A stretch of 64,000 bases of DNA, from the NCBI RefSeq assembly GCF_040218225.1, contig NZ_JAVJQO010000008.1:62001-126000 (forward strand). The letters are read 5' to 3'. Positions 1-64,000 of this stretch are shown piece by piece. A model generated the notes under the pieces. It saw nothing but the letters and a program-made list of their open reading frames with translations, was not told the DNA's origin and did no database searches. The stretch comes from Gracilimonas sp. Its GTDB lineage: Bacteria; Bacteroidota; Rhodothermia; Balneolales; Balneolaceae. A program made the translations under genes and the position numbers. The number at the start of each line of letters is the position of its first letter. The stretch's first letter is position 1.

Positions 1-2
1 AA

Positions 3-1673
3 GTTAAAGAGACTGGAGCAGACGGTGCTTTGCTGAGCAGCCATAAAGAAGAGATTCATCACATCAATTTTATTGAAAAGATACTGGCTACCGTACTGGC
101 CAAAGTATCGAACTTTATTCCGGAGGCAGGCATTTGGATGAACACCCAGCGGCCTGAGTGGAATGATGCCAATAATGCCCTTGTGGGGAATGGAGTCTCG
201 ATGGTTACGCTGTACTATCTGAGACGATTTCTTAAGTTTTTTGAGCCGGTTATTGAGCAGTCGGAACACGAGCATGTCAATGTATCGGAAGAGATTAAAG
301 ATTTACTGGAAGGCACTCACGGAGTGCTTCAGGCTAACACTGACCTTTTAAAAAGCAGTTTCAGTAACAGTGATCGTAAAGCGATTACGGAAAAGCTTGG
401 TAAAGCAGGCAGTACATATCGGAACAAAATTTATGATCAGGGTTTTTCGGGGAACAGAGCTTCTGTCAAGATCAGTGAACTCTCTGATTTTTTGCAAATA
501 ACGCTTCAGTATCTGGAGCATTCGATTGAGGCTAATAAGCGGGATGATGATCTGTATCATGCTTATAACATTATGAGCCTGGATGAAGAGGGGATCTCTG
601 TTTCCTATCTGGCAGAAATGCTTGAAGGTCAGGTTGCCGCACTTAGTTCTGGCTACTTAGATGCCAGGGAAGCTGTACAGCTATTGGATGCTCTTCGCAA
701 CAGTTCCTTATACCGCGAAGACCAGCAGAGCTACATCCTTTATCCCAATAAAGAGCTTCCCGGATTTCTTGAACGGAATAATATTCCCAAGGAATTGGTC
801 AAGAAGTCCAAATTACTGCAACAACTTATTGCTGATAACAACCTGCGCATTATAAACAAGGATGTGAATGGGGATTATCATTTCAACGGTAACTTCAAGA
901 ATGCCAGAGATCTCAAAAAAGCTATAAACGATCTTAAAACGACCAAATATGCATCTCTGGCTGAAAAAGAAGAACAACTCATCCTGCAAATATTTGAAGA
1001 GGTGTTCAATCATAAGGCTTTTACCGGGAGATCAGGGACTTTCTTTGCATACGAAGGTTTAGGATCTATTTACTGGCACATGGTATCCAAGCTTCACCTG
1101 GCGGTATATGAAGTGTGTCAAACGGCCCATCAGCAACATGTTGAAACAGACATACAAAAAAAGCTTGCACACCACTTTGACGAAATTGGCAAAGGGATAG
1201 GAATTCATAAATCACCTGAATTATATGGAGCATTTCCCACAGACCCATACTCTCATACACCCGAGTATCGGGGAGCTCAACAGCCCGGAATGACCGGACA
1301 GGTTAAAGAAGACATCCTGGCTCGTCTTGGAGAATTGGGAGTAAAAGTACAAGCGTCCAGGCTGGAATTCGAACCTTTTCTGCTTAAGAAAGATGAGTTT
1401 ACAAACCAAAAAGAAAGCTTTGAGTGGGTGTCACTCAACAAGAAGCATGCAGAGCTCACACTTCCTGATAAGGCCCTTGCATTTACCTATTGCCAGGTAC
1501 CGGTTGTGTATGAAATGTCGGATTCAGAGCACCTGATTGTTCAGTTCAGCGATGGTACTACAAAAGCGTATGACCATTCCTCGCTGGATGAGGAAACATC
1601 TCAGAAAGTCTTTAAGCGAACGGGTACAGTTAAACATATTACAGTACGCCTGAATAAGGAAATACTTCGATAA
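3..1673 (+). CDS. C-terminal part of a GH149/GH94-like beta-glucan phosphorylase (5' end outside window)
   Basis: The reading frame is open from the left edge, so the true start is upstream; the TTG at 30 is only an internal codon. The visible 556 codons include RPEWNDANNALVG (WND codons at 159-167), which resembles the catalytic-Asp region of (alpha/alpha)6 phosphorylases. A later stretch reads TGRSGTFFAYEGLGSIYW, followed by a beta-rich C-terminus. I associate these with the very long GH149 beta-1,3-oligoglucan phosphorylases, which release glucose 1-phosphate from laminari-oligosaccharides. The call rests on recall of the family plus the GH17/GH30/symporter neighbours, not on alignment. 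No signal peptide can be judged. The GH17 gene starts 17 nt downstream, so they are probably co-transcribed. GH94 or another related clan member is the main alternative. Confidence 0.55.
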   Translation, partial: VKETGADGALLSSHKEEIHHINFIEKILATVLAKVSNFIPEAGIWMNTQRPEWNDANNALVGNGVSMVTLYYLRRFLKFFEPVIEQSEHEHVNVSEEIKDLLEGTHGVLQANTDLLKSSFSNSDRKAITEKLGKAGSTYRNKIYDQGFSGNRASVKISELSDFLQITLQYLEHSIEANKRDDDLYHAYNIMSLDEEGISVSYLAEMLEGQVAALSSGYLDAREAVQLLDALRNSSLYREDQQSYILYPNKELPGFLERNNIPKELVKKSKLLQQLIADNNLRIINKDVNGDYHFNGNFKNARDLKKAINDLKTTKYASLAEKEEQLILQIFEEVFNHKAFTGRSGTFFAYEGLGSIYWHMVSKLHLAVYEVCQTAHQQHVETDIQKKLAHHFDEIGKGIGIHKSPELYGAFPTDPYSHTPEYRGAQQPGMTGQVKEDILARLGELGVKVQASRLEFEPFLLKKDEFTNQKESFEWVSLNKKHAELTLPDKALAFTYCQVPVVYEMSDSEHLIVQFSDGTTKAYDHSSLDEETSQKVFKRTGTVKHITVRLNKEILR

Positions 1674-1690
1674 AATTAAAATAGATCACC

Positions 1691-2980
1691 ATGAGCAAAT
1701 CAATTACATACACAATTTTGTTGCTAAGCCTGTTTCTGGTTAGCTGTGGTGGTCACTCTGATGAAACTATGAGCTCCAATAATATTACAGCTAAGGAAAT
1801 ACTGGCTGACCCTATCAACTTTCCGGCCATTTCATATAGTGGCTATCGGGAAATCACCCGAGACAGTGTGCCGACCATACCTCAACTCAAAGAGGATATG
1901 ATGATTCTCTCGGCGATGGGAATAAAGATTGTCAGGACCTATAACGTCTACCTTGATGCGGTACCCAGGCTGCTTCAAGCAATCCGGGAGCTGAAGGATG
2001 AAGACCCCGATTTTGAAATGTACGTTATGATGGGGGCCTGGATTGATGCCAAAAATGCCTGGACCGATGAACCCGATCGAATCCGGGATGAAGATAGCCC
2101 ACGAAATGCAAAGGAAATTGAACGGGCAGCCAATTTAGCCAAAAAATACCCTGATATCGTGAAGATTATAGCCGTTGGCAATGAAGCCATGGTACACTGG
2201 CAAACTGAGTATTATGTGGAGCCCGGGATTATCCTGAACTGGGTCAATCACCTTCAAAACCTTAAAAAAGAAGGAGAACTACCCAGTACCCTCTGGATTA
2301 CAAGTTCTGATAACTTTGCATCATGGGGCGGAGGGAGCAGCAGCTATCACAAAGAAGATTTGAATAAACTCATCGAAGCGGTTGACTATATATCGATGCA
2401 CACCTACCCGATGCACGATACACACTATAATCCTGATTTCTGGGGCGTCAGGGAAGACGAGACAGGATTGAGTGATATGGAGAAAATTGAGATGGCAATG
2501 CAAAGATCACTGGACTACTCAATTTCGCAATATCAGAGCGTGGTTGACTACATGAAAAGTCAGGGCGTTAATAAACCCGTACATATAGGTGAAACAGGCT
2601 GGGCTACAGTATCAAATGGGTACTACGGAAATGAAGGCTCGAGAGCCACTGATGAATTTAAGATGGCTCGCTTTCATGAGTTGATCAGGGAGTGGTCGGA
2701 AGAGAAAGGAGTGTCAGTATTCTACTTTGAAGCCTTCGATGAAAAATGGAAGGATGCGGCTAATCAATTAGGGTCAGAAAATCATTTCGGACTCATAAAC
2801 CTTCAATCAGAAGCCAAACACGTGCTGTGGGACGAGGTGGATAAAGGAACTTTTGAGGGGTTAACCAGAGACGGAAAACCCATTACAAAGACTTTTGACG
2901 GAGATATAGAGACGCTCATGCAAACCGTTCAGGTGCCTCCAACTAATGCTGAGATTCAGGCAAAAAAACAAGAGAACTAA
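1691..2980 (+). CDS. GH17 family beta-1,3-glucanase-like lipoprotein
   Basis: A 429-residue exported lipoprotein: the signal ends in LFLVSC with the lipidated Cys at 19. The body is a GH17-type TIM barrel. The proton-donor Glu is E165 in AVGNEAMVHW and the nucleophile Glu is E301 in HIGETGWAT; IRTYN-like and SMHTYP strand motifs are also present. GH17 enzymes cleave or transglycosylate beta-1,3-glucans, so a role at the outer membrane or periplasm on laminarin-type chains is inferred. The next gene (GH30) begins three bases after the stop, which indicates an operon. Two further GH17 paralogues in the same cluster lack a signal peptide, so this one is the exported member. The exact linkage specificity cannot be read from the sequence. 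Confidence 0.85.
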   Translation: MSKSITYTILLLSLFLVSCGGHSDETMSSNNITAKEILADPINFPAISYSGYREITRDSVPTIPQLKEDMMILSAMGIKIVRTYNVYLDAVPRLLQAIRELKDEDPDFEMYVMMGAWIDAKNAWTDEPDRIRDEDSPRNAKEIERAANLAKKYPDIVKIIAVGNEAMVHWQTEYYVEPGIILNWVNHLQNLKKEGELPSTLWITSSDNFASWGGGSSSYHKEDLNKLIEAVDYISMHTYPMHDTHYNPDFWGVREDETGLSDMEKIEMAMQRSLDYSISQYQSVVDYMKSQGVNKPVHIGETGWATVSNGYYGNEGSRATDEFKMARFHELIREWSEEKGVSVFYFEAFDEKWKDAANQLGSENHFGLINLQSEAKHVLWDEVDKGTFEGLTRDGKPITKTFDGDIETLMQTVQVPPTNAEIQAKKQEN

Positions 2981-2983
2981 ACC

Positions 2984-4483
2984 ATGATTACGCAACTCGA
3001 GCTTCTTTCCATTCTTTTATTAGCACTTCTTGTTTCAAGTTGCACAAGCTCAGATTCATTGGATATTGAAATCTATGAAACGTCAGAAAGTGGAAACAAA
3101 CTCACTAAGCTTGAACCTGCATCAGAGGGTGGTCAGGCCGAAGAGATCACAATTAAACCTGATGAACGATTTCAGGAAATCACGGGCTTTGGAGGCTCTT
3201 TCACAGAAGCAAGTGCGTATTTGCTGAATGAACTTGGCGACGAAAATCGAAATAAAATTCTTGAAGCCTATTTTGGGGAATCCGGAGCGAGGTATTCACT
3301 CACTCGTACACATATGAACTCCAGTGATTTTTCGCTGGGGAACTATTCTTATGCACCTGTTCCGGGCGATCGTAACCTTGAAAACTTCTCCATTGAGGAA
3401 GATCGGGATGACATCATTCCGATGATTAAGGATGCGATGGCTATTTCTCAGGATGGCTTCAGGATTATTTCGTCCCCATGGACAGCTCCACCCTGGATGA
3501 AAGACAATAATGACTGGAAGGGCGGAAAGCTGCTCCCGGAATATTATGACACCTGGGCGCTCTTTTTCTCTAAATATCTGACGGCCTACAAAGAAGAAGG
3601 CATCGACATTTGGGGAATCACGGTAGAGAATGAACCGCTTGGAAATGATAGCAACTGGGAAAGCATGCACTTCACTCCGGAAGAACAGAATGAATTTGTG
3701 AAGAATCATTTGGGCCCACAGCTGGAGAGGGATGGATATGAGGAAGTAAAGCTTCTTGGTTATGACCAGAACCGTCATGAAGAACTTATCGAATGGGTAG
3801 ATGCCATGTATGATGATGAAGGCGCTGCCAAATACTACGACGGAACTGCTGTGCACTGGTATGCCAGCACATATAAGGTCTTTGAAGAAGAACTTCAGTA
3901 TGCACATGAAAAAGCGCCAAATAAACATCTCATCCAAACCGAAGCTACAGTTGACGCAGATGTACCTGCCTGGAAAGATGATTCCTGGTATTGGTCGAAA
4001 GAGGCCACTGATTGGGGCTGGGATTGGGCACCGGAAGACCGGAAGCATCTGCATCCAAAATACGTCCCGGTGTATCGCTATGCACGGGATATGATTGGAA
4101 CATTAAACAACTGGGTAGATGGCTGGGTGGACTGGAATATGGTTCTGAACAGACAGGGCGGCCCGAATTGGGCGAAAAACTGGTGTGTGGCTCCGGTCAT
4201 TGTTGATGAGGAAGCAGATGAAGTGTATTTCACACCGCTCTATTACACAATGTCTCATTTCAGCAGGTATATACGACCGGGTGCTACAAGAATAGGCCAT
4301 AGCTATAGTGGAGAAGGTTTGATGTTAACAGCAGCACAGAATCCGGATGGTTCGATTGCCGTGGTCATTTTGAACCAGCAGCAAGAGCCGAAAAAGATAA
4401 AACTAAAATTAAAAGACAGAACAGCCACTGTTCAAATTTCAGGCAAAGCAATTCAAACTATTATGGTTCAGGATAACGGGTAG
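2984..4483 (+). CDS. GH30 family beta-glucosidase/beta-1,6-glucanase lipoprotein
   Basis: A 499-residue protein with a lipoprotein signal (LLVSSC, Cys20). GH30 landmarks appear in order: ITGFGGSFTEASAYLL, TRTHMNSSDFSLGNYSYA, SPWTAPPWMK, the acid/base Glu E217 in VENEP, and the nucleophile E320 in IQTEATVDAD. A small beta-sandwich with SIAVVILNQQ closes the protein, as is usual in GH30. Marine Bacteroidetes laminarin loci often pair GH30 enzymes, which remove beta-1,6-linked glucose branches, with GH17 endo-beta-1,3-glucanases; the arrangement here matches. The gene starts three bases after the GH17 stop, so translation is probably coupled. Other GH30 activities (glucosylceramidase-like) cannot be excluded. 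Confidence 0.88.
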   Translation: MITQLELLSILLLALLVSSCTSSDSLDIEIYETSESGNKLTKLEPASEGGQAEEITIKPDERFQEITGFGGSFTEASAYLLNELGDENRNKILEAYFGESGARYSLTRTHMNSSDFSLGNYSYAPVPGDRNLENFSIEEDRDDIIPMIKDAMAISQDGFRIISSPWTAPPWMKDNNDWKGGKLLPEYYDTWALFFSKYLTAYKEEGIDIWGITVENEPLGNDSNWESMHFTPEEQNEFVKNHLGPQLERDGYEEVKLLGYDQNRHEELIEWVDAMYDDEGAAKYYDGTAVHWYASTYKVFEEELQYAHEKAPNKHLIQTEATVDADVPAWKDDSWYWSKEATDWGWDWAPEDRKHLHPKYVPVYRYARDMIGTLNNWVDGWVDWNMVLNRQGGPNWAKNWCVAPVIVDEEADEVYFTPLYYTMSHFSRYIRPGATRIGHSYSGEGLMLTAAQNPDGSIAVVILNQQQEPKKIKLKLKDRTATVQISGKAIQTIMVQDNG

Positions 4484-4518
4484 TAAAACTGAATTTTTAC
4501 TAAAAATTGAGGAATTAA

Positions 4519-5949
4519 ATGTCAGCACATAAAAAAGTAGTAAAAGATAAGGTGCCTTTATTGCAAAAAGCTTCCTTTGGAGCAGGGCACTTAGTGCTCA
4601 ATTTACTACCCGGGGCTTTAGGTGTGTTCATGTTTTTTCTGTTGACTGCCTTTGGGATGAACCCCTTTTTAGCGGGACTATTAGGTGGGTTGCCCCGAAT
4701 CTTTGATGCACTGACTGATCCCATTATGGGCTTCATTTCGGATAACACCAAGTCTCGTTGGGGAAGACGTCGGCCATATATTTTTATTGGTGCAATTTTG
4801 AGTGGCATCTTCTTCATCCTGCTTTGGCAAATGGATGAGACAAATACACAGACCTATAACTTTTGGTATTTCCTCATCATGTCTATGGTGTTTCTGGTTG
4901 GGAATACCATGTTTGCTACTCCGCTGATCGGTCTCGGGTATGAAATGACCACGGACTATAATGAACGTACTCACCTGATGGCTTTCTCTCAAACCGTAGG
5001 TCAGATAGCCTGGATGATCGTTCCTTGGTTTTGGGTACTGATAGCTGACCCGGATCTATTTGCGGATCAGGCTACCGGAGTCCGGCAGCTCTCCGTAATT
5101 GTCGGAGGGATATGTATAGCATTAGGGCTTCTCCCGGCTATTTTTTGTAAAGGTTTTGATGATGCCAAAATGGAGAACCGGAAAGAGATCACATTCAAAA
5201 AATCACTCGAAAATCTAAAAGAACTTTTTCATGGTATTGCTGTGGTTTCGAAGAATAAACCATTCATGAAGCTCTGTGCTGCAACCTTTCTGGTATTCAA
5301 TGGATTTCAGCTGGTTGCTTCGTTCAGCTATTTTATCATCGTTTTCTACATGTTTAACGGGGATTATGGAGCTGCCGGAAACTGGCCTGCATGGTTTTCT
5401 ACAATTACAGCAGTAGCAACTGCCTTCCTGGTAATTCCCATTGTATCATGGCTATCGGACACCTTTGGTAAACGTAAAGCCTTCATCATATCAACCGCAC
5501 TTTCTATTGTAGGCTATATACTAAAGTGGTGGGGATTCAGCCCGGAAAACCCATGGCTCATTTTTATGCCAATCCCTTTCATGGCGTTTGGACTCGGTGG
5601 TCTTTTTACTCTCATGATGAGTATGACTGCGGATGTATGTGACCTCGATGAGCTTAGAAACGGAATGCCACGAAAAGAAGGGACCTTCGGAGCCATTTAT
5701 TGGTGGATGGTGAAATTAGGACAAGCCATCGCCCTGGTACTCGGAGGCCTTGTTCTTGAACTGGTTGGGTTCGATCAAAATGCAACTACACAAACTGTGG
5801 AAACACTTACCAATCTCAGGTTAGCTGATATTGTAATTCCAGCCGTTACCGCTGGCTTGGCGATCTGGGTTATGTACAGCTATAGCCTGACCGAAGATCG
5901 AGCCAAAGAAATTCAACAAGAACTGGTTGACAGGCGCGGAGAACTTTAA
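4519..5949 (+). CDS. GPH-family (MelB-like) MFS sugar:cation symporter
   Basis: A 476-residue inner-membrane transporter with about 12 hydrophobic segments. The loop DALTDPIMGFISDNTKSRWG followed by RRRPYIFIGA is the typical cytoplasmic loop 2-3 signature of the glycoside-pentoside-hexuronide:cation symporters. A second half-signature, WLSDTFGKRKAFIIS, lies near residue 320. It lies between exported glucanases and two leaderless GH17 genes, so it most likely imports laminaribiose or short beta-glucan oligosaccharides for intracellular breakdown. That substrate is inferred from context only. The start is the ATG just after an AATTGAGGAATTAA leader containing GAGGA. Confidence 0.88.
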   Translation: MSAHKKVVKDKVPLLQKASFGAGHLVLNLLPGALGVFMFFLLTAFGMNPFLAGLLGGLPRIFDALTDPIMGFISDNTKSRWGRRRPYIFIGAILSGIFFILLWQMDETNTQTYNFWYFLIMSMVFLVGNTMFATPLIGLGYEMTTDYNERTHLMAFSQTVGQIAWMIVPWFWVLIADPDLFADQATGVRQLSVIVGGICIALGLLPAIFCKGFDDAKMENRKEITFKKSLENLKELFHGIAVVSKNKPFMKLCAATFLVFNGFQLVASFSYFIIVFYMFNGDYGAAGNWPAWFSTITAVATAFLVIPIVSWLSDTFGKRKAFIISTALSIVGYILKWWGFSPENPWLIFMPIPFMAFGLGGLFTLMMSMTADVCDLDELRNGMPRKEGTFGAIYWWMVKLGQAIALVLGGLVLELVGFDQNATTQTVETLTNLRLADIVIPAVTAGLAIWVMYSYSLTEDRAKEIQQELVDRRGEL

Positions 5950-5996
5950 TGCTGGTTCAAATGAAATTAAAACAAGAAAAATTTTATCAATAAAAA

Positions 5997-6905
5997 ATGT
6001 CGTTTAGAGAAGAACAATTTCTGAGTTACAAGCAGTCGGATGCAGTTAGCAAAATCAACTATCTGGAAGAACTTTCTGAGAAAGAAGTAGACTGTTTATT
6101 TCGTGAAGTATTGGAAAGTGGCATTCATGGATTTTGCTTCAGTTTGTATGAAGAAGGACAAGGCCCGGGTGATGTTATTTCGGAGGACCAAATCCGCCGG
6201 CGCATGGAGATCATAAAACCTCATACAAAATGGGTCCGGTCGTTCTCCTGTATTGAAGGAAACGAACACATCCCCAAAGTAGCCAAAGAACTAGGACTAA
6301 AAACACTGGTTGGCGCCTGGCTGGGCGATGATAAAGAAAAAAATAAAGAAGAGGTTGAAAGCCTTATTGAATTGGCTAACAAAGGATTGGTGGATATTGC
6401 CGTAGTGGGGAATGAGGTGCTCTACCGCGAAGATCTCGAAGAGGCTGAACTGCTGGATTATATCAAAAAAGTCAAGAATCAACTTCCTGAAAACATTCCT
6501 GTCGGTTATGTGGATGCCTACTATGAATTTGTGCAAAGACCGGAAATCACCGAAGCTTGTGATGTAATTCTCTGCAACTGCTATCCATTTTGGGAAGGTA
6601 CCAGCTTTGAAGATTCCTTCCAGCATATGCGTCAGATGTATTATCAGGCGAAGGAAGCAGGGAAGGGTAAGCGCGTCATAATCACAGAAACGGGCTGGCC
6701 GAGCAAGGGTAAAAGTTTAGGAGGGGCTGTTCCATCGGCTGAAAATGCCATGAAGTATTTCATCAACACCAATCTGTGGTCGCAGGATGATGACATAGAG
6801 GTGTTTTATTTCGCCTCTTTTGACGAGTCATGGAAAGTAGGATCTGAAGGAGATGTAGGAGCCTATTGGGGCGTATGGGATAAAAATGGAAAACTCAAAT
6901 ACTGA
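5997..6905 (+). CDS. Leaderless (cytoplasmic) GH17-like glucanase
   Basis: A 302-residue GH17-type barrel. The acid/base Glu is E140 in VVGNEVLYRED and the nucleophile is E231 in IITETGWPSKG, the classic GH17 nucleophile motif. The N-terminus (MSFREEQFLSYKQ) is charged with no signal peptide, so the protein should stay in the cytoplasm, unlike the exported GH17 at 1691. It follows the sugar symporter and sits two bases before the next GH17 gene, suggesting it acts on imported beta-glucan oligosaccharides. Hydrolysis versus transglycosylation cannot be decided. At about 300 residues it is a minimal catalytic domain without binding modules. Confidence 0.8.
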   Translation: MSFREEQFLSYKQSDAVSKINYLEELSEKEVDCLFREVLESGIHGFCFSLYEEGQGPGDVISEDQIRRRMEIIKPHTKWVRSFSCIEGNEHIPKVAKELGLKTLVGAWLGDDKEKNKEEVESLIELANKGLVDIAVVGNEVLYREDLEEAELLDYIKKVKNQLPENIPVGYVDAYYEFVQRPEITEACDVILCNCYPFWEGTSFEDSFQHMRQMYYQAKEAGKGKRVIITETGWPSKGKSLGGAVPSAENAMKYFINTNLWSQDDDIEVFYFASFDESWKVGSEGDVGAYWGVWDKNGKLKY

Positions 6906-6907
6906 TC

Positions 6908-7852
6908 ATGAATAGCTTTAGTAAAATAGGAATCAATTCTGGCAGAGCTATCTGCTACTCTGGTTATAGAAAAGGTCAGCGGCCGGGTGTGTCATTTCCA
7001 GGTTATGAGGAAGTGAAAGAGGACTTACTTCTTCTTGAAGGGCATTGGAAGTATCTGAGACTCTACAACTGTGATGAACATGCACAAACAGTTTTGGATG
7101 TAATTCAGAAAGAAGGGATGGAGTTTAAAGTGATGCTGGGGGCTTATATCGAAGCCGAGATGAACAACTTCAATTGTCCGTGGGGAGGTGGAGTGTATTC
7201 TGAAAAGCAGCTGGATAAAAATGCCTGGATGAATAAGGAGAAGATCATTCGCCTCACCGAATATGCAAATCAGTATAAAGACATCATCTTTTCATTGTCT
7301 GTAGGTAATGAAGCTTGTGTTGATTGGACGGATCACTATGTACATGAAGACAAAGTGCTGGAATATGTAAAAATAGTGAAAGCTAACGCAGACCAGCCTG
7401 TCACATTTTGTGAAAATTACGTGCCCTGGTTACTAAAGCTGGAAGACCTGGCCGAAGCTGTTGATTTCATATCCATACACACTTACCCGGTTTGGGAGTA
7501 TAAGCACATCGATGAGGCTATTGATTACACAAAACAGAATTACTACTCCGTCCGGGAAAAATATCCTGAGACACCGGTTGTCATAGCTGAAGCAGGTTGG
7601 GCTACCAAGTCTAATGGCAATGGAATTGATCCCTTAAATGTGAGTGAAGATCACCAAAGAAAGTATTTCGAACACTTAATGAATTGGACGGCAGAGGAGA
7701 ATATCCTGGCGTTCTTTTTTGAGGCTTTTGATGAAGATTGGAAAGGTTCGAACGAACCCTTAGAACCAGAGAAACACTGGGGGCTTTTCAATCTGGATAG
7801 AACGCCTAAACAGGCAGTTCAGCACATCATTCACACTGGAATTGATGTCTAA
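6908..7852 (+). CDS. Leaderless (cytoplasmic) GH17-like glucanase, second copy
   Basis: A 314-residue GH17-like protein beginning [20 protein letters not shown], with no signal peptide. The catalytic pair is E135 in [10 protein letters not shown] and E228 in [19 protein letters not shown] supplies the GH17 beta-strand 7 region. It is closer to the lipoprotein GH17 at 1691 (both have AxGWAT and FEAFDExWK) than to its immediate neighbour at 5997, which carries TETGWPSKG. The ATG lies two bases after the preceding stop, giving tight coupling. It probably processes imported beta-1,3-gluco-oligosaccharides in the cytoplasm together with the phosphorylase. The division of labour between the two intracellular GH17s is unknown. 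Confidence 0.8.
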
Positions 7853-7950
7853 TATCAACACTTAAAAATAAAGTTATCAAGCATCAACACACTAAAAAAT
7901 CAGAAAATAGAATTAACGTTACTAATCATAAACTTATAAAGTATAGAATC

Positions 7951-10344
7951 ATGAAAACAACAATACTAACAATGTTAACATTTGTCCTGATGGCGATGTC
8001 CAATTTGGCAATTGCTCAGACTGCGCCAGCGGCCCCTGATGGATTTGTGGCGAATGGTAGTGGAGCAGGTTCCGGTCAGGTATTTCTGGCAGTAGGGCCT
8101 AATAATGTGGAGGCAGATACCATCGAGTATCGGCTTTTCTATTCGGAAACGGCCTCAGCACCTGCTGACCCTACCACGGCTACTGAATATACCTTTGGCT
8201 CAACGGCCGGAGATGGCGGAGGAAATGCCGCATTTGGTTTTCTTCTTTCCGGATTGAATCCAGGTGTAGAATATACCTTCTGGCTTTACCAGTATGATAC
8301 TGCCAACGAAGTGTATTCAGATCCTGTCAGCGCTACACAGGCAGCTGGTGGCGGTGGTGCTACCGGAACACCAAATGCCCCTGCGGGATTTGTGGCGAAT
8401 GATAGTGGAGCAGGTTCCGGTCAGGTTTTTCTGGCAGTAGGTCCTAATGATGTGGCATCGGAAAATGTAGAATATCGTCTTTTCTATTCAGCAACGGCTT
8501 CAGCACCTGCTGACCCTACCACGGCTACTGAATATACCTTTGGCTCAACGGACGGAGATGGTGGAGGAAATGCCGCATTTGGTTTTCTTCTTTCAGGACT
8601 GGATCCGGGAGTAGAGTATACATTCTGGCTATACCAATATAATAGTGCAGAGGAATTATTCTCAGAGCCGACCAGCGCTACACAAGTTGCCGGTGGAGGT
8701 ACTACTCAGGAAGGAGAACTGTTGACCAACGGTGATTTTGAATCAGGAAGGGCTCCATGGACCGATACTGCTGGTGAAATCAGAACTGAAGGTGGCAACA
8801 GCTATTTCTTTGCTGATGTGCAATCAGCAGGGCAGCCTTTTGATGTAAACCTTAGCCAGGTCGTTGAAATTATTCAGGGTGGAACATATACACTTTCGTT
8901 TGATGCTTCTACTGCAACAGGTCAAACAAGAACCATGATTGCCGGAATTGGCTTAAATGAAGGTCCTTTCACATCTGCAACTGAAACGGTTGAGCTGACT
9001 GGAGAAACACAGACCTTTACCTATGTGTTGTCATCAGCAGGTTTTGGATCCGCAAACAGCCGGGTATTATTCGATATGGGAGCTGCAACAGGTATAGTTG
9101 TTATTGACAATGTATCTCTAATGCCTGGTGGCGAAATTCCTCCTGTCGAAGTTGCGGCACCTGAAACAGCTGCACCAGCACCTCCGGCAAGAAGTCCTGA
9201 AGATGTTATTTCTTTATTTAGTGACTCATACACAAATGTCGATGTAACAACCTGGTCTACTGAGTGGAGTGAAGGTACAACTAATACCGACATTGAAATT
9301 GCCGATGGTGATACTATCAAGCGATTCGATTTGGTAAACTTCAGTGGTATTCAATTAGCTAATTCAATCGATCTCACTGAATTCACCCACATGCACTTTG
9401 ACTATTGGGTGGCTGATGATCTGAACGCAGGAGAAGTATTCAGTCCTAAATTGTCCAATCATGGTAATTTACCTGAAACAGCGGGTGAAACAAGTGCGAT
9501 TGAGTTTACCAATCCTGTGACTACTTCCAAGCAGTGGGTTTCATTTGATGTAGCTCTGGATGAATTTTCAATAGCCGGTGGTGCATCTGCTGCACGAGAT
9601 AAAATCTATCAAATTATTATGGGCGCTGCAGGTACACTCGATAACGTCTATATCGATAACTTTTATTTCTATAAAACATCTCCGGCCACCATTGAATCAT
9701 TCTCTCTTGTTGCACCAGCTGATGGCGCTTCTTTAAGTCTTACAGGAGAGGCATCTACTGAGGTTGAAATTTCATGGAGTGAGGCAGAATCTAATCAGGA
9801 TGTATCATATACATGGCACGCCGATGCTCCCGAAGGTGATTTCTCAGATCCTCTGTTAAGCATTCCTGCTGACAATAATGGTGCAGGTACTACTCTTACA
9901 CTAACTTATCAGGCACTTGATGATGCGCTTGCTGGTCTGGGTGTTGAAGAAGGTGGGTCAATTGATATAATCTGGACTGTTACTGCAACCGCTGGAGACA
10001 GTACCCGTTTTGCAGAAATGCCTTACGATCTATCTCTTACAAGGGGAATGCTTACTTCTAATGAAGTAGAAACAAGTCCTGATGAATTCGCACTAGATCA
10101 AAACTATCCGAACCCATTCAACCCTACTACAAATATATCTTACCAGATTCCTAGTGTTGCTGCCGTAACACTTACTGTGTACGATATTACAGGTAGAGAG
10201 ATTGCACGATTTAGTGAAGGACGTAAGGCCCCGGGTTCTTACTCAGTAACTTTCGATGCTTCTAACCTATCAAGTGGTATGTATATTTACCGCATAGAAG
10301 CAGGTAATTTTACAGCAACTAAAAAAATGATGCTTATTAAGTAG
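7951..10344 (+). CDS. Secreted multidomain glucan-binding protein with T9SS-type sorting tail
   Basis: 797 residues with an N-terminal signal peptide ([23 protein letters not shown]). Next come two nearly identical 115-residue FnIII-like repeats (each starting [20 protein letters not shown]). A CBM4/9-like jelly roll follows ([16 protein letters not shown]...), then a second beta-sandwich (about 420-575), and a SusE-like Ig module ([17 protein letters not shown]...). The C-terminus is a T9SS type A tail ([15 protein letters not shown] ... MYIYRIEAG ... KKMMLIK). No catalytic motif is visible, so I infer a surface-exposed polysaccharide-capturing protein serving the glucanases upstream. A terminator follows directly, making this the last gene of the locus. 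Confidence 0.8.
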
Positions 10345-10371
10345 ACGGATCTTAATTCATCATGTATAATT

Positions 10372-10400
10372 AAACCGGTCCTTCTATGGACCGGTTTTTT
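10372..10400 (+). terminator. Rho-independent terminator of the beta-glucan locus
   Basis: A perfect 10-bp stem AAACCGGTCC / GGACCGGTTT with a six-base loop runs directly into a T tract, 27 bp after the stop codon of the sorting-tail protein. Confidence 0.9.
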
Positions 10401-10542
10401 ATAATCAGTAAACAGATCAATACATTTATAACCGATTTTTACTACAATAATAAAATCACGATGAAATGTTTTCGGCAAATAAAAGATTTAAAAGTTCGAA
10501 TAGCATTTAAAAAATGAGTTTATACTAGTGCAAAGAGATTGA

Positions 10543-10550
10543 TAAATTTG
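10543..10550 (+). promoter_or_regulatory. Candidate -7 promoter element (TAAATTTG)
   Basis: TAAATTTG matches the Bacteroidetes -7 consensus TAnnTTTG. A weak -33 like TTTA sits about 21 bp upstream. The element lies 19 bp before the TTG start of the membrane regulator, leaving a short leader. Confidence 0.4.
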
Positions 10551-10569
10551 GAATAAATAGCTGATTACA

Positions 10570-13269
10570 TTGAAAGTTTTTACGGCATATTTTTTGATTT
10601 CCTTAGCAAGTTTTGCTTCAGCTATAGCTCAGTCCATTCCAGAGAAAGGAGTCCCGTTACTGGAAAGCTTTACACCAGTCGATTATCATCATAAAGGGAA
10701 AGTATGGGATATTGATACAGCACCCAATGGCCTTGCTTATATGGCTGCAGATGAAGGTTTATTGGAATACGACGGTAAAACCTGGAAATATTATGTGGGA
10801 AGTGAAGGAATTACCCGATCTGTCGTTGTTGTAAACGACTCTATCCTATATACCGGCTCAGATCTGGATTTTGGAATTTGGAAGAAAAATAGATATTCAG
10901 AATTTGAATACACTTCTTTATATCCCTTTAAAGAAGACTTGACCAATTCAAGTGAAGAGTTCTGGGATGTTTTTATTGTTAATGAAAGTCCTTTTTTCAT
11001 CTCAGAGAAAAATATTTATATCTACAAAAACCAAAATCTTACCAAGGTTCCTGCTCCTGGCAGAATCCTGGAAAGCTTTCGGTTTGGCAAAGAGATTTAT
11101 TTAGTAGAGGAAACGGAAGGCTTACTTCGGTTGGAAGATCTTTCTCCGAAAAAGATATTTGATCTAAACAGTACCAATGATGTTGGAATTGTTGGGATGT
11201 ATGAGAACAGAGAAGAAAAAGTTTTCGTATCCCAAAATTCTGGTCTCCTGGCTTTTGAAAATGGGCAATTAACTGCAATCGAAAATGAAATATCTCAGGA
11301 ATTGAGAGCAGCTAATGTTTTCAGCTTTGAAAGAATAGGAGAGTCTTATCTGGCATTTGGTACTATTCTAAATGGGCTTTATATAACCGATTATGAGGGC
11401 AATCTTTTACATCACATAAATAAAAGTAAAGGACTTCAAAATAACACCATCCTGAGTATGCATTACAGCTCAAACGGGAAGTTATGGTTGGGGATGGACT
11501 ATGGACTTTCATATGTAGATTTGAGCAATAACTATACAGTTATATATGACAACAGGGGTAATTTTGGGACAGCGTATAGTGCTGTTCTTAAAGGCGATAC
11601 TTTTTATTTGGGCACAAACCAAGGGCTCTATAAGGCTCGTTGGGAAGAACTTAATAATAGCAATGAGTTCTATGATTTTGAATTGATTGAAGGAACTGAA
11701 GGTCAGGTTTGGTCGCTGAATGAGATTAATGATGAAATATGGATCAGCCACGATAGGGGCCTATTTACTATCAGGAATGATCAAATTGCAAGGGTTAGCG
11801 AAAGGCGTGGATTTTGGATGGTTGAACCTTATGAAAATTATTTGCTGGCCGGCACATATAATGGGATTTCAATTTTTGAGAAATCAGGAAATCAGTGGAA
11901 CTACCTGCGCCAAATGGAATTAATAGCAGGTTCTTGCAATCAGCTATTCATTGATGATCAAGATTATTTATGGGTTAACATTCCCAATTTTGGCGTTATC
12001 AGGGCACACATCGATGACAGCCTTTATCCGGAGAATAGAGAGATCTTTGAATCAGAGCAGTTTGTTGGTTCAGACCACTATATTGAAAAAAATAAGGATG
12101 GAATTTTTGTTATTACCGATCAATACAGGTACGAATACAATGTTAATGAAAACAGATTCACCGAAAGCCCCAGGCAAGAAGAAAATACCAGGATCAAAGA
12201 CCTGTTGCTTAGAAACGGACGTTCTTCGTACCTGAATGACCAGTACGAATTTTTCCCGGTTTATAATGGCTTTGCCTTAAGAGATTTAAATATGAGCTCG
12301 GGATCTGAAGAACCCGATTCTTCCCTAAAATTAATCTTTAGAGACGCATGGGCTTTCAACAATGACGAAAGGAAGCAAACTTATGAGGGTTCAGAGATAT
12401 CCTATAGGTTTAATAATCTAAGGCTGGAAGCGATTGCTCCGAATCAAGAAAATGTACTTTATCAATTCTGGTCCGATAAGTCAGGTAGCTGGACGGAACC
12501 AAGCCCCAATAACACGTTTGAAATAATTGGCTTGAGTTATGGTAATCACATAGTGAAATCCAGAGCGATTATAGAGGGTAATTTTACAAGTGAAGCCACT
12601 TTTTCCTTTGATGTGATGCCTCCATGGTATCGTACATGGTATGCTTACGCTGGCTATGCTCTTTTACTCGTTGCATTATTTTATCTCTTGTATTTATGGT
12701 TGACTATATCTTTAGATAAGCAGAAAAAGCATCTTTTAACCGATCAACGAAAATCGTTAAAAAAGCAGCAACAGCGGTTTCAGGAGCAGCTTAAAAGAGT
12801 AGAACAGGAGAAATTAAGGGCGGAGTATAAAAACCTGAAATCAGAGTTTAAGACCAAAACTATTGAATTAGCCACAAAGGCTAAAGAAAACGATGAAAAG
12901 AATAGAATTCTGAAATCGTTAAAGAAAAAGCTCGAAAAAATAGATGAGAACCCAAAATCATTTAAACGCAGGTATGGTGAGATAAAACAAATTATCGAAT
13001 CACATATTGGTACAGAAGACAATACTTTTGAGATTCAGATCGATCAATTACATCAGGAGTTTTTTGAAAAGTTGAGAGAAGATTTCCCTGATTTAACCCG
13101 ATATGATCTTAGGTTATGCGCTTACATAAAAATTGGATTTGATTCCAAAGAGATATCTGATCTGCTGAATATAAAACCTTCAAGTGTATACATAAGTCGC
13201 TCTAGGGTGAGGAAGAAGCTTAATATAAAATCAGACGAAGACTTACATGGATATCTCAATTCGATTTAG
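10570..13269 (+). CDS. Membrane-anchored beta-propeller sensor with C-terminal LuxR-like HTH (triple-tyrosine type)
   Basis: 899 residues, apparently starting at TTG, because a signal peptide (KVFTAYFLISLASFASAIAQS) begins immediately after it. Residues about 25-600 are propeller-like repeats (KVWDIDTAPNGLAYMA, GLLEYDGKTWKYY, KLWLGMDYGLSYVD), followed by a Y_Y_Y beta-sandwich (about 603-683). One transmembrane helix lies near 690-715, a long charged coiled coil near 715-810, and a C-terminal helix-turn-helix at about 841-899 (RYDLRLCAYIKIGFDSKEISDLL...). There is no kinase or receiver domain, so periplasmic sensing seems to be coupled directly to a cytoplasmic DNA-binding head. It likely controls the adjacent beta-glucan locus; this is inferred from position only. 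Confidence 0.8.
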   Translation: MKVFTAYFLISLASFASAIAQSIPEKGVPLLESFTPVDYHHKGKVWDIDTAPNGLAYMAADEGLLEYDGKTWKYYVGSEGITRSVVVVNDSILYTGSDLDFGIWKKNRYSEFEYTSLYPFKEDLTNSSEEFWDVFIVNESPFFISEKNIYIYKNQNLTKVPAPGRILESFRFGKEIYLVEETEGLLRLEDLSPKKIFDLNSTNDVGIVGMYENREEKVFVSQNSGLLAFENGQLTAIENEISQELRAANVFSFERIGESYLAFGTILNGLYITDYEGNLLHHINKSKGLQNNTILSMHYSSNGKLWLGMDYGLSYVDLSNNYTVIYDNRGNFGTAYSAVLKGDTFYLGTNQGLYKARWEELNNSNEFYDFELIEGTEGQVWSLNEINDEIWISHDRGLFTIRNDQIARVSERRGFWMVEPYENYLLAGTYNGISIFEKSGNQWNYLRQMELIAGSCNQLFIDDQDYLWVNIPNFGVIRAHIDDSLYPENREIFESEQFVGSDHYIEKNKDGIFVITDQYRYEYNVNENRFTESPRQEENTRIKDLLLRNGRSSYLNDQYEFFPVYNGFALRDLNMSSGSEEPDSSLKLIFRDAWAFNNDERKQTYEGSEISYRFNNLRLEAIAPNQENVLYQFWSDKSGSWTEPSPNNTFEIIGLSYGNHIVKSRAIIEGNFTSEATFSFDVMPPWYRTWYAYAGYALLLVALFYLLYLWLTISLDKQKKHLLTDQRKSLKKQQQRFQEQLKRVEQEKLRAEYKNLKSEFKTKTIELATKAKENDEKNRILKSLKKKLEKIDENPKSFKRRYGEIKQIIESHIGTEDNTFEIQIDQLHQEFFEKLREDFPDLTRYDLRLCAYIKIGFDSKEISDLLNIKPSSVYISRSRVRKKLNIKSDEDLHGYLNSI

Positions 13270-13326
13270 AGACAACGGAAAAACCAGAAAAGGTTAGTCT
13301 CAGCAATCAGAATAAGTCACAAAAAA

Positions 13327-13352
13327 AGGCTTCTGAATTCAATCAGAAGCCT
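13327..13352 (-). terminator. Rho-independent terminator (minus strand, for the TPR protein)
   Basis: A ten-base stem AGGCTTCTGA / TCAGAAGCCT with a six-base loop is followed on the minus strand by a run of seven T. It lies 27 bp beyond the stop codon of the minus-strand TPR gene and may also stop transcripts from the convergent regulator gene. Confidence 0.85.
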
Positions 13353-13378
13353 GTGTAATAAAATAAGAGATGTTTCCA

Positions 13379-14065
13379 CTAACTTGCAGCAGCAATCATG
13401 CCTTTCAGGCGCTGTGATTCTGCAATTTGTCCGCTCTGTGGATATTCGTCAATAATCTGAGTAGCGATTTCACCAGCTCTTTCATAGTTACCGCCCTGAT
13501 AATAAGCCTGTGCAGCTTCCAATAGGTTGGATGGGGTAGTAACACTATTTTCATTCCAGTTGGCAGCCTGTATGAATTTCTCGGCTGCTGCTTCATAACT
13601 TTCGTTGGTCATCAGAAGTTTGCCGTGAAAACTTAATGGGCCTACGCCCAGGATGCCTTCCGGTACATCAAACTCTTCCATGAACATAAGAGCATTTTCA
13701 ATATCACCGAGTTCATAACTGGAAACAGCTGCATAGAAATTAGCTATATTTCCGGCACTTGTTCTTGGGAATTCTTCTGCAATTTGATCAAAACCATAAG
13801 TTAACTCAAACTCATCACCGTAAAGAGCATTTTCGTATTCAGCCTGGTTGTAGTAGTTCTCGGCTACCGACAGTAATTGCTGAGCCTCTTGTTCCTGTGC
13901 CGATGAATAGTAGTTATATCCTACAATACCGCCTACGACTACAACCAGGGCAATAGCCACGGTAGTGATAAAGCTTTTGTTTTCGCTTACATAATTCGCC
14001 GCACGGTTGTAATTTTCAATTAGCGGATCGGATTCTAATTCTTCTTTTGAAAGTCTTTTCGACAT
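13379..14065 (-). CDS. Membrane-anchored tetratricopeptide repeat protein
   Basis: 228 residues: a short cytoplasmic N-terminus, one transmembrane helix (about 34-52, FITTVAIALVVVVGGIVGYN) and a periplasmic TPR-like alpha-helical region. Repeats are visible as AENYYNQAEYENAL, ANFYAAVSSYELGDIENAL, GKLLMTNESYEAAAEKF and AQAYYQGGNYERAGEIATQI. The layout resembles YfgM/ancillary TPR proteins that act as periplasmic scaffolds or chaperone partners, but I do not recognise a specific orthologue. It lies 70 bp downstream of lolD as the last gene of the pheS-to-lolD minus-strand run and is followed by a clear terminator. Confidence 0.7.
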   Translation of the reverse strand: MSKRLSKEELESDPLIENYNRAANYVSENKSFITTVAIALVVVVGGIVGYNYYSSAQEQEAQQLLSVAENYYNQAEYENALYGDEFELTYGFDQIAEEFPRTSAGNIANFYAAVSSYELGDIENALMFMEEFDVPEGILGVGPLSFHGKLLMTNESYEAAAEKFIQAANWNENSVTTPSNLLEAAQAYYQGGNYERAGEIATQIIDEYPQSGQIAESQRLKGMIAAAS

Positions 14066-14135
14066 GTTTATCTAATTATAATAGCTGTGATTTTAAGGAT
14101 GTAAAAATAGGACTGTTTTAGGACTTCCCAAAACC

Positions 14136-14828
14136 CTAAAGTGATTCTAAAACACCATTTTTTAATTCAAGGATAGTATCTGATTTACCGGCGATATCCT
14201 TTTCGTGTGTAATCAGTAATACGGAAACCCCCATTGCTTCTCTGAGCTCAAACAACAGATCTAAAATGATATCGGTATTCTCCTGATCCAGGTTTCCGGT
14301 AGGTTCATCAGCAAGAATTAAACGCGGATTGTTCATGAGCGCACGCGCCATAGAAACACGTTGTTGTTCTCCACCCGATAATTGGGTAGGGCGGTGGTCA
14401 GACCGCTCAGCAATACCGAAAAGCCCGAGTAATTCATGAGCACGTTCGTAAGCCTCTCCCGAAGAATTACCGGCTATCAATGCAGGCATAGCTACGTTTT
14501 CCATCGCGGTAAATTCAGGCAGCAAATGATGAAACTGGAATACAAAACCGATGTATTTATTACGGAAGTCGGCAAGGTCATCCGCTTTATATGTTGAAAT
14601 ATTACTTCCATTCCAAAATACTTCGCCTTTATCAGCACGATCCAGTCCCCCAAGAATATGAAGCAGCGTACTTTTGCCACTTCCACTGGAGCCCACGATA
14701 GAAGTGATGCTAGCCTCATTAATTTTCAGGTTCATGCCCTGTAAAACTTTGAGCTCACCTTTATCGGGCCCACCTGGAAAACTTTTATACAAGTTCTGAG
14801 CTTCAAGAACAGTTTTCTTTGTATCCAT
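14136..14828 (-). CDS. lolD: LolD-like ABC transporter ATP-binding protein (lipoprotein release)
   Basis: 230 residues with a complete ABC ATPase set: Walker [10 protein letters not shown] (46-54), Q-loop [10 protein letters not shown], signature LSGGEQQR, Walker B LILADEP and H-loop [25 protein letters not shown] and the short length are characteristic of LolD/MacB-type subunits, which energise extraction of lipoproteins from the inner membrane. The ATG at 14828 shares one base with the TGA of the upstream phosphodiesterase gene (TGATG), so translation is probably coupled; a TTG one codon earlier is less likely. The membrane partners LolC/E are not in this window. A FtsE-like or generic MacB ATPase is the alternative. 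Confidence 0.82.
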
Positions 14829-15643
14829 CAATTGTTCGCTGAGTTATTAAGTCCGGGATAGGTAACGGGCTCAATGTGAACACATTTTCCGGTTTCAATA
14901 TCAATTTTAGCAAAAGCGCCACATAGCTGGTTATCGCCGGAAGCGGGTTGGTATTTCTGATGGACACCCGTCATAAAGCGCTTGATAGCTACTTTTTTGT
15001 CCATTCCTATTACTCCATTTGTAGAGCCTGTCATGCCAGCATCAGTGAGGTAACCAAGCCCTTGTGGAAATATTCTGGCGTCATTGGTTTGTACATGGGT
15101 ATGCGTTCCAACCATTACCGAAGCTTTTCCATCAATATGCCAGCCCATAGAAACTTTTTCGGCGGTGGCTTCGGCATGAAAATCCACAAAAATGATATGC
15201 GTTTCTTCCCTGATTTTTTCCAGCGCCCATTCGGCGGCGGAAAAGGGATCATCAATAGCTTTCATAAAAGTACGTCCCTGTAAATTCAGCACGCCTATTT
15301 TGACATTCTTTTTAGGGACTTCATGAATACTGAATCCAAGCCCGGAATTTCCTTTGGGATAGTTTAGAGGGCGGAGGATATGATCGTGTTCTCTCATGTA
15401 GTCAAAGACTTTCCACTTATCGAACGAATGATCTCCACCGGTTACAACATGTACTCCTAGATTCAGGAGATTTTTTATAATCTTCCGATTGGTGCCAAAT
15501 CCTTCGTGAGAGTTCTCGGCGTTGGCAATTACAAAGTCGGCATCGTACTTCTTAATAAGACTGGGCAAGAAGGTATTGGTCATTTCAATTCCGGGATCTC
15601 CAACGATATCGCCAACAAAAAAAATGCTGATTGTATCAGCCAA
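14828..15643 (-). CDS. YmdB-like metallophosphoesterase (TIGR00282 family)
   Basis: 271 residues matching the YmdB family end to end: FVGDIVGDPG at the N-terminus, IANAENSHEGFG, NLQGRTFM, DFHAEATAEKVSMGWHIDGK and VGTHTHVQTNDARI. YmdB enzymes are cytoplasmic di-iron 2',3'-cyclic-nucleotide or cyclic-dinucleotide phosphodiesterases that influence RNA stability and cell fate. The usual MGNHTWD motif appears here as GGDHSFD, so the metal-ligand Asn is replaced by Asp71, next to the conserved His72. Acidic ligation is still chemically plausible. The gene is 30 bp downstream of zapA and overlaps lolD by one base. Confidence 0.85.
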   Translation of the reverse strand: MADTISIFFVGDIVGDPGIEMTNTFLPSLIKKYDADFVIANAENSHEGFGTNRKIIKNLLNLGVHVVTGGDHSFDKWKVFDYMREHDHILRPLNYPKGNSGLGFSIHEVPKKNVKIGVLNLQGRTFMKAIDDPFSAAEWALEKIREETHIIFVDFHAEATAEKVSMGWHIDGKASVMVGTHTHVQTNDARIFPQGLGYLTDAGMTGSTNGVIGMDKKVAIKRFMTGVHQKYQPASGDNQLCGAFAKIDIETGKCVHIEPVTYPGLNNSANN

Positions 15644-15673
15644 AATATACTCCTGCTATTTTATGGGGGATTA

Positions 15674-15967
15674 TTATTCTCTGATTTCGGTAAGTAAGCG
15701 CTCAAGGCTGTGATTCACACGTTCCATCAGTACTTCTTCGTTATCCTCTAACTCGGTATTTGCATTACGGGCCTCGAAAAGCTCTTCAGCAATACTGAGA
15801 GCGGCTAACACCATCACGGTAGATTCTGGTTGTTTTACTAACTGCTGCCGGTAGGTTTTGAAACGCTCATCCACAAACTTGCAAATTCTGATCATGGATT
15901 CTTCTTCATGATCCTCTACTTTAAGAGGGTATTGTTTGCCGAGAATGGTAACTTTTATCGATTTCAT
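15674..15967 (-). CDS. zapA: Cell division protein ZapA
   Basis: 97 residues with the ZapA pattern: a small N-terminal beta/alpha domain (SIKVTILGKQYPLKV...) containing MIRICKFVDERFK, followed by ESTVMVLAALSIAEELFE and a long C-terminal coiled coil. ZapA tetramers bundle FtsZ filaments at the Z-ring. Its start codon overlaps the stop of the upstream coiled-coil gene by four bases (ATGA). The pheT / coiled-coil / zapA order fits a conserved division-gene arrangement. Confidence 0.85.
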   Translation of the reverse strand: MKSIKVTILGKQYPLKVEDHEEESMIRICKFVDERFKTYRQQLVKQPESTVMVLAALSIAEELFEARNANTELEDNEEVLMERVNHSLERLLTEIRE

Positions 15968-16218
15968 GAATCAACTCCAAGGTGATGATCAATTTTTGAG
16001 ATAAGTCCCTGCACATGTTGACGTAAAGCAAGACGTTCTGATTCTGTGATAGCAGAAAAGATGTCGGTTTGTTTCTCGTGTTCTTCCTCGAGCTTAGCCT
16101 TTAACTTCGCATTGTCTTTTTTGAGCTCACGTATTTCCTGTTTCAGATCTTCCACCTCGGAACCCACTTCATCCAGCAGCTGTCTGAACTTATCGCTTTG
16201 TTGTGAAAGTTTATTCAT
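15964..16218 (-). CDS. Small coiled-coil protein, ZapB-like
   Basis: 84 residues, almost entirely predicted coiled coil (SEVEDLKQEIRELKKDNAKL...), with no signal or membrane segment. It sits 11 bp after pheT and overlaps zapA by four bases. Small coiled-coil proteins in this position are often annotated as ZapB-like, linking ZapA/FtsZ to the chromosome; sequence alone does not prove that. It could be any short structural coiled coil co-expressed with ZapA. Confidence 0.7.
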   Translation of the reverse strand: MNKLSQQSDKFRQLLDEVGSEVEDLKQEIRELKKDNAKLKAKLEEEHEKQTDIFSAITESERLALRQHVQGLISKIDHHLGVDS

Positions 16219-16229
16219 ATGCAGGTTTT

Positions 16230-18638
16230 TTACCCTCTCAGTTTAGCTGAAAAATCTTTTTCCAATGATTTAACAATTTTCTGAATAATAGGTTCTACTT
16301 CTTTGATATTCAAGGTCTTGTTAGGATCCAGAAAGTTTAACCTGAAGGCCAGGCTTTTGTTTCCTTTTCCGATAGACTCACCCTCAAAAACGTCAAAAAT
16401 ATCAATGCTTTCCAGCTGATCGCCTGCTTTGTCTTCTATCACTTCCATAAGTTCTCCGGCTGTAACAGACTGTGAAACGATTACCGCAAAGTCGAATTCA
16501 AAAGCGGGAAATTTAGGTACGGCTTTAAATCTATTCTCCGGGATAACGGCCAGCGCTTCCGAAATAGCAGATACCGAAATTTCTGCTATAAAAGCCTCCT
16601 GCTCAAAATCATAGGCTTCTTTTAAATCATCAGAAGGGAGGAATAGTGTTCCGATTTTCTTATCACCCCAATAGTATTCAAGAGTGGTTTCATTTGCAGT
16701 CTTAGATGACAGATGATCCAGCAAATTCAGCTTTCTGAAGAACGCATGAACCAAAGCTTTCAAGTCAAAAATGGTGTATGACTCCGCTTCTTTTGACCAG
16801 CTGTCCTGATTTTTCAATCCTGCCAGTCCAAGCAGAACATGCACTTCTTCCTTAATGCCTTCGTAATAGGTTCCTTCTTTATCCGCATTGAATACATGGC
16901 CCAGTTCAAAGAACCGAACACCAGCTCTTTTGCGGTTGAAGTTATAAGAGGCTGATTTCAGAAATCCGTGCAGCAGGGAAGGGCGCAGGGTGCTCATATC
17001 CTTATTTAAAGGATTCAGTGCAGAAATCATATCATCGAGCTCACCAAAGTGTGAAGCTTCTTTCTCAGAGATCAGTGAGTTGGAATAGATTTCACGCAAG
17101 CCTAATTGCAGGCAGGTATTCCTGATTTTTTGGTTGAGTTTTTCCCATTCGTTAATCGGCTCTGAGGAAACATAAATACCGTGCTTCGGAGCGGGAATTT
17201 TATTGTAATCAAAGAGTCGTCCAACTTCTTCGATCAAATCTACTTCGCGCTCTAAATCCGGGCGGAAAGTCGGAATTTCAAACGTAATCGTATCATCATC
17301 ACGTTTCACTTCTTTCAGCTCTAAGCCTTCCAGAATGGTTGCAATGGTTGATATATCAAAATCGGTTCCCAACAGACGGTTGGCGTAGCTTTTTCTGAGA
17401 GTAAGCTGATGCGTTTCTGTTTTGGTCGGGTGAATGTCTACCGTTTCATCAGAAATCTGTCCGCCTGCAACATCGGCAATGAGTTGAGCAGCACGTTCGG
17501 CTGCGATGGCCTGCAAATTCGGGTCAATCTCCCGCTCAAATCGATAGGAAGCATCGGTTTGCAGGGTTTGCTCTTTGGCTGTTCTGCGGATGGAACCCGG
17601 GTCGAAATAGGCACTCTCGATAAGAATGTCCGTGGTTTCATTGCCAACTTCGGAATCCACACCACCCATCACACCGGCAATGGCTACCGGACCTTCACCA
17701 TCACAAATAAACAAGGTACCGGGAGTGCATTTTCGTTTTACGTGGTCGAGGGTTTCAAACTCAATTTCTTTGCTGAAATCTTTAACAACAATCTCTTTCC
17801 CACGAATAGTTTTGTAATCAAACGCATGTAAAGGCTGCCCTAATTCATACATTACATAATTGGTTACATCTACTACATTATTGACCGGGCGAACGCCTAT
17901 GGCTTTCAGCTTATTTCGAAGCCAGCTTGGAGATTCCTTGATTTCCACACCCCTGACCATCTTTCCAACATACCGATGGCATTTCTCCGGGTTCTCAATT
18001 TTAATGGTGATGTCATCTGAATCCTGAACGGTCTTGCCTGATGTAATCTCAGGTTTTTTCAAGTCAATATTCAAGGCCGCTGACAGGTCTCTTGCAACAC
18101 CTAAATGGCAGGTTGCATCGGGCCGGTTTGGAGTAATGGCAATGTCGATGATGGTATCTTCGTACAGATCAAAAATTTCTGAAATGGGAGTTCCAATCTT
18201 CAGATTTCCATCGAGCACCATAATTCCGTCGTGATCTGTTCCAAGACCGAGTTCATCTTCCGCACAAATCATTCCTTCTGAAACTTCACCGCGAAGTTTT
18301 GCCTTTTTGATTTTTAGAAATGAACCGTCATCCAGTTTGATCGGAAGGGTTGAACCAACTGTAGCCACAGGCACTTTTTGTCCGGCCGCCACATTCTTGG
18401 CTCCGCAAACGATCTGAGTCTTGGAATTGCCAAGGTTTACGTCACAGATTTGAAGTCTGTCGGCATTGGGATGAGCCCTTACTTCAAGTACTTCTCCAAC
18501 AATCACACCTTGCAGAGAGCTTCCAAAGGATTCTACTTCTTCAACTTCCAATCCTATGAGCGTTAGTTTTTCAGCGGTTTCTTCCGGTGAGAGGGGAAGA
18601 TCAATAAATTCTTTTAGCCAGTTGTACGATACTTTCAT
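16230..18638 (-). CDS. pheT: Phenylalanine--tRNA ligase beta subunit
   Basis: 802 residues, the full length for the long bacterial form. An N-terminal tRNA-binding (EMAP/OB) domain (about 40-150, VIVGEVLEVRAHPNADRLQICDV) is followed by B1/B5 and B3/B4 editing regions (MYELGQPLHAFD, IAGVMGGVDSEVGNETTDI). A catalytic-like core comes next, and a C-terminal ferredoxin-fold anticodon-binding domain (PENRFKAVPKFPAFEFDFAV...) ends the protein. It charges tRNA-Phe as an alpha2-beta2 tetramer with PheS, whose gene ends 17 bp upstream. No truncation or frameshift is visible. Confidence 0.97.
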   Translation of the reverse strand: MKVSYNWLKEFIDLPLSPEETAEKLTLIGLEVEEVESFGSSLQGVIVGEVLEVRAHPNADRLQICDVNLGNSKTQIVCGAKNVAAGQKVPVATVGSTLPIKLDDGSFLKIKKAKLRGEVSEGMICAEDELGLGTDHDGIMVLDGNLKIGTPISEIFDLYEDTIIDIAITPNRPDATCHLGVARDLSAALNIDLKKPEITSGKTVQDSDDITIKIENPEKCHRYVGKMVRGVEIKESPSWLRNKLKAIGVRPVNNVVDVTNYVMYELGQPLHAFDYKTIRGKEIVVKDFSKEIEFETLDHVKRKCTPGTLFICDGEGPVAIAGVMGGVDSEVGNETTDILIESAYFDPGSIRRTAKEQTLQTDASYRFEREIDPNLQAIAAERAAQLIADVAGGQISDETVDIHPTKTETHQLTLRKSYANRLLGTDFDISTIATILEGLELKEVKRDDDTITFEIPTFRPDLEREVDLIEEVGRLFDYNKIPAPKHGIYVSSEPINEWEKLNQKIRNTCLQLGLREIYSNSLISEKEASHFGELDDMISALNPLNKDMSTLRPSLLHGFLKSASYNFNRKRAGVRFFELGHVFNADKEGTYYEGIKEEVHVLLGLAGLKNQDSWSKEAESYTIFDLKALVHAFFRKLNLLDHLSSKTANETTLEYYWGDKKIGTLFLPSDDLKEAYDFEQEAFIAEISVSAISEALAVIPENRFKAVPKFPAFEFDFAVIVSQSVTAGELMEVIEDKAGDQLESIDIFDVFEGESIGKGNKSLAFRLNFLDPNKTLNIKEVEPIIQKIVKSLEKDFSAKLRG

Positions 18639-18655
18639 TAAAGCGAGTGAGGTGT

Positions 18656-19663
18656 TTAGTTAAACTGTTCGAGGAAGCGAATGTCATTTTCGTAGAAGGT
18701 GCGGATGTCGTCAATGCCATGTCTGAGGATAGCAATTCGTTCAACTCCCATACCCCAGGCAAAACCGGTATATTTCTCCGGATCCACTCCAGCGTGTTTG
18801 AATACATTGGGATCAACCATGCCGGAGCCTAAAATCTCCAGCCATTTCCCATCTTTTTCTGATCCCCACCAGATGTCCATTTCTAAACTAGGCTCAGTGA
18901 AAGGGAAGAATCCTGGACGCAGGCGGTATTTAACATCGGTACCAAACATCAGCTTGGCAAAGGTTATGAGGGTTTCCTTCAGGTCGGCTACACTTACATT
19001 TTCATCTACGTAAAGAGCTTCTACCTGATGAAACAAGAAATAGGATTTTGGTGATACTGCTTCATTCCGGTAAACACGTCCGGGCATAATGGCTCGGATT
19101 GGTGGTTCGGTATTTTCCATCAGCCGTATTTGAACCGGGGAAGTGTGTGTCCTTAACACCAAGTCCTGAATATCCGGGTCATCGCTCTTTTTAATAAAAA
19201 AGGTATCCTGTTCATCGCGAGCGGGGTGATTTGGCGGAAAGTTCAGCGCTGTGAAATTGTGAAAGTCATCTTCGATTTCCGGTCCGTCTGCAATCGTAAA
19301 CCCAAGCCGGTAGAAAATGGATTTCATTTCCTCCAGTGTCTGTGTTAAAGGATGAAGAGATCCCAGCGGGTAGGAAGGAGGAGTTAAAGTGATATCATCT
19401 TTGGCACTCAGATCCTTGCTCTCATTTTTTTCCAGTGCAGCTTTAGCATCTTCAAACTTCGATTCAGCCAGTACTTTCACCTGGTTCATCGCTTTTCCGA
19501 CTTCAGCACGGTCTTCTTTGGGGACACTTCCCATGTTCTTAAACATGGACTGTACTTTCCCGTTTCTGGATAGGAATTCGAGGCGAAAAGCTTCAAGCTC
19601 ATCTTTGTCCGTTATTTCAAACTGCTGAATTTCTTGTTCTAATACTTTTATTTCATCAAGCAT
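18656..19663 (-). CDS. pheS: Phenylalanine--tRNA ligase alpha subunit
   Basis: 335 residues with an N-terminal coiled coil (LEQEIQQFEITDKDEL...) for tRNA binding and the class II catalytic core. Visible core motifs are HPLTQTLEEMKSIFYRLGF, FNFPPNHPARDEQDTFF-like motif 1, LRTHTSPVQIRLM, PGRVYRNEAVSPKSYFLFHQVE (motif 2 region) and GFAWGMGVERIAILRHGI (motif 3). Its start is the ATG giving MLDEIKVLE. A gap of 323 bp containing a palindromic repeat separates it from rplT, so pheST likely has its own promoter. Confidence 0.97.
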   Translation of the reverse strand: MLDEIKVLEQEIQQFEITDKDELEAFRLEFLSRNGKVQSMFKNMGSVPKEDRAEVGKAMNQVKVLAESKFEDAKAALEKNESKDLSAKDDITLTPPSYPLGSLHPLTQTLEEMKSIFYRLGFTIADGPEIEDDFHNFTALNFPPNHPARDEQDTFFIKKSDDPDIQDLVLRTHTSPVQIRLMENTEPPIRAIMPGRVYRNEAVSPKSYFLFHQVEALYVDENVSVADLKETLITFAKLMFGTDVKYRLRPGFFPFTEPSLEMDIWWGSEKDGKWLEILGSGMVDPNVFKHAGVDPEKYTGFAWGMGVERIAILRHGIDDIRTFYENDIRFLEQFN

Positions 19664-19729
19664 GCGATGCTTCTTCTATTTATTAATATGACATTCGCTA
19701 CAACGTATAGCGTTATTAGCGAAGGAATA

Positions 19730-19801
19730 GTCATCTCGCGGCGTATGCCCGAGATCTTGATTTCATGGAAACATCAAGATTCCTGCCTTCGCGGGAATGA
19801 C
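19730..19801. repeat. GTCAT...ATGAC intergenic palindromic repeat, copy 1
   Basis: The element opens with GTCATCTCGCGGCG, ends with ATTCCTGCCTTCGCGGGAATGAC-type sequence, and contains an internal inverted pair ATCTTGAT / ATCAAGAT. Its ends are inverted (GTCAT / ATGAC). A related element lies at 34764-34852, and a related half-element with a different core at 32140-32166. Confidence 0.7.
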
Positions 19802-19922
19802 TTAATTCAAAGAACTATTGGTCCGTTGCGACGCTGAGCGTGCTTAGCGAGGGAAAACCTATTTTGACTTGTTCCGCACACTTGCGCCGGAATTTTCGTG
19901 TATTCAAAAATTAGTTCCCAAA

Positions 19923-19966
19923 AATAAAAAAACCGGCAAACCTTATAAAAAAAGATCTGCCGGTTT
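19923..19966 (-). terminator. Rho-independent terminator of the infC-rpmI-rplT transcript
   Basis: On the minus strand, AAACCGGCA pairs with TGCCGGTTT across an A/T-rich loop of 19 bases and is followed by a T-rich tract. It lies about 20 bp beyond the rplT stop codon. Confidence 0.75.
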
Positions 19967-19986
19967 ATACCGTTTAATATATGCAA

Positions 19987-20334
19987 TTAAGCAGTGGCTT
20001 CCTTAACAATAGCAGCAAACGTATCTGCATCGTGTACGGCGAGATCTGCAAGGACCTTACGGTTGATCTCCATATTCTTGGTTTTCATCCCGTGGATGAA
20101 TTTAGAATAGGTTGTACCGTTTAATCTTGCTGCCGCATTGATGCGGGTGATCCATAATCGACGGAAATTACGTTTACGATTCTTGCGATCGCGGTATTGG
20201 TACAGAAGACCTTTTTCAACCGCATTTTTTGCAATGGTGTAAACGTTCTTACGCTTGCCCCAGTAACCTTTCGCTTGATCAATGATCTTTTTGCGACGGC
20301 GACGGGAAGCCACCAAATTTAATGAACGTGGCAT
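19987..20334 (-). CDS. rplT: 50S ribosomal protein L20
   Basis: 115 residues of typical bL20 sequence: basic N-terminal extension ([18 protein letters not shown]), [60 protein letters not shown]20 binds 23S rRNA early in large-subunit assembly and in many bacteria represses its own operon. It is 19 bp downstream of rpmI in the standard infC-rpmI-rplT order and is followed by a terminator. Confidence 0.98.
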
Positions 20335-20353
20335 TTTGTCGTTAGTTTAAAAA

Positions 20354-20554
20354 TTAAGATTGATAAGGCAGCTGTCGTTTGATAGACTTCTCATCGGCTT
20401 TGTCAACCAATGTGTCTTTTCCGAGCTGTCTTTTAGTTTTACTACTTTTCTTTGTCAGAATGTGACGCTTATAAGCTTTTTTACGCTTAATTTTACCGGA
20501 ACCGGTAACCTTAAACCGCTTTTTAGCACCACTATTACTTTTCATTTTTGGCAT
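20354..20554 (-). CDS. rpmI: 50S ribosomal protein L35
   Basis: 66 residues, basic throughout: [20 protein letters not shown], then [20 protein letters not shown]. These are characteristic of bL35. It is the middle gene of the infC-rpmI-rplT operon, 75 bp after infC. Confidence 0.97.
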
Positions 20555-20629
20555 GGAAATCCACCAACTTTTGTGAAAATTTAAAGACTTATAAAATAGG
20601 GAGATTTGTATCCCTGTGCAACGAAGGAA

Positions 20630-21172
20630 TTAACTTTTAGATGGGGAAAGCATCATGATCATTCTGCGGCCTTCCATATTGGGTTTTGATTCGATCTTGC
20701 CCACATCAGAAAGGTCTTTAGCAAGCTGCAGAAGGAGTAATTCCCCCTTTTCAGTGTAGAGCATATCACGCCCACGGAACTGCACCGTTGCCTTTACTTT
20801 ATCGCCACCTTCCAAAAATTCACGTGCGTGGCGGGTTTTGAATTCAAGATCATGGTCGTCCGTGTTCGGACGGAAGCGCAATTCTTTAACAGAAATCGTA
20901 TGCTGTTTTTTCTTCGCTTCTTTCTCTTTTTTCTTCTTTTCATACATGAATTTCCCGTAATCAATCACCTTGCATACCGGGGGCTTGGCATTAGGGGCGA
21001 CCTCTACGAGATCCAATTCATAAGATGCAGCTATCTGCAGAGCGCGTTCAGCTGTCGTAATTTCATGCTCTTCATCCGGTTTAATCACCCGAACTTTAGC
21101 AGCATTGATTTCTTCATTAATTCGAGGACGATCCTCATTTTGCGGTCGTCTCTGATAGTTTCTTCTTGCGAT
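20630..21172 (-). CDS. infC: Translation initiation factor IF-3 (ATC start codon)
   Basis: 180 residues when started at the ATC codon 21172-21170. The N-domain then reads MARRNYQRRP...RINEEINAAKVRVI, including the conserved RIN.EI segment, followed by ELDLVEVAPNAKPPVCKVID, the lysine-rich linker and the C-domain (ISVKELRFRPNTDDHDLEFK...). Starting at the first ATG/GTG-type codon (GTG at 21088) would delete the 28-residue conserved N-terminus. CGAGG lies six bases before the ATC as a Shine-Dalgarno. A non-canonical AUU/AUC start in infC is the known basis of IF-3 autoregulation in E. coli. It is 18 bp after thrS, whose TAA is in the same frame. Confidence 0.93.
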   Translation of the reverse strand: MARRNYQRRPQNEDRPRINEEINAAKVRVIKPDEEHEITTAERALQIAASYELDLVEVAPNAKPPVCKVIDYGKFMYEKKKKEKEAKKKQHTISVKELRFRPNTDDHDLEFKTRHAREFLEGGDKVKATVQFRGRDMLYTEKGELLLLQLAKDLSDVGKIESKPNMEGRRMIMMLSPSKS

Positions 21173-21190
21173 AGTAACCTCGTTGTTTAG
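21173..21190 (-). promoter_or_regulatory. infC ribosome binding site in front of an ATC start
   Basis: The 18-base gap between the thrS stop and the infC ATC contains ACGAGG, spaced about six bases from the ATC. It supports initiation at this rare codon rather than at the downstream GTG. Confidence 0.7.
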
Positions 21191-23134
21191 TTAGTCTTTA
21201 GGTAAAGCTTTAGTTTGAATTTCTTCATTTACATCTGAAAGAAAATCAGAAAAATTGAAAGTTCCAATATCGCCTTTCTTATGGCGACGAACGGAAACGG
21301 TCTCATCTTTGACTTCCTTACTACCCACTATTAACATATATGGGATCTTACTCGTTTCAGCATCTCGGATTTTTCCTCCGATTTGCTCACTTCTGGAGTC
21401 CAGCTCAACCCGAACCCCAAGTTCATTCAATTTCTCGTAGCAGTATTCAGCATACGCATTTTGCTCATCAGAAATAGGGAGAATGCGCACTTGTTCCGGG
21501 GCAAGCCAGAGCGGGAAGTTCCCGGCAAAGTGTTCAATAAGAATACTGGTGAACCGTTCCATGGATCCAAATGGTGCGCGGTGTATAATAACCGGCCGGT
21601 GTTTTTCATTATCTGAACCGACATAGGTCAGGTCGAATCGTTCAGGCATCACATAATCAACCTGTACGGTTCCAAGCTGCCATTTTCGGCCGATTGCATC
21701 ACGGATTATAAAGTCAATTTTTGGTCCGTAGAAACTCGCCTCACCGGGAGCAACATGGTAGTCGAGCTCCATTTCATCAGCTACTTCACGAATTTCTTTT
21801 TGAGCACGGTCCCAATATTCAGTATTACCGCCATACTTCTTCTCATTATCGTCGCGGTAGGAGAGGCGGATATCAACCGGCATTCCAAAAGTATTAAATA
21901 CAAACTGAGTGAGCTCAATGGTATTTCGGATTTCTTTCTTCAGCTGATCGTGTGTACAATAAATATGAGCATCGTCTTGCGTGAAACCACGTACGCGTGA
22001 AAGTCCGCTTAGCTCACCTGACTGCTCGTATCGATAAACCGAACCAAACTCAGCCAATCTCAGCGGTAAATCCCGGTAACTGCGTAACTCATTGGAATAA
22101 ATCCGGTGGTGATGGGGGCAGTTCATGGGTTTCAGCATATACTCTTCGTCATCCACCTGCATAGGATTGTATTGCGAATCCTGATAATACGGGTAGTGAC
22201 CAGAAGTTTTGTATAACTCAATGTTTGCAATGTGCGGGGTGATGACTTCTTTATAGCCACGTTTTTTCTGCTCGTCACGAAGGAAAGCCTCAAGCGTGCG
22301 ACGCAGTACCGTACCGTTTGGAAGCCACATCGGTAAGCCACTGCCTACCATATTGTCGATCATATAGATTCCCAGCTCTTTACCGAGCTTGCGATGATCC
22401 CGTTTTTTGGCTTCTTCAACCCGGTTGAGGTGCTCTTCCAGCATTTTTTGTTTTGGGAAGCTGATACCGTAAATACGGGTCAGTTGCTTGCTTTCATTAT
22501 CACCGCGCCAGTATGCACCGGCCAGACTGGTGAGCTTAACCGCTTTCACATCTCCGGTGTTAGGAATATGAGGTCCCCGGCAAAGATCAGTAAAATCACC
22601 TTGTGAATAAAAAGTGATGGTACCATCTTCGAGATCCTGAATCAGGTCAACCTTATATTCATTTCCTTTTTCTTTATAGAAGTCCAGTGCTTCTTTTTTT
22701 GAAACATCCTTTCGTTCAAATTCTGACTTCTTCCGGGCCATCTCAATGAACTTATCTTCAATCCGGGGCAAGTCTTCCTGGGAGATTTGATTATCGCCAA
22801 AATCGATATCATAATAGAAGCCACTTTCGATGGGCGGGCCGATTCCAAATTTGGCGTCTGGATATAGTTCCTGAACCGCTTCTGCGAGCAGGTGAGCAGA
22901 AGAATGCCAGAAGGTATATTTACCATCTTCACTATCCCAGGTGTTGATAGCGATTTCAGCATCTTTAGTAATAGGGCGATCAAGGTCTGTAATTTCACCA
23001 TCTACAGTAATACTAAGAGCGGCACGGGCTAAGCCGGATGCAATAGACTGTGCTACTTCTAACCCTGTGGTTCCTGATGAATATTCTCGTTGACTTCCGT
23101 CGGGTAATGTGAGCGTAATTTTTTGGTCTGCCAT
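21191..23134 (-). CDS. thrS: Threonine--tRNA ligase
   Basis: 647 residues, the full bacterial ThrRS length. An N-terminal TGS domain (ITLTLPDGSQREYSSGTTG) is followed by an editing/SAD domain (FWHSSAHLLAEAVQELYPDAKFGIGP). The class II core carries the zinc-site motif MNCPHHHRIY, LAEFGSVYRYEQSGELSGLSR-type motif 2 residues and HRAPFGSMERF motif 3. The C-terminal anticodon-binding domain starts near PEQVRILPISDEQN. It lies immediately upstream of infC in the same frame. No obvious leader structure was recognised in the 160 bp before it. Confidence 0.97.
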   Translation of the reverse strand: MADQKITLTLPDGSQREYSSGTTGLEVAQSIASGLARAALSITVDGEITDLDRPITKDAEIAINTWDSEDGKYTFWHSSAHLLAEAVQELYPDAKFGIGPPIESGFYYDIDFGDNQISQEDLPRIEDKFIEMARKKSEFERKDVSKKEALDFYKEKGNEYKVDLIQDLEDGTITFYSQGDFTDLCRGPHIPNTGDVKAVKLTSLAGAYWRGDNESKQLTRIYGISFPKQKMLEEHLNRVEEAKKRDHRKLGKELGIYMIDNMVGSGLPMWLPNGTVLRRTLEAFLRDEQKKRGYKEVITPHIANIELYKTSGHYPYYQDSQYNPMQVDDEEYMLKPMNCPHHHRIYSNELRSYRDLPLRLAEFGSVYRYEQSGELSGLSRVRGFTQDDAHIYCTHDQLKKEIRNTIELTQFVFNTFGMPVDIRLSYRDDNEKKYGGNTEYWDRAQKEIREVADEMELDYHVAPGEASFYGPKIDFIIRDAIGRKWQLGTVQVDYVMPERFDLTYVGSDNEKHRPVIIHRAPFGSMERFTSILIEHFAGNFPLWLAPEQVRILPISDEQNAYAEYCYEKLNELGVRVELDSRSEQIGGKIRDAETSKIPYMLIVGSKEVKDETVSVRRHKKGDIGTFNFSDFLSDVNEEIQTKALPKD

Positions 23135-23294
23135 TCAGTGTTTAATTCTCAGAATTTCTTTAACACTGGAAGATAAAAAAAATAGTATGTACACACAGGC
23201 TTATTCTGGCGATTAATTTCCTTTAATTGGATTGGATTTGATGGCTTAGAAATGTGATATTCGTTCGGCAATGAATTTTAATCTACAGTAGTAC

Positions 23295-25412
23295 ATGAAT
23301 TTTAACCCCGAGGAGAGCTTCTTCGACGCTCAGCCTATGTTCGTTTGTGAGCAGGCTACCCTGAAGATTCTAGATGTTAATAGTGCGGCCACTGATATTC
23401 TGGGGTATAAAAAGAGAAAATTCCTTAAAAAAAGGATAATAGATTTCGGAGAACAGAAATCGGTACAGGAAATTCAGGAAGAAATTCCTGTTTCAGAAAA
23501 AAAATCACCCGATAAAATCTGGGTGTTTAAGACTAAAGCTGGAAAAGATATTTACTTTCAGCTTTCGGCTCATCTCATCAATTATAAAGGCCGACCGGCA
23601 AAATTAGTTATTGCCCATAACTTCTCAGAGATTGTGGAAGGAAAAACGGATGAGAAAAAATTGCTATCCAGTCAGCTCGATCTGAATAATTTTCCACTCG
23701 CGGAAATAGAATGGAATGCATCATTAAATATAATTCGGTGGTCACCAAAAGCTGAAGAACTATTCGGATATACCGAAGAAGAGGCTATAAAGGAAAAACG
23801 GCTGCTCGAAAAGTTTATCCATGAAGATGACCTGGATTATGTGCGTGATACGATCAAAGAAACCTATCAAAACGGGCAGAAGGATGTATCAGTCATCAAC
23901 AGAAATATTACCAAAAACGGAGATGTAATTTATTGCGAGTGGTACAACTCATTGCTTTACAATTCCAAGGGTGATGTTGTTGCGATGTATTCGCTGGTTC
24001 ATGATGTAACCGACCGTGAGGAAGCTCTTGATGATGCCAAGCGCAGTATGATGAGCTACCAGGATCTGTTCAACTCCATAAGCGATGCCATTTATTTGTT
24101 AGATAAAGAAGGCGTCATAATAGAAGCTAATGAAGGCCTTGAAAGCACATTTGGGTACAAAAGAAAAGAAATAGTGGGCATGCATAACCGGGTGCTGGCC
24201 GCTCCGGGTAAATACGATGCAGAACGGATTAAAGAAATCCGGGAGCAGGCCTACAACGGACATCATGGCAAGTATGAAGGATGGGGAAAAAAGAAGAATG
24301 GTGAAATTTTTCCTACTGAATTTTTAGTGAATACCGGGAATTACTTTGGTGAAGAAGTCATCATTGTGATAGAGCGGGATATTTCTGACCGAAAGGAATC
24401 GGAAGAAGCGCTGAAGCAGCGGGAAGGCTTATTTAGTAAACTATTCAATTCTTCTCCGATTGGAATTGCATTGCTGAATGAGCATCGTGAAGTGGAAATG
24501 GTGAATGATGGATTTGAACAACTATTTGGTTACCGTGAAAATGAGCTGAAAGGTTTGGAGCTGGACAAACTTATAGTTCCTGAGAAAAGACACGAAGATG
24601 CAGTACGGCTTACAGAGAGCTCTAAAGTAACGGAAGTTACAGAGAAGCGAATTCGTAAGGATGGAACCATTCTGGATGTTATTATTTATGCGGTTCCGGT
24701 AGTAGTAGAAAAGAGTGTGGTGGGTATCTATGGTATTTATGTGGATATCACAGACCGTAAGAAAGCTGAAGAACAGGTCCGAAAATCCCTGAGGGAAAAA
24801 GAGATGCTGCTCGCTGAAGTGCATCATCGTGTGAAAAATAATCTGGCAGTAATAACGGGTTTGCTTGAACTGCAGTCCTATTCTGCGAAAGATGATAATG
24901 CCAAGCGTATTCTTAAAGACAGCCAGATGCGGGTAAACTCAATCGCCATGGTACATGAAAAGCTGTATCAGAGTGAGGATTTCTCTGAAGTAGATATAAG
25001 TCAGTATTTTGAGGAGCTTACTCATGTAATTCACGAAACCATGCAGCGCTCGGATGTTAAAGTTGAAATTAAGCTGGATATACTTCCTGCCAAGCTTCCA
25101 ATTATACAGGCTATTCCGTGTGGATTACTGCTGAATGAAATTATTACCAATAGCTATAAACACGCTTTTGATGGAAGAAAGAAAGGGGAAATCAGGGTTA
25201 GTTTATCCAAACCAGGGGATAAATTACTACTTCGGATAAAAGACGATGGGGTAGGCTTGCCTGAACAGCCCAAAACAAATATTCACACCTCTCTTGGCAT
25301 GACGCTTATTAAGACGCTTTCCAAACAGCTGAATGCATCCTTCGATTATCGCAGCGAAGACGGAGCTATTTTTGAATTCGAGTTTGAAAAGAGCAGCGAT
25401 GAGGAGGAATAA
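23295..25412 (+). CDS. Cytoplasmic four-PAS sensor histidine kinase (HisKA_2 type)
   Basis: 705 residues with no transmembrane segment or signal peptide. Four PAS/PAC units occupy roughly 10-110, 133-243, 254-368 and 380-490; the later units end in DVTDREEA, DISDRKESEE and DITDRKKAEE linkers. The dimerisation region contains EVHHRVKNNLAVITGLLELQ with the phospho-acceptor at His510/511, and the HATPase_c domain follows (LLNEIITNSYKHAF as N-box, DDGVGLPE as G1). HisKA_2 kinases usually signal to stand-alone response regulators, none of which is adjacent. The signal could be redox, light or a small ligand; the sequence does not say. It converges with the phytase gene across a shared terminator. 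Confidence 0.88.
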   Translation: MNFNPEESFFDAQPMFVCEQATLKILDVNSAATDILGYKKRKFLKKRIIDFGEQKSVQEIQEEIPVSEKKSPDKIWVFKTKAGKDIYFQLSAHLINYKGRPAKLVIAHNFSEIVEGKTDEKKLLSSQLDLNNFPLAEIEWNASLNIIRWSPKAEELFGYTEEEAIKEKRLLEKFIHEDDLDYVRDTIKETYQNGQKDVSVINRNITKNGDVIYCEWYNSLLYNSKGDVVAMYSLVHDVTDREEALDDAKRSMMSYQDLFNSISDAIYLLDKEGVIIEANEGLESTFGYKRKEIVGMHNRVLAAPGKYDAERIKEIREQAYNGHHGKYEGWGKKKNGEIFPTEFLVNTGNYFGEEVIIVIERDISDRKESEEALKQREGLFSKLFNSSPIGIALLNEHREVEMVNDGFEQLFGYRENELKGLELDKLIVPEKRHEDAVRLTESSKVTEVTEKRIRKDGTILDVIIYAVPVVVEKSVVGIYGIYVDITDRKKAEEQVRKSLREKEMLLAEVHHRVKNNLAVITGLLELQSYSAKDDNAKRILKDSQMRVNSIAMVHEKLYQSEDFSEVDISQYFEELTHVIHETMQRSDVKVEIKLDILPAKLPIIQAIPCGLLLNEIITNSYKHAFDGRKKGEIRVSLSKPGDKLLLRIKDDGVGLPEQPKTNIHTSLGMTLIKTLSKQLNASFDYRSEDGAIFEFEFEKSSDEEE

Positions 25413-25413
25413 A

Positions 25414-25440
25414 AAACCCGTTCAGTTTGTGAACGGGTTT
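25414..25440. terminator. Bidirectional terminator between kinase and phytase genes
   Basis: A ten-base stem AAACCCGTTC / GAACGGGTTT with a seven-base loop has A/T-rich flanks on both sides. The T tract is strongest on the minus strand, past the phytase gene, and the hairpin starts two bases after the kinase stop. Confidence 0.8.
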
Positions 25441-25491
25441 ACCTTTGGAGTGTAAGATTAATTGATAACTATAATCAATTAATTGGAGATA

Positions 25492-26562
25492 TTACTTACA
25501 CACATTCAGTTCTAGTTGTTTAGCAATCTCACCCCATGAAACAGCAGATACATTTCCATCATTATGGATAGGAAAGAATCCTCCCTCAGGAAAACCAGGG
25601 AAACTTCGTTGTGAAATAGTGATTCCATCGGTATTAAGGGTATTTGGGTTCGTGAACGTACCAATATGTTTAAGGCTCTTGCGGTCGAAAACATAGAAGT
25701 AGTTATTTTCCTTGCCCTGATCGGTGGTAACCCAATACCCGTTGTCTTCACTACACGAATAAAGTGCAATACCTTCAGGTTCATATTTAAAAATCCCTTC
25801 ACCCATAATTTGGCCGGTAAAATTTCCATCCAAATCATAAATCTTAATGTTGTTTTGAACCGAGTCTTCATCAGCAATCAAAAGACGATTATAGGTTTCA
25901 TCAGCCATTAGAGATTCTACTTTCTTAAGAACCCCGGCACCTGAAGTGGCACCAAAAGCCTTAACATGCTTACTGTTTAAGGAATTGTTTTCTATCGTGA
26001 GCGTGAATTCATGAACCCGTTCACCTAATTCACTATCAGGTGGGACCTGTTCATCCTCAGTTTCATAATTATCGGTGATAAATAAACGATAAACACTGTC
26101 CTCGGTTTTTAAGATACTGATACCGTAAGGCCATTTCAGTTCATTTGCTCCGAAGAATCCCAGAGATTCAAAGTCTGGGAGTGAGAACACCTGAATTCTG
26201 TGATTATTCCGTTCTACTACAATGGCATAATCGTCGACCACAGTAATGCTGTTGGGACGGTCAAGCTGTCCAATTCCCGAGCCAGACTCGGAAAACACCT
26301 CTATTTGCTTGCCATTGGTGGCATCGTAGGCGAGTATAACATCGGTCTCTTTAGCAGTAGCCAGAAGCCAATGCTGGTTATTGGGTCCATGCCAGATAGC
26401 AGGGGTATCAACGTTATTAATAGTATCGCGTGGAGTTTGATACACTTCTTCCACCATGGCTGTTTTAACCATTTGAGAAGGGGGAGTGTTTATTTCTTTT
26501 TCTTTCTGATTACACCCAAATAGAGTGAGTGCAATCAGTGGTATAACTTTTATTAATTTCAT
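25492..26562 (-). CDS. Beta-propeller phytase-like lipoprotein
   Basis: 356 residues starting at the ATG before KLIKVIPLIALTLFGC, a lipoprotein signal with Cys17; an in-frame ATG seven codons earlier (26583) directly abuts the TonB receptor stop and is possible. The body has the beta-propeller phytase layout: DTPAIWHGPNNQHWLLATAKE near the start, SGSGIGQLDRPNSITVVDD, YEPEGIALYS and TDQGKENNYFYVFDR. Such enzymes use calcium to remove phosphate from phytate. The family's DDPAIW motif is DTPAIW here. It is transcribed after a TonB receptor and PhoX, which suits a phosphorus-scavenging role at the cell surface or in the periplasm. A non-catalytic propeller is the alternative. Confidence 0.75.
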   Translation of the reverse strand: MKLIKVIPLIALTLFGCNQKEKEINTPPSQMVKTAMVEEVYQTPRDTINNVDTPAIWHGPNNQHWLLATAKETDVILAYDATNGKQIEVFSESGSGIGQLDRPNSITVVDDYAIVVERNNHRIQVFSLPDFESLGFFGANELKWPYGISILKTEDSVYRLFITDNYETEDEQVPPDSELGERVHEFTLTIENNSLNSKHVKAFGATSGAGVLKKVESLMADETYNRLLIADEDSVQNNIKIYDLDGNFTGQIMGEGIFKYEPEGIALYSCSEDNGYWVTTDQGKENNYFYVFDRKSLKHIGTFTNPNTLNTDGITISQRSFPGFPEGGFFPIHNDGNVSAVSWGEIAKQLELNVCK

Positions 26563-26583
26563 TATTCTGTTTTCTGATCTCAT

Positions 26584-29352
26584 TTAAAGTTCAAATTTCA
26601 CCCCAAGATTACCCCAGAAAGAGTAAAACTCCTGTTGCTCGGGCCGGCTGGAAACTCCATTGTAATAACGAAGAGGTTCGTTGGTGAGGTTGATGAGCTC
26701 CAGAAAAACCGTAAAGTTTTTGTTTATGCGCTGACTTGCGGAAAGGTCAACCTGAATGTGTTCATCATAAATACGATCATTTCCTTCTTCATCGCGAAGT
26801 TCATCAATAAATGCTCCGGCATAAGAAAGAGACACGCGGCCTGAGAACCCCGATCGTTCATACGAAAGCGCGAAATTTCCGGTGTTTTCTGCTTGCCCGG
26901 GAAGGGAAACAGTACGCGTTTCACCATCGGAATTTATGAGTTCTGCTTCAGACCAGCTGTAAGTGTAGTTACCGTAAACTCCAAGACCACTCAGGAACCC
27001 TGGAAGGAAGGTAAGTTGCTGCTGCAGGTTCAGCTCAAACCCAACAAGATCGGCGTTATTTCCATTAACGGGCTGTGTAGCCTCGTATCCATCATACTGC
27101 CCACCACTGAATTCGTAATTGCGGATATAGATGAAGTCTCTGATATCTTTGTAGAACACACCTGCCGAAAGTACACCTACCGAGTTGAAATAATATTCGG
27201 CCATCAAATCCAGATTCATGGAAGTGGTGGCATCAAGTCCGGGATTGCCTAATTCAATTTCTTCATCTTCGCGACTTACAATCCGGTAAGGAGCCAGGTC
27301 AAAATAGTTTGGCTTGGCAAAAGAATTGGTCCAGGCTGCTCTGATGTTAACCAATGGGTTTACAGAATAAGTAAGGTGTACCATCGGAAGAAAGAAGTTG
27401 TAATCGTTTGTTCCCGATGTACTTGTAATCGGAAGCAAGTCACCGTTGGCATCAAACTCTACCAGATTAGCATTGTAATCCACTGAAGTGAACTCATAAC
27501 GGAATCCAACCAGGCCGCTTAGCTTATCCCTCCGGAGATTTGTCATGAGGTAACCGGCATAGGTGTCTTCGTTGGCGTTGTAAGTCTCACTTTCTGAGTC
27601 AGCCATGCTGTCTTCATCCTCCAGTTCGAAAGATGAGCGGTTATCTCGATAAAACGCTTTCAGTAAATCCGGGTCCGGGAAAAGTCCGATACCGTTTTGA
27701 TAGTTATTATCCAGAAAATCGTCGTCTTCAAAATCTCCCTGTACATCAGAATACAGGAAATCACCATCATAGTCGTAGAGGCGAACCCGTGGTGTCGTGA
27801 TTTTCTCTTTAGTTCTGAAAAGTCCGCCGAACTTGAGGTCTCCGGCTATAGTACCAAGATTGTAATTCATTTTTAGATTGAGCCGGGTCGTAAAGTTTTG
27901 ATCAGAAGTAGATTCAGAACTCTGCTCGAATTCATCAAATTCAAAGTTGCCATAACTGTAAGCGCCTGCACCAAAAACCGTTCCTGCAGTATTTACCCCA
28001 AATTGTGGGTAATCAGGATCAGCATCATCAAAAGTGACAAATTCAATGTCTTCTTCTGTAATAGGATCTTCATAGGCCTGCTCAAATACAACGTTGCGAT
28101 CGTACGGGGTATATTGATCAGCATAGGAGTAGGAAGCCATATAATCAATTTCCCATTTATCGGATAAAGCATGCTGACCACCACCGGAGAGGCTGAATAT
28201 CTTCTGCTTTTCCAGGCGGTCTTTAAACTCACGTGCCATTACATCAGCTTCGGCAATAAATGCTCGTCTGTATTCGGTATCCGTGAAATAGTTAAAGGCG
28301 GTGTTAAGAAATACTTTTGACTGATTGTTGAATTGATAGTCGAGGGAAGTGACCAAACCCGCACGTTCACGGTTTAACTCATAATCCCGAAGTTCAAGTG
28401 TCTCCAGTTCTCCATCACCGTATTCCATTTCATTGTTATTGGAAGCACGATTCGCATTTTGGTAGCTACCGGATACCAGGAACCCAAATTTCCCATCAGA
28501 AACACGATCTCCATAGGTCATTGCAGCAATGCCACCAAAAGGGGACAGGTCTTGATTTTGATTGTTATAGCCGGGAGCAAGTGTAACTTTCAATGTTTTT
28601 CCTGCGCGGCTGGCAGCCAGCGTATTAAGGTTAACCGAACCACCGATAGCATCCCCATCCATGTCGGGAGTAATCGCTTTTGTCACTTCAATGCTTGAAA
28701 GGACGTCACTTGGAATCATATCAAGTGCAGCGTAGCGAACATCGCCTTCCGGGGAGGGAATTTGCTCACCATTAATACTGATGTTACTCAGGTTCGGGTT
28801 TGTCCCTCTGATTTGCACATAACGGGCTTCACCCTGGTCTCGCTGAACAGAAACTGCTGGTACCCGTCTTAGGGCATCAGCTACATTTTGATCGGGGAAG
28901 CGTCCTATTAAATCGGAAGCAACAACATTTTTAATATTGGCAGCTGTTCTTTGCTGATTGAGCGCCCGGGCCTGACCCTGCCGTATTCCCTGAACAGTGA
29001 TGCCATCCATTTCAATAAAATTGTCGGTAAGCTCAATATTAAGGGTAAGATTTTGACCTGCTTCAACGGAAACTTCTTCTTCCAAAGTTTCAAAACCCAG
29101 ATAAGAAATACGCAGGGTTTGATTTCCAGCCGGCACTGAGTTTAGCGTATACTTTCCATCAGCATTGGTACTGGTACCAATAGAAGTTCCTTCCACAAGA
29201 ATGCTTGCTCCGGGAAGTAAATCTCCTGTTTTTTGATCCGTAATGGTACCACTAATAGTGGCAGCAGATTGTGCGTTTGAAAACTGTGGCAGCATCAAAA
29301 GTAATGCTGTGACACAGGTTAGAATGAGGGTACTAACCTTTTTTGATAACAT
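26584..29352 (-). CDS. TonB-dependent outer-membrane receptor, phosphate-regulon associated
   Basis: 922 residues: signal peptide (MLSKKVSTLILTCVTALLLM...), a CarboxypepD_reg-like domain (ATISGTITDQKTGDLLPGAS...), and a plug domain (NVVASDLIGRFPDQNVADAL, VQIRGTNPNLSNISINGEQI). A beta-barrel follows, ending in ...FWGNLGVKFEL with a terminal aromatic-type strand. The plug motif FPDQNVADALRRVPAVSVQRDQG-like is typical of TonB receptors linked to phosphorus or organic ligands in many aquatic bacteria. The phytase gene follows with no gap or a 21-bp gap, so the receptor may import phytate or its inositol phosphate products. A Pho-box-like repeat lies about 120 bp upstream. Confidence 0.88.
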   Translation of the reverse strand: MLSKKVSTLILTCVTALLLMLPQFSNAQSAATISGTITDQKTGDLLPGASILVEGTSIGTSTNADGKYTLNSVPAGNQTLRISYLGFETLEEEVSVEAGQNLTLNIELTDNFIEMDGITVQGIRQGQARALNQQRTAANIKNVVASDLIGRFPDQNVADALRRVPAVSVQRDQGEARYVQIRGTNPNLSNISINGEQIPSPEGDVRYAALDMIPSDVLSSIEVTKAITPDMDGDAIGGSVNLNTLAASRAGKTLKVTLAPGYNNQNQDLSPFGGIAAMTYGDRVSDGKFGFLVSGSYQNANRASNNNEMEYGDGELETLELRDYELNRERAGLVTSLDYQFNNQSKVFLNTAFNYFTDTEYRRAFIAEADVMAREFKDRLEKQKIFSLSGGGQHALSDKWEIDYMASYSYADQYTPYDRNVVFEQAYEDPITEEDIEFVTFDDADPDYPQFGVNTAGTVFGAGAYSYGNFEFDEFEQSSESTSDQNFTTRLNLKMNYNLGTIAGDLKFGGLFRTKEKITTPRVRLYDYDGDFLYSDVQGDFEDDDFLDNNYQNGIGLFPDPDLLKAFYRDNRSSFELEDEDSMADSESETYNANEDTYAGYLMTNLRRDKLSGLVGFRYEFTSVDYNANLVEFDANGDLLPITSTSGTNDYNFFLPMVHLTYSVNPLVNIRAAWTNSFAKPNYFDLAPYRIVSREDEEIELGNPGLDATTSMNLDLMAEYYFNSVGVLSAGVFYKDIRDFIYIRNYEFSGGQYDGYEATQPVNGNNADLVGFELNLQQQLTFLPGFLSGLGVYGNYTYSWSEAELINSDGETRTVSLPGQAENTGNFALSYERSGFSGRVSLSYAGAFIDELRDEEGNDRIYDEHIQVDLSASQRINKNFTVFLELINLTNEPLRYYNGVSSRPEQQEFYSFWGNLGVKFEL

Positions 29353-29470
29353 TTGTCCTCCAAATAATAGTTGTGGGTATTTATATCCCGGATGATATCA
29401 TTAGGAGGTTGCGCTACTGTTTCCCAAACATTACGACTGCTTTACCAATAGATTAGCTTAGTGTGAAGAA

Positions 29471-29488
29471 AGTTAAGCGATTATTAAA
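29471..29488 (-). promoter_or_regulatory. Pho-box-like direct repeat upstream of the TonB receptor
   Basis: On the minus strand TTTAATA-ATCG-CTTAACT gives two TTAA-containing heptamers with an 11-bp period, and a third weaker unit TCACACT continues the phase. The same arrangement (TTTAACA-CTTC-CTTAACT) occurs upstream of phoX at 30976-30993. PhoB/PhoP-type boxes in other bacteria are 11-bp-phased TTAACA repeats. Confidence 0.55.
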
Positions 29489-29529
29489 TCGTATAGGGAT
29501 TCAGTGAAAAAATAAATATGTCATCCTTT

Positions 29530-30915
29530 TTATTCTTTATCCCAGGGACCTGTGATAGCGAGCGTCAACCCATCATGCTGAATGTTCATAAACAAAGTAG
29601 AGCCATCGGGAGAGAAAGTAGCTCCGGCCAGTTCAGATTCACTCACTGCATTTCGGCCCAATTTGTATACCTCACCCTTGGGAGTGATTCCCAATAAGTA
29701 ATTATCTCCTCCTCCGTCTTCACAGACAATTAAGTCGCCCCAGGGAGCAACTGTGAGGTTGTCAGCATGTTCGATGATGTTTCCATCATTGGGTTCCACA
29801 AATAACTCCAGCATGCCGGGTTCATCGGCTTCTTTGGAAGTGCCTTCAAAAGCACTGGGTACATATTTCCAGATTTGACCTTTTTTGGATCTGCCCCCAT
29901 TGGTACATGCAAAATAAACGGCGCTGTTTCCATACCACATGCCTTCTCCGCGGGCAAAGCGGGTGGCTCCGGCTTTATGGCCACGAATGCGTAAATCATC
30001 TTCATCAATATCTTCCATGTCTAACCATTCCACGGCCAGGGGTTTATTGGGCTGAACCGTTTGTTGATCCCAGTTTCTGGAGTCGAGCCCGGGCTGATCT
30101 TTAACTACAAGTGCTTGTAGTTTTCCTCCGTCCAGCATTTTTTGAGGCGTGTTTGGTATGAACCGATATAAAAGCCCCTCAGAATCATCCTCAGTGAGAT
30201 AAATTACATTGCTTTTTGGATCTACAGCTACCGCTTCATGATTGAACCGTCCCATATCTTTGATGGGTTTTGCTTCATAAAGATTGGCTTCCGTTGATGC
30301 GGGCACTTCAAATACGTAACCATGATCTTTAGCATAACGGCGATCATCGGCACGTGTAACAATTTCCTCGCAGGTCAGCCAGGTGTCCCAGGGGGTAGGT
30401 CCGCCTGCGCAGTTACGAAGTGTACCGGCAAGACTCAAATACTCATTTTCTACTTCCTGTGTTTTGGTATTGAAAACCAGCGTGGTAGTTCCTCCCTGGG
30501 CGGGATTGTTTTCCAGGCCTGCATCATAAATTTTAGCTGTTTCTGCTTTAGAAGCCAGCTCATAATCCTTGCCGAACGCACTGCCTTCTCCGGATTGGTC
30601 AGGGTTCAGTTCATGATTTCGAATGAGGATGGTTTTGTCCTTTCCTCCCGAAAAAGCAGCCATTCCATCCGGGCGGCCGGGCAGGATAAAGCCATCCTTC
30701 ATAGTAGAACCGGCCCGGGAAATGATCTTGTAAGAAAAGCCTTTGGGGAGATCGAAGATACCATTGGGATCGGGAAGGAGCGGCCCATATAATTCGAGGG
30801 CTTGTTTGGGAATTACTCTTCCACCAGAGAGGTGATTGGTTAAGATTTGGAATCCGGAAAACCCAAGCGTGAAAGCCCCGGCTTGTCGTAAAAACTCCTT
30901 CCTTGAAATCGTCAT
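29530..30915 (-). CDS. PhoX-family (DUF839) alkaline phosphatase
   Basis: 461 residues. The N-terminus SRKEFLRQAGAFTLGFSG is a Tat-like signal, with RK in place of RR. The body has PhoX motifs: LPKGFSYKIISRAGSTMKDG, ILIRNHELN, CAGGPTPWDTWLTCEE, GRFNHEAVAVDPKSNVIYLTEDD, CTNGGRSKKGQIWKY, DNLTVAPWGDLIVCEDGG and GATFSPDGSTLFMNIQHDG. PhoX enzymes hydrolyse phosphomonoesters using iron and calcium in the periplasm or outside the cell. The gene is followed by a TonB receptor and a phytase on the same strand and has its own Pho-box-like repeat upstream. Other DUF839 proteins of unknown role exist, but context favours a phosphatase. Confidence 0.85.
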   Translation of the reverse strand: MTISRKEFLRQAGAFTLGFSGFQILTNHLSGGRVIPKQALELYGPLLPDPNGIFDLPKGFSYKIISRAGSTMKDGFILPGRPDGMAAFSGGKDKTILIRNHELNPDQSGEGSAFGKDYELASKAETAKIYDAGLENNPAQGGTTTLVFNTKTQEVENEYLSLAGTLRNCAGGPTPWDTWLTCEEIVTRADDRRYAKDHGYVFEVPASTEANLYEAKPIKDMGRFNHEAVAVDPKSNVIYLTEDDSEGLLYRFIPNTPQKMLDGGKLQALVVKDQPGLDSRNWDQQTVQPNKPLAVEWLDMEDIDEDDLRIRGHKAGATRFARGEGMWYGNSAVYFACTNGGRSKKGQIWKYVPSAFEGTSKEADEPGMLELFVEPNDGNIIEHADNLTVAPWGDLIVCEDGGGDNYLLGITPKGEVYKLGRNAVSESELAGATFSPDGSTLFMNIQHDGLTLAITGPWDKE

Positions 30916-30975
30916 GCAGCAAAAATTTATTAGTAATTGATTTGCTGACTAAATAAGAAAACGAGAGGAGAATAG

Positions 30976-30993
30976 AGTTAAGGAAGTGTTAAA
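30976..30993 (-). promoter_or_regulatory. Pho-box-like direct repeat upstream of phoX
   Basis: The minus strand reads TTTAACA-CTTC-CTTAACT, two heptamers 11 bp apart, ending about 60 bp before the phoX ATG. It matches the sequence upstream of the TonB receptor at 14 of 18 positions by eye. Confidence 0.55.
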
Positions 30994-31059
30994 TGATCTC
31001 TTGAATGAGTTACGAAATAATATTATCTCTAAAGGATTGAAAATTAGTCAATAAATAAT

Positions 31060-31926
31060 ATGATTTCAGATTGGTTTAAAAGTTTCAGCGGAAATTTACA
31101 TCGAAGAGTAACAAATCCATTTTTAGGGACTTTTTTAGTCTTATTACTTTTAAAGAATTGGAAGGCTATTTATAGTTTATTGACAATTAGTGATGAATTT
31201 ACATTGGACGAAAGGATTCAAGTTGTTGTCTCTTATGTTGAAACAAATACACCTAATGATATCTTTTGGCTTGTAATCTACACTTTTGTAGTCCTAGGTA
31301 TTACTTATGTTCTTATGTGGTTGAGTTCATTTGTAGCAAATTTTTACTCCAAAATAGCTATACCCTTTATTCAGAAACAATTGGATCCACTACAAATTGT
31401 GGATAATAACTTGTTTAGACAGCTAAAAAAGGATTTACTTGAAGCAAATTCAAAAATTGATTCTTTAGAATCTGGAAACATAAAGTATAGAAAGGAAAAT
31501 GAGAATCTGACCAATGAATTAGAATCATCATTAGAGAAAGTCAAAAATTATACAAGTGAGATTAAAGATTTAAGAGAGGAACTCTATAATTTACAAGAGG
31601 ATTACCAATCTGTTATTGAACAGCTAAATGATGCTAGAAAGGCTATTACTGAAATGAATAATAATAGAGATGTGCCATTTAGTTATGATGATTTAGTCCA
31701 TGCTTCTAATGCTCTTGAAAAGAATAAACTAATTGGCCCTTTCTTCTCAATTTATCAAGACAGACGGATACTGAGAGATATATCAAAAATGATTAGGATT
31801 TTGAATAAAGATGGTTTAGATATATTTAAAAAGCTGGAGCTTATAAAATCTGGTGAAGACTTTTTGCACCTAACCAATAAAGCGGAGAGTTTATATCAGT
31901 ATTTATTAGAAGAGAATAAGATATGA
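31060..31926 (+). CDS. AT-rich orphan: two-TM protein with long coiled coil, unknown function
   Basis: 288 residues. Two hydrophobic helices (about 21-31 extending to 45, and 68-95: IFWLVIYTFVVLGITYVLMW) are followed by FIQKQLDPLQIV. A coiled coil runs over about 115-200 (LEANSKIDSLESGNIKYRKENE...), and a helical C-terminal domain of about 85 residues ends the protein. I do not recognise the family. Base composition is markedly more AT-rich than its neighbours (roughly 30% GC by eye), it stands alone, and it ends 10 bp from the 3' end of a tRNA-Val gene. These are signs of possible horizontal acquisition. A membrane-tethered sensor or defence-type protein is conceivable but nothing shows it. 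Confidence 0.7.
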   Translation: MISDWFKSFSGNLHRRVTNPFLGTFLVLLLLKNWKAIYSLLTISDEFTLDERIQVVVSYVETNTPNDIFWLVIYTFVVLGITYVLMWLSSFVANFYSKIAIPFIQKQLDPLQIVDNNLFRQLKKDLLEANSKIDSLESGNIKYRKENENLTNELESSLEKVKNYTSEIKDLREELYNLQEDYQSVIEQLNDARKAITEMNNNRDVPFSYDDLVHASNALEKNKLIGPFFSIYQDRRILRDISKMIRILNKDGLDIFKKLELIKSGEDFLHLTNKAESLYQYLLEENKI

Positions 31927-31935
31927 ACAAAAAAG

Positions 31936-32009
31936 TGCGTCCCACTGGATTCGAACCAGTGACCTCTGCAATGTCAATGCAACGCTCTAACCAACTGAGC
32001 TAGGGACGC
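31936..32009 (-). tRNA. tRNA-Val (anticodon GAC)
   Basis: 74 nt on the minus strand. The acceptor GCGTCCC pairs with GGGACGC; the D-arm is GCTC/GAGC; the anticodon stem is TTGCA/TGCAG with loop TTGACAT, so the anticodon is GAC (Val, reading GTC/GTT). The T-arm is ACTGG-TTCGAAT-CCAGT. The CCA end is not encoded, and a T run directly after position 73 probably serves as terminator. Confidence 0.95.
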
Positions 32010-32034
32010 AATAGAATCAGTAACAAAACGGCTC

Positions 32035-32066
32035 CAAATATAGGGAGCTTTCGGGGAGTAACACAA
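32035..32066 (-). promoter_or_regulatory. Bacteroidetes-type promoter of tRNA-Val
   Basis: On the minus strand a TTG (-33 region) is followed after 21 bases by TATATTTG, an exact TAnnTTTG -7 element. It ends about 25 bases before the mature 5' end of the tRNA. Confidence 0.65.
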
Positions 32067-32139
32067 CGGGGATCTGTGATTAGTTTAATGTTTGTGATAA
32101 GCTGTGATTTTAATTTCCTTTTTAAAATCAACAAAAGTT

Positions 32140-32166
32140 GTCATCCTGAATTTAATTCAGGATCTG
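32140..32166. repeat. Short palindromic repeat, GTCATCC half-element
   Basis: GTCATCCTGAAT-TTA-ATTCAGGATC forms a hairpin with a seven-base perfect stem (CCTGAAT/ATTCAGG). It begins with the same GTCAT as the elements at 19730 and 34764. Confidence 0.5.
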
Positions 32167-32430
32167 AATAGGAGGTGTTGTTGGACAGGACATGAAGATT
32201 CTCCCCTTGTTCGGTTAGGAAATAAGCTAAAACACGTTTCCACATTGAGGTAAAGCAACCAAATTATTCCGGTACACAAGCGATGGGGTTCGCCTTCGCT
32301 AATACCGCGATGCCGTAAACGACTCGCTTGCATACCTGAAGACAACACAGCTAAACTATTGGCTGTGCCAATGTCTGATAAGGAGTCAAAAATCACATCA
32401 TCTGAGTGTACAATTGTATGAACAAACCCG

Positions 32431-32438
32431 TATCTTTG
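32431..32438 (+). promoter_or_regulatory. Candidate -7 element of nusB (TATCTTTG)
   Basis: TATCTTTG matches TAnnTTTG exactly and lies 25 bp before the nusB ATG. The nearest TTG upstream is only 14 bp away, shorter than usual for a -33 element, so the -33 is uncertain. Confidence 0.45.
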
Positions 32439-32463
32439 GCGCTCACTACAATAGTTATTTGGC

Positions 32464-32934
32464 ATGATCAATCGAAGACAAGTACGAGAAACGGTTCTCA
32501 AAGCAATTTACGCACTCCAGCTTGGTAAAGACTCCACTCAGCATGTTGCTGATACCATCATCAAGAAAGCAGAATTCACAAAAGAGAAAGACCTTCGCCG
32601 CTTCGCAGAGAAATTATTTTTTGAAACCATTGATCATGAAGAAGAGCTGGATGAAGTTATTGTCGACCATATCAAAAACTGGGATATTAACCGGCTGGCT
32701 TTAATCGATCGCATGATTCTGAAAATGGCAATCTGCGAGTTTATTTATTTTGAAGAGATTCCCACCAAGGTGAGTATTAATGAGGCCATTGAACTAGCAA
32801 AACGATACTCCACAGCGAAGTCAGGAAGATTTATAAACGGAATTCTGGATGCAGCTTTGAGCGATTTGAATGAAAAAGGACGCATTAATAAAAAAGGACG
32901 CGGACTCATTCAAAAAACGTTGGGAAATAATTAA
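32464..32934 (+). CDS. nusB: Transcription antitermination factor NusB
   Basis: 156 residues, all alpha-helical, with NusB signatures: [16 protein letters not shown] at the N-terminus, [21 protein letters not shown] in the middle, and [19 protein letters not shown] plus [13 protein letters not shown] at the C-terminus. NusB binds boxA RNA with NusE (S10) in ribosomal RNA antitermination. It heads a short run with a metallophosphatase (6 bp gap) and ychF. Confidence 0.95.
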
Positions 32935-32940
32935 CCGAAA

Positions 32941-33618
32941 ATGGCATCACATCCTGAAATAATAGCAATTGGCGATATCCATGGGTGTGCTGCATCAAAC
33001 GAAGCTTTACTGAAAACACTACATCAGGAATACAATCATGAACCGGTGTATGTATTTCTGGGTGATTATACCGACCGCGGGCCCGATTCAAAAAAAGTGG
33101 TAGAACAGCTTATAGATTTTGAAAAAGATCATGAATGCGTATTTCTGACCGGAAATCATGATCAAATGCTGCTGGATGCGTATGAAAAAGGAGACTGGAA
33201 TCTCTGGCTGAGTAACGGCGGCAATACCACGCTCAGCAATTATGATTCATCTCCGGGCGATTTTAACCTGCCGGAAGAACATTATGAGTTTTTTAAAAGC
33301 ACTGTATTGTATTGGGAGACGGAGAAGTACTTTTTTGTGCACGGTGGAATCTCTCCGGATCTGACCATAGAAGAAAATCTGGATAGCAAGTATGAGCGGG
33401 ATCAATTTATCTGGCAGCGTGATCATGTGTATTCCCGTAAAAATGTATGGGAGAAAACGGTAGTTTTTGGTCATACGCCCGTAAAAGAACCTATAGTAGA
33501 AGAAAATATGCTGGGGATTGACACCGGCTGTGTGTATGCTGAGCGAGGCTATGGTGTTTTAACCGCAGTGGCTTTGCCGGAAATGAAATTTATTCAACAA
33601 GAAAGTCTGGACTTTTAA
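32941..33618 (+). CDS. PPP-type metallophosphatase (ApaH/PrpA-like)
   Basis: 225 residues with the complete PPP metal set: AIGDIHGCAAS, FLGDYTDRGPDSK, LTGNHDQM, FVHGGISPD and VVFGHTPVKEP. The family covers bacterial serine/threonine phosphatases and diadenosine tetraphosphatases; at this length and without an ApaH-specific C-terminus, either substrate class is possible. No signal peptide is present, so it is cytoplasmic. It lies 6 bp after nusB and 18 bp before ychF. Confidence 0.85.
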   Translation: MASHPEIIAIGDIHGCAASNEALLKTLHQEYNHEPVYVFLGDYTDRGPDSKKVVEQLIDFEKDHECVFLTGNHDQMLLDAYEKGDWNLWLSNGGNTTLSNYDSSPGDFNLPEEHYEFFKSTVLYWETEKYFFVHGGISPDLTIEENLDSKYERDQFIWQRDHVYSRKNVWEKTVVFGHTPVKEPIVEENMLGIDTGCVYAERGYGVLTAVALPEMKFIQQESLDF

Positions 33619-33636
33619 AATCTAAATAATCAGTAA

Positions 33637-34731
33637 ATGAGCTTAAGATGTGGAATTGTTGGGCTTCCCAACGTAGGTAAATCAACCTTATTTAACGCGC
33701 TGAGTAACGCCGGAGCAGAATCAGCGAACTTTCCTTTTTGTACGATTGACCCAAATGTGGGGATGGTTCCGGTTCCGGATGAGCGACTTCATGAATTGGC
33801 AGAACTGGCTGAATCCAAGAATGTGCTTCCGGCTACTATCGAGTTTGTGGATATTGCCGGATTGGTAAAGGGTGCTTCCGAAGGAAAAGGGAAGGGTAAT
33901 GCGTTCTTGTCTCACATCCGTGAAGTGGATTTGATTCTGCATGTGGTTCGCTGTTTTGATGATAATGATATCATACACGTAGAAGGAAGCGTGGATCCTG
34001 AACGTGATATTCGCATTATCGAAGAAGAGCTGATTCTTAAAGATCTGGAGTCAGTGGAGAAACGGGTGGAAAAGCTCAAGAAAGAAGCCAAAGGTGGAGA
34101 TAAAGCCAAAGCAGCACAGCTGGCTATTGTACAAAAACTGGCAGATCATCTGGGAGAAGGAAATTCGGCCCGCACTTTTGAAGTATCCAAGGATGAAAGG
34201 GAAGCCTATAAGGATTTATTTCTGCTATCAGACAAACAGGTGCTTTATGCATGTAATGTGGGAGAATCAGATCTGGAAAGCGGTAATGAATATGTAGATA
34301 CGGTAAAAGAAATTGCTTCTGAGCACGACGACGAAACGGTGATGTTTTGTGCTAAAATAGAGGCTGAAATTGCCGAGCTGGACGAAGACGAAAAAGAAAT
34401 GTTCCTCGAAGAACTGGGCGTTCCAAGTGCTGGATTGGATCGGCTGATTAAAGGAGCCTTTAAGGAACTGGGCTTGATTACCTATTTCACAGCCGGCCCC
34501 AAAGAAGCCCGTGCCTGGACTATCAAGAAAGGCACCAAAGCCCCTCAGGCAGCCGGTGTCATTCACACTGATTTTGAGAAAGGATTTATTCGCGCTGAAA
34601 CCATTGCCTTTAAAGATTATCAGGAACTTGGTTCTGAAAAAGCCGCCAGGGAAGCTGGTAAAATGCGTCAGGAAGGGAAGGAGTACGTAGTTCAGGACGG
34701 AGATGTACTGCTCTTCCGTTTTAATGTTTAA
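33637..34731 (+). CDS. ychF: YchF/OLA1 family P-loop ATPase
   Basis: 364 residues, the expected length. Walker A is GLPNVGKST; G2/G3 regions ANFPFCTIDPNVG and DIAGLVKGASEGKGKGNAFL are intact. The G4 motif is N-x-x-E (CNVGESD) rather than NKxD, which explains ATP preference in this family. A coiled-coil insert and C-terminal TGS domain (LITYFTAGPKEARAWTIKKG ... VQDGDVLLFRFNV) follow. YchF associates with ribosomes and stress responses. Third gene of the nusB run. Confidence 0.97.
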   Translation: MSLRCGIVGLPNVGKSTLFNALSNAGAESANFPFCTIDPNVGMVPVPDERLHELAELAESKNVLPATIEFVDIAGLVKGASEGKGKGNAFLSHIREVDLILHVVRCFDDNDIIHVEGSVDPERDIRIIEEELILKDLESVEKRVEKLKKEAKGGDKAKAAQLAIVQKLADHLGEGNSARTFEVSKDEREAYKDLFLLSDKQVLYACNVGESDLESGNEYVDTVKEIASEHDDETVMFCAKIEAEIAELDEDEKEMFLEELGVPSAGLDRLIKGAFKELGLITYFTAGPKEARAWTIKKGTKAPQAAGVIHTDFEKGFIRAETIAFKDYQELGSEKAAREAGKMRQEGKEYVVQDGDVLLFRFNV

Positions 34732-34739
34732 GGGCTGGT

Positions 34740-34897
34740 GAGAGTTGAAAAGGTGATAGGGTTGTCATCTCACGGCGGAGGCCTGAGATCCGGATGTAGT
34801 TTTTAGCAAAACACCTTACCAGCAACCAGATTCCTGCCTTTGCAGGAATGACTAAGTCACAGTTGCTTGGTCTCCAAACATCACCCTTTCAACTCTC
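34740..34897. repeat. 18-bp inverted repeat enclosing a GTCAT element
   Basis: GAGAGTTGAAAAGGTGAT at 34740-34757 is mirrored by ATCACCCTTTCAACTCTC at 34880-34897 (17 of 18 pair). Nested inside is the GTCAT...ATGAC element 34764-34852, related to the copy at 19730. No protein gene lies in this 237-bp gap. Confidence 0.7.
34764..34852. repeat. GTCAT...ATGAC intergenic palindromic repeat, copy 2
   Basis: The element begins GTCATCTCACGGCGGAGGCC and ends ATTCCTGCCTTTGCAGGAATGAC-like. It shares both ends with the element at 19730-19801 but has a different spacer between the two hairpin halves. Confidence 0.65.
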
Positions 34898-34968
34898 AAC
34901 TTTCAACTTTGGTCGGGTTTGGTTTTCTTAGGCATGAAATTTAGTGCTCATAATTGGAGTTAGACCAA

Positions 34969-36501
34969 ATGATAAAGAAAGTTGTTGCCCTGTCCCTTTT
35001 TCTATGTTTAGCCGTTAACCTTTCCGGTAACCAGTTAATACAGGCACAGAACAGAGCAGGTCTGCTCATTAAAAATGGATCTGTGGTAGATGGAACCGGT
35101 GAGAAAGCTTACAAGGCGGATGTTATTATCCGGGGAGATTCTATCGCATATATCGGTCCGGTTGATCAGGATACCCTTCAGGGGATACAAATAATAGATG
35201 CGTCAGGAAAAGTTGTTGCCCCGGGGTTTATAGATATGCATGCTCACGGTAATCCAATCCAAACACCAGAATTTGAAAACTTCCTGTCTATGGGAGTGAC
35301 AACTATTTTGCTCGGCCAGGATGGTTCATCACCAACAAGTGAGCCTCTGGATGATTGGTTTGAAGAGGTAAAGTCAGCTGTGCCGGCTGTAAATGTTGCT
35401 ACATTAGTTGGACATGGCTCGCTTAGAAGATCAGTAGATTTAGGAGAGGATAAAGAAGTATTTGACAGAGAAATCCAGCAAATGAAGCAAAACCTGAAAG
35501 ACGGGTTAGAGGCTGGAGCTTACGGAATGAGTTTAGGATTAGAATACGTGCCCGGGATTTATGCAAAACCCGGTGAACTGTCGGCACTTGCAGAAGTTGT
35601 GGGTGAATATGACGGAATAATAATGAGTCATATGCGAAGTGAAGATGATTCTAAAATTTCTGCTTCTCTGGAAGAATTGGCTTCGTTGGGAAAGTATGCC
35701 CGGGTTCATGCTTCCCATTTTAAGGTAGTGTATGGAAAGGGTACAGATCGGGCTGAAGAAGTTTTAAATCAGATTGCCGCACTCAATAAGGAAGGTATTG
35801 AGTTTACGGCGGACACTTATCCATATGCAGCCAGTTATACGGGGATTGGTATCGTATTTCCAACATGGGCAAAAACAGATAGTGAGTGGAAGGCCATCAT
35901 GAATGAGAATCCAGCACTTCTAAGAGAGTTTCTGGTTTCAAAATTGCAGCAGAGAAATGGACCGGAAGCCATTTTATTTGGCTCAGGGGAATATGCAGGG
36001 AAAACATTGGCAGAGGCTGCACAGTCAGAAGGAATAAGTCCTGTTGACTTACTGCTTCAAATGGGGCCTAATGGTGCTTCAGCGGCTCATTTTGTAATGA
36101 ATGAAGAGCTTCAGGATCGAATTGCGATAGCAAAAGGCGTGATGATCAGTTCGGATGGAAGTCCGGGAATGCGCCATCCAAGAGGGTATGGAAGTTTTGC
36201 CAAAGTGATCCGAAAATATGTTACCGAACAGCAGTCAATGTCGATAGAAGAGGCTGTTTATAAGATGTCGGGGTTATCTGCTGAAACATTAGGAATTACC
36301 GACCGGGGCGTTTTAAAAAAGGGCCATAAAGCAGATATCGTGATATTTGATCCAAATCAGGTAAAGGACAACGCTACGTTTTCATCACCCCATGAACCCG
36401 CTACCGGTTTTGAGTGGGTGATAATGAACGGGCACATTGCTAAATCAGGAAGCGAATTGAGTAGAGAAAGAGCAGGAGTAGTTTTGAGAAATGGCAGCTG
36501 A
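34969..36501 (+). CDS. Secreted N-acyl-D-amino-acid deacylase-like amidohydrolase
   Basis: 510 residues from the ATG at 34969, preceded by GGAG nine bases upstream; an in-frame TTG five codons earlier is less likely. A signal peptide (MIKKVVALSLFLCLAVNLSG...) is followed by an amidohydrolase fold. Visible metal and substrate motifs are KVVAPGFIDMHAHG (HxH), MSLGLEYVPGIYAK, MSHMRSEDD, HASHFKVVYG and SSDGSPGMRHPRGYG; the C-terminus has a GVLKKGHKADIVIFDP return strand. D-aminoacylases remove acyl groups from D-amino acids; export suggests scavenging of D-amino acid-containing peptides or peptidoglycan fragments. A dihydroorotase-like or other subclass III amidohydrolase cannot be excluded. Confidence 0.8.
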   Translation: MIKKVVALSLFLCLAVNLSGNQLIQAQNRAGLLIKNGSVVDGTGEKAYKADVIIRGDSIAYIGPVDQDTLQGIQIIDASGKVVAPGFIDMHAHGNPIQTPEFENFLSMGVTTILLGQDGSSPTSEPLDDWFEEVKSAVPAVNVATLVGHGSLRRSVDLGEDKEVFDREIQQMKQNLKDGLEAGAYGMSLGLEYVPGIYAKPGELSALAEVVGEYDGIIMSHMRSEDDSKISASLEELASLGKYARVHASHFKVVYGKGTDRAEEVLNQIAALNKEGIEFTADTYPYAASYTGIGIVFPTWAKTDSEWKAIMNENPALLREFLVSKLQQRNGPEAILFGSGEYAGKTLAEAAQSEGISPVDLLLQMGPNGASAAHFVMNEELQDRIAIAKGVMISSDGSPGMRHPRGYGSFAKVIRKYVTEQQSMSIEEAVYKMSGLSAETLGITDRGVLKKGHKADIVIFDPNQVKDNATFSSPHEPATGFEWVIMNGHIAKSGSELSRERAGVVLRNGS

Positions 36502-36545
36502 GAATGGAAAGGGAGACTGATGTTTATTCTGTAAACATCATCCTG

Positions 36546-37541
36546 TCAACTCTCAACTTGCTTAAACCCCTCGGTTAATTTCCGGCGTAGCACATCTTTT
36601 GTTTCCTCATCACAGAAAGCCGCATCGATGGCTTGGTGATTTACCCTTAGGAAATGTTCAGTTTGCCAGCCAAAATGCTTGTTTAGCGAAGTATATTCTT
36701 CAATCAGAGAAACATTGGAAATAGTGCGGCCATCTGTATTAATACTCAGGAAGTTTCCACGCTCATAAATTTCATCAACCCGGTGATGAGCGACCGATTT
36801 ATAAATCCCGGTTTGAACATTGCTGGTAGGGCAGACCTCAAGATGAATGTCTTTTTCTTTTAAGAAATTCATAAGCGAATCATCTTCCAGACTCCGAACA
36901 CCGTGACCTATTCTGGAGGGATAGAAATTCTGCAGGACTTCCCGTACACTTTCGGCTCCCCGAGCTTCTCCTGCATGTGCTGTGCAAGGAATATTGTTTT
37001 TGTTGGCGTATTCAAAAGCCTTTATGTGATTGTCTACGGGCAAAGTTTCATCGGCTGCGATGTCAAACCCTGTTACCCTTGAGCCTTTGAATTGCTCGAC
37101 CAGTTTAACTGTCTTCATACTCTCTTCTTCAGAGAAGTGCCGAAGCGTACATAAAATAATTCTGGCCTCGATGCCCGTTTCCTCAATTCCCCTGGCCGTA
37201 GCCTCATCAACTGCCTGAACGACTTCTTCCGGACTTAATCCTTTTTCCAGATGCTGAAGAGGTGCGAAACGAATTTCAGCATAAATGACATTATCTTTTT
37301 GTAGCTGCTGAAACAGATCGAGGGTAACCATCTCCAGCTGTTTTTTGGTTTGCATGATGGCAATGGGTTCATGCGCACACTTCAGGTATTCATCCAGGCT
37401 GGAACAGTTAGCCGGTGCTATGAAATCAGAGTTATATTGGTCACGGGTAATGTCAGGACGTAATTTCTTAACAACATCAAAGCTCAGTGAGCAATCCAGA
37501 TGCAGGTGTAATTCAATTTTTGGCAGCGATGTAAAACTCAT
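36546..37541 (-). CDS. add: Adenosine deaminase
   Basis: 331 residues of the ADA TIM-barrel family. Zinc and catalytic elements are LPKIELHLHLDCSLS (HxH), CTAHAGEARGAES (catalytic Glu), SRIGHGVRS and LEVCPTSNVQTG, then SINTDGRTISN. Two positions differ from the usual pattern: HLDGS reads HLDCS and the TDD pair reads TDG, so the second Asp is a Gly. The first Asp, the zinc ligand, is kept. It deaminates adenosine or a related purine in the cytoplasm; altered residues might shift specificity. Divergent from polA, with 96 bp between. Confidence 0.85.
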   Translation of the reverse strand: MSFTSLPKIELHLHLDCSLSFDVVKKLRPDITRDQYNSDFIAPANCSSLDEYLKCAHEPIAIMQTKKQLEMVTLDLFQQLQKDNVIYAEIRFAPLQHLEKGLSPEEVVQAVDEATARGIEETGIEARIILCTLRHFSEEESMKTVKLVEQFKGSRVTGFDIAADETLPVDNHIKAFEYANKNNIPCTAHAGEARGAESVREVLQNFYPSRIGHGVRSLEDDSLMNFLKEKDIHLEVCPTSNVQTGIYKSVAHHRVDEIYERGNFLSINTDGRTISNVSLIEEYTSLNKHFGWQTEHFLRVNHQAIDAAFCDEETKDVLRRKLTEGFKQVES

Positions 37542-37637
37542 TCAACCTCAGGTATTAACAGCAATCAATATTCGTAATTAGAATTAAAAAAAATTAGTTT
37601 CCAAGCTCATTGTTAAAGTTCAAAATAAACAGATTCA

Positions 37638-40391
37638 ATGTCTAAAAAACTCCTCTTTTTACTGGATGGTATGGCGCTGGCCTACCGTGCTCACTTCGCT
37701 TTCATAAACAGCAGGCTTAAAAATTCGGAAGGCATTCCAACCGGACCGGTTCTGGGATTTGCGAATACGCTCGAAAAAATGCTGGATGAAGAAAAGCCCA
37801 CGCACATTGCAGTTGCATGGGATACGCATGAGCCAACATTCAGGCACGAGGAAGATGAAGAGTACAAAGCAAACCGACCGCCACAGCCTGAGGAACTGAC
37901 TATAGGAATTCCACTTATTAAAGAGATGGTGAAGGCATGGGGAATCACGAACATTGAACAGCATGGTTATGAAGCCGATGATATCATCGGAACCATTGCG
38001 AGCGGTGCCAATGCTGATGATGTGGATGTAATGCTGGTTACGCCGGATAAAGACTTTATGCAGCTGGTTCACGATCACATCCGGATGATGAAACCGGATA
38101 ACAATAATGGCGGATTTAATATCATCGATTGTGAAGGAGTGAAGGATTACTTTGGTGTGTATCCCGAGCAGGTGATTGATGTACTGGCGATGATCGGGGA
38201 TACCTCGGATAATATTCCTGGTGTTCCTGGTATTGGGAAAAAAGGTGCCCCTAAACTGATTAAAAAATATGGTTCACTTGAGAAAGCCATTGAAGCCGCT
38301 CCCGATATTAAAGGGAAACGGGCGCGTGAAGGACTAACAGAATATGGAGAGCAGGCTCTTCATGCCAAGTTTATGGTGACTATCAAAACTGATGTTCCCG
38401 ATACTGAAGATTGGGAAGAGCTGGAATGGGAGGGTCCCGACAAGAAAGAGCTGGGTTTGTTCTTTAAGCGAATGGAATTCCGCACGCTTACCAAAAGGTA
38501 TTTGGGAGAACAGGGTCCTGTTGCATCCAAAGATGGCGATCAGGTGGATCTGTTTGGTTCTTTCAAAGAAGAAGCTCCCAAGCAGGAACTGGATGAAGAC
38601 AAGGTTAATTATGAACTGGTTGATTCCATTGAGGAAGTTAAAAAGCTGGTCGAGCGATTTAAGGATCATAAAGAGTTTTGTTTTGATACGGAGACCGACA
38701 GCCCCGATCCGGTTTCAGCCGGATTGGTTGGTATTTCCTTAACGGCTACTCCCGGAACCGGTTATTATATACCGGTGAATGTTGAAGGCGGACTAAGCGA
38801 AAAAGAAGTGATTGAGGCTGTGCGTCCACTTTTTGAGAATGAAAACTCCACTAAGATTGCCCACAATTATAAGTTCGATTACCTGATGCTGAAGCGATCC
38901 GGGATCGAAATTAAGGGCAAAGCTTTTGATACAATGATTGCGGCTTACCTGATTGATGCCAATCAGCGACTCAAGATGGATGAACTATCCAAGAGTCTGC
39001 TGAATTATAAACCCGTTCCTATAGAAGAACTCATCGGGAAGGGGAAAAAGCAGATTTCAATGGCCGAATTGAAGCCGGAAGAAGTCTATCTCTACGCGTG
39101 TGAAGACTCCGATATAACCCTGCGGCTATATGAAATTCTGAGCGACAAGCTGAAGGAGGATGAACTCGAGGAAATCGCTTATACCGTCGATTATCCGCTG
39201 ATGGAAGTCCTGGCGGATATGGAGTACAAAGGGGTGAAGCTGGATACTGAAATGCTGGCTGCCTTTTCCGAAGAACTGGACAAAGACCTGAAAGAACTGG
39301 AGCAACAGATTTATGACAAGGCGGGAGAGGAGTTTAATATCAATTCTCCCCAGCAGCTGGGAACCATTCTGTTCGAGAAAATGGAACTGCCTGCAGGTAA
39401 GAAAACCAAGACCGGACAGTATTCTACGGCAGAATCAGTGTTGACGAACCTGGCAGCAAAGTATGAGATGCCAAGCCTGATTCTCGATTACCGTCAGCTC
39501 ACCAAGCTCAAATCTACTTATGTGGATGCACTGCCTGATCTGATAAATCCAGACACCGGTCGAGTTCACACCGACTTCAACCAAAGCGTAGCTGCTACAG
39601 GTCGATTGAGTTCATCCAATCCTAACCTTCAGAATATACCCATCCGCACAAAGAGAGGAAGGGAAATCAGGAAGGCGTTTATTGCCGAAGAAGGATACAA
39701 GATCATGTCGGCTGATTACTCGCAGGTAGAACTCCGGGTGATTGCCCACATCGCCAAAGATGAAGCGATGATGGAGGCGTTCAAAAATAAGGAAGACATT
39801 CACTCCAGAACGGCCAAAGAAATCTTTGGTCTGGATTCCCTGGATGAAGTTACCGCCGATCACCGCCGAAAAGCCAAGGAAGTTAATTTTGGTATTCCGT
39901 ACGGAGTGAGTGCCTATGGATTGGCTTCACGGCTGGGTATAGAGAATAATGAAGGGAAAGAGATGATCGATCAATATTTCGAGCGTTTCCCGAACATTCT
40001 GAATTATATAAACGACACCAAGGAATTTGCCCGGGAGCATGGATACGTGAGAACACTGCTGGGCCGCCGGCGGTATATTCCAGATATTAAATCAGACAAT
40101 TGGAATGTACGGGGCTTTGCCGAGCGAACGGCCATCAATATGCCGATACAGGGAACGGCAGCCGATATCATCAAGCTGGCGATGATCAATATCCATCACT
40201 GGCTCAAAGACAACAACAAGAAAAGCCGGATGCTGCTTCAGGTTCATGATGAACTCATTTTCGAGATTCATGAAAGCGAGCTGGATGAAGTACCGGACAA
40301 GATCAATGAGCTGATGGAAACCGCTTTTGAGCTGGATGTACCACTGGATGTGGAGTCGGGTGTAGCAGATAACTGGCTGGAAGCGCATTAG
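37638..40391 (+). CDS. polA: DNA polymerase I
   Basis: 917 residues with all three domains. The 5'-3' exonuclease (about 1-290) has FLLDGMALAYRAHFAF and MIGDTSDNIPGVPGIG. The 3'-5' proofreading domain keeps its residues: D350 and E352 in FDTET, D414 in NYKFDYLML, Y486 and D490 in YACED. The polymerase domain has motif A SADYSQVELRV, O-helix RRKAKEVNFGIPYG and motif C VHDELIFEIHE. It fills Okazaki and repair gaps. Retention of the proofreading set is worth noting because many bacterial PolA proteins have lost it. A strong hairpin follows about 60 bp downstream. Confidence 0.97.
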   Translation: MSKKLLFLLDGMALAYRAHFAFINSRLKNSEGIPTGPVLGFANTLEKMLDEEKPTHIAVAWDTHEPTFRHEEDEEYKANRPPQPEELTIGIPLIKEMVKAWGITNIEQHGYEADDIIGTIASGANADDVDVMLVTPDKDFMQLVHDHIRMMKPDNNNGGFNIIDCEGVKDYFGVYPEQVIDVLAMIGDTSDNIPGVPGIGKKGAPKLIKKYGSLEKAIEAAPDIKGKRAREGLTEYGEQALHAKFMVTIKTDVPDTEDWEELEWEGPDKKELGLFFKRMEFRTLTKRYLGEQGPVASKDGDQVDLFGSFKEEAPKQELDEDKVNYELVDSIEEVKKLVERFKDHKEFCFDTETDSPDPVSAGLVGISLTATPGTGYYIPVNVEGGLSEKEVIEAVRPLFENENSTKIAHNYKFDYLMLKRSGIEIKGKAFDTMIAAYLIDANQRLKMDELSKSLLNYKPVPIEELIGKGKKQISMAELKPEEVYLYACEDSDITLRLYEILSDKLKEDELEEIAYTVDYPLMEVLADMEYKGVKLDTEMLAAFSEELDKDLKELEQQIYDKAGEEFNINSPQQLGTILFEKMELPAGKKTKTGQYSTAESVLTNLAAKYEMPSLILDYRQLTKLKSTYVDALPDLINPDTGRVHTDFNQSVAATGRLSSSNPNLQNIPIRTKRGREIRKAFIAEEGYKIMSADYSQVELRVIAHIAKDEAMMEAFKNKEDIHSRTAKEIFGLDSLDEVTADHRRKAKEVNFGIPYGVSAYGLASRLGIENNEGKEMIDQYFERFPNILNYINDTKEFAREHGYVRTLLGRRRYIPDIKSDNWNVRGFAERTAINMPIQGTAADIIKLAMINIHHWLKDNNKKSRMLLQVHDELIFEIHESELDEVPDKINELMETAFELDVPLDVESGVADNWLEAH

Positions 40392-40452
40392 CTGTTTTAC
40401 AGTTTGCAGTGATCAGTGTTTGTTCCTGATCCATCCATCATTCCGTTTATCT

Positions 40453-40483
40453 CGTTCCCAACGTCCCCGTTGGGAACGCTTTT
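40453..40483 (+). terminator. Hairpin terminator candidate of polA
   Basis: A perfect 11-bp stem CGTTCCCAACG / CGTTGGGAACG with a four-base loop is followed by CTTTTC, about 60 bp after the polA stop. The T tract is short. Confidence 0.55.
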
Positions 40484-40550
40484 CAGGACCTCCCTGTCCG
40501 AGTACTCACCATAGAGAATTAATCTTATCCTCGTTCCGCCGCTCTGCTGC

Positions 40551-40644
40551 GAAACGCATGATGGAAGCTCAGCTTCCTGCTCCGGGTAATGTGAGGCAGA
40601 GCCTCGATAGGGCATTCCGGAGCGGAGCACCGGAACGAGTTAAA
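40551..40644. repeat. 94-bp repeat, copy A (palindrome-rich element)
   Basis: Identical over 94 bases to 41038-41131. It contains the hairpins GAAGCT-C-AGCTTC and GAGGC-AGA-GCCTC. This copy extends left to about 40530, where CTCGTTCCG forms a terminal inverted pair with CGGAACGAG near the right end. It looks like a small non-coding mobile or REP/MITE-type element. Confidence 0.85.
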
Positions 40645-40685
40645 GCCTTACATCCGACCGATCTTCGACCCGTCTCATTATAATA

Positions 40686-40743
40686 TTTAACCAATCAGTT
40701 GAATGTTTTCTGTTGATGAATCATATTCAACCAATCAGTTAAA
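40686..40743 (+). promoter_or_regulatory. Paired operator of the ArsR regulator
   Basis: ATTTAACCAATCAGTTGAAT and ATTCAACCAATCAGTTAAAT are centred 40 bp apart, about four helical turns. They share the core AACCAATCAGTT, and each is an imperfect palindrome (ATTYAAC-6-GTTRAAT). The second ends about 10 bp before the arsR ATG, as expected for autorepression. Confidence 0.65.
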
Positions 40744-40752
40744 TATAATCTT

Positions 40753-41076
40753 ATGCTAGATTCTACTTTAAACGCTTTATCGGACGCTACCCGCCGTTCA
40801 ATTCTTGGCCGGCTGGCACGAAAAGAACATTCTGTAAATGAAATCGCCGAACCATACGATATGTCTTTAGCCGCAGTCTCCAAGCATTTGAAAGTGTTGG
40901 AGAAAGCTGATCTTATCATAAAAAGGAAAGAGGGCAGAACTTATAAGTGCCGTATGAATTATGAACCTCTTTCAGAAGTGGAGAAACTGGTTCAGGAATA
41001 CAAGCAATTCTGGGAGTCTCGATTCGATGAGCTAGAAGAAACGCATGATGGAAGCTCAGCTTCCTGCTCCGGGTAA
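40753..41076 (+). CDS. ArsR-family transcriptional repressor with repeat-derived C-terminus
   Basis: 107 residues. Residues 1-95 are a typical winged-helix ArsR/SmtB domain of the stress-linked kind: ALSDATRRSILGRLARKEHS, DMSLAAVSKHLKVLEKADLI, KEGRTYKCRMNYEPL and KQFWESRFDELEE. No metal-binding Cys pair is visible in the recognition helix. The last 11 residues (THDGSSASCSG) are encoded by the 94-bp repeat that begins at 41038, so the natural C-terminus has been replaced. Such regulators are normally followed by an SRPBCC (AHSA1-like) gene; only its tail remains here. Confidence 0.85.
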   Translation: MLDSTLNALSDATRRSILGRLARKEHSVNEIAEPYDMSLAAVSKHLKVLEKADLIIKRKEGRTYKCRMNYEPLSEVEKLVQEYKQFWESRFDELEETHDGSSASCSG

Positions 41077-41131
41077 TGTGAGGCAGAGCCTCGATAGGGC
41101 ATTCCGGAGCGGAGCACCGGAACGAGTTAAA
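41038..41131. repeat. 94-bp repeat, copy B (overlaps arsR 3' end)
   Basis: Identical to 40551-40644. It supplies the end of the arsR coding sequence and its stop codon, and abuts the SRPBCC remnant at 41136. The left terminal CTCGTTCCG of copy A is absent here. Confidence 0.85.
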
Positions 41132-41210
41132 ATTGTTTCAAGGTCACAAGCAGGGTTGGAACGTTATATTCGATCATCTTGGTGAAGTTGTTCCTACTGT
41201 TGCTGATTAA
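41120..41210 (+). pseudogene. C-terminal remnant of an SRPBCC/AHSA1-like gene
   Basis: After the repeat, the frame starting at TTT 41136 reads FQGHKQGWNVIFDHLGEVV-PTVAD and then stops at 41208-41210. GW..IFDHL resembles the C-terminal helix of SRPBCC (AHSA1-like) proteins, which commonly follow this type of arsR gene. There is no start codon or body, so most of the gene appears to have been lost at the repeat. The call rests on about 25 codons plus context. Confidence 0.55.
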
Positions 41211-41215
41211 CGAAA

Positions 41216-41788
41216 TTATTCTATCACAATCCCATATTTATCCAGTAAGCCCGGTAATCCCTGAAGCGAGAATTTAGCGCCTTTAATCTTATTGGATTCA
41301 GGGTCGATGGAATAATTGTAAGAATCTCTGAAGTCTGCTTTTTGGAGAAGGGTAGATGAGAAGTTGGCTTTGGCTAAATCACAATTATCGAAGATTGATT
41401 CCTTCAGTTCAGCTTCGGTAAATTCCACTTCATTCAGGTTGCAATTATTAAAAATGGCTTTGTTTATTTTAACTTGGAAGAAAGAAGACAGGTTCAGGTT
41501 ACAGGATTCAAATTCCGGAGAGAAGGCAAAGTCGTTGGAGGTATCAAACTGAAGTCCGATAAGCTTGCATTCGGTAAATTTAGTATCCTGGATGGCTGTA
41601 CCGTATAGCTTGGCCATCGTTAAATCACATCCCTCAAACTCACATTCAATAAAACTACATTCACTGAGGCTCACCTTAAAAAATGAGCAATTGATGAACC
41701 GGCAATACTCATAAGCTCCTAAGTCAAAGTTCTTTACCGTAAAATCCTCTCCTTTATAAATTTCGTCCGAATAGTAGGTTTTATTCAT
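41216..41788 (-). CDS. Qnr-like pentapeptide repeat protein
   Basis: 190 residues of A(D/N)LXX-type right-handed quadrilateral beta-helix: FINCSFFKVSLSECSFIECE, FEGCDLTMAKL, FNNCNLNEVEFTEAEL, FDNCDLAKANF. The C-terminus AKFSLQGLPGLLDKYGIVI resembles the ending of Qnr proteins, which mimic DNA and protect gyrase. Chromosomal relatives occur in many aquatic bacteria. Gyrase protection is an inference; other pentapeptide proteins have different or unknown roles. The downstream VOC-type neighbour is on the same strand, 49 bp upstream. Confidence 0.75.
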   Translation of the reverse strand: MNKTYYSDEIYKGEDFTVKNFDLGAYEYCRFINCSFFKVSLSECSFIECEFEGCDLTMAKLYGTAIQDTKFTECKLIGLQFDTSNDFAFSPEFESCNLNLSSFFQVKINKAIFNNCNLNEVEFTEAELKESIFDNCDLAKANFSSTLLQKADFRDSYNYSIDPESNKIKGAKFSLQGLPGLLDKYGIVIE

Positions 41789-41837
41789 TAGTAGTTTAAA
41801 AATCTAACAGTGTGTTTTGTATTGAATTATTATGGAT

Positions 41838-42215
41838 TCAAAGGGTTTCTCCAAACATAATCCGGTGACCATCGATGGTACGGATAGCAAACTCTCTTTG
41901 TCCCCAATCTTTGTCTTTGAGTTCAGCAATGATATCAACGTCCCTTTTCTGATACTCATCATACAATGTTTTAACATTTTCCATCTCGATATAGGCATAA
42001 TAGGAGTGATCATTGGTCTCAAAAGCAGAAACATCATCTTTACATTCTCCCAGCATTACAAAAAATAATTCCCGGCTTAGAAAATGCCAGTTTCCATCAG
42101 TCCAAACAGAGGTAAATCCAAGCTGATTCTGGTAGTATGCAGCCGAATCTTTCAGATCTTTAACGGCTAGAACGTATCGGGTACCGGTTATTTTTGGAGG
42201 ATTGGAATGTGTCAT
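41838..42215 (-). CDS. VOC superfamily (glyoxalase/bleomycin-resistance-like) protein
   Basis: 125 residues with the paired beta-alpha-beta-beta-beta layout of the VOC fold: YVLAVKDLKDSAAYYQNQLGF, WHFLSRELFFVMLGE, YYAYIEMENVKTLYDEYQKR, WGQREFAIRTIDGHRIMFGE. It may bind a small molecule or metal; the substrate cannot be read from sequence. It is 49 bp upstream of the Qnr-like gene on the same strand and divergent from the CrtI-like gene. Confidence 0.8.
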   Translation of the reverse strand: MTHSNPPKITGTRYVLAVKDLKDSAAYYQNQLGFTSVWTDGNWHFLSRELFFVMLGECKDDVSAFETNDHSYYAYIEMENVKTLYDEYQKRDVDIIAELKDKDWGQREFAIRTIDGHRIMFGETL

Positions 42216-42324
42216 AACTCTTTTACTCTGTTGTTGTGATTACGGGAAGTAAGCGAAAATCATAAAGGAAATGAATTTTTTATTTCCAAGGAACAAAGCG
42301 CGGTGTAGTTGTTGTTTGGACGGC

Positions 42325-43827
42325 ATGAATATCAATACAGACTATGATGTTATTATTGCCGGATCAGGAATGGGAGGCATGAGTGCGGGTGCCATGCTCG
42401 CTAATGATGGCTATAAAGTCCTCATTTTGGAAAAAGCACATGCACCCGGAGGCTGTTCCTCATCCTATTTCCGGAAAGGATATGTGTTTGAGTCCGGCGC
42501 CACAACGCTCATTGGGTTTGATGAAAACCAGCCGCTTTGGAAGCTGGAAAAAGAAACCGGGATTCAAATTCCAAGGGAGGAAATCACCCCAAGTATGTCT
42601 GTTAAACTGAGTGGGAAAACAATCACCCGCTATAAAGACCGTGAGCAATGGATTCAGGAATGTATTCGTGTTTTTGGGAACGCTGACGGTCAGCGTGCTT
42701 TTTGGGAAAAAGCCCTGTCTGTATCAGATTTGGTGTGGAAGGTTTCACTTAAGAATCCCTTTTTCCCACCGCAAAGACTTTCTGAATGGGGGCAGTTAGC
42801 CATCAACAATAATCCGCTGGATGCTTGGGTGCTAAAGTATGCTTTTCAATCGGTACAAGATGTGATGCAAAAGTATGGAGTGGATACACCAGAATTCCGG
42901 CGGTTTGTAGATGAGCAATTAATGATAACCGCTCAGGCAAAGTCGGCTCAAACTCCGTTCCTTTTTGGAGCGGCCGGACTTACCTATACCAATTATTCTA
43001 ATTTTTATGTCCCCGGTGGATTAGTGGAAATGGTGAATACTATCAGGGAATTTATCCATGGCAAAAGCGGGGCCCTTCACACCAAAGAAGGGGTAGAGAT
43101 GATTGATTGGGACGGAACACAATTCACGGTTCATACTAAAAACAAACGAAAGGAAAAGTTTGTATATCAGGCACCGGTTGTGATTTCAAATATCCCGGTT
43201 TGGAATATGCCCCGTATAACTTCAGGTGAAATGAGAGATTACTTTGAGAAAGAGTCTAACGATTTTGATCAAGCCTGGGGGGCCATTACCCTTGGTATTG
43301 CCACCAATGACACTTATCCGGATGAGTTGCCTCTGCATCACCAGATTCATTTAAAGGATGGAGAAAAAATCCCGTTTACAAATTCAGAATCTATTTTCAT
43401 TTCCATGTCAAAACGAGGAGATACTGCACGTGCAAAAGAAGGCAGCCGAACACTCAATATTTCAACTCACGCTTCTCCTGAATATTGGTACTCACTGAAT
43501 GGCCAATATGAGGATGCAAAGCAACAGGTTGAGAATTTTATCGTTGAGAAACTTAACGAACGTTTACCCGGATTTGCAGACTCAAAAATTGATGTCATAC
43601 ATACCGCAACACCGGTTACCTGGGAAAACTGGGTGTACCGTAAAAAAGGCAGGGTGGGTGGAATTCCCCAAAGTATGGCACGAAGCTTGCTCAACTGGAC
43701 TCCACACGAAACTCCGTTCAAAGGTTTGTATCTTGTTGGAGATACAACCTATCCGGGACAAGGAATTCCGGGCGTAACTTTGAGCGGAATCAACGTATAT
43801 TCACGTGTCAAAAAGAATCATCAATAA
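42325..43827 (+). CDS. CrtI/CrtISO-like FAD-dependent oxidoreductase
   Basis: 500 residues from the ATG at 42325. An ATG 18 codons upstream would add a Cys-rich extension (ARCSCCLDG) that is unusual for the family. The dinucleotide-binding motif DVIIAGSGMGGMSAGAMLA followed by VLILEKAHAPGGCSSSY and the C-terminal FKGLYLVGDTTYPGQGIPGV are typical of phytoene desaturase, carotenoid isomerase and retinol saturase relatives. It probably reduces, desaturates or isomerises an isoprenoid or polyene lipid. It is followed closely by two rhomboid genes and ispG on the same strand, but the functional link is uncertain. Confidence 0.8.
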   Translation: MNINTDYDVIIAGSGMGGMSAGAMLANDGYKVLILEKAHAPGGCSSSYFRKGYVFESGATTLIGFDENQPLWKLEKETGIQIPREEITPSMSVKLSGKTITRYKDREQWIQECIRVFGNADGQRAFWEKALSVSDLVWKVSLKNPFFPPQRLSEWGQLAINNNPLDAWVLKYAFQSVQDVMQKYGVDTPEFRRFVDEQLMITAQAKSAQTPFLFGAAGLTYTNYSNFYVPGGLVEMVNTIREFIHGKSGALHTKEGVEMIDWDGTQFTVHTKNKRKEKFVYQAPVVISNIPVWNMPRITSGEMRDYFEKESNDFDQAWGAITLGIATNDTYPDELPLHHQIHLKDGEKIPFTNSESIFISMSKRGDTARAKEGSRTLNISTHASPEYWYSLNGQYEDAKQQVENFIVEKLNERLPGFADSKIDVIHTATPVTWENWVYRKKGRVGGIPQSMARSLLNWTPHETPFKGLYLVGDTTYPGQGIPGVTLSGINVYSRVKKNHQ

Positions 43828-43838
43828 AGCAGAATTTT

Positions 43839-44471
43839 TTGGATAATTTTTCTCCCAATACCCAATTTTCAGTATTCCCGCCGGTAATTAAAAATCTTTT
43901 GATCATAAATGCATTGGCGTATCTGCTCACCAAGCAGCTATTTGGTGCAGGCTGGACTCCTATTGGCGCAGCCATTGCTCCGTATTTGGTTTTAAATCCA
44001 CTGGGCGATGGTTTTATGCCCTGGCAGTTGGTTACCTATATGTTTTTGCATGCCGATCTGAGCCATATTTTTCTAAACCTTTTTGCACTTTGGATATTCG
44101 GCCAGGCCATTGAAAACCTCTGGGGCTCAAAACGATTTCTTATCTACTATTTATTGACGGGAGTTGGAGCTGCTATCATCCATATGTTTATTGGCGGATA
44201 TTTTACCTATACGCTGGGCGCATCCGGTGCTGTTTTTGGAATCTTGCTTGCTTTCGGTATGATGTTTCCTGACCGATATATAATGCTGCTGATTCCTCCC
44301 ATACCCATAAAAGCGAAGTACTTTGTAGGTTTCTATGGGCTATTTGAACTGTTCAATGGATTGGCGATGCCGAACAGTGGTGTAGCTCACTTTGCTCACC
44401 TTGGAGGTATTGTAGTTGGGTTTGTGCTGATCAAATACTGGGGACTCAAAAAACCGGAGTATTATGGTTAA
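43839..44471 (+). CDS. Rhomboid family intramembrane serine protease, first copy
   Basis: 210 residues, apparently initiated at TTG (no ATG/GTG is available before the conserved FPPVIKNLLIINALAYLL). Six transmembrane helices are evident. The catalytic dyad is Ser129 in LGASGAVFGIL and His187 in AHFAHLGGIVVG; WR-like loop residues MPWQLVTYMFLHADLSHIFLNLFALW are present. Rhomboids cleave membrane proteins within the bilayer. The stop overlaps the next rhomboid gene by eight bases. Confidence 0.87.
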   Translation: MDNFSPNTQFSVFPPVIKNLLIINALAYLLTKQLFGAGWTPIGAAIAPYLVLNPLGDGFMPWQLVTYMFLHADLSHIFLNLFALWIFGQAIENLWGSKRFLIYYLLTGVGAAIIHMFIGGYFTYTLGASGAVFGILLAFGMMFPDRYIMLLIPPIPIKAKYFVGFYGLFELFNGLAMPNSGVAHFAHLGGIVVGFVLIKYWGLKKPEYYG

Positions 44472-45366
44472 AGGACCTTCTTTTTTTACCGGTGGTAATA
44501 TGAACAGCGGGAATTATGACTCATTTGGAAACGCCTTCAAGCGTGGATTCATGAGAATGCCGGTGGCAATTCGGACTATCATAGCTATAAACGCCGTGGT
44601 GTTTGTGATTCAAATGCTGGGAGGGCAAGCTCTCAATAGCTGGGTTGTTCCCAATCTTGGTTTTGATCCATCTTTCCCAACTTTCCTGACGCAGCCCTGG
44701 AGACTTGTTACCTACATGTTTTTGCATGGAGGCTTTCTGCATTTCCTGTTTAATATGCTGTGGTTATGGTGGATGGGCAGAGCCGTTGAAGAGACACTGG
44801 GCCCCAGAACCTTCACCGTTATTTATTTCGGAGCCGGACTTTTAGGGGCTATTCTGGATGCCGGCTTTGCTCTTGTATTTGGGTCTGCTTTGGTAATTGG
44901 AGCATCCGGCGCAGTGACTGGAATTCTGGTTGCTTTCGCCATGCTATTTCCCACAGCTCCGATTATGTTATTTTTATTTCCTCCTATACAAGCCCGATTT
45001 TTTGTAGCCGGCTGGATTGCCATTGATATATTATTTCTTGGAAGCGGAGATGGAGTGGCCAGGTTGGTACACCTTGGAGGAGCTCTTGGCGGATATTTAT
45101 TGGTGAAAGCTCATAAAAACGGAACGGACCTTAGTATGGTTATCCGTTACGTAGAATATATGTTTGGTAAAGTGAAACCGGCTGGGAAATCAGGTTCAAA
45201 ACGACCCCGCAATAAAAATATGCATATTGTTCAGGATGCTGAAATTGTGGAAGAAATGGATCAGTCAGAATTGGACGCCATATTGGAGAAAATTTCCAAG
45301 CAGGGATACGATTCACTTTCCAAAGAAGAAAAACGAAAACTATTTGAATTAAGTAAGGAAGATTAG
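44464..45366 (+). CDS. Rhomboid family intramembrane serine protease, second copy, with C-terminal extension
   Basis: 300 residues. The rhomboid core (about 30-220) has QPWRLVTYMFLHGGFLHFLF, catalytic Ser148 in IGASGAVTGIL and His203 in LVHLGGALGG. A cytoplasmic tail of about 80 residues follows, ending in LDAILEKISKQGYDSLSKEE, a small helical module commonly seen at rhomboid C-termini in this phylum. The ATG overlaps the previous rhomboid by eight bases; an alternative ATG at 44500 would trim 12 residues. Tandem paralogues suggest a heteromeric pair or different substrates. ispG follows 6 bp later. Confidence 0.87.
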   Translation: MVKGPSFFTGGNMNSGNYDSFGNAFKRGFMRMPVAIRTIIAINAVVFVIQMLGGQALNSWVVPNLGFDPSFPTFLTQPWRLVTYMFLHGGFLHFLFNMLWLWWMGRAVEETLGPRTFTVIYFGAGLLGAILDAGFALVFGSALVIGASGAVTGILVAFAMLFPTAPIMLFLFPPIQARFFVAGWIAIDILFLGSGDGVARLVHLGGALGGYLLVKAHKNGTDLSMVIRYVEYMFGKVKPAGKSGSKRPRNKNMHIVQDAEIVEEMDQSELDAILEKISKQGYDSLSKEEKRKLFELSKED

Positions 45367-45372
45367 GGCATT

Positions 45373-46605
45373 ATGTCGGCAATAAAGAGACGGAAATCAA
45401 TACAGGTAATGGTAGGTCACGTTCCCGTTGGAGGTGGCGCGCCTATTGTGGTTCAGTCAATGACGAATACCGATACAGCAGATATTGATGAAACGGCAGA
45501 TCAAATTGAACACCTGCACCGGGCCGGTTCAGAGCTTGTTCGCATTACCGTAAATAATGATGCTGCTGCGAAAGCGGTTCCCCACATCAAAGAAAAACTG
45601 ATGAAGAGGGGAGTAACGGTGCCCATCATAGGTGATTTTCATTATAACGGTCATAAACTGTTAACTCAGTATCCGGATATGGCTGAGTCTTTGGCTAAGT
45701 TTCGGATTAATCCGGGAAATACGGGCACTAAAACCCGCGATGAAAATTTTGCTACTATTGTGGAGCAGGCTATCCGGTACGACAAACCAGTGAGAATAGG
45801 TGTAAACTGGGGATCACTCGATCAACAGCTCCTTGCTGATAAGATGGATGCCAATAACGAGCTGCCAAAGCCGAAGTCCGCAAAAGAAGTCATGCTTGAT
45901 ACCATGGTAGAAAGCGCCAAACGTTCTTCCAAACTGGCGGAGGATGTCGGGCTTGCTTCTGACAAGATTATCATTAGTTGTAAGATGTCGGGTGTACAGG
46001 ATGTGGTTACAGTATATGAACGTATCGCCGAGGAAGTGGATTATCCGTTGCATGTAGGCCTTACCGAAGCTGGAATGGGAATGAAGGGAATGGTTGCCAG
46101 TGCCTCAGCACTTTCCGTGATTCTGCAACAGGGCATAGGTGACACCATTCGTGTTTCACTAACTCCTCAACCCGGGGCAGATCGGGCGCTGGAGGTACAG
46201 GTAGCTCAGCAAATACTACAATCCCTGAAAATCAGAAATTTCATTCCACAGGTAACCTCTTGTCCGGGTTGTGGGAGAACCAAAAGTACCTACTTTCAGG
46301 AGCTGGCAGAAGAAATACAGGATTACATTGTAGAGTCGATGCCGGTTTGGAGAAAAGCATATCCGGGAGTCGAGGAAATGGATGTTGCTGTGATGGGATG
46401 CGTGGTGAATGGCCCGGGAGAATCCAGGAATGCTAATATTGGAATTTCACTACCCGGAACTTTCGAAGAGCCCAAGGCTCCGGTTTACATAGATGGTGAA
46501 CATTCTACTACGCTGAGAGGCGACAATATAGGTCAGGAATTCCGTTATATTTTAGACAATTATATCCGGGATAGATATGGAAAAAAGAAACCGGTTAAGT
46601 CATAA
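45373..46605 (+). CDS. ispG: 4-hydroxy-3-methylbut-2-en-1-yl diphosphate synthase (IspG/GcpE)
   Basis: 410 residues: N-terminal TIM barrel ([48 protein letters not shown]) and C-terminal iron-sulfur domain. The [4Fe-4S] ligands are visible as C297 and C300 in [10 protein letters not shown]343 in [11 protein letters not shown] and E350. It converts MEcPP to HMBPP in the MEP isoprenoid pathway. It is the short two-domain form, without the large central insertion found in many Bacteroidetes and plant IspG proteins. It lies 6 bp after a rhomboid gene and ends the run. Confidence 0.96.
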
Positions 46606-46807
46606 TTCGAAAAAAACCTGAAAGCACTTACATTCATTCTCAGAATTTTCAGAGCTAAAAAAACCGAAAATTTACATCGTCTTTCAAGCCGGAGCTTTTC
46701 TATAAATATCGGTTGAATTATCGGTACTGTTAAGTTTCTGTTAATTAATTACTAATTGTAATTGATTGATGGGGATTCTTCTCTTGCCATGTCTTCTGTA
46801 CAAAAGG

Positions 46808-46828
46808 AGTGTTTTTTGAAAAAACACT
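46808..46828. repeat. Palindrome upstream of the starch locus
   Basis: AGTGTTTTTT-G-AAAAAACACT has perfect ten-base arms around a single base, and lies 8 bp before the LacI-type operator. It could be a second protein-binding site or a terminator-like hairpin for read-through from ispG. Confidence 0.55.
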
Positions 46829-46836
46829 TGGAAATT

Positions 46837-46850
46837 TGTAAGCGCTTACA
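46837..46850. promoter_or_regulatory. LacI-family operator in front of the starch locus
   Basis: TGTAAGCGCTTACA is a perfect 14-bp palindrome with the central CG typical of LacI/GalR-family operators. It overlaps GAAATTTG, a degenerate -7 element, and sits 41 bp before the TonB receptor ATG, where a bound repressor would block initiation. The likely regulator is the LacI protein encoded at 57708. Confidence 0.75.
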
Positions 46851-46891
46851 TTAAATTACTTGGAAGAACCGGAATAAATAATGTTGGATTA

Positions 46892-49558
46892 ATGCGCTAT
46901 CTCTTCATACTCTTTTTTAGCCTTATTACCGCGACCGCCTTTGCTCAATATGGAAAAATTCGTGGTATTGTAACAGATTCTGAAACCGGTGAAACAATTA
47001 TTGGAGCTAGTGTCATAATTGAGGGAACTACCAAGGGAGATGCTACCGATGTAAATGGCGAATATATTATTACCGGTGTGGAGTCTGGAAGTTATACTTT
47101 GCTGGTGTCATATATTGGGTATAGTCAAACGGTTGTTCAGGATGTGCGTGTTTCTATTGATTTGACCACAGAAATTAATGTAGAACTCCGTGCCGAAGTG
47201 CTGGAAGGTGAAGAGGTGACCGTAACGGCTGGTCGTGAATTGATCAGGAAGGATGTGACAGCCAGTTTATCTTCGGTTACCAGTGAGCAAATTGAGGCGA
47301 TTCCGGTCGAAAACTTTTCAGAAGTTGTAGAATTACAGGCCGGGGTAGTTGACGGACACTTCAGGGGAGGACGTACAGGAGAAGTTGGGTATTGGGTTGA
47401 TGGAGTCCCGGTTACGGATGTATTTGATGGAAGTCTTTCAGCCGGGGTTGAGAACAGTTCCGTTAAAGAAGTTCAGGTAGTTACCGGGGCTTTTAATGCT
47501 GAGTACGGACAAGCCATGAGTGGTATCGTCAATATTGTAACCAAGGACGGAAGCAATAATTTCACGGGTTCTGTGAATACATTTTTAGGTGATTATGCTT
47601 CAACCCGAACCGACCTGTTCAGAGGTATAAGCCAGATTAGTCCGGTCGCAGTTCGTAATTTTGAGGTGAGTCTTGATGGCCCAATCATTAAAGACAAACT
47701 CTTCTTTTTCGCAAGTGGACGGTATTTTGGTAACGACGGTTGGTTTTCTGGGCGCGAAGTCTTTGATTATAATGATGTAGGTATCAACTCATTAGGTCAG
47801 CTTGGGCTGGTTGATACATTAGGATCAGGCGATTCATCTCTGGTTAACATGAATCCATATGAAAAGTTAAATGGCCAGGTGAAGTTGACCTGGCGTCCGT
47901 TATCCGGGGTTAAGATCTCAGCTAATGGTATTTTTGGAGGTGAAGAATTTCAAAACTACAATCATTCAGCCCAGTTCATGCCGCAGTTTTCCCGTGAGGA
48001 ATTCACCAGAAACTACAGTGCTTATTTAAAAGGGACTCACACCCTTTCAAGTAATACCTATTACGATGTAAGTGTGTCTAATACCTATAAAAAATATGAA
48101 TCATATCTTTTCGAAGACCCTTACGATTCCAGGTATTTGCCCAATGACTATGCAGGCTTCAGGGCAAGTAATATTACTTCCAATTTTATTATCGGAGGGA
48201 CTGATAATGGAAGAACAACCCGCGAGACAAGCACGATCATTGGGAAATTTGATATTACCAGCCAGGTAAATAGTGCAAACCAAATTAAAACCGGGGTTGA
48301 GTACCGGTATCATTCACTTAAGTTCAGCGACAAAACTTCGATTGTAAACAGTCCGAATGGAGGAGTAGACACCCTTTTTGTGAACTCCGCTTATGATGTA
48401 AATCCGATAGAAATTTCAGGATATATTCAGGATAAGGTTGAGATAGGAAGCCTGATTATCAACGCTGGTGTTCGTTTTGATTATTTCGATTCAAACTTTA
48501 AAGTATTTACTGATCCAACTGATCCTGATGTAGTATTTGAGGAACAACGTCCTGATAATGAAGATCTCGTTTTTGAGCCTTCAGAACCTACATGGCAGTT
48601 TAGTCCGAGATTAGGAGTTGCGTTTCCAATTTCTGAAACAGGAGCATTACACTTTTCTTACGGCCACTTTTTCCAGATTCCGAATTTTAGCTTGCTATAT
48701 CAAAACCCGTTTTTCCGTCTTGGCAGTGGCTCAGGTTTAATTGGATTGCTTGGCAATGCCAACCTCAAACCTCAAAAAACAATTAATGGTGAGTTGGGCT
48801 ACAAGCAGGAGCTGAGCAGGACTTCAGCGGTAGAAGTGACGGCATTCTTTAGAGATATAAGGAATCTTGCGGGTACGGCAACCGACCCTACGGTAGTAGA
48901 TGGAACATCCGTTCGTTATGGCATCGTTAAAAATTCTGATTTTGGATTTATAAAAGGGGTCGTGCTAACATTTGATCAAGGGTTCTCTAATGGCCTGTTC
49001 TTTACTGCCGACTATACCTTCCAGATTGCAAAAGGGAATGCATCTGACCCTTCGCAAGCTTACAATGCAGCCGCTGCTAAAACAGAGCTTGAAAAACGAA
49101 TTGTACCTTTGGATTGGGATCAGTTACATACTGTTAACCTGACAGCCAACTACACCTCAACAACAGGGTGGGGTTTTGGCGCTATTTTTAATGCCGGTTC
49201 CGGTTTCCCGTATACTCCCGATTACACACTCCGTACCGGGACTACTCCACCTTCTGTAAACCCTTTGAACAGTCAGCGACGTCCGGCAAAGTATAATCTG
49301 GACCTGAACCTTACCAAAAATATTTCGATGGGCAATGATCAAAGGCTGCAAGTTTATGCCAAGATCGACAATGTGCTCGATACCGGTAACGAGCAGGGTG
49401 TTTTTTCTGATACCGGAACAGCCGAATACTCACTATACAGAAATGAAGACCTGAAGACATTCAGAGGAGATATCAGGTATCTGAATGAGAATTACAACCG
49501 TCCTGATTTTTACAACGAGCCGCGACGAGTGGTTTTTGGAGTCCGATATAATTTTTAA
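46892..49558 (+). CDS. TonB-dependent receptor of the starch/maltodextrin locus
   Basis: 888 residues: signal peptide (MRYLFILFFSLITATAFAQ), CarboxypepD_reg-like domain (GKIRGIVTDSETGETIIGAS...), plug domain (LIRKDVTASLSSVTSEQIEAI, VDGVPVTDVFDGS, FNAEYGQAMSGIVNIVTKDG) and a large beta-barrel ending in RRVVFGVRYNF. It presumably imports maltodextrins with TonB energy. It differs from the usual SusC in length (about 100 residues shorter) and is not followed by SusD. A LacI-type operator precedes it and the next gene begins directly after its stop. Confidence 0.88.
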   Translation: MRYLFILFFSLITATAFAQYGKIRGIVTDSETGETIIGASVIIEGTTKGDATDVNGEYIITGVESGSYTLLVSYIGYSQTVVQDVRVSIDLTTEINVELRAEVLEGEEVTVTAGRELIRKDVTASLSSVTSEQIEAIPVENFSEVVELQAGVVDGHFRGGRTGEVGYWVDGVPVTDVFDGSLSAGVENSSVKEVQVVTGAFNAEYGQAMSGIVNIVTKDGSNNFTGSVNTFLGDYASTRTDLFRGISQISPVAVRNFEVSLDGPIIKDKLFFFASGRYFGNDGWFSGREVFDYNDVGINSLGQLGLVDTLGSGDSSLVNMNPYEKLNGQVKLTWRPLSGVKISANGIFGGEEFQNYNHSAQFMPQFSREEFTRNYSAYLKGTHTLSSNTYYDVSVSNTYKKYESYLFEDPYDSRYLPNDYAGFRASNITSNFIIGGTDNGRTTRETSTIIGKFDITSQVNSANQIKTGVEYRYHSLKFSDKTSIVNSPNGGVDTLFVNSAYDVNPIEISGYIQDKVEIGSLIINAGVRFDYFDSNFKVFTDPTDPDVVFEEQRPDNEDLVFEPSEPTWQFSPRLGVAFPISETGALHFSYGHFFQIPNFSLLYQNPFFRLGSGSGLIGLLGNANLKPQKTINGELGYKQELSRTSAVEVTAFFRDIRNLAGTATDPTVVDGTSVRYGIVKNSDFGFIKGVVLTFDQGFSNGLFFTADYTFQIAKGNASDPSQAYNAAAAKTELEKRIVPLDWDQLHTVNLTANYTSTTGWGFGAIFNAGSGFPYTPDYTLRTGTTPPSVNPLNSQRRPAKYNLDLNLTKNISMGNDQRLQVYAKIDNVLDTGNEQGVFSDTGTAEYSLYRNEDLKTFRGDIRYLNENYNRPDFYNEPRRVVFGVRYNF

Positions 49559-49597
49559 TTGAATACCAATATGCATCTGTTTGATACTCAAAAAAGC

Positions 49598-52500
49598 ATG
49601 AAAAAACTTACATCCAGCTTAGTCGTCTTGTTTGCCGTTCTGTTTTTTGTGCAGGATTATGCAACTGCTCAAAACGTGCCCAATTTCCTCAAAGATCCAC
49701 AATATCGGTCAAGCAGGGAATATAGAAAAAGTGCGGAGTCTGATGGTAACCGTGTGTGGATTACCTTTCACAATACAGGATATCTAGCTGGTGTGGGTGA
49801 AATTCGGGGGCAATGGCCACGGGGTTCTGATGTAAACTATATTGGGGATGTATCTCCGGTCATTTCACTTGAAATACCGGTAGATACGAACGGTGATGGT
49901 CAGCCTGATTCTCTTGTACAGCATTCGGTGACTAATTTTGGTGATAGAGCAGGGCAAAGTATACGTCCCGGACAGACCCAATTCTGGGGCTTTGAGCCTA
50001 TGGGTGGTTTTGCTAACAATGATGGTGATAATGATCGTCCGGCTATTAGTGTGGATGAATCTACCTGGCCAAACAGATGGCCTGACCAACCTACGTGGGT
50101 AGCTCCGGATGGGAGTCCTGAGTGGAATGGGTTCTTTGGGCGGGGTATTCAAAATGCGGATTTTGAAACCTATTTCTGGACCGACGATCACAATGATAAG
50201 TTTATGAATGATCTGGCTAGTCAGGGTGAGATATCACCGTTTGAGCCAGACAGTACAGATCCTTCCAGAGATGGTCAGGGGTTGGCTATGAGTGTCAGAG
50301 GACTTCAGTGGTCCCAGTTCCTGGCCCAGGATGCGATGTTCTATATCTATGAATTAACCAATACCAGTACGACTACTTATCCCCGGGTTTCTGTTGGGTT
50401 AGTAGTTGGGACGGCAGCAGGGGAAAGTGCGGTATCAGGTACTGGTGATACGCAGGATGACCTTGCTTTCTTTGATCAGGCTAACCGAATCGTGTACTCA
50501 TGGGATGCCGATGGTACCAATGCTGATGGAAATGATGTAGGGTATGTAGGGTATGCATTCATGGAAAGTCCCGGTGACCCTGACGACGGCATTGATAACG
50601 ACGGAGACGGAGATCCGAATCAATTAAATATTGATGGCTTTCCTTATGTAGATCCATCCCTGGCAGGACAAGGCAATGTTTTCCAGCCACAGGACTTTCT
50701 TCCCCGAACGCTGAGCGAAGGTGACCCGATTATTCTGATTGACGAAGAAACCGGCGAACGCTCTTTTATCTTTCTGGGAAGTGGTACAACCACGGTTACT
50801 TCTCAGGGCATTGAGTATCAGCTCTCTCCGGGTATGACCCTCCAGGAAACGACAAAGCAAGTTCAGAACCGAACCGAGACGATCACTGTAACAGAGAAAA
50901 ACCTGCTTGACGAAGATTTGGATGGCCTGATTGATGAAGATGAGAAATTACACTTTGAGCGACGTCAGGAAAGAATTACAGGTGGAATTGAACTGTTACC
51001 GCCACTTTATTATAAGAATTACATCGGCTTTGCCGAAGATGTAGGGAATGGCTCGCCAACTCAACAAGATTCTATTAATCATGGGCTTCTGAACCCAATG
51101 ATTGATGAATCAGGGTCCGATGGAATTGATAACGATGGTGACTGGAATCCACTTACCGACGACGTAGGTGCTGATGGTGTATCCGGAACAGGGGATGCCG
51201 GAGAAGGAAATGGCGTTCCTGATATTGGTGAGCCCAATTTTGAAAACCTTGATGTGGATGAAACCGATCAGGTTGGTCTTTCCAGCTTCTATTATTTTAC
51301 TCCTCCGGGCGCTGTTCGTTTGAATGATGACCCACAAGTCTGGGATGCTATGTCTCCCGGTTTCTTTACCCCAAATAACCAGCTTAATGAAGACCGTCAG
51401 GCCGGTGGTGTAGATGGAGACTTTATCTTTAGCTCAGGTTATTTCAGGCTCGAGCCGGGAGAGACCATTCGCTTCTCACTCGCATTAGTATTTGGTGAAG
51501 ATCTCGCAAATATCACCAATAATGTTCGAACTATTCAGGAGATCTATAACAGGAACTACAACTTTGCACGCCCTCCTGAGAAGCCAACCCTTAAAGCAGC
51601 AGTGGGAGATGAGAAAGTGACCCTGTACTGGAATAGCATCGCTGAAGAAAGCATTGATCCGATTTTAGGGCAGGATTTTGAAGGATATAAAATATTCAAA
51701 AGTACAGATCCCAACTTTCTGGACCCGGGCAGAATTACCGATGCCTTTGGAAACGATGCACTTTTGGAACCAATAGCCCAGTTTGATCTTGATAACGGAA
51801 TAAGGGGGTTATGGCAGGCAGCTGAAGATACTTCAACCGGTCAAAACGATCCTTCCTATGTGTTCAACCCTGACCTTGCCGATCGGGTGCGCGGGGTTCC
51901 ATTTTATTTAGGTAATGATACCGGACTCAGGCATTCTTTCGTTGATACCAATGTGGTAAATGGGCAAACCTACTACTATGCCCTTGCTGCATACGATCGT
52001 GGAAGCATAGATTTCTATCCGGCTGAGAATAATTTCTCGGTAACTATTCGTGATGACGGCTCAACCATCACGGATATAAATGTGGTGGAGGTAGAACCTA
52101 GCACTCCTGTTCTGGGATATCAGGCTGGTTCTATTGTTGGCGATGTTGGTCACCCTGAGGGTAATGCTACCGGTGAGGTATTTGTGGAAGTGCTGGACCC
52201 TGTTTTCCTCAAAGAAAATGCGCAATATGAAGTGCAGTTCCCCGGGAATACGTTCCCTGCATCTACTTATTCTGTGATTAATGACGGAGATATTATTCTT
52301 TCAGATATACCACTTTCAGACGCAGAATCGAATATTTTTGATGGTATGAGACTGGCATTCCAGAATGATGAAACCCGTGTAAACAGCGACGAGTCTGGCT
52401 GGGCTGATGGAGATTCATTAAAGATTGACGTGCTGGTTCGTGAAGGTATTCTAAGTAACAGTCCGTTTTGGCAATTTGAAGCACTTGATGCTCCATACGA

Positions 52501-53263
52501 CTATAGTATTGAGTTTTTCGATCAAGCGGTAGCTACTTCAATTGACACCACTAATGGTACAGGTCAAAACGCTCCTAACACAACATCGACACCTGTCAAT
52601 TTTAAAATTACTAATAGCGTAACTGGACAAGAAGTGCCATTTGCTCTCGATCAAACAAACTTTAGAGCTAATAATGAATTTGAAAATGGTGCTTCTTATA
52701 GTGAGTTAGGTGATTATGAGTATATATATATATACGATAGCTTTGGAGATTCCCTGAGTCCGGTCTTTGAATTCAGGATTGTATATGAGACAGTGCTTGG
52801 ACAGGGCCGGGTGCCTACTGGTGAATTGCCGGAAGCCGGTGATGTCTATGAGATAAAAACGTACAAGTCTTTTGGTTCCAGCGATACATACTCTTTTACA
52901 ACCAAATCATCAAATGTGGATAACGAAACCGCCAAAGACCAGCTAGATGAGGTAAGGGTTGTACCGAATCCATATGTGAGCGCAGCCAGCTGGGAAGGAA
53001 AACTACCACCGACTATTACCAGTGGCCGAGGCGAACGCAAAATTATGTTTCAGAATGTGCCGGCAGGGTCAACGATCAGGATCTTTACTGTTCGTGGAGA
53101 ACTGGTACGCGAACTTAATCATGACGATTCCATAGACCGAGGAGTAGTAGAATGGGATTTACGAACAAGAGAAAATCTTGATGTAGCGTATGGAGTTTAC
53201 TATTACCACCTGAAAGCTCCGGGCGTAGGTACTAAAACAGGAAAAATTGCACTTATTAAATAA
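49598..53263 (+). CDS. Giant secreted protein with Asp-rich loops, FnIII domain and T9SS-like tail
   Basis: 1221 residues from the ATG at 49598, chosen because the signal peptide (MKKLTSSLVVLFAVLFFVQD...) begins there; upstream in-frame TTG/ATG codons are possible. Asp/Asn-rich calcium-loop-like segments recur (DDGIDNDGDGDPNQLNIDG, DEDLDGLIDEDE, SDGIDNDGDWNP). An FnIII domain (about 660-820, PEKPTLKAAVGDEKVTLYWN ... QTYYYALAAYDRG) is followed by beta-rich regions. The C-terminus (VRVVPNPYVSAASWEGK ... GVYYYHLKAPG ... GKIALIK) is a divergent sorting tail. Its place between a TonB receptor and a PorV-like barrel suggests a surface lid or ligand-capturing component instead of SusD. No enzyme motif is seen. 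Confidence 0.75.
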   Translation: MKKLTSSLVVLFAVLFFVQDYATAQNVPNFLKDPQYRSSREYRKSAESDGNRVWITFHNTGYLAGVGEIRGQWPRGSDVNYIGDVSPVISLEIPVDTNGDGQPDSLVQHSVTNFGDRAGQSIRPGQTQFWGFEPMGGFANNDGDNDRPAISVDESTWPNRWPDQPTWVAPDGSPEWNGFFGRGIQNADFETYFWTDDHNDKFMNDLASQGEISPFEPDSTDPSRDGQGLAMSVRGLQWSQFLAQDAMFYIYELTNTSTTTYPRVSVGLVVGTAAGESAVSGTGDTQDDLAFFDQANRIVYSWDADGTNADGNDVGYVGYAFMESPGDPDDGIDNDGDGDPNQLNIDGFPYVDPSLAGQGNVFQPQDFLPRTLSEGDPIILIDEETGERSFIFLGSGTTTVTSQGIEYQLSPGMTLQETTKQVQNRTETITVTEKNLLDEDLDGLIDEDEKLHFERRQERITGGIELLPPLYYKNYIGFAEDVGNGSPTQQDSINHGLLNPMIDESGSDGIDNDGDWNPLTDDVGADGVSGTGDAGEGNGVPDIGEPNFENLDVDETDQVGLSSFYYFTPPGAVRLNDDPQVWDAMSPGFFTPNNQLNEDRQAGGVDGDFIFSSGYFRLEPGETIRFSLALVFGEDLANITNNVRTIQEIYNRNYNFARPPEKPTLKAAVGDEKVTLYWNSIAEESIDPILGQDFEGYKIFKSTDPNFLDPGRITDAFGNDALLEPIAQFDLDNGIRGLWQAAEDTSTGQNDPSYVFNPDLADRVRGVPFYLGNDTGLRHSFVDTNVVNGQTYYYALAAYDRGSIDFYPAENNFSVTIRDDGSTITDINVVEVEPSTPVLGYQAGSIVGDVGHPEGNATGEVFVEVLDPVFLKENAQYEVQFPGNTFPASTYSVINDGDIILSDIPLSDAESNIFDGMRLAFQNDETRVNSDESGWADGDSLKIDVLVREGILSNSPFWQFEALDAPYDYSIEFFDQAVATSIDTTNGTGQNAPNTTSTPVNFKITNSVTGQEVPFALDQTNFRANNEFENGASYSELGDYEYIYIYDSFGDSLSPVFEFRIVYETVLGQGRVPTGELPEAGDVYEIKTYKSFGSSDTYSFTTKSSNVDNETAKDQLDEVRVVPNPYVSAASWEGKLPPTITSGRGERKIMFQNVPAGSTIRIFTVRGELVRELNHDDSIDRGVVEWDLRTRENLDVAYGVYYYHLKAPGVGTKTGKIALIK

Positions 53264-53277
53264 TGAAAGGTCAAACA

Positions 53278-54303
53278 ATGAACATAGTTAAGGCAGTCAA
53301 GTACTGTTTGTTGTTAGCAACCAGCATGGTTTTAACAACAAATGTGCAGGCACAAGATAAAGTTGGAACTACATCAGCTGCGTTTTTGAGCATTTCTTCT
53401 GGTGCCAGAGCTAGTGCAATGGGAGGAGCTTATGTAGCTATTGCTAACGATGGAAGCGCCATGTTTTGGAATCCTGCCGGCATGGCTCAGCTTGAAAGCA
53501 ACACCGTTACTTTTTCGAATATGAACTGGTTTCTGGATTCCCAGATTCAGGATGCTTCGGTAGTTATTCATGGGGGAGATATTGGAAACTTTGCCCTTTC
53601 CGTGCGTGCTATTGATCATGGTGAAATCGAAGTGAGAACCATTGATATACCCGAAGGTACCGGGGAAGTTTTTAGTCCGACCAATCTTGCAGTTGCGGTT
53701 TCCTATTCCCGGTTCATAACCGATCAGTTTTCTATAGGAGCAAATACAAAGTTTGTACAGGAAAAAATCTGGAATGAATCAGCAACCGGCTTCGCTGTTG
53801 ATCTTGGAGTTCTGTATCGAACAAGTTTTAAAAACCTGAGAATTGGGATGTCTATGACCAATTTCGGGAATGAAATGCAAATGACCGGAGATGACCTTCG
53901 CCAGCCTATTGATGTGGATGAAGGTATAAATGGTAATAACGATCGGAACGAAGGATACCTGGCAACCGACTCCTGGCCCATGCCACTATTATTTAAGGTT
54001 GGGGTTGCTATTGATGCTTTGGATATCGAGAGCCATAAAATAGAATTTGCGATCGACGCGAAGCACCCCAGTGATAATTCCGAAAGCTTAGATATTGGGA
54101 TTGAATATGGATTCAACGACATGGTTTTTTTCAGAGGAGGGTACCGGAGCTTCCTTTCCAGCCAAACGGAAGATCAAAGTATTACCGCTGGCTTCGGTTT
54201 GAAGTATGATTTTAATGGAATAGGGGCAAACTTTGGAGCCACTTATATGACTCATGAGTACCTGGAAGATCCTATTCTCTGGACATTACAAATTGATTTT
54301 TAA
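53278..54303 (+). CDS. PorV/PorQ-family outer-membrane barrel
   Basis: 341 residues from the ATG at 53278, which has AAAGG eight bases upstream; an ATG overlapping the previous stop (53263, TAATG) would add five residues. After the signal (...LTTNVQAQ), the FadL-like N-terminus FLSISSGARASAMGGAYVAIANDGSAMFWNPAG is the hallmark of PorV/PorQ and UPF0164 proteins. Antiparallel barrel strands follow to the terminal ...DPILWTLQIDF. PorV carries T9SS substrates to the attachment complex; a copy inside a polysaccharide locus suggests a dedicated partner for the sorted proteins around it. Confidence 0.82.
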   Translation: MNIVKAVKYCLLLATSMVLTTNVQAQDKVGTTSAAFLSISSGARASAMGGAYVAIANDGSAMFWNPAGMAQLESNTVTFSNMNWFLDSQIQDASVVIHGGDIGNFALSVRAIDHGEIEVRTIDIPEGTGEVFSPTNLAVAVSYSRFITDQFSIGANTKFVQEKIWNESATGFAVDLGVLYRTSFKNLRIGMSMTNFGNEMQMTGDDLRQPIDVDEGINGNNDRNEGYLATDSWPMPLLFKVGVAIDALDIESHKIEFAIDAKHPSDNSESLDIGIEYGFNDMVFFRGGYRSFLSSQTEDQSITAGFGLKYDFNGIGANFGATYMTHEYLEDPILWTLQIDF

Positions 54304-54491
54304 CAAGAAACAGAACAAGAATACACAACAATTTACTCACTCATATTTTGACAGAATAGTTATCAATATTTGCCTTTTCGAGTGCAGATATTAAAATCCT
54401 CAGGATTGACTATTTCTCAAAATTGGAACTAAATCCGTTATCGTTTTTAGCGATGACACAAAAATCAAAAGTTAAACTCAATGGAGAACAA

Positions 54492-57400
54492 ATGATACGA
54501 TTAATACAAAAACACTTGTTGGGTGTCTTTGTAGGTGCGTTTATAATGCTCGCATTTACACTGGATATTCAGGCACAAGTACTAAATACCGTTTGGGAGC
54601 GTACAGCACGTACCGGTGCTGAAGAGCCGCTGCCAACTTGGTTTAATGCAGGCTTCGTACGAGGGATTGCTTATGGTACGGTTGGAGGTAATGAAAGAAT
54701 TTATGCCGCTGATCGCACTAATAATACAATCCAGGTTATGGACGCAGCTACCGGAGCAGATGTAACTCCTGCTACAGCTTTCGACTTATCGGGTGTAAGT
54801 GGTGGTACCTACCCACTAAACGATGTTGAACTTTCTGATGACGGGGTTATTTTCTTAGGAAACCTAACTACAAATGCAACGGTTTCCCCTTTCCGTCTTT
54901 ATTGGTGGACAACAGAAGGCGGTGCTTATGCAGATTCATTGACTTTAAGTCTGCCTGATTCTATTCGTCTTGGCGACAAATTCAGTGTAAAGGGTTCTGT
55001 GGCCGACAATACTGTCGAAATATGGATGCCTGCCGCCAGTAGTAATCCTGGAGTGATCTATGTTGCTACAACATCAGATCAGGGAGCAAATTGGGATATG
55101 GAGAAAATTACGCTCTCAGGTTCCAATGTTGCCCTGGCTGCCAATGCCGATGCCGAACCACTCTCAGTGGGAAGAACCAGCGACTTTTATGTTGTTGCAA
55201 ACGGCACAGCGCCCAAAAGATATACCAGTGCTGGTGCTTATGTTGATAACAGTGAGTTTAATTCCACTGATTTTACCAGCTCAAGAAACGGTTTAAGTAC
55301 ATTTGAAATGAATGGCGAAAGTCATCTTTCTATCTATACCTACCGTCCTGATGGTATTAATGCTGGTAACAAAACAGGTCAGGTTTATGTGTACAATGTA
55401 AATGACGCAACTGCACCTGTTACTGTTGGAGAATCTCCGCTTATGGGAGATGATGCAGACTCATTTAGCTCTATTCATGGGGAAGCCTATCCAAAAGTAA
55501 ATGAAGATGGAACATTCAATGTGTATGCTTTAGACGGTGTAAACGGTCTTGCTGCTTACACAAACTTCTCTGATTTTGAAGCACCAGCAGTGTTCTTTTC
55601 AGAATATGTTGAAGGCTCAAGTAATAACAAGGCACTGGAGATTTATAACGCCACTGGCGATACTGTGGATTTAAGTGCTTATAGACTTTACAGAGCTAAC
55701 AATGGTTCAGCTGAATGGCAGGATACCCTTAGCCTGACCGGTGAACTTCTTGCTGGAAATGTATATGTAATAGCTAATCCAAGTGCTGATCAGGCAATAC
55801 TTAGTGTTGCAGATACCACTGATGAGATTACATTCTATAACGGTGACGACGCTTTAGCCTTAGCTGTTAATAATGAAGGGACTTGGGAAATCATTGATCA
55901 CTTTGGTCAATTAGGTACAGACCCTGGCTCGGCTTGGGATGTAGCTGGTGTAACTGAAGCCACCAATGAACAGACATTGATCAGGAAAGCAAATGTATTT
56001 GTAGGTAATCCGGTTGCGTTAGGTTCTTTTGGAACTGATGCTGCAACATCAGAGTGGATTGTTAGAGATCAAAATGATTTTTCAGACCTGGGAATGCATA
56101 CTAATGGTTATGAAATCACTTTCCAGGCTAATATGAATGATATCATCGACTCTGCTGCCTTTGTGCCCGGAGAAGATTTTGTCACTATTCCTGGTTCTAT
56201 GAATGGGTGGGATACAGCTGCTGATACCCTGGTTGATGGAGATGAGGATGGTATTTACACCAAAACTCTTGTTCTTTCACCAGGTGACTACGCATACAAA
56301 TACCATATCTATTCTAATACCGGACGTATTTCTGGCGGATATGAAACCCGTAATGACAACCGGACCTTTACAGTTAGCGGCGATGCAACATTAGATGCTT
56401 CAATGCCTGAGTTTGACTACTCTGACTTAAACAATGCTGTATTTGGCGAAGTAGAATTATTCTTCGAGGTAGATATGTCTATCCAGGAGCTTAATGGCAA
56501 CTTTGATCCGGAAAATGAGTCGGTTTCTGTGACAGGTGCTTTTGAATCAGATTGGAGTGCAGGTGTTTACAACCTGACCGAATCTCAAACCGAAGGTATC
56601 TACGAAGGTTCTGTGACATTCAGTACCGACAAACCGATACCAAGTACGTATGCTTACAAGTTCACGATTTCTAATTCGGACGAATCTGTGACTTGGGAAA
56701 GTGGAGATAATAGAATGATTACCGTTACCGAAGCTGGATTATTTGAAGGCCGATACCTGGCTCAAAATGCTCCTGATGGTAACATTCCTTATTTCGATGG
56801 AATTGGGCCTAACGATGTATTCTCCGAAGATACTGATGTAGTCTTTGAAGTAGACCTTCGTGCAGCTTATTACCACCTGGCAGATAGTTTAGCACTTCCT
56901 GCAGATGTTCAGGCCGGTGGCGGACAGGACTCAACCATTGAATTCTTATCTGGTAACGGACCTCTGTTAGCTGGTGGATGGGAAGACTGGGGACCTGTTC
57001 TTGGTGGGGCAGAAGACCTCAAGTTCAATGACAGTGGAGAAAATGGTGATGCAGTTGCCGGTGACTCTCTATGGACATTGACTAAGTCTTTCGGTGCCGG
57101 AGATGCTCGTCAGGGTGCTTTCAAACTGGGTATTAATGGTTATGACAACGAAGCAGGTTTCGGTGCTGACCATAACACTCGTATTAGTGGTACTAAGGTA
57201 GAATTCGTATTTGGTGCCTTCGTTCGCGGAGACTCTGTATACGATGACCTGTATGACGAATACATCCTTGCCACGGAAGAAGGACCAGTTGTGGTTCGCC
57301 GAGGTGGTAAAGGTGATAACGATGTAGTTGTTTCTAACGAAGACGAAGAAATCATTACATCACCAGAAGAATTCTCTCTGAGCCAAAACTATCCGAATCC

Positions 57401-57629
57401 GTTTAACCCGACAACCAACATTAACTTCACGTTGCCTTCTGCAACTCAGGTTACGTTGACGGTTTACAACATTCTTGGACAGCAAGTAGCTCAGTTAGTA
57501 AATGGCCGTTTAACTGCAGGACAGCATACTGTACAGTTCGACGCGTCCAATCTTGCATCTGGAATGTATCTGTACCGAATTGAAGCTGGTACATTTACTC
57601 AGAACAAGAAAATGATGTTAATCAAGTAG
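54492..57629 (+). CDS. T9SS-sorted surface glucan-binding protein with lamin-tail and CBM-like modules
   Basis: 1045 residues from the ATG at 54492 (GGAG five bases upstream, signal peptide [20 protein letters not shown]...); a TTG 23 codons upstream is less likely. An N-terminal propeller-like region (about 30-380: [20 protein letters not shown]) is followed by a lamin-tail-type domain ([20 protein letters not shown]). Three starch-binding-like beta-sandwiches come next ([20 protein letters not shown] ... [32 protein letters not shown]). The tail is [15 protein letters not shown] ... KKMMLIK. It probably acts like SusE/SusF, holding alpha-glucan at the cell surface. Confidence 0.8.
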
Positions 57630-57658
57630 ATTGATTATTCTCTAATAAGTCTTTTATT

Positions 57659-57684
57659 CGCAGGTACTTTGACCGGTACCTGCG
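57659..57684 (+). terminator. Hairpin between the surface protein and lacI
   Basis: A nine-base perfect stem CGCAGGTAC / GTACCTGCG with an eight-base loop is followed by the loosely T-rich TATTCTT. It may partially terminate or process the transcript so that the surface protein genes are expressed more than lacI. Confidence 0.55.
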
Positions 57685-57707
57685 TATTCTTAAATAAACC
57701 ACTCGAT

Positions 57708-58721
57708 TTGCCAGCAACTATATATGATATCGCTAAGAAAGCAGGTGTAAGTATTGCCACGGTTTCCCGTGTGTTCAATAACAGCGCCAAAGTGTCTGAC
57801 AAAGCCAAGAAGAAAGTATTGGCGGTAGCAGATGAAATGGGGTATCACCCTCAGGCTTTTGCACAAGGGCTTGCCAGTCGCAAGAGCAATACGGTGATGA
57901 TTGTGGTACCTGTTATCTCAAATTATTTCTTTATGGAGGTATTGGGCGGTATTCAGGATAAACTAAGCGAAGAAAATTATGAGCTTAGTATTTTCAATAT
58001 CTCACCCAATAAAGATATTCAGGAACAGGTGGAGCATGTCCTGAAACGAAGATGGGCAGAAGGATATCTTTTCATTTCCATTCATCTTAACGATAAAAAC
58101 TGGAGCAAACTTCAAAAGTATAATGTTCCAATTACCCTTTTAGATGAACACTACGAAGGCTTTGACTCTGTTAGTGTGGATAATGCCCAGGGAGCTTACC
58201 GTGCTGCAAAAAGCCTTTTCCAGGATGGCTATAAACGTGTAGCCATGCTATCTGCTCTGGAAACCTCAAAACCAATCCAGGACCGTATATCAGGATATAA
58301 AAGAGCTCTGAAAGAGTTCAATATACCTTTCGATCAGGAACTGATTGTTAAAGGAGACAGTATGTACCGGGATGGATTCACAGAACGGGCTGGATATGAA
58401 GCTATGGTTAAAATACTGACCATGGAACCTACACCGGAAGCCTGTTTTTGTGCTTCTGATATTCAGGCTGTAGGCGCACTTAAAGCCATGCAGGATACCG
58501 GAAAGCAGATTCCAATTATTGGTTACGATGATATTGAACTGGCTGAATACATGGGACTTTCCACAATTCGTCAGCCAATGAGAGATATGGGATTTTTTGC
58601 TACTCAAAACCTTATCGACCGCATGAATAAGCCGGATAAAGCCATTTCTCAAACAATTTATACACCAGAATTGATTACCCGTACTTCTACAGAAGTAAAC
58701 GGTAAGAAAATCGATGTCTAA
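57708..58721 (+). CDS. LacI-family transcriptional regulator of the starch locus
   Basis: 337 residues starting at TTG 57708, giving MPATIYDIAKKAGVSIATVS; an earlier in-frame TTG at 57669 lies inside a hairpin and adds a non-homologous leader. The LacI HTH (residues 3-55, with hinge GLASRKSNTV) is followed by a periplasmic-binding-protein-like sensor domain (VMIVVPVISNYFFMEVLGGI, SVSVDNAQGAYRAA, ACFCASDIQAVGALKAM, LSTIRQPMRDMG). It likely binds a maltodextrin and controls the palindromic operator at 46837. Its stop overlaps the amylase ATG by eight bases. Confidence 0.9.
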   Translation: MPATIYDIAKKAGVSIATVSRVFNNSAKVSDKAKKKVLAVADEMGYHPQAFAQGLASRKSNTVMIVVPVISNYFFMEVLGGIQDKLSEENYELSIFNISPNKDIQEQVEHVLKRRWAEGYLFISIHLNDKNWSKLQKYNVPITLLDEHYEGFDSVSVDNAQGAYRAAKSLFQDGYKRVAMLSALETSKPIQDRISGYKRALKEFNIPFDQELIVKGDSMYRDGFTERAGYEAMVKILTMEPTPEACFCASDIQAVGALKAMQDTGKQIPIIGYDDIELAEYMGLSTIRQPMRDMGFFATQNLIDRMNKPDKAISQTIYTPELITRTSTEVNGKKIDV

Positions 58722-61623
58722 TTCAAGTTCTATGAAGTATTTAAGCTCACTACTGTTTTTGTTAGTATTCAGTTTTACGGCTATTGATTCATCAGCCCAG
58801 AACACGATTGAGGTTACATTCAGATATTATGCCAATGAAAATGCAGTGAGAGCTTTTGTTCCCGGACAATTCAATAACTGGGGAAATAATAGCAGCGGTC
58901 AGATAAGTACAACAGATGGTTCTTTGATGGAGAAGGATCAGGCTAACGGGTTTTGGTATCAAACGGTTAGTCTTACTGTAGGAGGAGGTACTTCCAGCTA
59001 TCAGGGCCGTTCAGGGTATGCCTATAAATTTCACGAACAATATAATGCGAGTGGAACGGAATGGCAGTGGTTCACCGATCCTCTCAATGATATCGCAATC
59101 GGACAAAATAACGACTCATTCATCGAGGTAACCAACCCGCTTATTTTTCAGCTCCAGCCTTCCAACAATCAAATTGTAGGGGAAGAAGATGAAATCTGGG
59201 CAACTGTAGCTGCAACAGCAAGTGATCCTATCGATGTAGATGCCTCTGAATATCTTGTAAATGGGGTTTCAGCAGGCTCATTTGCCGGAAACTATGATAC
59301 AGGGCGGCAGCTTTTCTCTATTACAGATTTAGCCTCCGTCTCACTTTCAGTAGGCGAAAATACGATAAAACTCATAGCGGTAACGGAGTCAGGGGTAACA
59401 AAAACAGATTCGGTTTCTTTTGCCTATCTCCCGGATGTAAATCCGGAAGAGGCTGCACGCCCACAAGGTCTGCAAGATGGAATCACTTACAGTCAGGACG
59501 GAACTTCAGTGACACTTTCTCTATTTGCTCCCGGAAAGGATTATGTATTCGCTATCGGGGATTTTAATGAATGGAAAGTGAGTGAGGAATATCTCATGAA
59601 AAAAGACTCCTTAAATCCAGACAGCGTTTGGCACTGGATTGAGATTGACGGCCTAACACCCGGAGAGGAGTATGGTATGCAATACCTGGTGGATGGAGAA
59701 CTGCGGGTTTCCGATCCATACTCTGAATTGGTTCTGGATCCCTTTAACGATCAGTATATATCCGCCACTACTTTCCCGAACCTGATGCCATATCCTTCTG
59801 ACTATACTCAGGGATGGGTTACCGTGCTTCAGCCCGGTAAAGCTCTGTACGACTGGGAAGCGACCGACTACCAGCGCCCGGAGAAGACGGAATTGGTGAT
59901 TTATGAACTGCTGCTCCGGGACTTCCTTGATACAAAGAACTTTCAGACACTAACTGATTCACTTGATTATCTCGAGAACCTTGGTGTTAACGCCATTGAA
60001 CTTATGCCCGTGAGTGAATTTGATGGAAACCTGAGCTGGGGATATAATCCCAATCATCATCTGGCACTCGACAAGTTCTATGGTACCCCGACAGCTTTTA
60101 AAAAGTTTGTGGATGAAGCTCACAAAAGAGGGATGGCGGTTATTTTGGATGTGGTAATGAATCATGCCACCGGTGCAAACCCTCTTTATCAGCTCTATGG
60201 AAATGATGACGAATATTATTTCAACTCACAGCCGCGACACGCATTTAATGTATTCAACGATTTTGATCACTCTTATTCCGGGACTCAGTACTACACAAAA
60301 CGTATGATTGAGCACTGGATCAATGAGTATAAGATTGACGGTTTCCGGTGGGATTTGACCAAAGGATTTACTCAAAATTGTACCGAAAGTAATGGTTCGT
60401 GTACCAGTGCTTACCAACAAGATCGCGTTGACCTGCTGAAAAAATATTCGGACTACCAATGGGAAGCTGATCCGGATTTCATCGTCATTTTTGAGCATTT
60501 GGGAACCGAAAACGAAGAAAAAGAGTGGGCCAACTACCGCGTTCATGAAGGTAAAGGGGTGATGCTTTGGGGTAACATGAATTTTGCCTACAGTGAAGCA
60601 TCCATGGGGTATAATGAGAACGGGAAATCCAACCTGGTTGGGGTAGTTGCTGAATCGAGAACCAGTTTTCAGCAACGCCACATTGTTGGATATATGGAAA
60701 GTCATGATGAGCAGTGGCTGATGCTTAAAAAGAAGAAATTTGGAAATTCAGCAGGTAACTATGATATCAAAGAATTAGGTACCGCACTTGCCCGGCAAAA
60801 ACTGGTGGGTGCATTTTTCTTTCCCATGCCCGGACCAAAAATGATTTGGCAATTTGGGGAACTGGGTTACGGTTGGGGTGAAGATGAATGTCTGAAACCG
60901 GGGGGAAGCGGAAATGGAGATTGTCTGGCAAGCGATCCCGGAAGAGTAAGCGAGAAGCCCATCAGATGGAATTATTACACTGATAACGAGCGATTGAAAG
61001 TTTATAAAACGTGGAGCTCTTTAATCAGCCTGAGAAAAAGCAGCCCGGTGTTTACTAATCCTGATGGTGCGTCTTATACCCTGAGTGAAGCTGTAAAATC
61101 ATATGTACTGGAGCATGATGATTCGGATGCATTAGTGGTCGGAAACTTTGGGGTTACTGAAACCGATGCACAGGTGACATTTCCCGCTTCAGGAGATTGG
61201 TATAATTTCTTTGAAGGAACTTCCATTACAGTAGGTGACCCGAATATGACGTTTACTTTAGAACCCGGTGAATTCAGAATTTATACCACAAAACAGTTCG
61301 AAACACCGGAAGAAGGATTACTAACCTCTTCAGAGTCAAAATCAGATTCTGATTTACCCGATTCCTTTCGCTTACGGCAAAATTATCCGAATCCATTCAA
61401 TCCTACTACAACCATTAGTTTTGATGTTGCCAAAGCCGGAGTGGTAAAGCTGGAAGTTTTTGATGTTTTAGGCAGAAAAGTAGCACAGCTGGCAAATGAA
61501 AGAAAAGCCGCCGGCTCATATACGCTAAACTTTGACGCAGGCAATTTAAGCAGCGGAATGTATATCTACCGATTGCAAGCCGGTGAAAAAGTTTTTACCC
61601 GAAAGATGATGCTTGTTAAATAA
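58714..61623 (+). CDS. T9SS-sorted GH13 alpha-amylase
   Basis: 969 residues from the ATG overlapping lacI; an ATG at 58732 would also leave an intact signal peptide (MKYLSSLLFLLVFSFTAIDS...). N-terminal CBM48/E-set-like modules (FVPGQFNNWGNN..., FAIGDFNEWKVSEEYLMKK) precede a GH13 barrel with the conserved regions DVVMNH, GFRWDLTKG (nucleophile Asp547), FIVIFEHLG (acid/base Glu594) and MESHDEQ (Asp665). The tail is [18 protein letters not shown] ... MYIYRLQAG ... RKMMLVK. It should degrade starch-type glucans outside the cell, attached or released by the type IX system. Confidence 0.93.
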   Translation: MSNSSSMKYLSSLLFLLVFSFTAIDSSAQNTIEVTFRYYANENAVRAFVPGQFNNWGNNSSGQISTTDGSLMEKDQANGFWYQTVSLTVGGGTSSYQGRSGYAYKFHEQYNASGTEWQWFTDPLNDIAIGQNNDSFIEVTNPLIFQLQPSNNQIVGEEDEIWATVAATASDPIDVDASEYLVNGVSAGSFAGNYDTGRQLFSITDLASVSLSVGENTIKLIAVTESGVTKTDSVSFAYLPDVNPEEAARPQGLQDGITYSQDGTSVTLSLFAPGKDYVFAIGDFNEWKVSEEYLMKKDSLNPDSVWHWIEIDGLTPGEEYGMQYLVDGELRVSDPYSELVLDPFNDQYISATTFPNLMPYPSDYTQGWVTVLQPGKALYDWEATDYQRPEKTELVIYELLLRDFLDTKNFQTLTDSLDYLENLGVNAIELMPVSEFDGNLSWGYNPNHHLALDKFYGTPTAFKKFVDEAHKRGMAVILDVVMNHATGANPLYQLYGNDDEYYFNSQPRHAFNVFNDFDHSYSGTQYYTKRMIEHWINEYKIDGFRWDLTKGFTQNCTESNGSCTSAYQQDRVDLLKKYSDYQWEADPDFIVIFEHLGTENEEKEWANYRVHEGKGVMLWGNMNFAYSEASMGYNENGKSNLVGVVAESRTSFQQRHIVGYMESHDEQWLMLKKKKFGNSAGNYDIKELGTALARQKLVGAFFFPMPGPKMIWQFGELGYGWGEDECLKPGGSGNGDCLASDPGRVSEKPIRWNYYTDNERLKVYKTWSSLISLRKSSPVFTNPDGASYTLSEAVKSYVLEHDDSDALVVGNFGVTETDAQVTFPASGDWYNFFEGTSITVGDPNMTFTLEPGEFRIYTTKQFETPEEGLLTSSESKSDSDLPDSFRLRQNYPNPFNPTTTISFDVAKAGVVKLEVFDVLGRKVAQLANERKAAGSYTLNFDAGNLSSGMYIYRLQAGEKVFTRKMMLVK

Positions 61624-61636
61624 TAATCAGGATTTA

Positions 61637-64000
61637 ATGAAAAATAAGATTTCCAGATTTTTTCTTGTAGCGGCCGTCTTTTTAGTGTCCGGTTGTTCTG
61701 CATATATCGAAGCGCCCAAAGAATCTCAGATTATTGGGCTTGCTTCTCCAGTAAGCCTGGAATATGGTGAAACCACAATTATAACAGCAGATTATTTTAT
61801 CTCTCACTCACTCATCGATTCTGTTGTTGTGCCAGCTTCACTGTCCGCAGTGTTGTCTCAGGACAGTGAAGAGGTGGTTTTATCAGGCTCTTTAGACAAT
61901 CCCTTGGGCGTTATGACTATATGGGTAGATGGATTTGGATACGATATCCTTCTCAAAAAGTCGAACAAACAGAAGGTGACCATCACTTTTGATCCTGAAG
62001 GCAAGGAGTACCAATCGGTTCAGCTAAAAGGGGAAATGAATAACTGGAATCCGGCAGCTGCTCCTTTTACAAAAGAGAATGGCGTTTGGAAAACAACCAT
62101 GCTGGTGAATGAAGGAGTCTATCAGTACATCCTGATGCTGGACGGTAAAGAAACACCTGATCCTGCTAATCCCAATGCCGTAAGCAATGGTATGGGAGGA
62201 ACAAACTCTGTTCTAACTGTCGGGGATATGGAGGCTGAAAAGCCAACCCTGGAAACCTATGATCATTCGGGGCCGTCCGTTTATCTAAAAACAGAAGCTG
62301 CTGAAAACACCATTGTTTTTTGGGAAAACTACCAACTGAAAACACGGTATCAGGATAACATTCTGAGTTTTGAGATTCCTGCGAATGCCCGGAACTTAAA
62401 ACGTTCTCACATACGGGCATGGACGTATAAAAACGGGCAGCTTTCTAATGATGTGCTCATTCCATTATCAAACGGAAATGTGATCCGAGATACCGGTGAG
62501 TTAACCCGGCACGACCATCACAACTGGAATATGTATTTCGTGTTGATTGACCGCTTCATGGATGGAAATCCATCGAACACAAAAAAAGTAGATGACCCAC
62601 AAATTCACCCCAAGGCAAATTATTACGGCGGTGATTTTGCCGGAATTACACAAACCATCAAAAGCGGTTACTTTAAAGATATTGGAGTAAATACTCTCTG
62701 GCTTTCACCAATCACGCAGAATCCTGAAGAGGCGTATGGATTGTGGGATAAAGGAGGAGTCACCACAACCTTTTCAGGTTACCACGGATACTGGCCGGTA
62801 TCTTCTTCCAAGGTAGATTACCGATTCGGGACCGAAGAAGAATTCAGAGAGCTTCTGGATGTAGCTCACCAAAATGACATGAATGTCATTCTGGATTATG
62901 TCGCCAATCATGTTCATGAGCTTCATCCTGTTTACCAAAAGAACCCTGACTGGGCAACGAATTTATACCTTCCGGATGGTCGGTTAAATACCGAATTGTG
63001 GGACGAGCAACGCCTCACTACCTGGTTTGATACTTTTATGCCAACCCTTGATTTTTCAAAAGAAGAAGTCATAAATACTATGACCGACTCAGCTTTGTAC
63101 TGGGTGAAGGAATTTGAGCTCGATGGCTTTCGTCATGATGCCACCAAACATATTCAGCTTGAGTTCTGGAGAACGCTGACCCGGAAAATTAAAGATTCGG
63201 TAACTATACCGACCGGAAAAGAGGTTTTTCAGATCGGAGAGACCTATGGCAGTCGCGAGCTTATCGCCAGTTATATCAATTCTGGGATGCTGAATTCACA
63301 GTTTGATTTCAGTATCTATGATGCAGGCTTAAACACGTTTGGACAAGGCAATTCTTTCGAAGGACTGCACACTCAGCTGCAGGAAAGTTTCAATTATTAC
63401 GGTTATCACAATTTGATGGGCTATATTTCTGGGAATCACGACAAAACCCGTTTCATCACGTTAACAAGTGGTGAGGTAAGCTGGAGTGAGGATGGAAAGC
63501 TTGCAGGCTGGACCAGGGAAATTGAAGATCCTCAGGCCTTTGCCTATGACCGGTTGAGTATGTTCCATGCTTTTAATCAAACCATTCCCGGAATTCCTGT
63601 TACTTATCAGGGGGATGAATACGGTCAGCCCGGAGCCAACGATCCGGATAATCGCCGTTGGATGGAATTCAGGGAAGAAGAGCTGAGTTCGCCAGAGCTT
63701 AAAAACCGAAGTATCTACAGCAAGCTAACTGAATTACGAAATACTGAAATGACGCTTACCTATGGTGATTTCAGGTTTCATGTGGTTGACGAGAACACTC
63801 TCGCTTATTCAAGAGCCTATTTTGAAGATCAGGTTATTGCGGTTTTCAATAAATCAGATCAGCAAGAAGTGGTAGAGGTAATGCTCCGGAATGAATTTGA
63901 TTATTCAAACCTGGAAGCCCAATTCGGTAATGATTTTGTGATAGAGGAGCGGGTACTCAAAGTAACCCTGCCATCAAACAGTTTTGAAATATTAACTCTT
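61637..64000 (+). CDS. GH13 alpha-amylase lipoprotein (3' end outside window)
   Basis: 788 codons are visible with no stop before the window edge. AGGA lies four bases before the ATG. The signal ends in FLVSGC (Cys20), marking a lipoprotein. An Ig/E-set region and a CBM48-like module (VQLKGEMNNWNPAAAPF ... YQYILMLDG) precede the GH13 barrel with YHGYWPVSSSKVDYRFGTEE, DYVANHVH, LDGFRHDATKH (nucleophile Asp501), FQIGETYG (Glu535) and ISGNHDKTRF (Asp602). It resembles SusG/neopullulanase-type enzymes that cut bound starch at the outer membrane. It follows the T9SS amylase by 13 bp, with no terminator between them. Confidence 0.93.
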   Translation, partial: MKNKISRFFLVAAVFLVSGCSAYIEAPKESQIIGLASPVSLEYGETTIITADYFISHSLIDSVVVPASLSAVLSQDSEEVVLSGSLDNPLGVMTIWVDGFGYDILLKKSNKQKVTITFDPEGKEYQSVQLKGEMNNWNPAAAPFTKENGVWKTTMLVNEGVYQYILMLDGKETPDPANPNAVSNGMGGTNSVLTVGDMEAEKPTLETYDHSGPSVYLKTEAAENTIVFWENYQLKTRYQDNILSFEIPANARNLKRSHIRAWTYKNGQLSNDVLIPLSNGNVIRDTGELTRHDHHNWNMYFVLIDRFMDGNPSNTKKVDDPQIHPKANYYGGDFAGITQTIKSGYFKDIGVNTLWLSPITQNPEEAYGLWDKGGVTTTFSGYHGYWPVSSSKVDYRFGTEEEFRELLDVAHQNDMNVILDYVANHVHELHPVYQKNPDWATNLYLPDGRLNTELWDEQRLTTWFDTFMPTLDFSKEEVINTMTDSALYWVKEFELDGFRHDATKHIQLEFWRTLTRKIKDSVTIPTGKEVFQIGETYGSRELIASYINSGMLNSQFDFSIYDAGLNTFGQGNSFEGLHTQLQESFNYYGYHNLMGYISGNHDKTRFITLTSGEVSWSEDGKLAGWTREIEDPQAFAYDRLSMFHAFNQTIPGIPVTYQGDEYGQPGANDPDNRRWMEFREEELSSPELKNRSIYSKLTELRNTEMTLTYGDFRFHVVDENTLAYSRAYFEDQVIAVFNKSDQQEVVEVMLRNEFDYSNLEAQFGNDFVIEERVLKVTLPSNSFEILTL

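Follow-up and report, generated by a model that had tools for sequence, protein, structure and literature searches.

A starch locus of the marine bacterium Gracilimonas sp. encodes side by side a TonB transporter (TBDT), a giant surface protein and a PorV-family barrel, and it is likely that these make up an uptake system in which a T9SS-delivered glycan-capture or lid protein, served by its own PorV-like barrel and working with the TonB transporter, replaces SusD in starch or maltodextrin uptake. The locus lies in the 64,000-nucleotide stretch of DNA that was analysed (the window). In Bacteroidota, SusCD is the textbook sign of glycan uptake, and the search for PULs goes by SusC/SusD pairs; the presence of the cassette at the site of SusC-SusD-SusE points to a widespread, undescribed alternative for sugar uptake.

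The two modules alternate at one site within the genus. We compared eight genomes (G000-G007; the drafts G008 and G009 were left out) and found the TBDT, the giant, the barrel and a CBM protein between IspG and the LacI-family regulator in five of them (G000, G001, G004, G005 and G007; type i); the type i loci other than the window have a relative of its CBM protein in the corresponding position. At this site G003 carries a second cassette lineage (type ii), and G002 and G006 carry SusC-SusD-SusE. IspG lies in the same place in all of G001-G007 and is 90-95% identical to that of the window, and LacI is 82-93% identical. By sequence, SusC-SusD-SusE of G002 and G006 are genuine, with matches of 753 and 749 bits for SusC (TIGR04056, cut-off 368), 131 and 115 bits for SusD (PF07980) and 76 and 68 bits for SusE (PF14292); the SusD of locus L220 matches the starch-type model NF033071 at 436 bits, under its cut-off of 725. 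With site, operator and enzyme context common to both modules, the cassette stands in a SusCD-like position. Since the modules are swapped at one locus within a genus, they would, if the cassette does the same job, offer a natural experiment on interchangeability. Among the 20 GH13a loci fetched, six show LacI and GH13a with neither module, some of them on short contigs; the module is therefore not strictly needed there.

Table 1. Features of the cassette and its locus, in window coordinates.
Feature	Position	Strand	Evidence or remark
ispG (gcpE), upstream flank, outside the system	45373..46605	+	PF04551 GcpE 381.7 bits
Weaker palindrome, 2 mismatches, 218 nt before the main one	46619..46632	+	equivalent site aligns in congeners
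Perfect 14-bp palindrome TGTAAGCGCTTACA, likely LacI-family operator (predicted)	46837..46850	+	41 nt before TBDT start
TBDT, 888 aa	46892..49558	+	PF13715, PF07715, PF00593 over cut-off
Giant surface protein, ATG start at 49598, 1221 aa	49598..53263	+	signal peptide recognised by eye; 1196-aa mature protein
N-terminal beta-supersandwich with calcium-loop insertion, mature 5-630	49685..51562	+	AF2 pLDDT 87.7, pTM 0.88
Calcium-loop-like segment, mature about 303-535	50579..51277	+	DxDxDG motifs, near-invariant columns
Fibronectin III-like domain, mature 632-811	51566..52105	+	Z 9-10 in VIA alignment with FnIII chains
C-terminal T9SS-type sorting domain, mature 1082-1196	52916..53260	+	PorZ 5m11 C-terminal domain match
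PorV/PorQ-family barrel, 346 aa	53263..54303	+	NF033709 223.9 bits, cut-off 90
T9SS-sorted LTD and CBM20/CBM48-like protein, SusE position	54423..57629	+	PF18962, PF00932, PF02922, PF00686 over cut-off
LacI-family regulator of the locus	57669..58721	+	PF00356, PF13377
GH13a, T9SS-sorted GH13	58714..61623	+	PF00128, PF02922, PF18962
GH13b, second GH13	61613..64000, ending 3 bases past the window	+	open ORF; PF00128 155.5 bits

The trio occupies ORFs 46892-49558, 49559-53263 and 53263-54303 (Table 1), which bears out the preliminary description of a TonB receptor followed in a starch locus by a 1221-residue giant and a PorV/PorQ-type barrel. The giant ORF is open from a TTG at 49559 (1234 aa), and the described length corresponds to the ATG start, which opens the signal peptide. 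The spacing was also correctly given as one base to short gaps, being 0 nt (TTG start) or 39 nt (ATG start) between TBDT and giant, with a 1-base overlap between giant and barrel. SusD is absent from the locus, as had been stated, there being no PF07980 match in it; the window genome has two such matches on other contigs (C6 and C7), both adjoining a TonB-receptor-sized ORF. At locus L027, GH13b is followed by GH13c (SusG_C-like; PF00128, PF23915) and then by an MFS sugar transporter (PF07690).

The palindrome TGTAAGCGCTTACA is the only site with at most one mismatch in the 3.54 Mb window genome, and its first base is the position, 46837, at which the earlier reader's interval started. It is followed after 40-43 nt by the TBDT in type i loci, after 42 nt by the type ii module in G003 and after 64-66 nt by SusC (L220 and L221), and it also stands ahead of the opening gene in other starch cassettes; all five congeneric loci aligned, window included, retain both palindromes. 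The starch-labelled loci L232, L236 and L237 show no site at up to one mismatch in fetched regions that begin inside the gene before the TBDT. Sites with up to two mismatches precede 23 of 272 unlabelled genes, a control that we did not use, since it contains 17 PPIase-sized genes that come first in these cassette operons. A sigma-70 promoter scan gave no excess of matches (20, against 24.1 in shuffles). The LacI protein probably binds the palindrome.

The three genes form a fixed module, as had been suggested. Among fetched relatives, each of the 52 full-length giants stands immediately behind a TBDT, and each of the 49 away from contig ends stands immediately ahead of a PorV-like gene, which is beyond chance. 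The linkage of the three families beside carbohydrate genes is conserved in related genomes, so that, of the two findings named beforehand as contrary to the preliminary description (a SusD in the locus, or no such linkage), neither was made. In named genomes the exact order was found for 52 of 75 giants, and in five of the 75 the PorV gene lies between TBDT and giant. Exceptions are L139, where no PorV comes immediately after the giant, and L116, L128, L145 and L184, where no labelled TBDT comes immediately before it; several of these five loci lie on short contigs or at a contig end. Ignavibacteria, Calditrichota, KSB1, Marinimicrobia and others carry the cassette as well. It is often accompanied by a PpiC-type PPIase, and the genes near sampled cassettes include ones for amylases, for a xylanase and a mannan phosphorylase, and for sugar regulators and permeases. 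The starch operon was rightly recognised, but a starch-locus trio in one order is too narrow a definition, given xylan, mannan and other glycan loci and two gene orders. A single-sequence phmmer search (E <= 1e-8), which is a weak test, detected no SusD relative within six genes of the giant in either direction at 52 loci of relatives and 66 named cassette loci. Pairwise distances between cassette proteins are correlated across 95 cassettes (r 0.88-0.93), as is expected from co-inheritance as well as from contact.

The receptor, in contrast to its description as SusC-like, lies below the curated SusC model and outside the SusC clade. It has a CarboxypepD_reg, plug and barrel architecture, and it matches TIGR04056 over residues 22-146 only, at 65.8 bits against a cut-off of 368.25. 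The SusC signature TIGR04057 gave no match to it at E <= 0.001, and six SusC proteins tested scored 64.7-67.9 bits. In a quick tree of 43 of the 109 cassette TBDTs and eight SusC rows, with some long branches, the cassette TBDTs, including that of the window, form one clade (SH-aLRT 98) and the SusC rows another (100). PorV-linked receptors of the same genome at L017 and L018 have long branches that do not join the cassette clade, and they were not counted as cassettes.

The giant itself matched no Pfam family at E <= 0.001, and hence neither PF07980 nor PF14322, and no curated family over its cut-off; CHU_C is the only family listed among 34 giants (six members). A cysteine lipobox is absent by eye from the window giant, which starts MKKLTSSLVVLFAVLFFVQDYATAQ, so that it lacks a SusD-type lipoprotein signal. 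A search of PDB sequences with the giant profile gave no match at E <= 0.01, and Foldseek gave no useful global match for the full giant (query TM at most 0.08 among the matches listed) and nothing at E <= 0.001 for its N-domain (best 1.7e-3). The fold assignment therefore rests on VIA-align, which re-aligns Foldseek's list only: the predicted N-domain aligns with the N-domains of GH15, GH65, GH94 and GH116 enzymes at Z 15-19, and it is modelled with confidence as a beta-supersandwich like that of glucoamylases and phosphorylases, a likeness in fold that is no proof of glycan binding. Calcium-loop-like repeats had been reported, and DxDxDG motifs are indeed found at mature residues 308 and 413, with several Asp and Gly positions near-invariant among relatives (D/G/E columns at 308-312 and 497-535). 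The sorting tail stands in part. In the predicted model it has the Ig-like C-terminal domain fold of T9SS type A cargo and aligns with the C-terminal domain of PorZ 5m11 (Z 10.9, rmsd 2.1, 87 residues, 26% identity), but the type A tail model TIGR04183, which at E <= 0.01 matched 6 of 34 giants, did not match that of the window, and curated tail models scored below cut-off; without a match to the curated model, it is structure that supports the sorting domain.

The barrel lies below both equivalog cut-offs (PorV NF033710 99.8 against 250 bits; PorQ 117.2 against 220), and the genome has a better PorV_fam match elsewhere, on contig C6. The PorVs of cassettes do not group cleanly in the tree, as one other PorV of the same genome falls among them. 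SprA, the T9SS part searched for, is present (TIGR04189 1535 bits against 200).

Co-function of the trio is well supported. That the giant acts as a lid and the barrel as its export or anchoring partner is suggested by synteny, congruent trees, fold and precedent in the T9SS, and the giant is probably exported by the T9SS and probably binds glycan. The trio would form the outer-membrane part of starch or maltodextrin uptake, doing the job of SusC-SusD-SusE in close relatives. The adjoining barrel may serve as the giant's dedicated shuttle, membrane anchor or both, and the supersandwich domain, stiffened by its calcium-loop insertion, would capture or cap glycan over the TBDT at the surface, for import powered by TonB. 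Starch would be bound and cut by the CBM protein in the SusE position and the surface GH13, the remaining enzymes and the MFS permease would complete its use, and the LacI protein would control the gene set.

It is unlikely, though conceivable, that the TBDT alone imports maltodextrins and that the giant is a co-regulated T9SS surface protein, a glycan-binding adhesin or scaffold (SusE/F-like), PorV-anchored, rather than a lid. Adhesins are known that travel as T9SS cargo and have cognate barrels, according to the accessible text of PMC12618676 and PMC9143113, and the five reordered cassettes part the giant from its TBDT; against this stand the direct adjacency of a TBDT in all 52 sampled relatives, co-divergence at r 0.93, the single clade of cassette TBDTs and the exchange for SusC-SusD as a block.

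Two further readings are much less probable than this. The barrel could be a FadL-like diffusion channel for sugars or hydrophobic compounds, served by the giant, a reading that a weak FadL/Toluene_X match (26.3 bits, under the 29.7 cut-off) favours; we regard it as very improbable, as the full match is to the PorV/PorQ family, PorV of the T9SS translocon (6h3i_F) is the sole PDB sequence that the barrel family profile matches at E <= 0.001, and PorV-family matches are fewest in the two congeners with SusCDE at the site (4 and 7, against 9-16 in the other six). The least probable reading makes the giant an enzyme that cleaves glycans on the cell surface, either a diverged phosphorylase or a glucoamylase-like protein. 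Its N-domain fold would suit this, but GH15, GH65, GH94 and GH116 enzymes add an (alpha/alpha)6 catalytic barrel, whereas giant models have no long helical domain, and no glycosidase family matched any of 34 giants at E <= 0.01.

Like SusC-SusD-SusE of Bacteroidota PULs, the proposed glycan-capture cassette combines TonB-energised outer-membrane import with a surface partner, and in congeners it shares locus position, neighbours and operator with that system. Unlike it, the cassette lacks a SusD lipoprotein and has a receptor that branches apart from the SusC clade, a partner with signal peptide, sorting tail and beta-supersandwich, and an added PorV-family barrel, often with a PPIase. In T9SS type B cargo (SprB-SprF; PG1035-PorP), as the accessible text of PMC12618676 and PMC9143113 describes it, a cognate PorP/SprF barrel is shuttle and anchor, and the gene of a large secreted surface protein likewise adjoins that of its own barrel; compared with that account, the cassette differs in its PorV-family barrel, PorZ/type A-like tail and constant upstream TBDT. 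The PorV shuttle and PorQ of the T9SS belong to the same family (NF033709), but the cassette barrel is under both equivalog cut-offs and occurs once per cassette. The Rhodothermus marinus xylan locus Rmar_1067-1073, with LacI, GH43, GH10, a TBDT (1070), a sorting-domain hypothetical (1071) and a hypothetical (1072), looks like an unrecognised instance, judged from the published gene table (PMC6987092); the accessible sections of that paper discuss a nearby SusCD pair as the PUL transporter and name no cassette-type system. In the literature searched (subscription papers and preprints were outside its scope), no description of the trio was found among the matches listed, in agreement with the earlier remark that no system of this composition had been described.

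Across 394 genomes of the phylum, giant-bearing ones are rarely SusD-rich, by statistics that ignore kinship. Simple mutual exclusion can be rejected: at SusD >= 1 there is no association (both 69, giant only 69, SusD only 139, neither 117; P = 0.46), and one appears only with the number of SusD matches. G003, with a giant and at least five SusD matches, is a counter-example. The search scored two candidates per genome, and so gives presence rather than copy number of giants; SusD counts of at least five were pooled, and the line for a strong giant (E <= 1e-100) was chosen after the list had been seen.

On balance we lean towards the wider view that the Fibrobacterota-Chlorobiota-Bacteroidota (FCB) group has a second, unnamed class of TonB glycan importer, with SusD replaced by a supersandwich protein that the T9SS secretes, that its own PorV-family barrel holds and that a dedicated PPIase often assists; it would be the main PUL transporter in many SusCD-poor lineages, and whole modules of the two classes would be exchanged at fixed regulatory sites. 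If the cassette does the job of SusCD, much of the uptake machinery escapes PUL prediction in Ignavibacteria, Calditrichota, KSB1, Marinimicrobia and Balneolales, lineages in which the giant has no curated family name. The T9SS would then be tied directly to nutrient import, and the expanded PorV-like barrels would gain a job.

The three genes that the preliminary description had grouped, encoding a TonB-dependent receptor (TBDT), a giant surface protein and a PorV-like barrel, are real and tightly packed ORFs in the window, and the 1221 residues given for the giant are its length from the ATG at 49598, where by eye a signal peptide starts. The receptor has CarboxypepD_reg, plug and barrel domains (Pfam), and a curated family model places the third gene among PorV/PorQ-family barrels; the giant matches no curated family above cut-off. 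The receptor had been called SusC-like, a name we do not retain, as it scores 65.8 bits against a SusC-model cut-off of 368. Located 3' of the trio (the cassette) are a T9SS-sorted CBM20/CBM48-like protein, LacI and a T9SS-sorted GH13, followed by an MFS sugar transporter and two additional GH13 enzymes, of which one carries a SusG_C domain.

The strongest evidence in the analysis is the exchange of this cassette with SusC-SusD-SusE (SusCDE) at the same site. A search for GH13a, a starch enzyme gene 3' of LacI, covered 57 genomes from the window's own family, and 20 GH13a neighbourhoods were fetched. The gene order in G002 and G006, two genomes of the same genus without the giant, is ispG-SusC-SusD-SusE-LacI-GH13a-GH13b-GH13c-MFS, with SusC, SusD and SusE confirmed by curated models in both; that of the window is ispG-TBDT-giant-PorV-CBM protein-LacI-GH13a-GH13b, with GH13c and MFS beyond its end. 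A third state is found in G003, which carries a second cassette lineage (type ii; the window's is type i) that is 55% identical to that of L089 and preceded by a 568-aa PPIC-type PPIase; the eight congeners compared (drafts G008 and G009 left out) thus show three states at one site. SusC, SusD and SusE also adjoin GH13a in four g6 genomes (L225-L228, each checked). In six other fetched loci LacI-GH13a has neither module adjacent (L222-L224 and L229-L231, some on short contigs), and the GH13a neighbourhood L234 has no cassette in view. This exchange strongly suggests that the cassette is functionally equivalent to SusCDE.

The palindrome TGTAAGCGCTTACA stands before the first starch-operon gene whichever module is installed. 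It is the sole site with at most one mismatch in the window's own 3.54-Mb genome, where a backwards control gives 0 sites. Among 74 relative and GH13a loci scanned (1.34 Mb), 36 hold a site at this threshold and GH13a is visible in 30 of these 36; the other six (L076, L078, L079, L085, L092 and L095) end soon after the cassette. The site lies 40-43 nt ahead of type i TBDTs and 42 nt ahead of the type ii PPIase-TBDT of G003; in other type ii loci the distance is 5-205 nt, and L063 and L092 have no ORF start assigned between site and TBDT. Ahead of SusC the distance is 64-66 nt within the genus and 83-314 nt in g6. Where neither module is present, the site precedes LacI or another small ORF. A second site, kept in the genus, lies about 217 nt upstream of the main palindrome. 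No site was found in three type ii starch loci (L232, L236 and L237), whose regions begin with the preceding gene cut short. We infer that LacI binds the palindrome.

Coordinates and placement of features
Feature	Locus	Coordinates	Placement
Palindrome	window	46837	
TBDT	window	46892-49558 (+)	cassette
Giant	window	49598-53263 (+)	cassette
PorV-like barrel	window	53263-54303 (+)	cassette
PPIase	L062, L088, L089, L137		before TBDT
PPIase	L082, L100, L169		after PorV
PPIase	L241	18057-19823	
TBDT, 706-aa protein and PorV-like set	L017	7236-13568	own genome
TBDT, adjoining PorV-like gene and surrounding ORFs	L018	8509-19497	own genome

Across 394 genomes of the phylum, the giant (E <= 1e-100) occurs in 138 and at least five SusD matches in 119. 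Both are found in seven genomes, the giant only in 131, SusD richness only in 112 and neither in 144 (odds ratio 0.069, P = 8e-18 by Fisher's exact test, kinship ignored); with at least one SusD match as the threshold there is no association in the same genomes, kinship again ignored. Among 45 own-family rows read, the 22 giant-bearing genomes have from 0 to at least 5 SusD matches, one reaching 5, and 22 of the 23 without the giant have at least five (kinship ignored). The two SusCDE congeners have 4 and 7 PorV-family matches, against 9-16 in the other six.

The giant was found in 39 of 57 genomes searched, the window's own among them (E <= 1e-10). The 54 regions fetched, picked from the matches listed and not exhaustive, contain 56 giant-labelled ORFs, 52 of them at least 986 aa long. 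A TBDT lies directly 5' on the same strand in all 52 (in L084 it is a 442-aa ORF 1,959 nt away). Leaving aside those cut off by a contig edge, 49 remain, and each has a PorV-like ORF directly 3'. Intergenic gaps are mostly at most tens of bases. The four shorter ORFs are second giants in tandem, 3' of the first cassette's PorV (L076, 946 aa; L096, 935 aa), and two distant relatives of 671 and 685 aa without a cassette. Named genomes yielded at least 583 matching stretches and at least 497 confirmed relatives, and the best 79 loci were retained. Of 75 giants of at least 900 aa in these loci, 52 show the exact order TBDT-giant-PorV and five the order TBDT-PorV-giant, seven have a TBDT and then a contig end, and two a contig end and then PorV. 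The remaining nine are split or tandem (L134 twice, L158, L183), have no PorV after the giant (L139) or have no labelled TBDT directly before it (L116, L128, L145, L184). The taxa include Balneola, Ignavibacteria, Melioribacter, Calditrichota, KSB1, Neomarinimicrobiota, Cloacimonetes, Stahlbacteria, Chlorobiota and Kryptonia. KSB1, Neomarinimicrobiota, Calditrichota and Ignavibacteriales are among those with reordered loci (L130, L140, L142, L154, L176).

In a quick tree with some long branches, 43 of the 109 available cassette TBDTs form one clade separate from eight SusC rows; within the cassette clade type i stands apart from type ii (L078, L091, L095, L164, L174). Pairwise TBDT, giant and PorV distances correlate over 95 cassettes (r = 0.93, 0.90 and 0.88; permutation maximum 0.07; divergent pairs still 0.72-0.81), as expected of a jointly inherited unit. 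The PorV tree is less clean, with one other own-genome PorV inside the cassette PorVs. Two further own-genome loci were observed: L017, where the 706-aa protein looks sorted and the receptor falls outside the cassette TBDT clade, and L018, which has a 723-aa protein with a giant-like tail, surrounded by a T9SS-type protein and lipoprotein-like ORFs.

The cassette is a glycan system not confined to starch. No more than six genes from the giant, 37 of the 52 relative loci and 15 of the 66 named ones have an ORF labelled as a LacI- or GntR-LacI-type regulator. Pfam neighbours include GHL10 glycosidases, CBM9 and a sodium:solute symporter (L066); LacI, GH10 and CBM9 (L241); LacI, an ABC solute-binding protein and GH130 mannan phosphorylase (L242, also with a T9SS-tailed protein whose CBM4_9 match is below cut-off); and GH13 (L160). 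Table 1 of a report on a Rhodothermus marinus xylan locus (PMC6987092) lists consecutively Rmar_1070 (TBDT), 1071 (hypothetical, with a sorting domain) and 1072 (hypothetical); these are probably the same cassette, unrecognised.

The whole mature giant is modelled at pLDDT 70.7, and its N-terminal 626 residues (84 sequences) at pLDDT 87.7 and pTM 0.88. All 50 VIA-align rows listed for this N-domain are carbohydrate-active proteins, led by dextran dextrinase (Z 19.1; 252 residues, 3.0 Å), glucodextranase (18.2) and glucoamylase (17.9), then GH94, GH116, GH149 and GH65 members; the aligned regions are their supersandwich N-domains and not a catalytic barrel. The N-domain of the giant has an inserted calcium-loop-like segment, in which Asp/Gly residues are near-invariant. 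In the predicted model the N-domain is followed by an FnIII-like domain, and the C-terminal domain of PorZ is the match for the tail.

The own genome encodes SprA. Two publications (PMC12618676; PMC9143113) describe shuttle barrels that take up T9SS cargo domains: PorV serves type A cargo and a cognate PorP/SprF serves type B, and the barrel genes often adjoin the cargo gene. By analogy, we propose that the PorV-like barrel would act as a shuttle or anchor dedicated to the giant, and that the giant would hold glycan for the TBDT; the lid role of the giant and the anchor role of the barrel are putative. In 34 of the 52 relative loci and 22 of the 66 named ones, an ORF close to the giant is labelled as a PPIC-type PPIase relative, mostly of 510-610 aa and mostly two genes off, and no PPIase gene adjoins the cassette in the window's own lineage; the domain was checked in L082, L088, L089, L137, L169 and L241, and L186 is just under cut-off. 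Since one paper on BAM (PMC12611786) reports a PPI-fold surface subunit and, within the T9SS translocon, a PPI, a helper in folding is plausible, and this PPIase may be a dedicated one. Glycan import that is driven by TonB and involves a surface partner is already known; the cassette differs from SusCD in that neither the partner nor its delivery nor the barrel is related to SusD.
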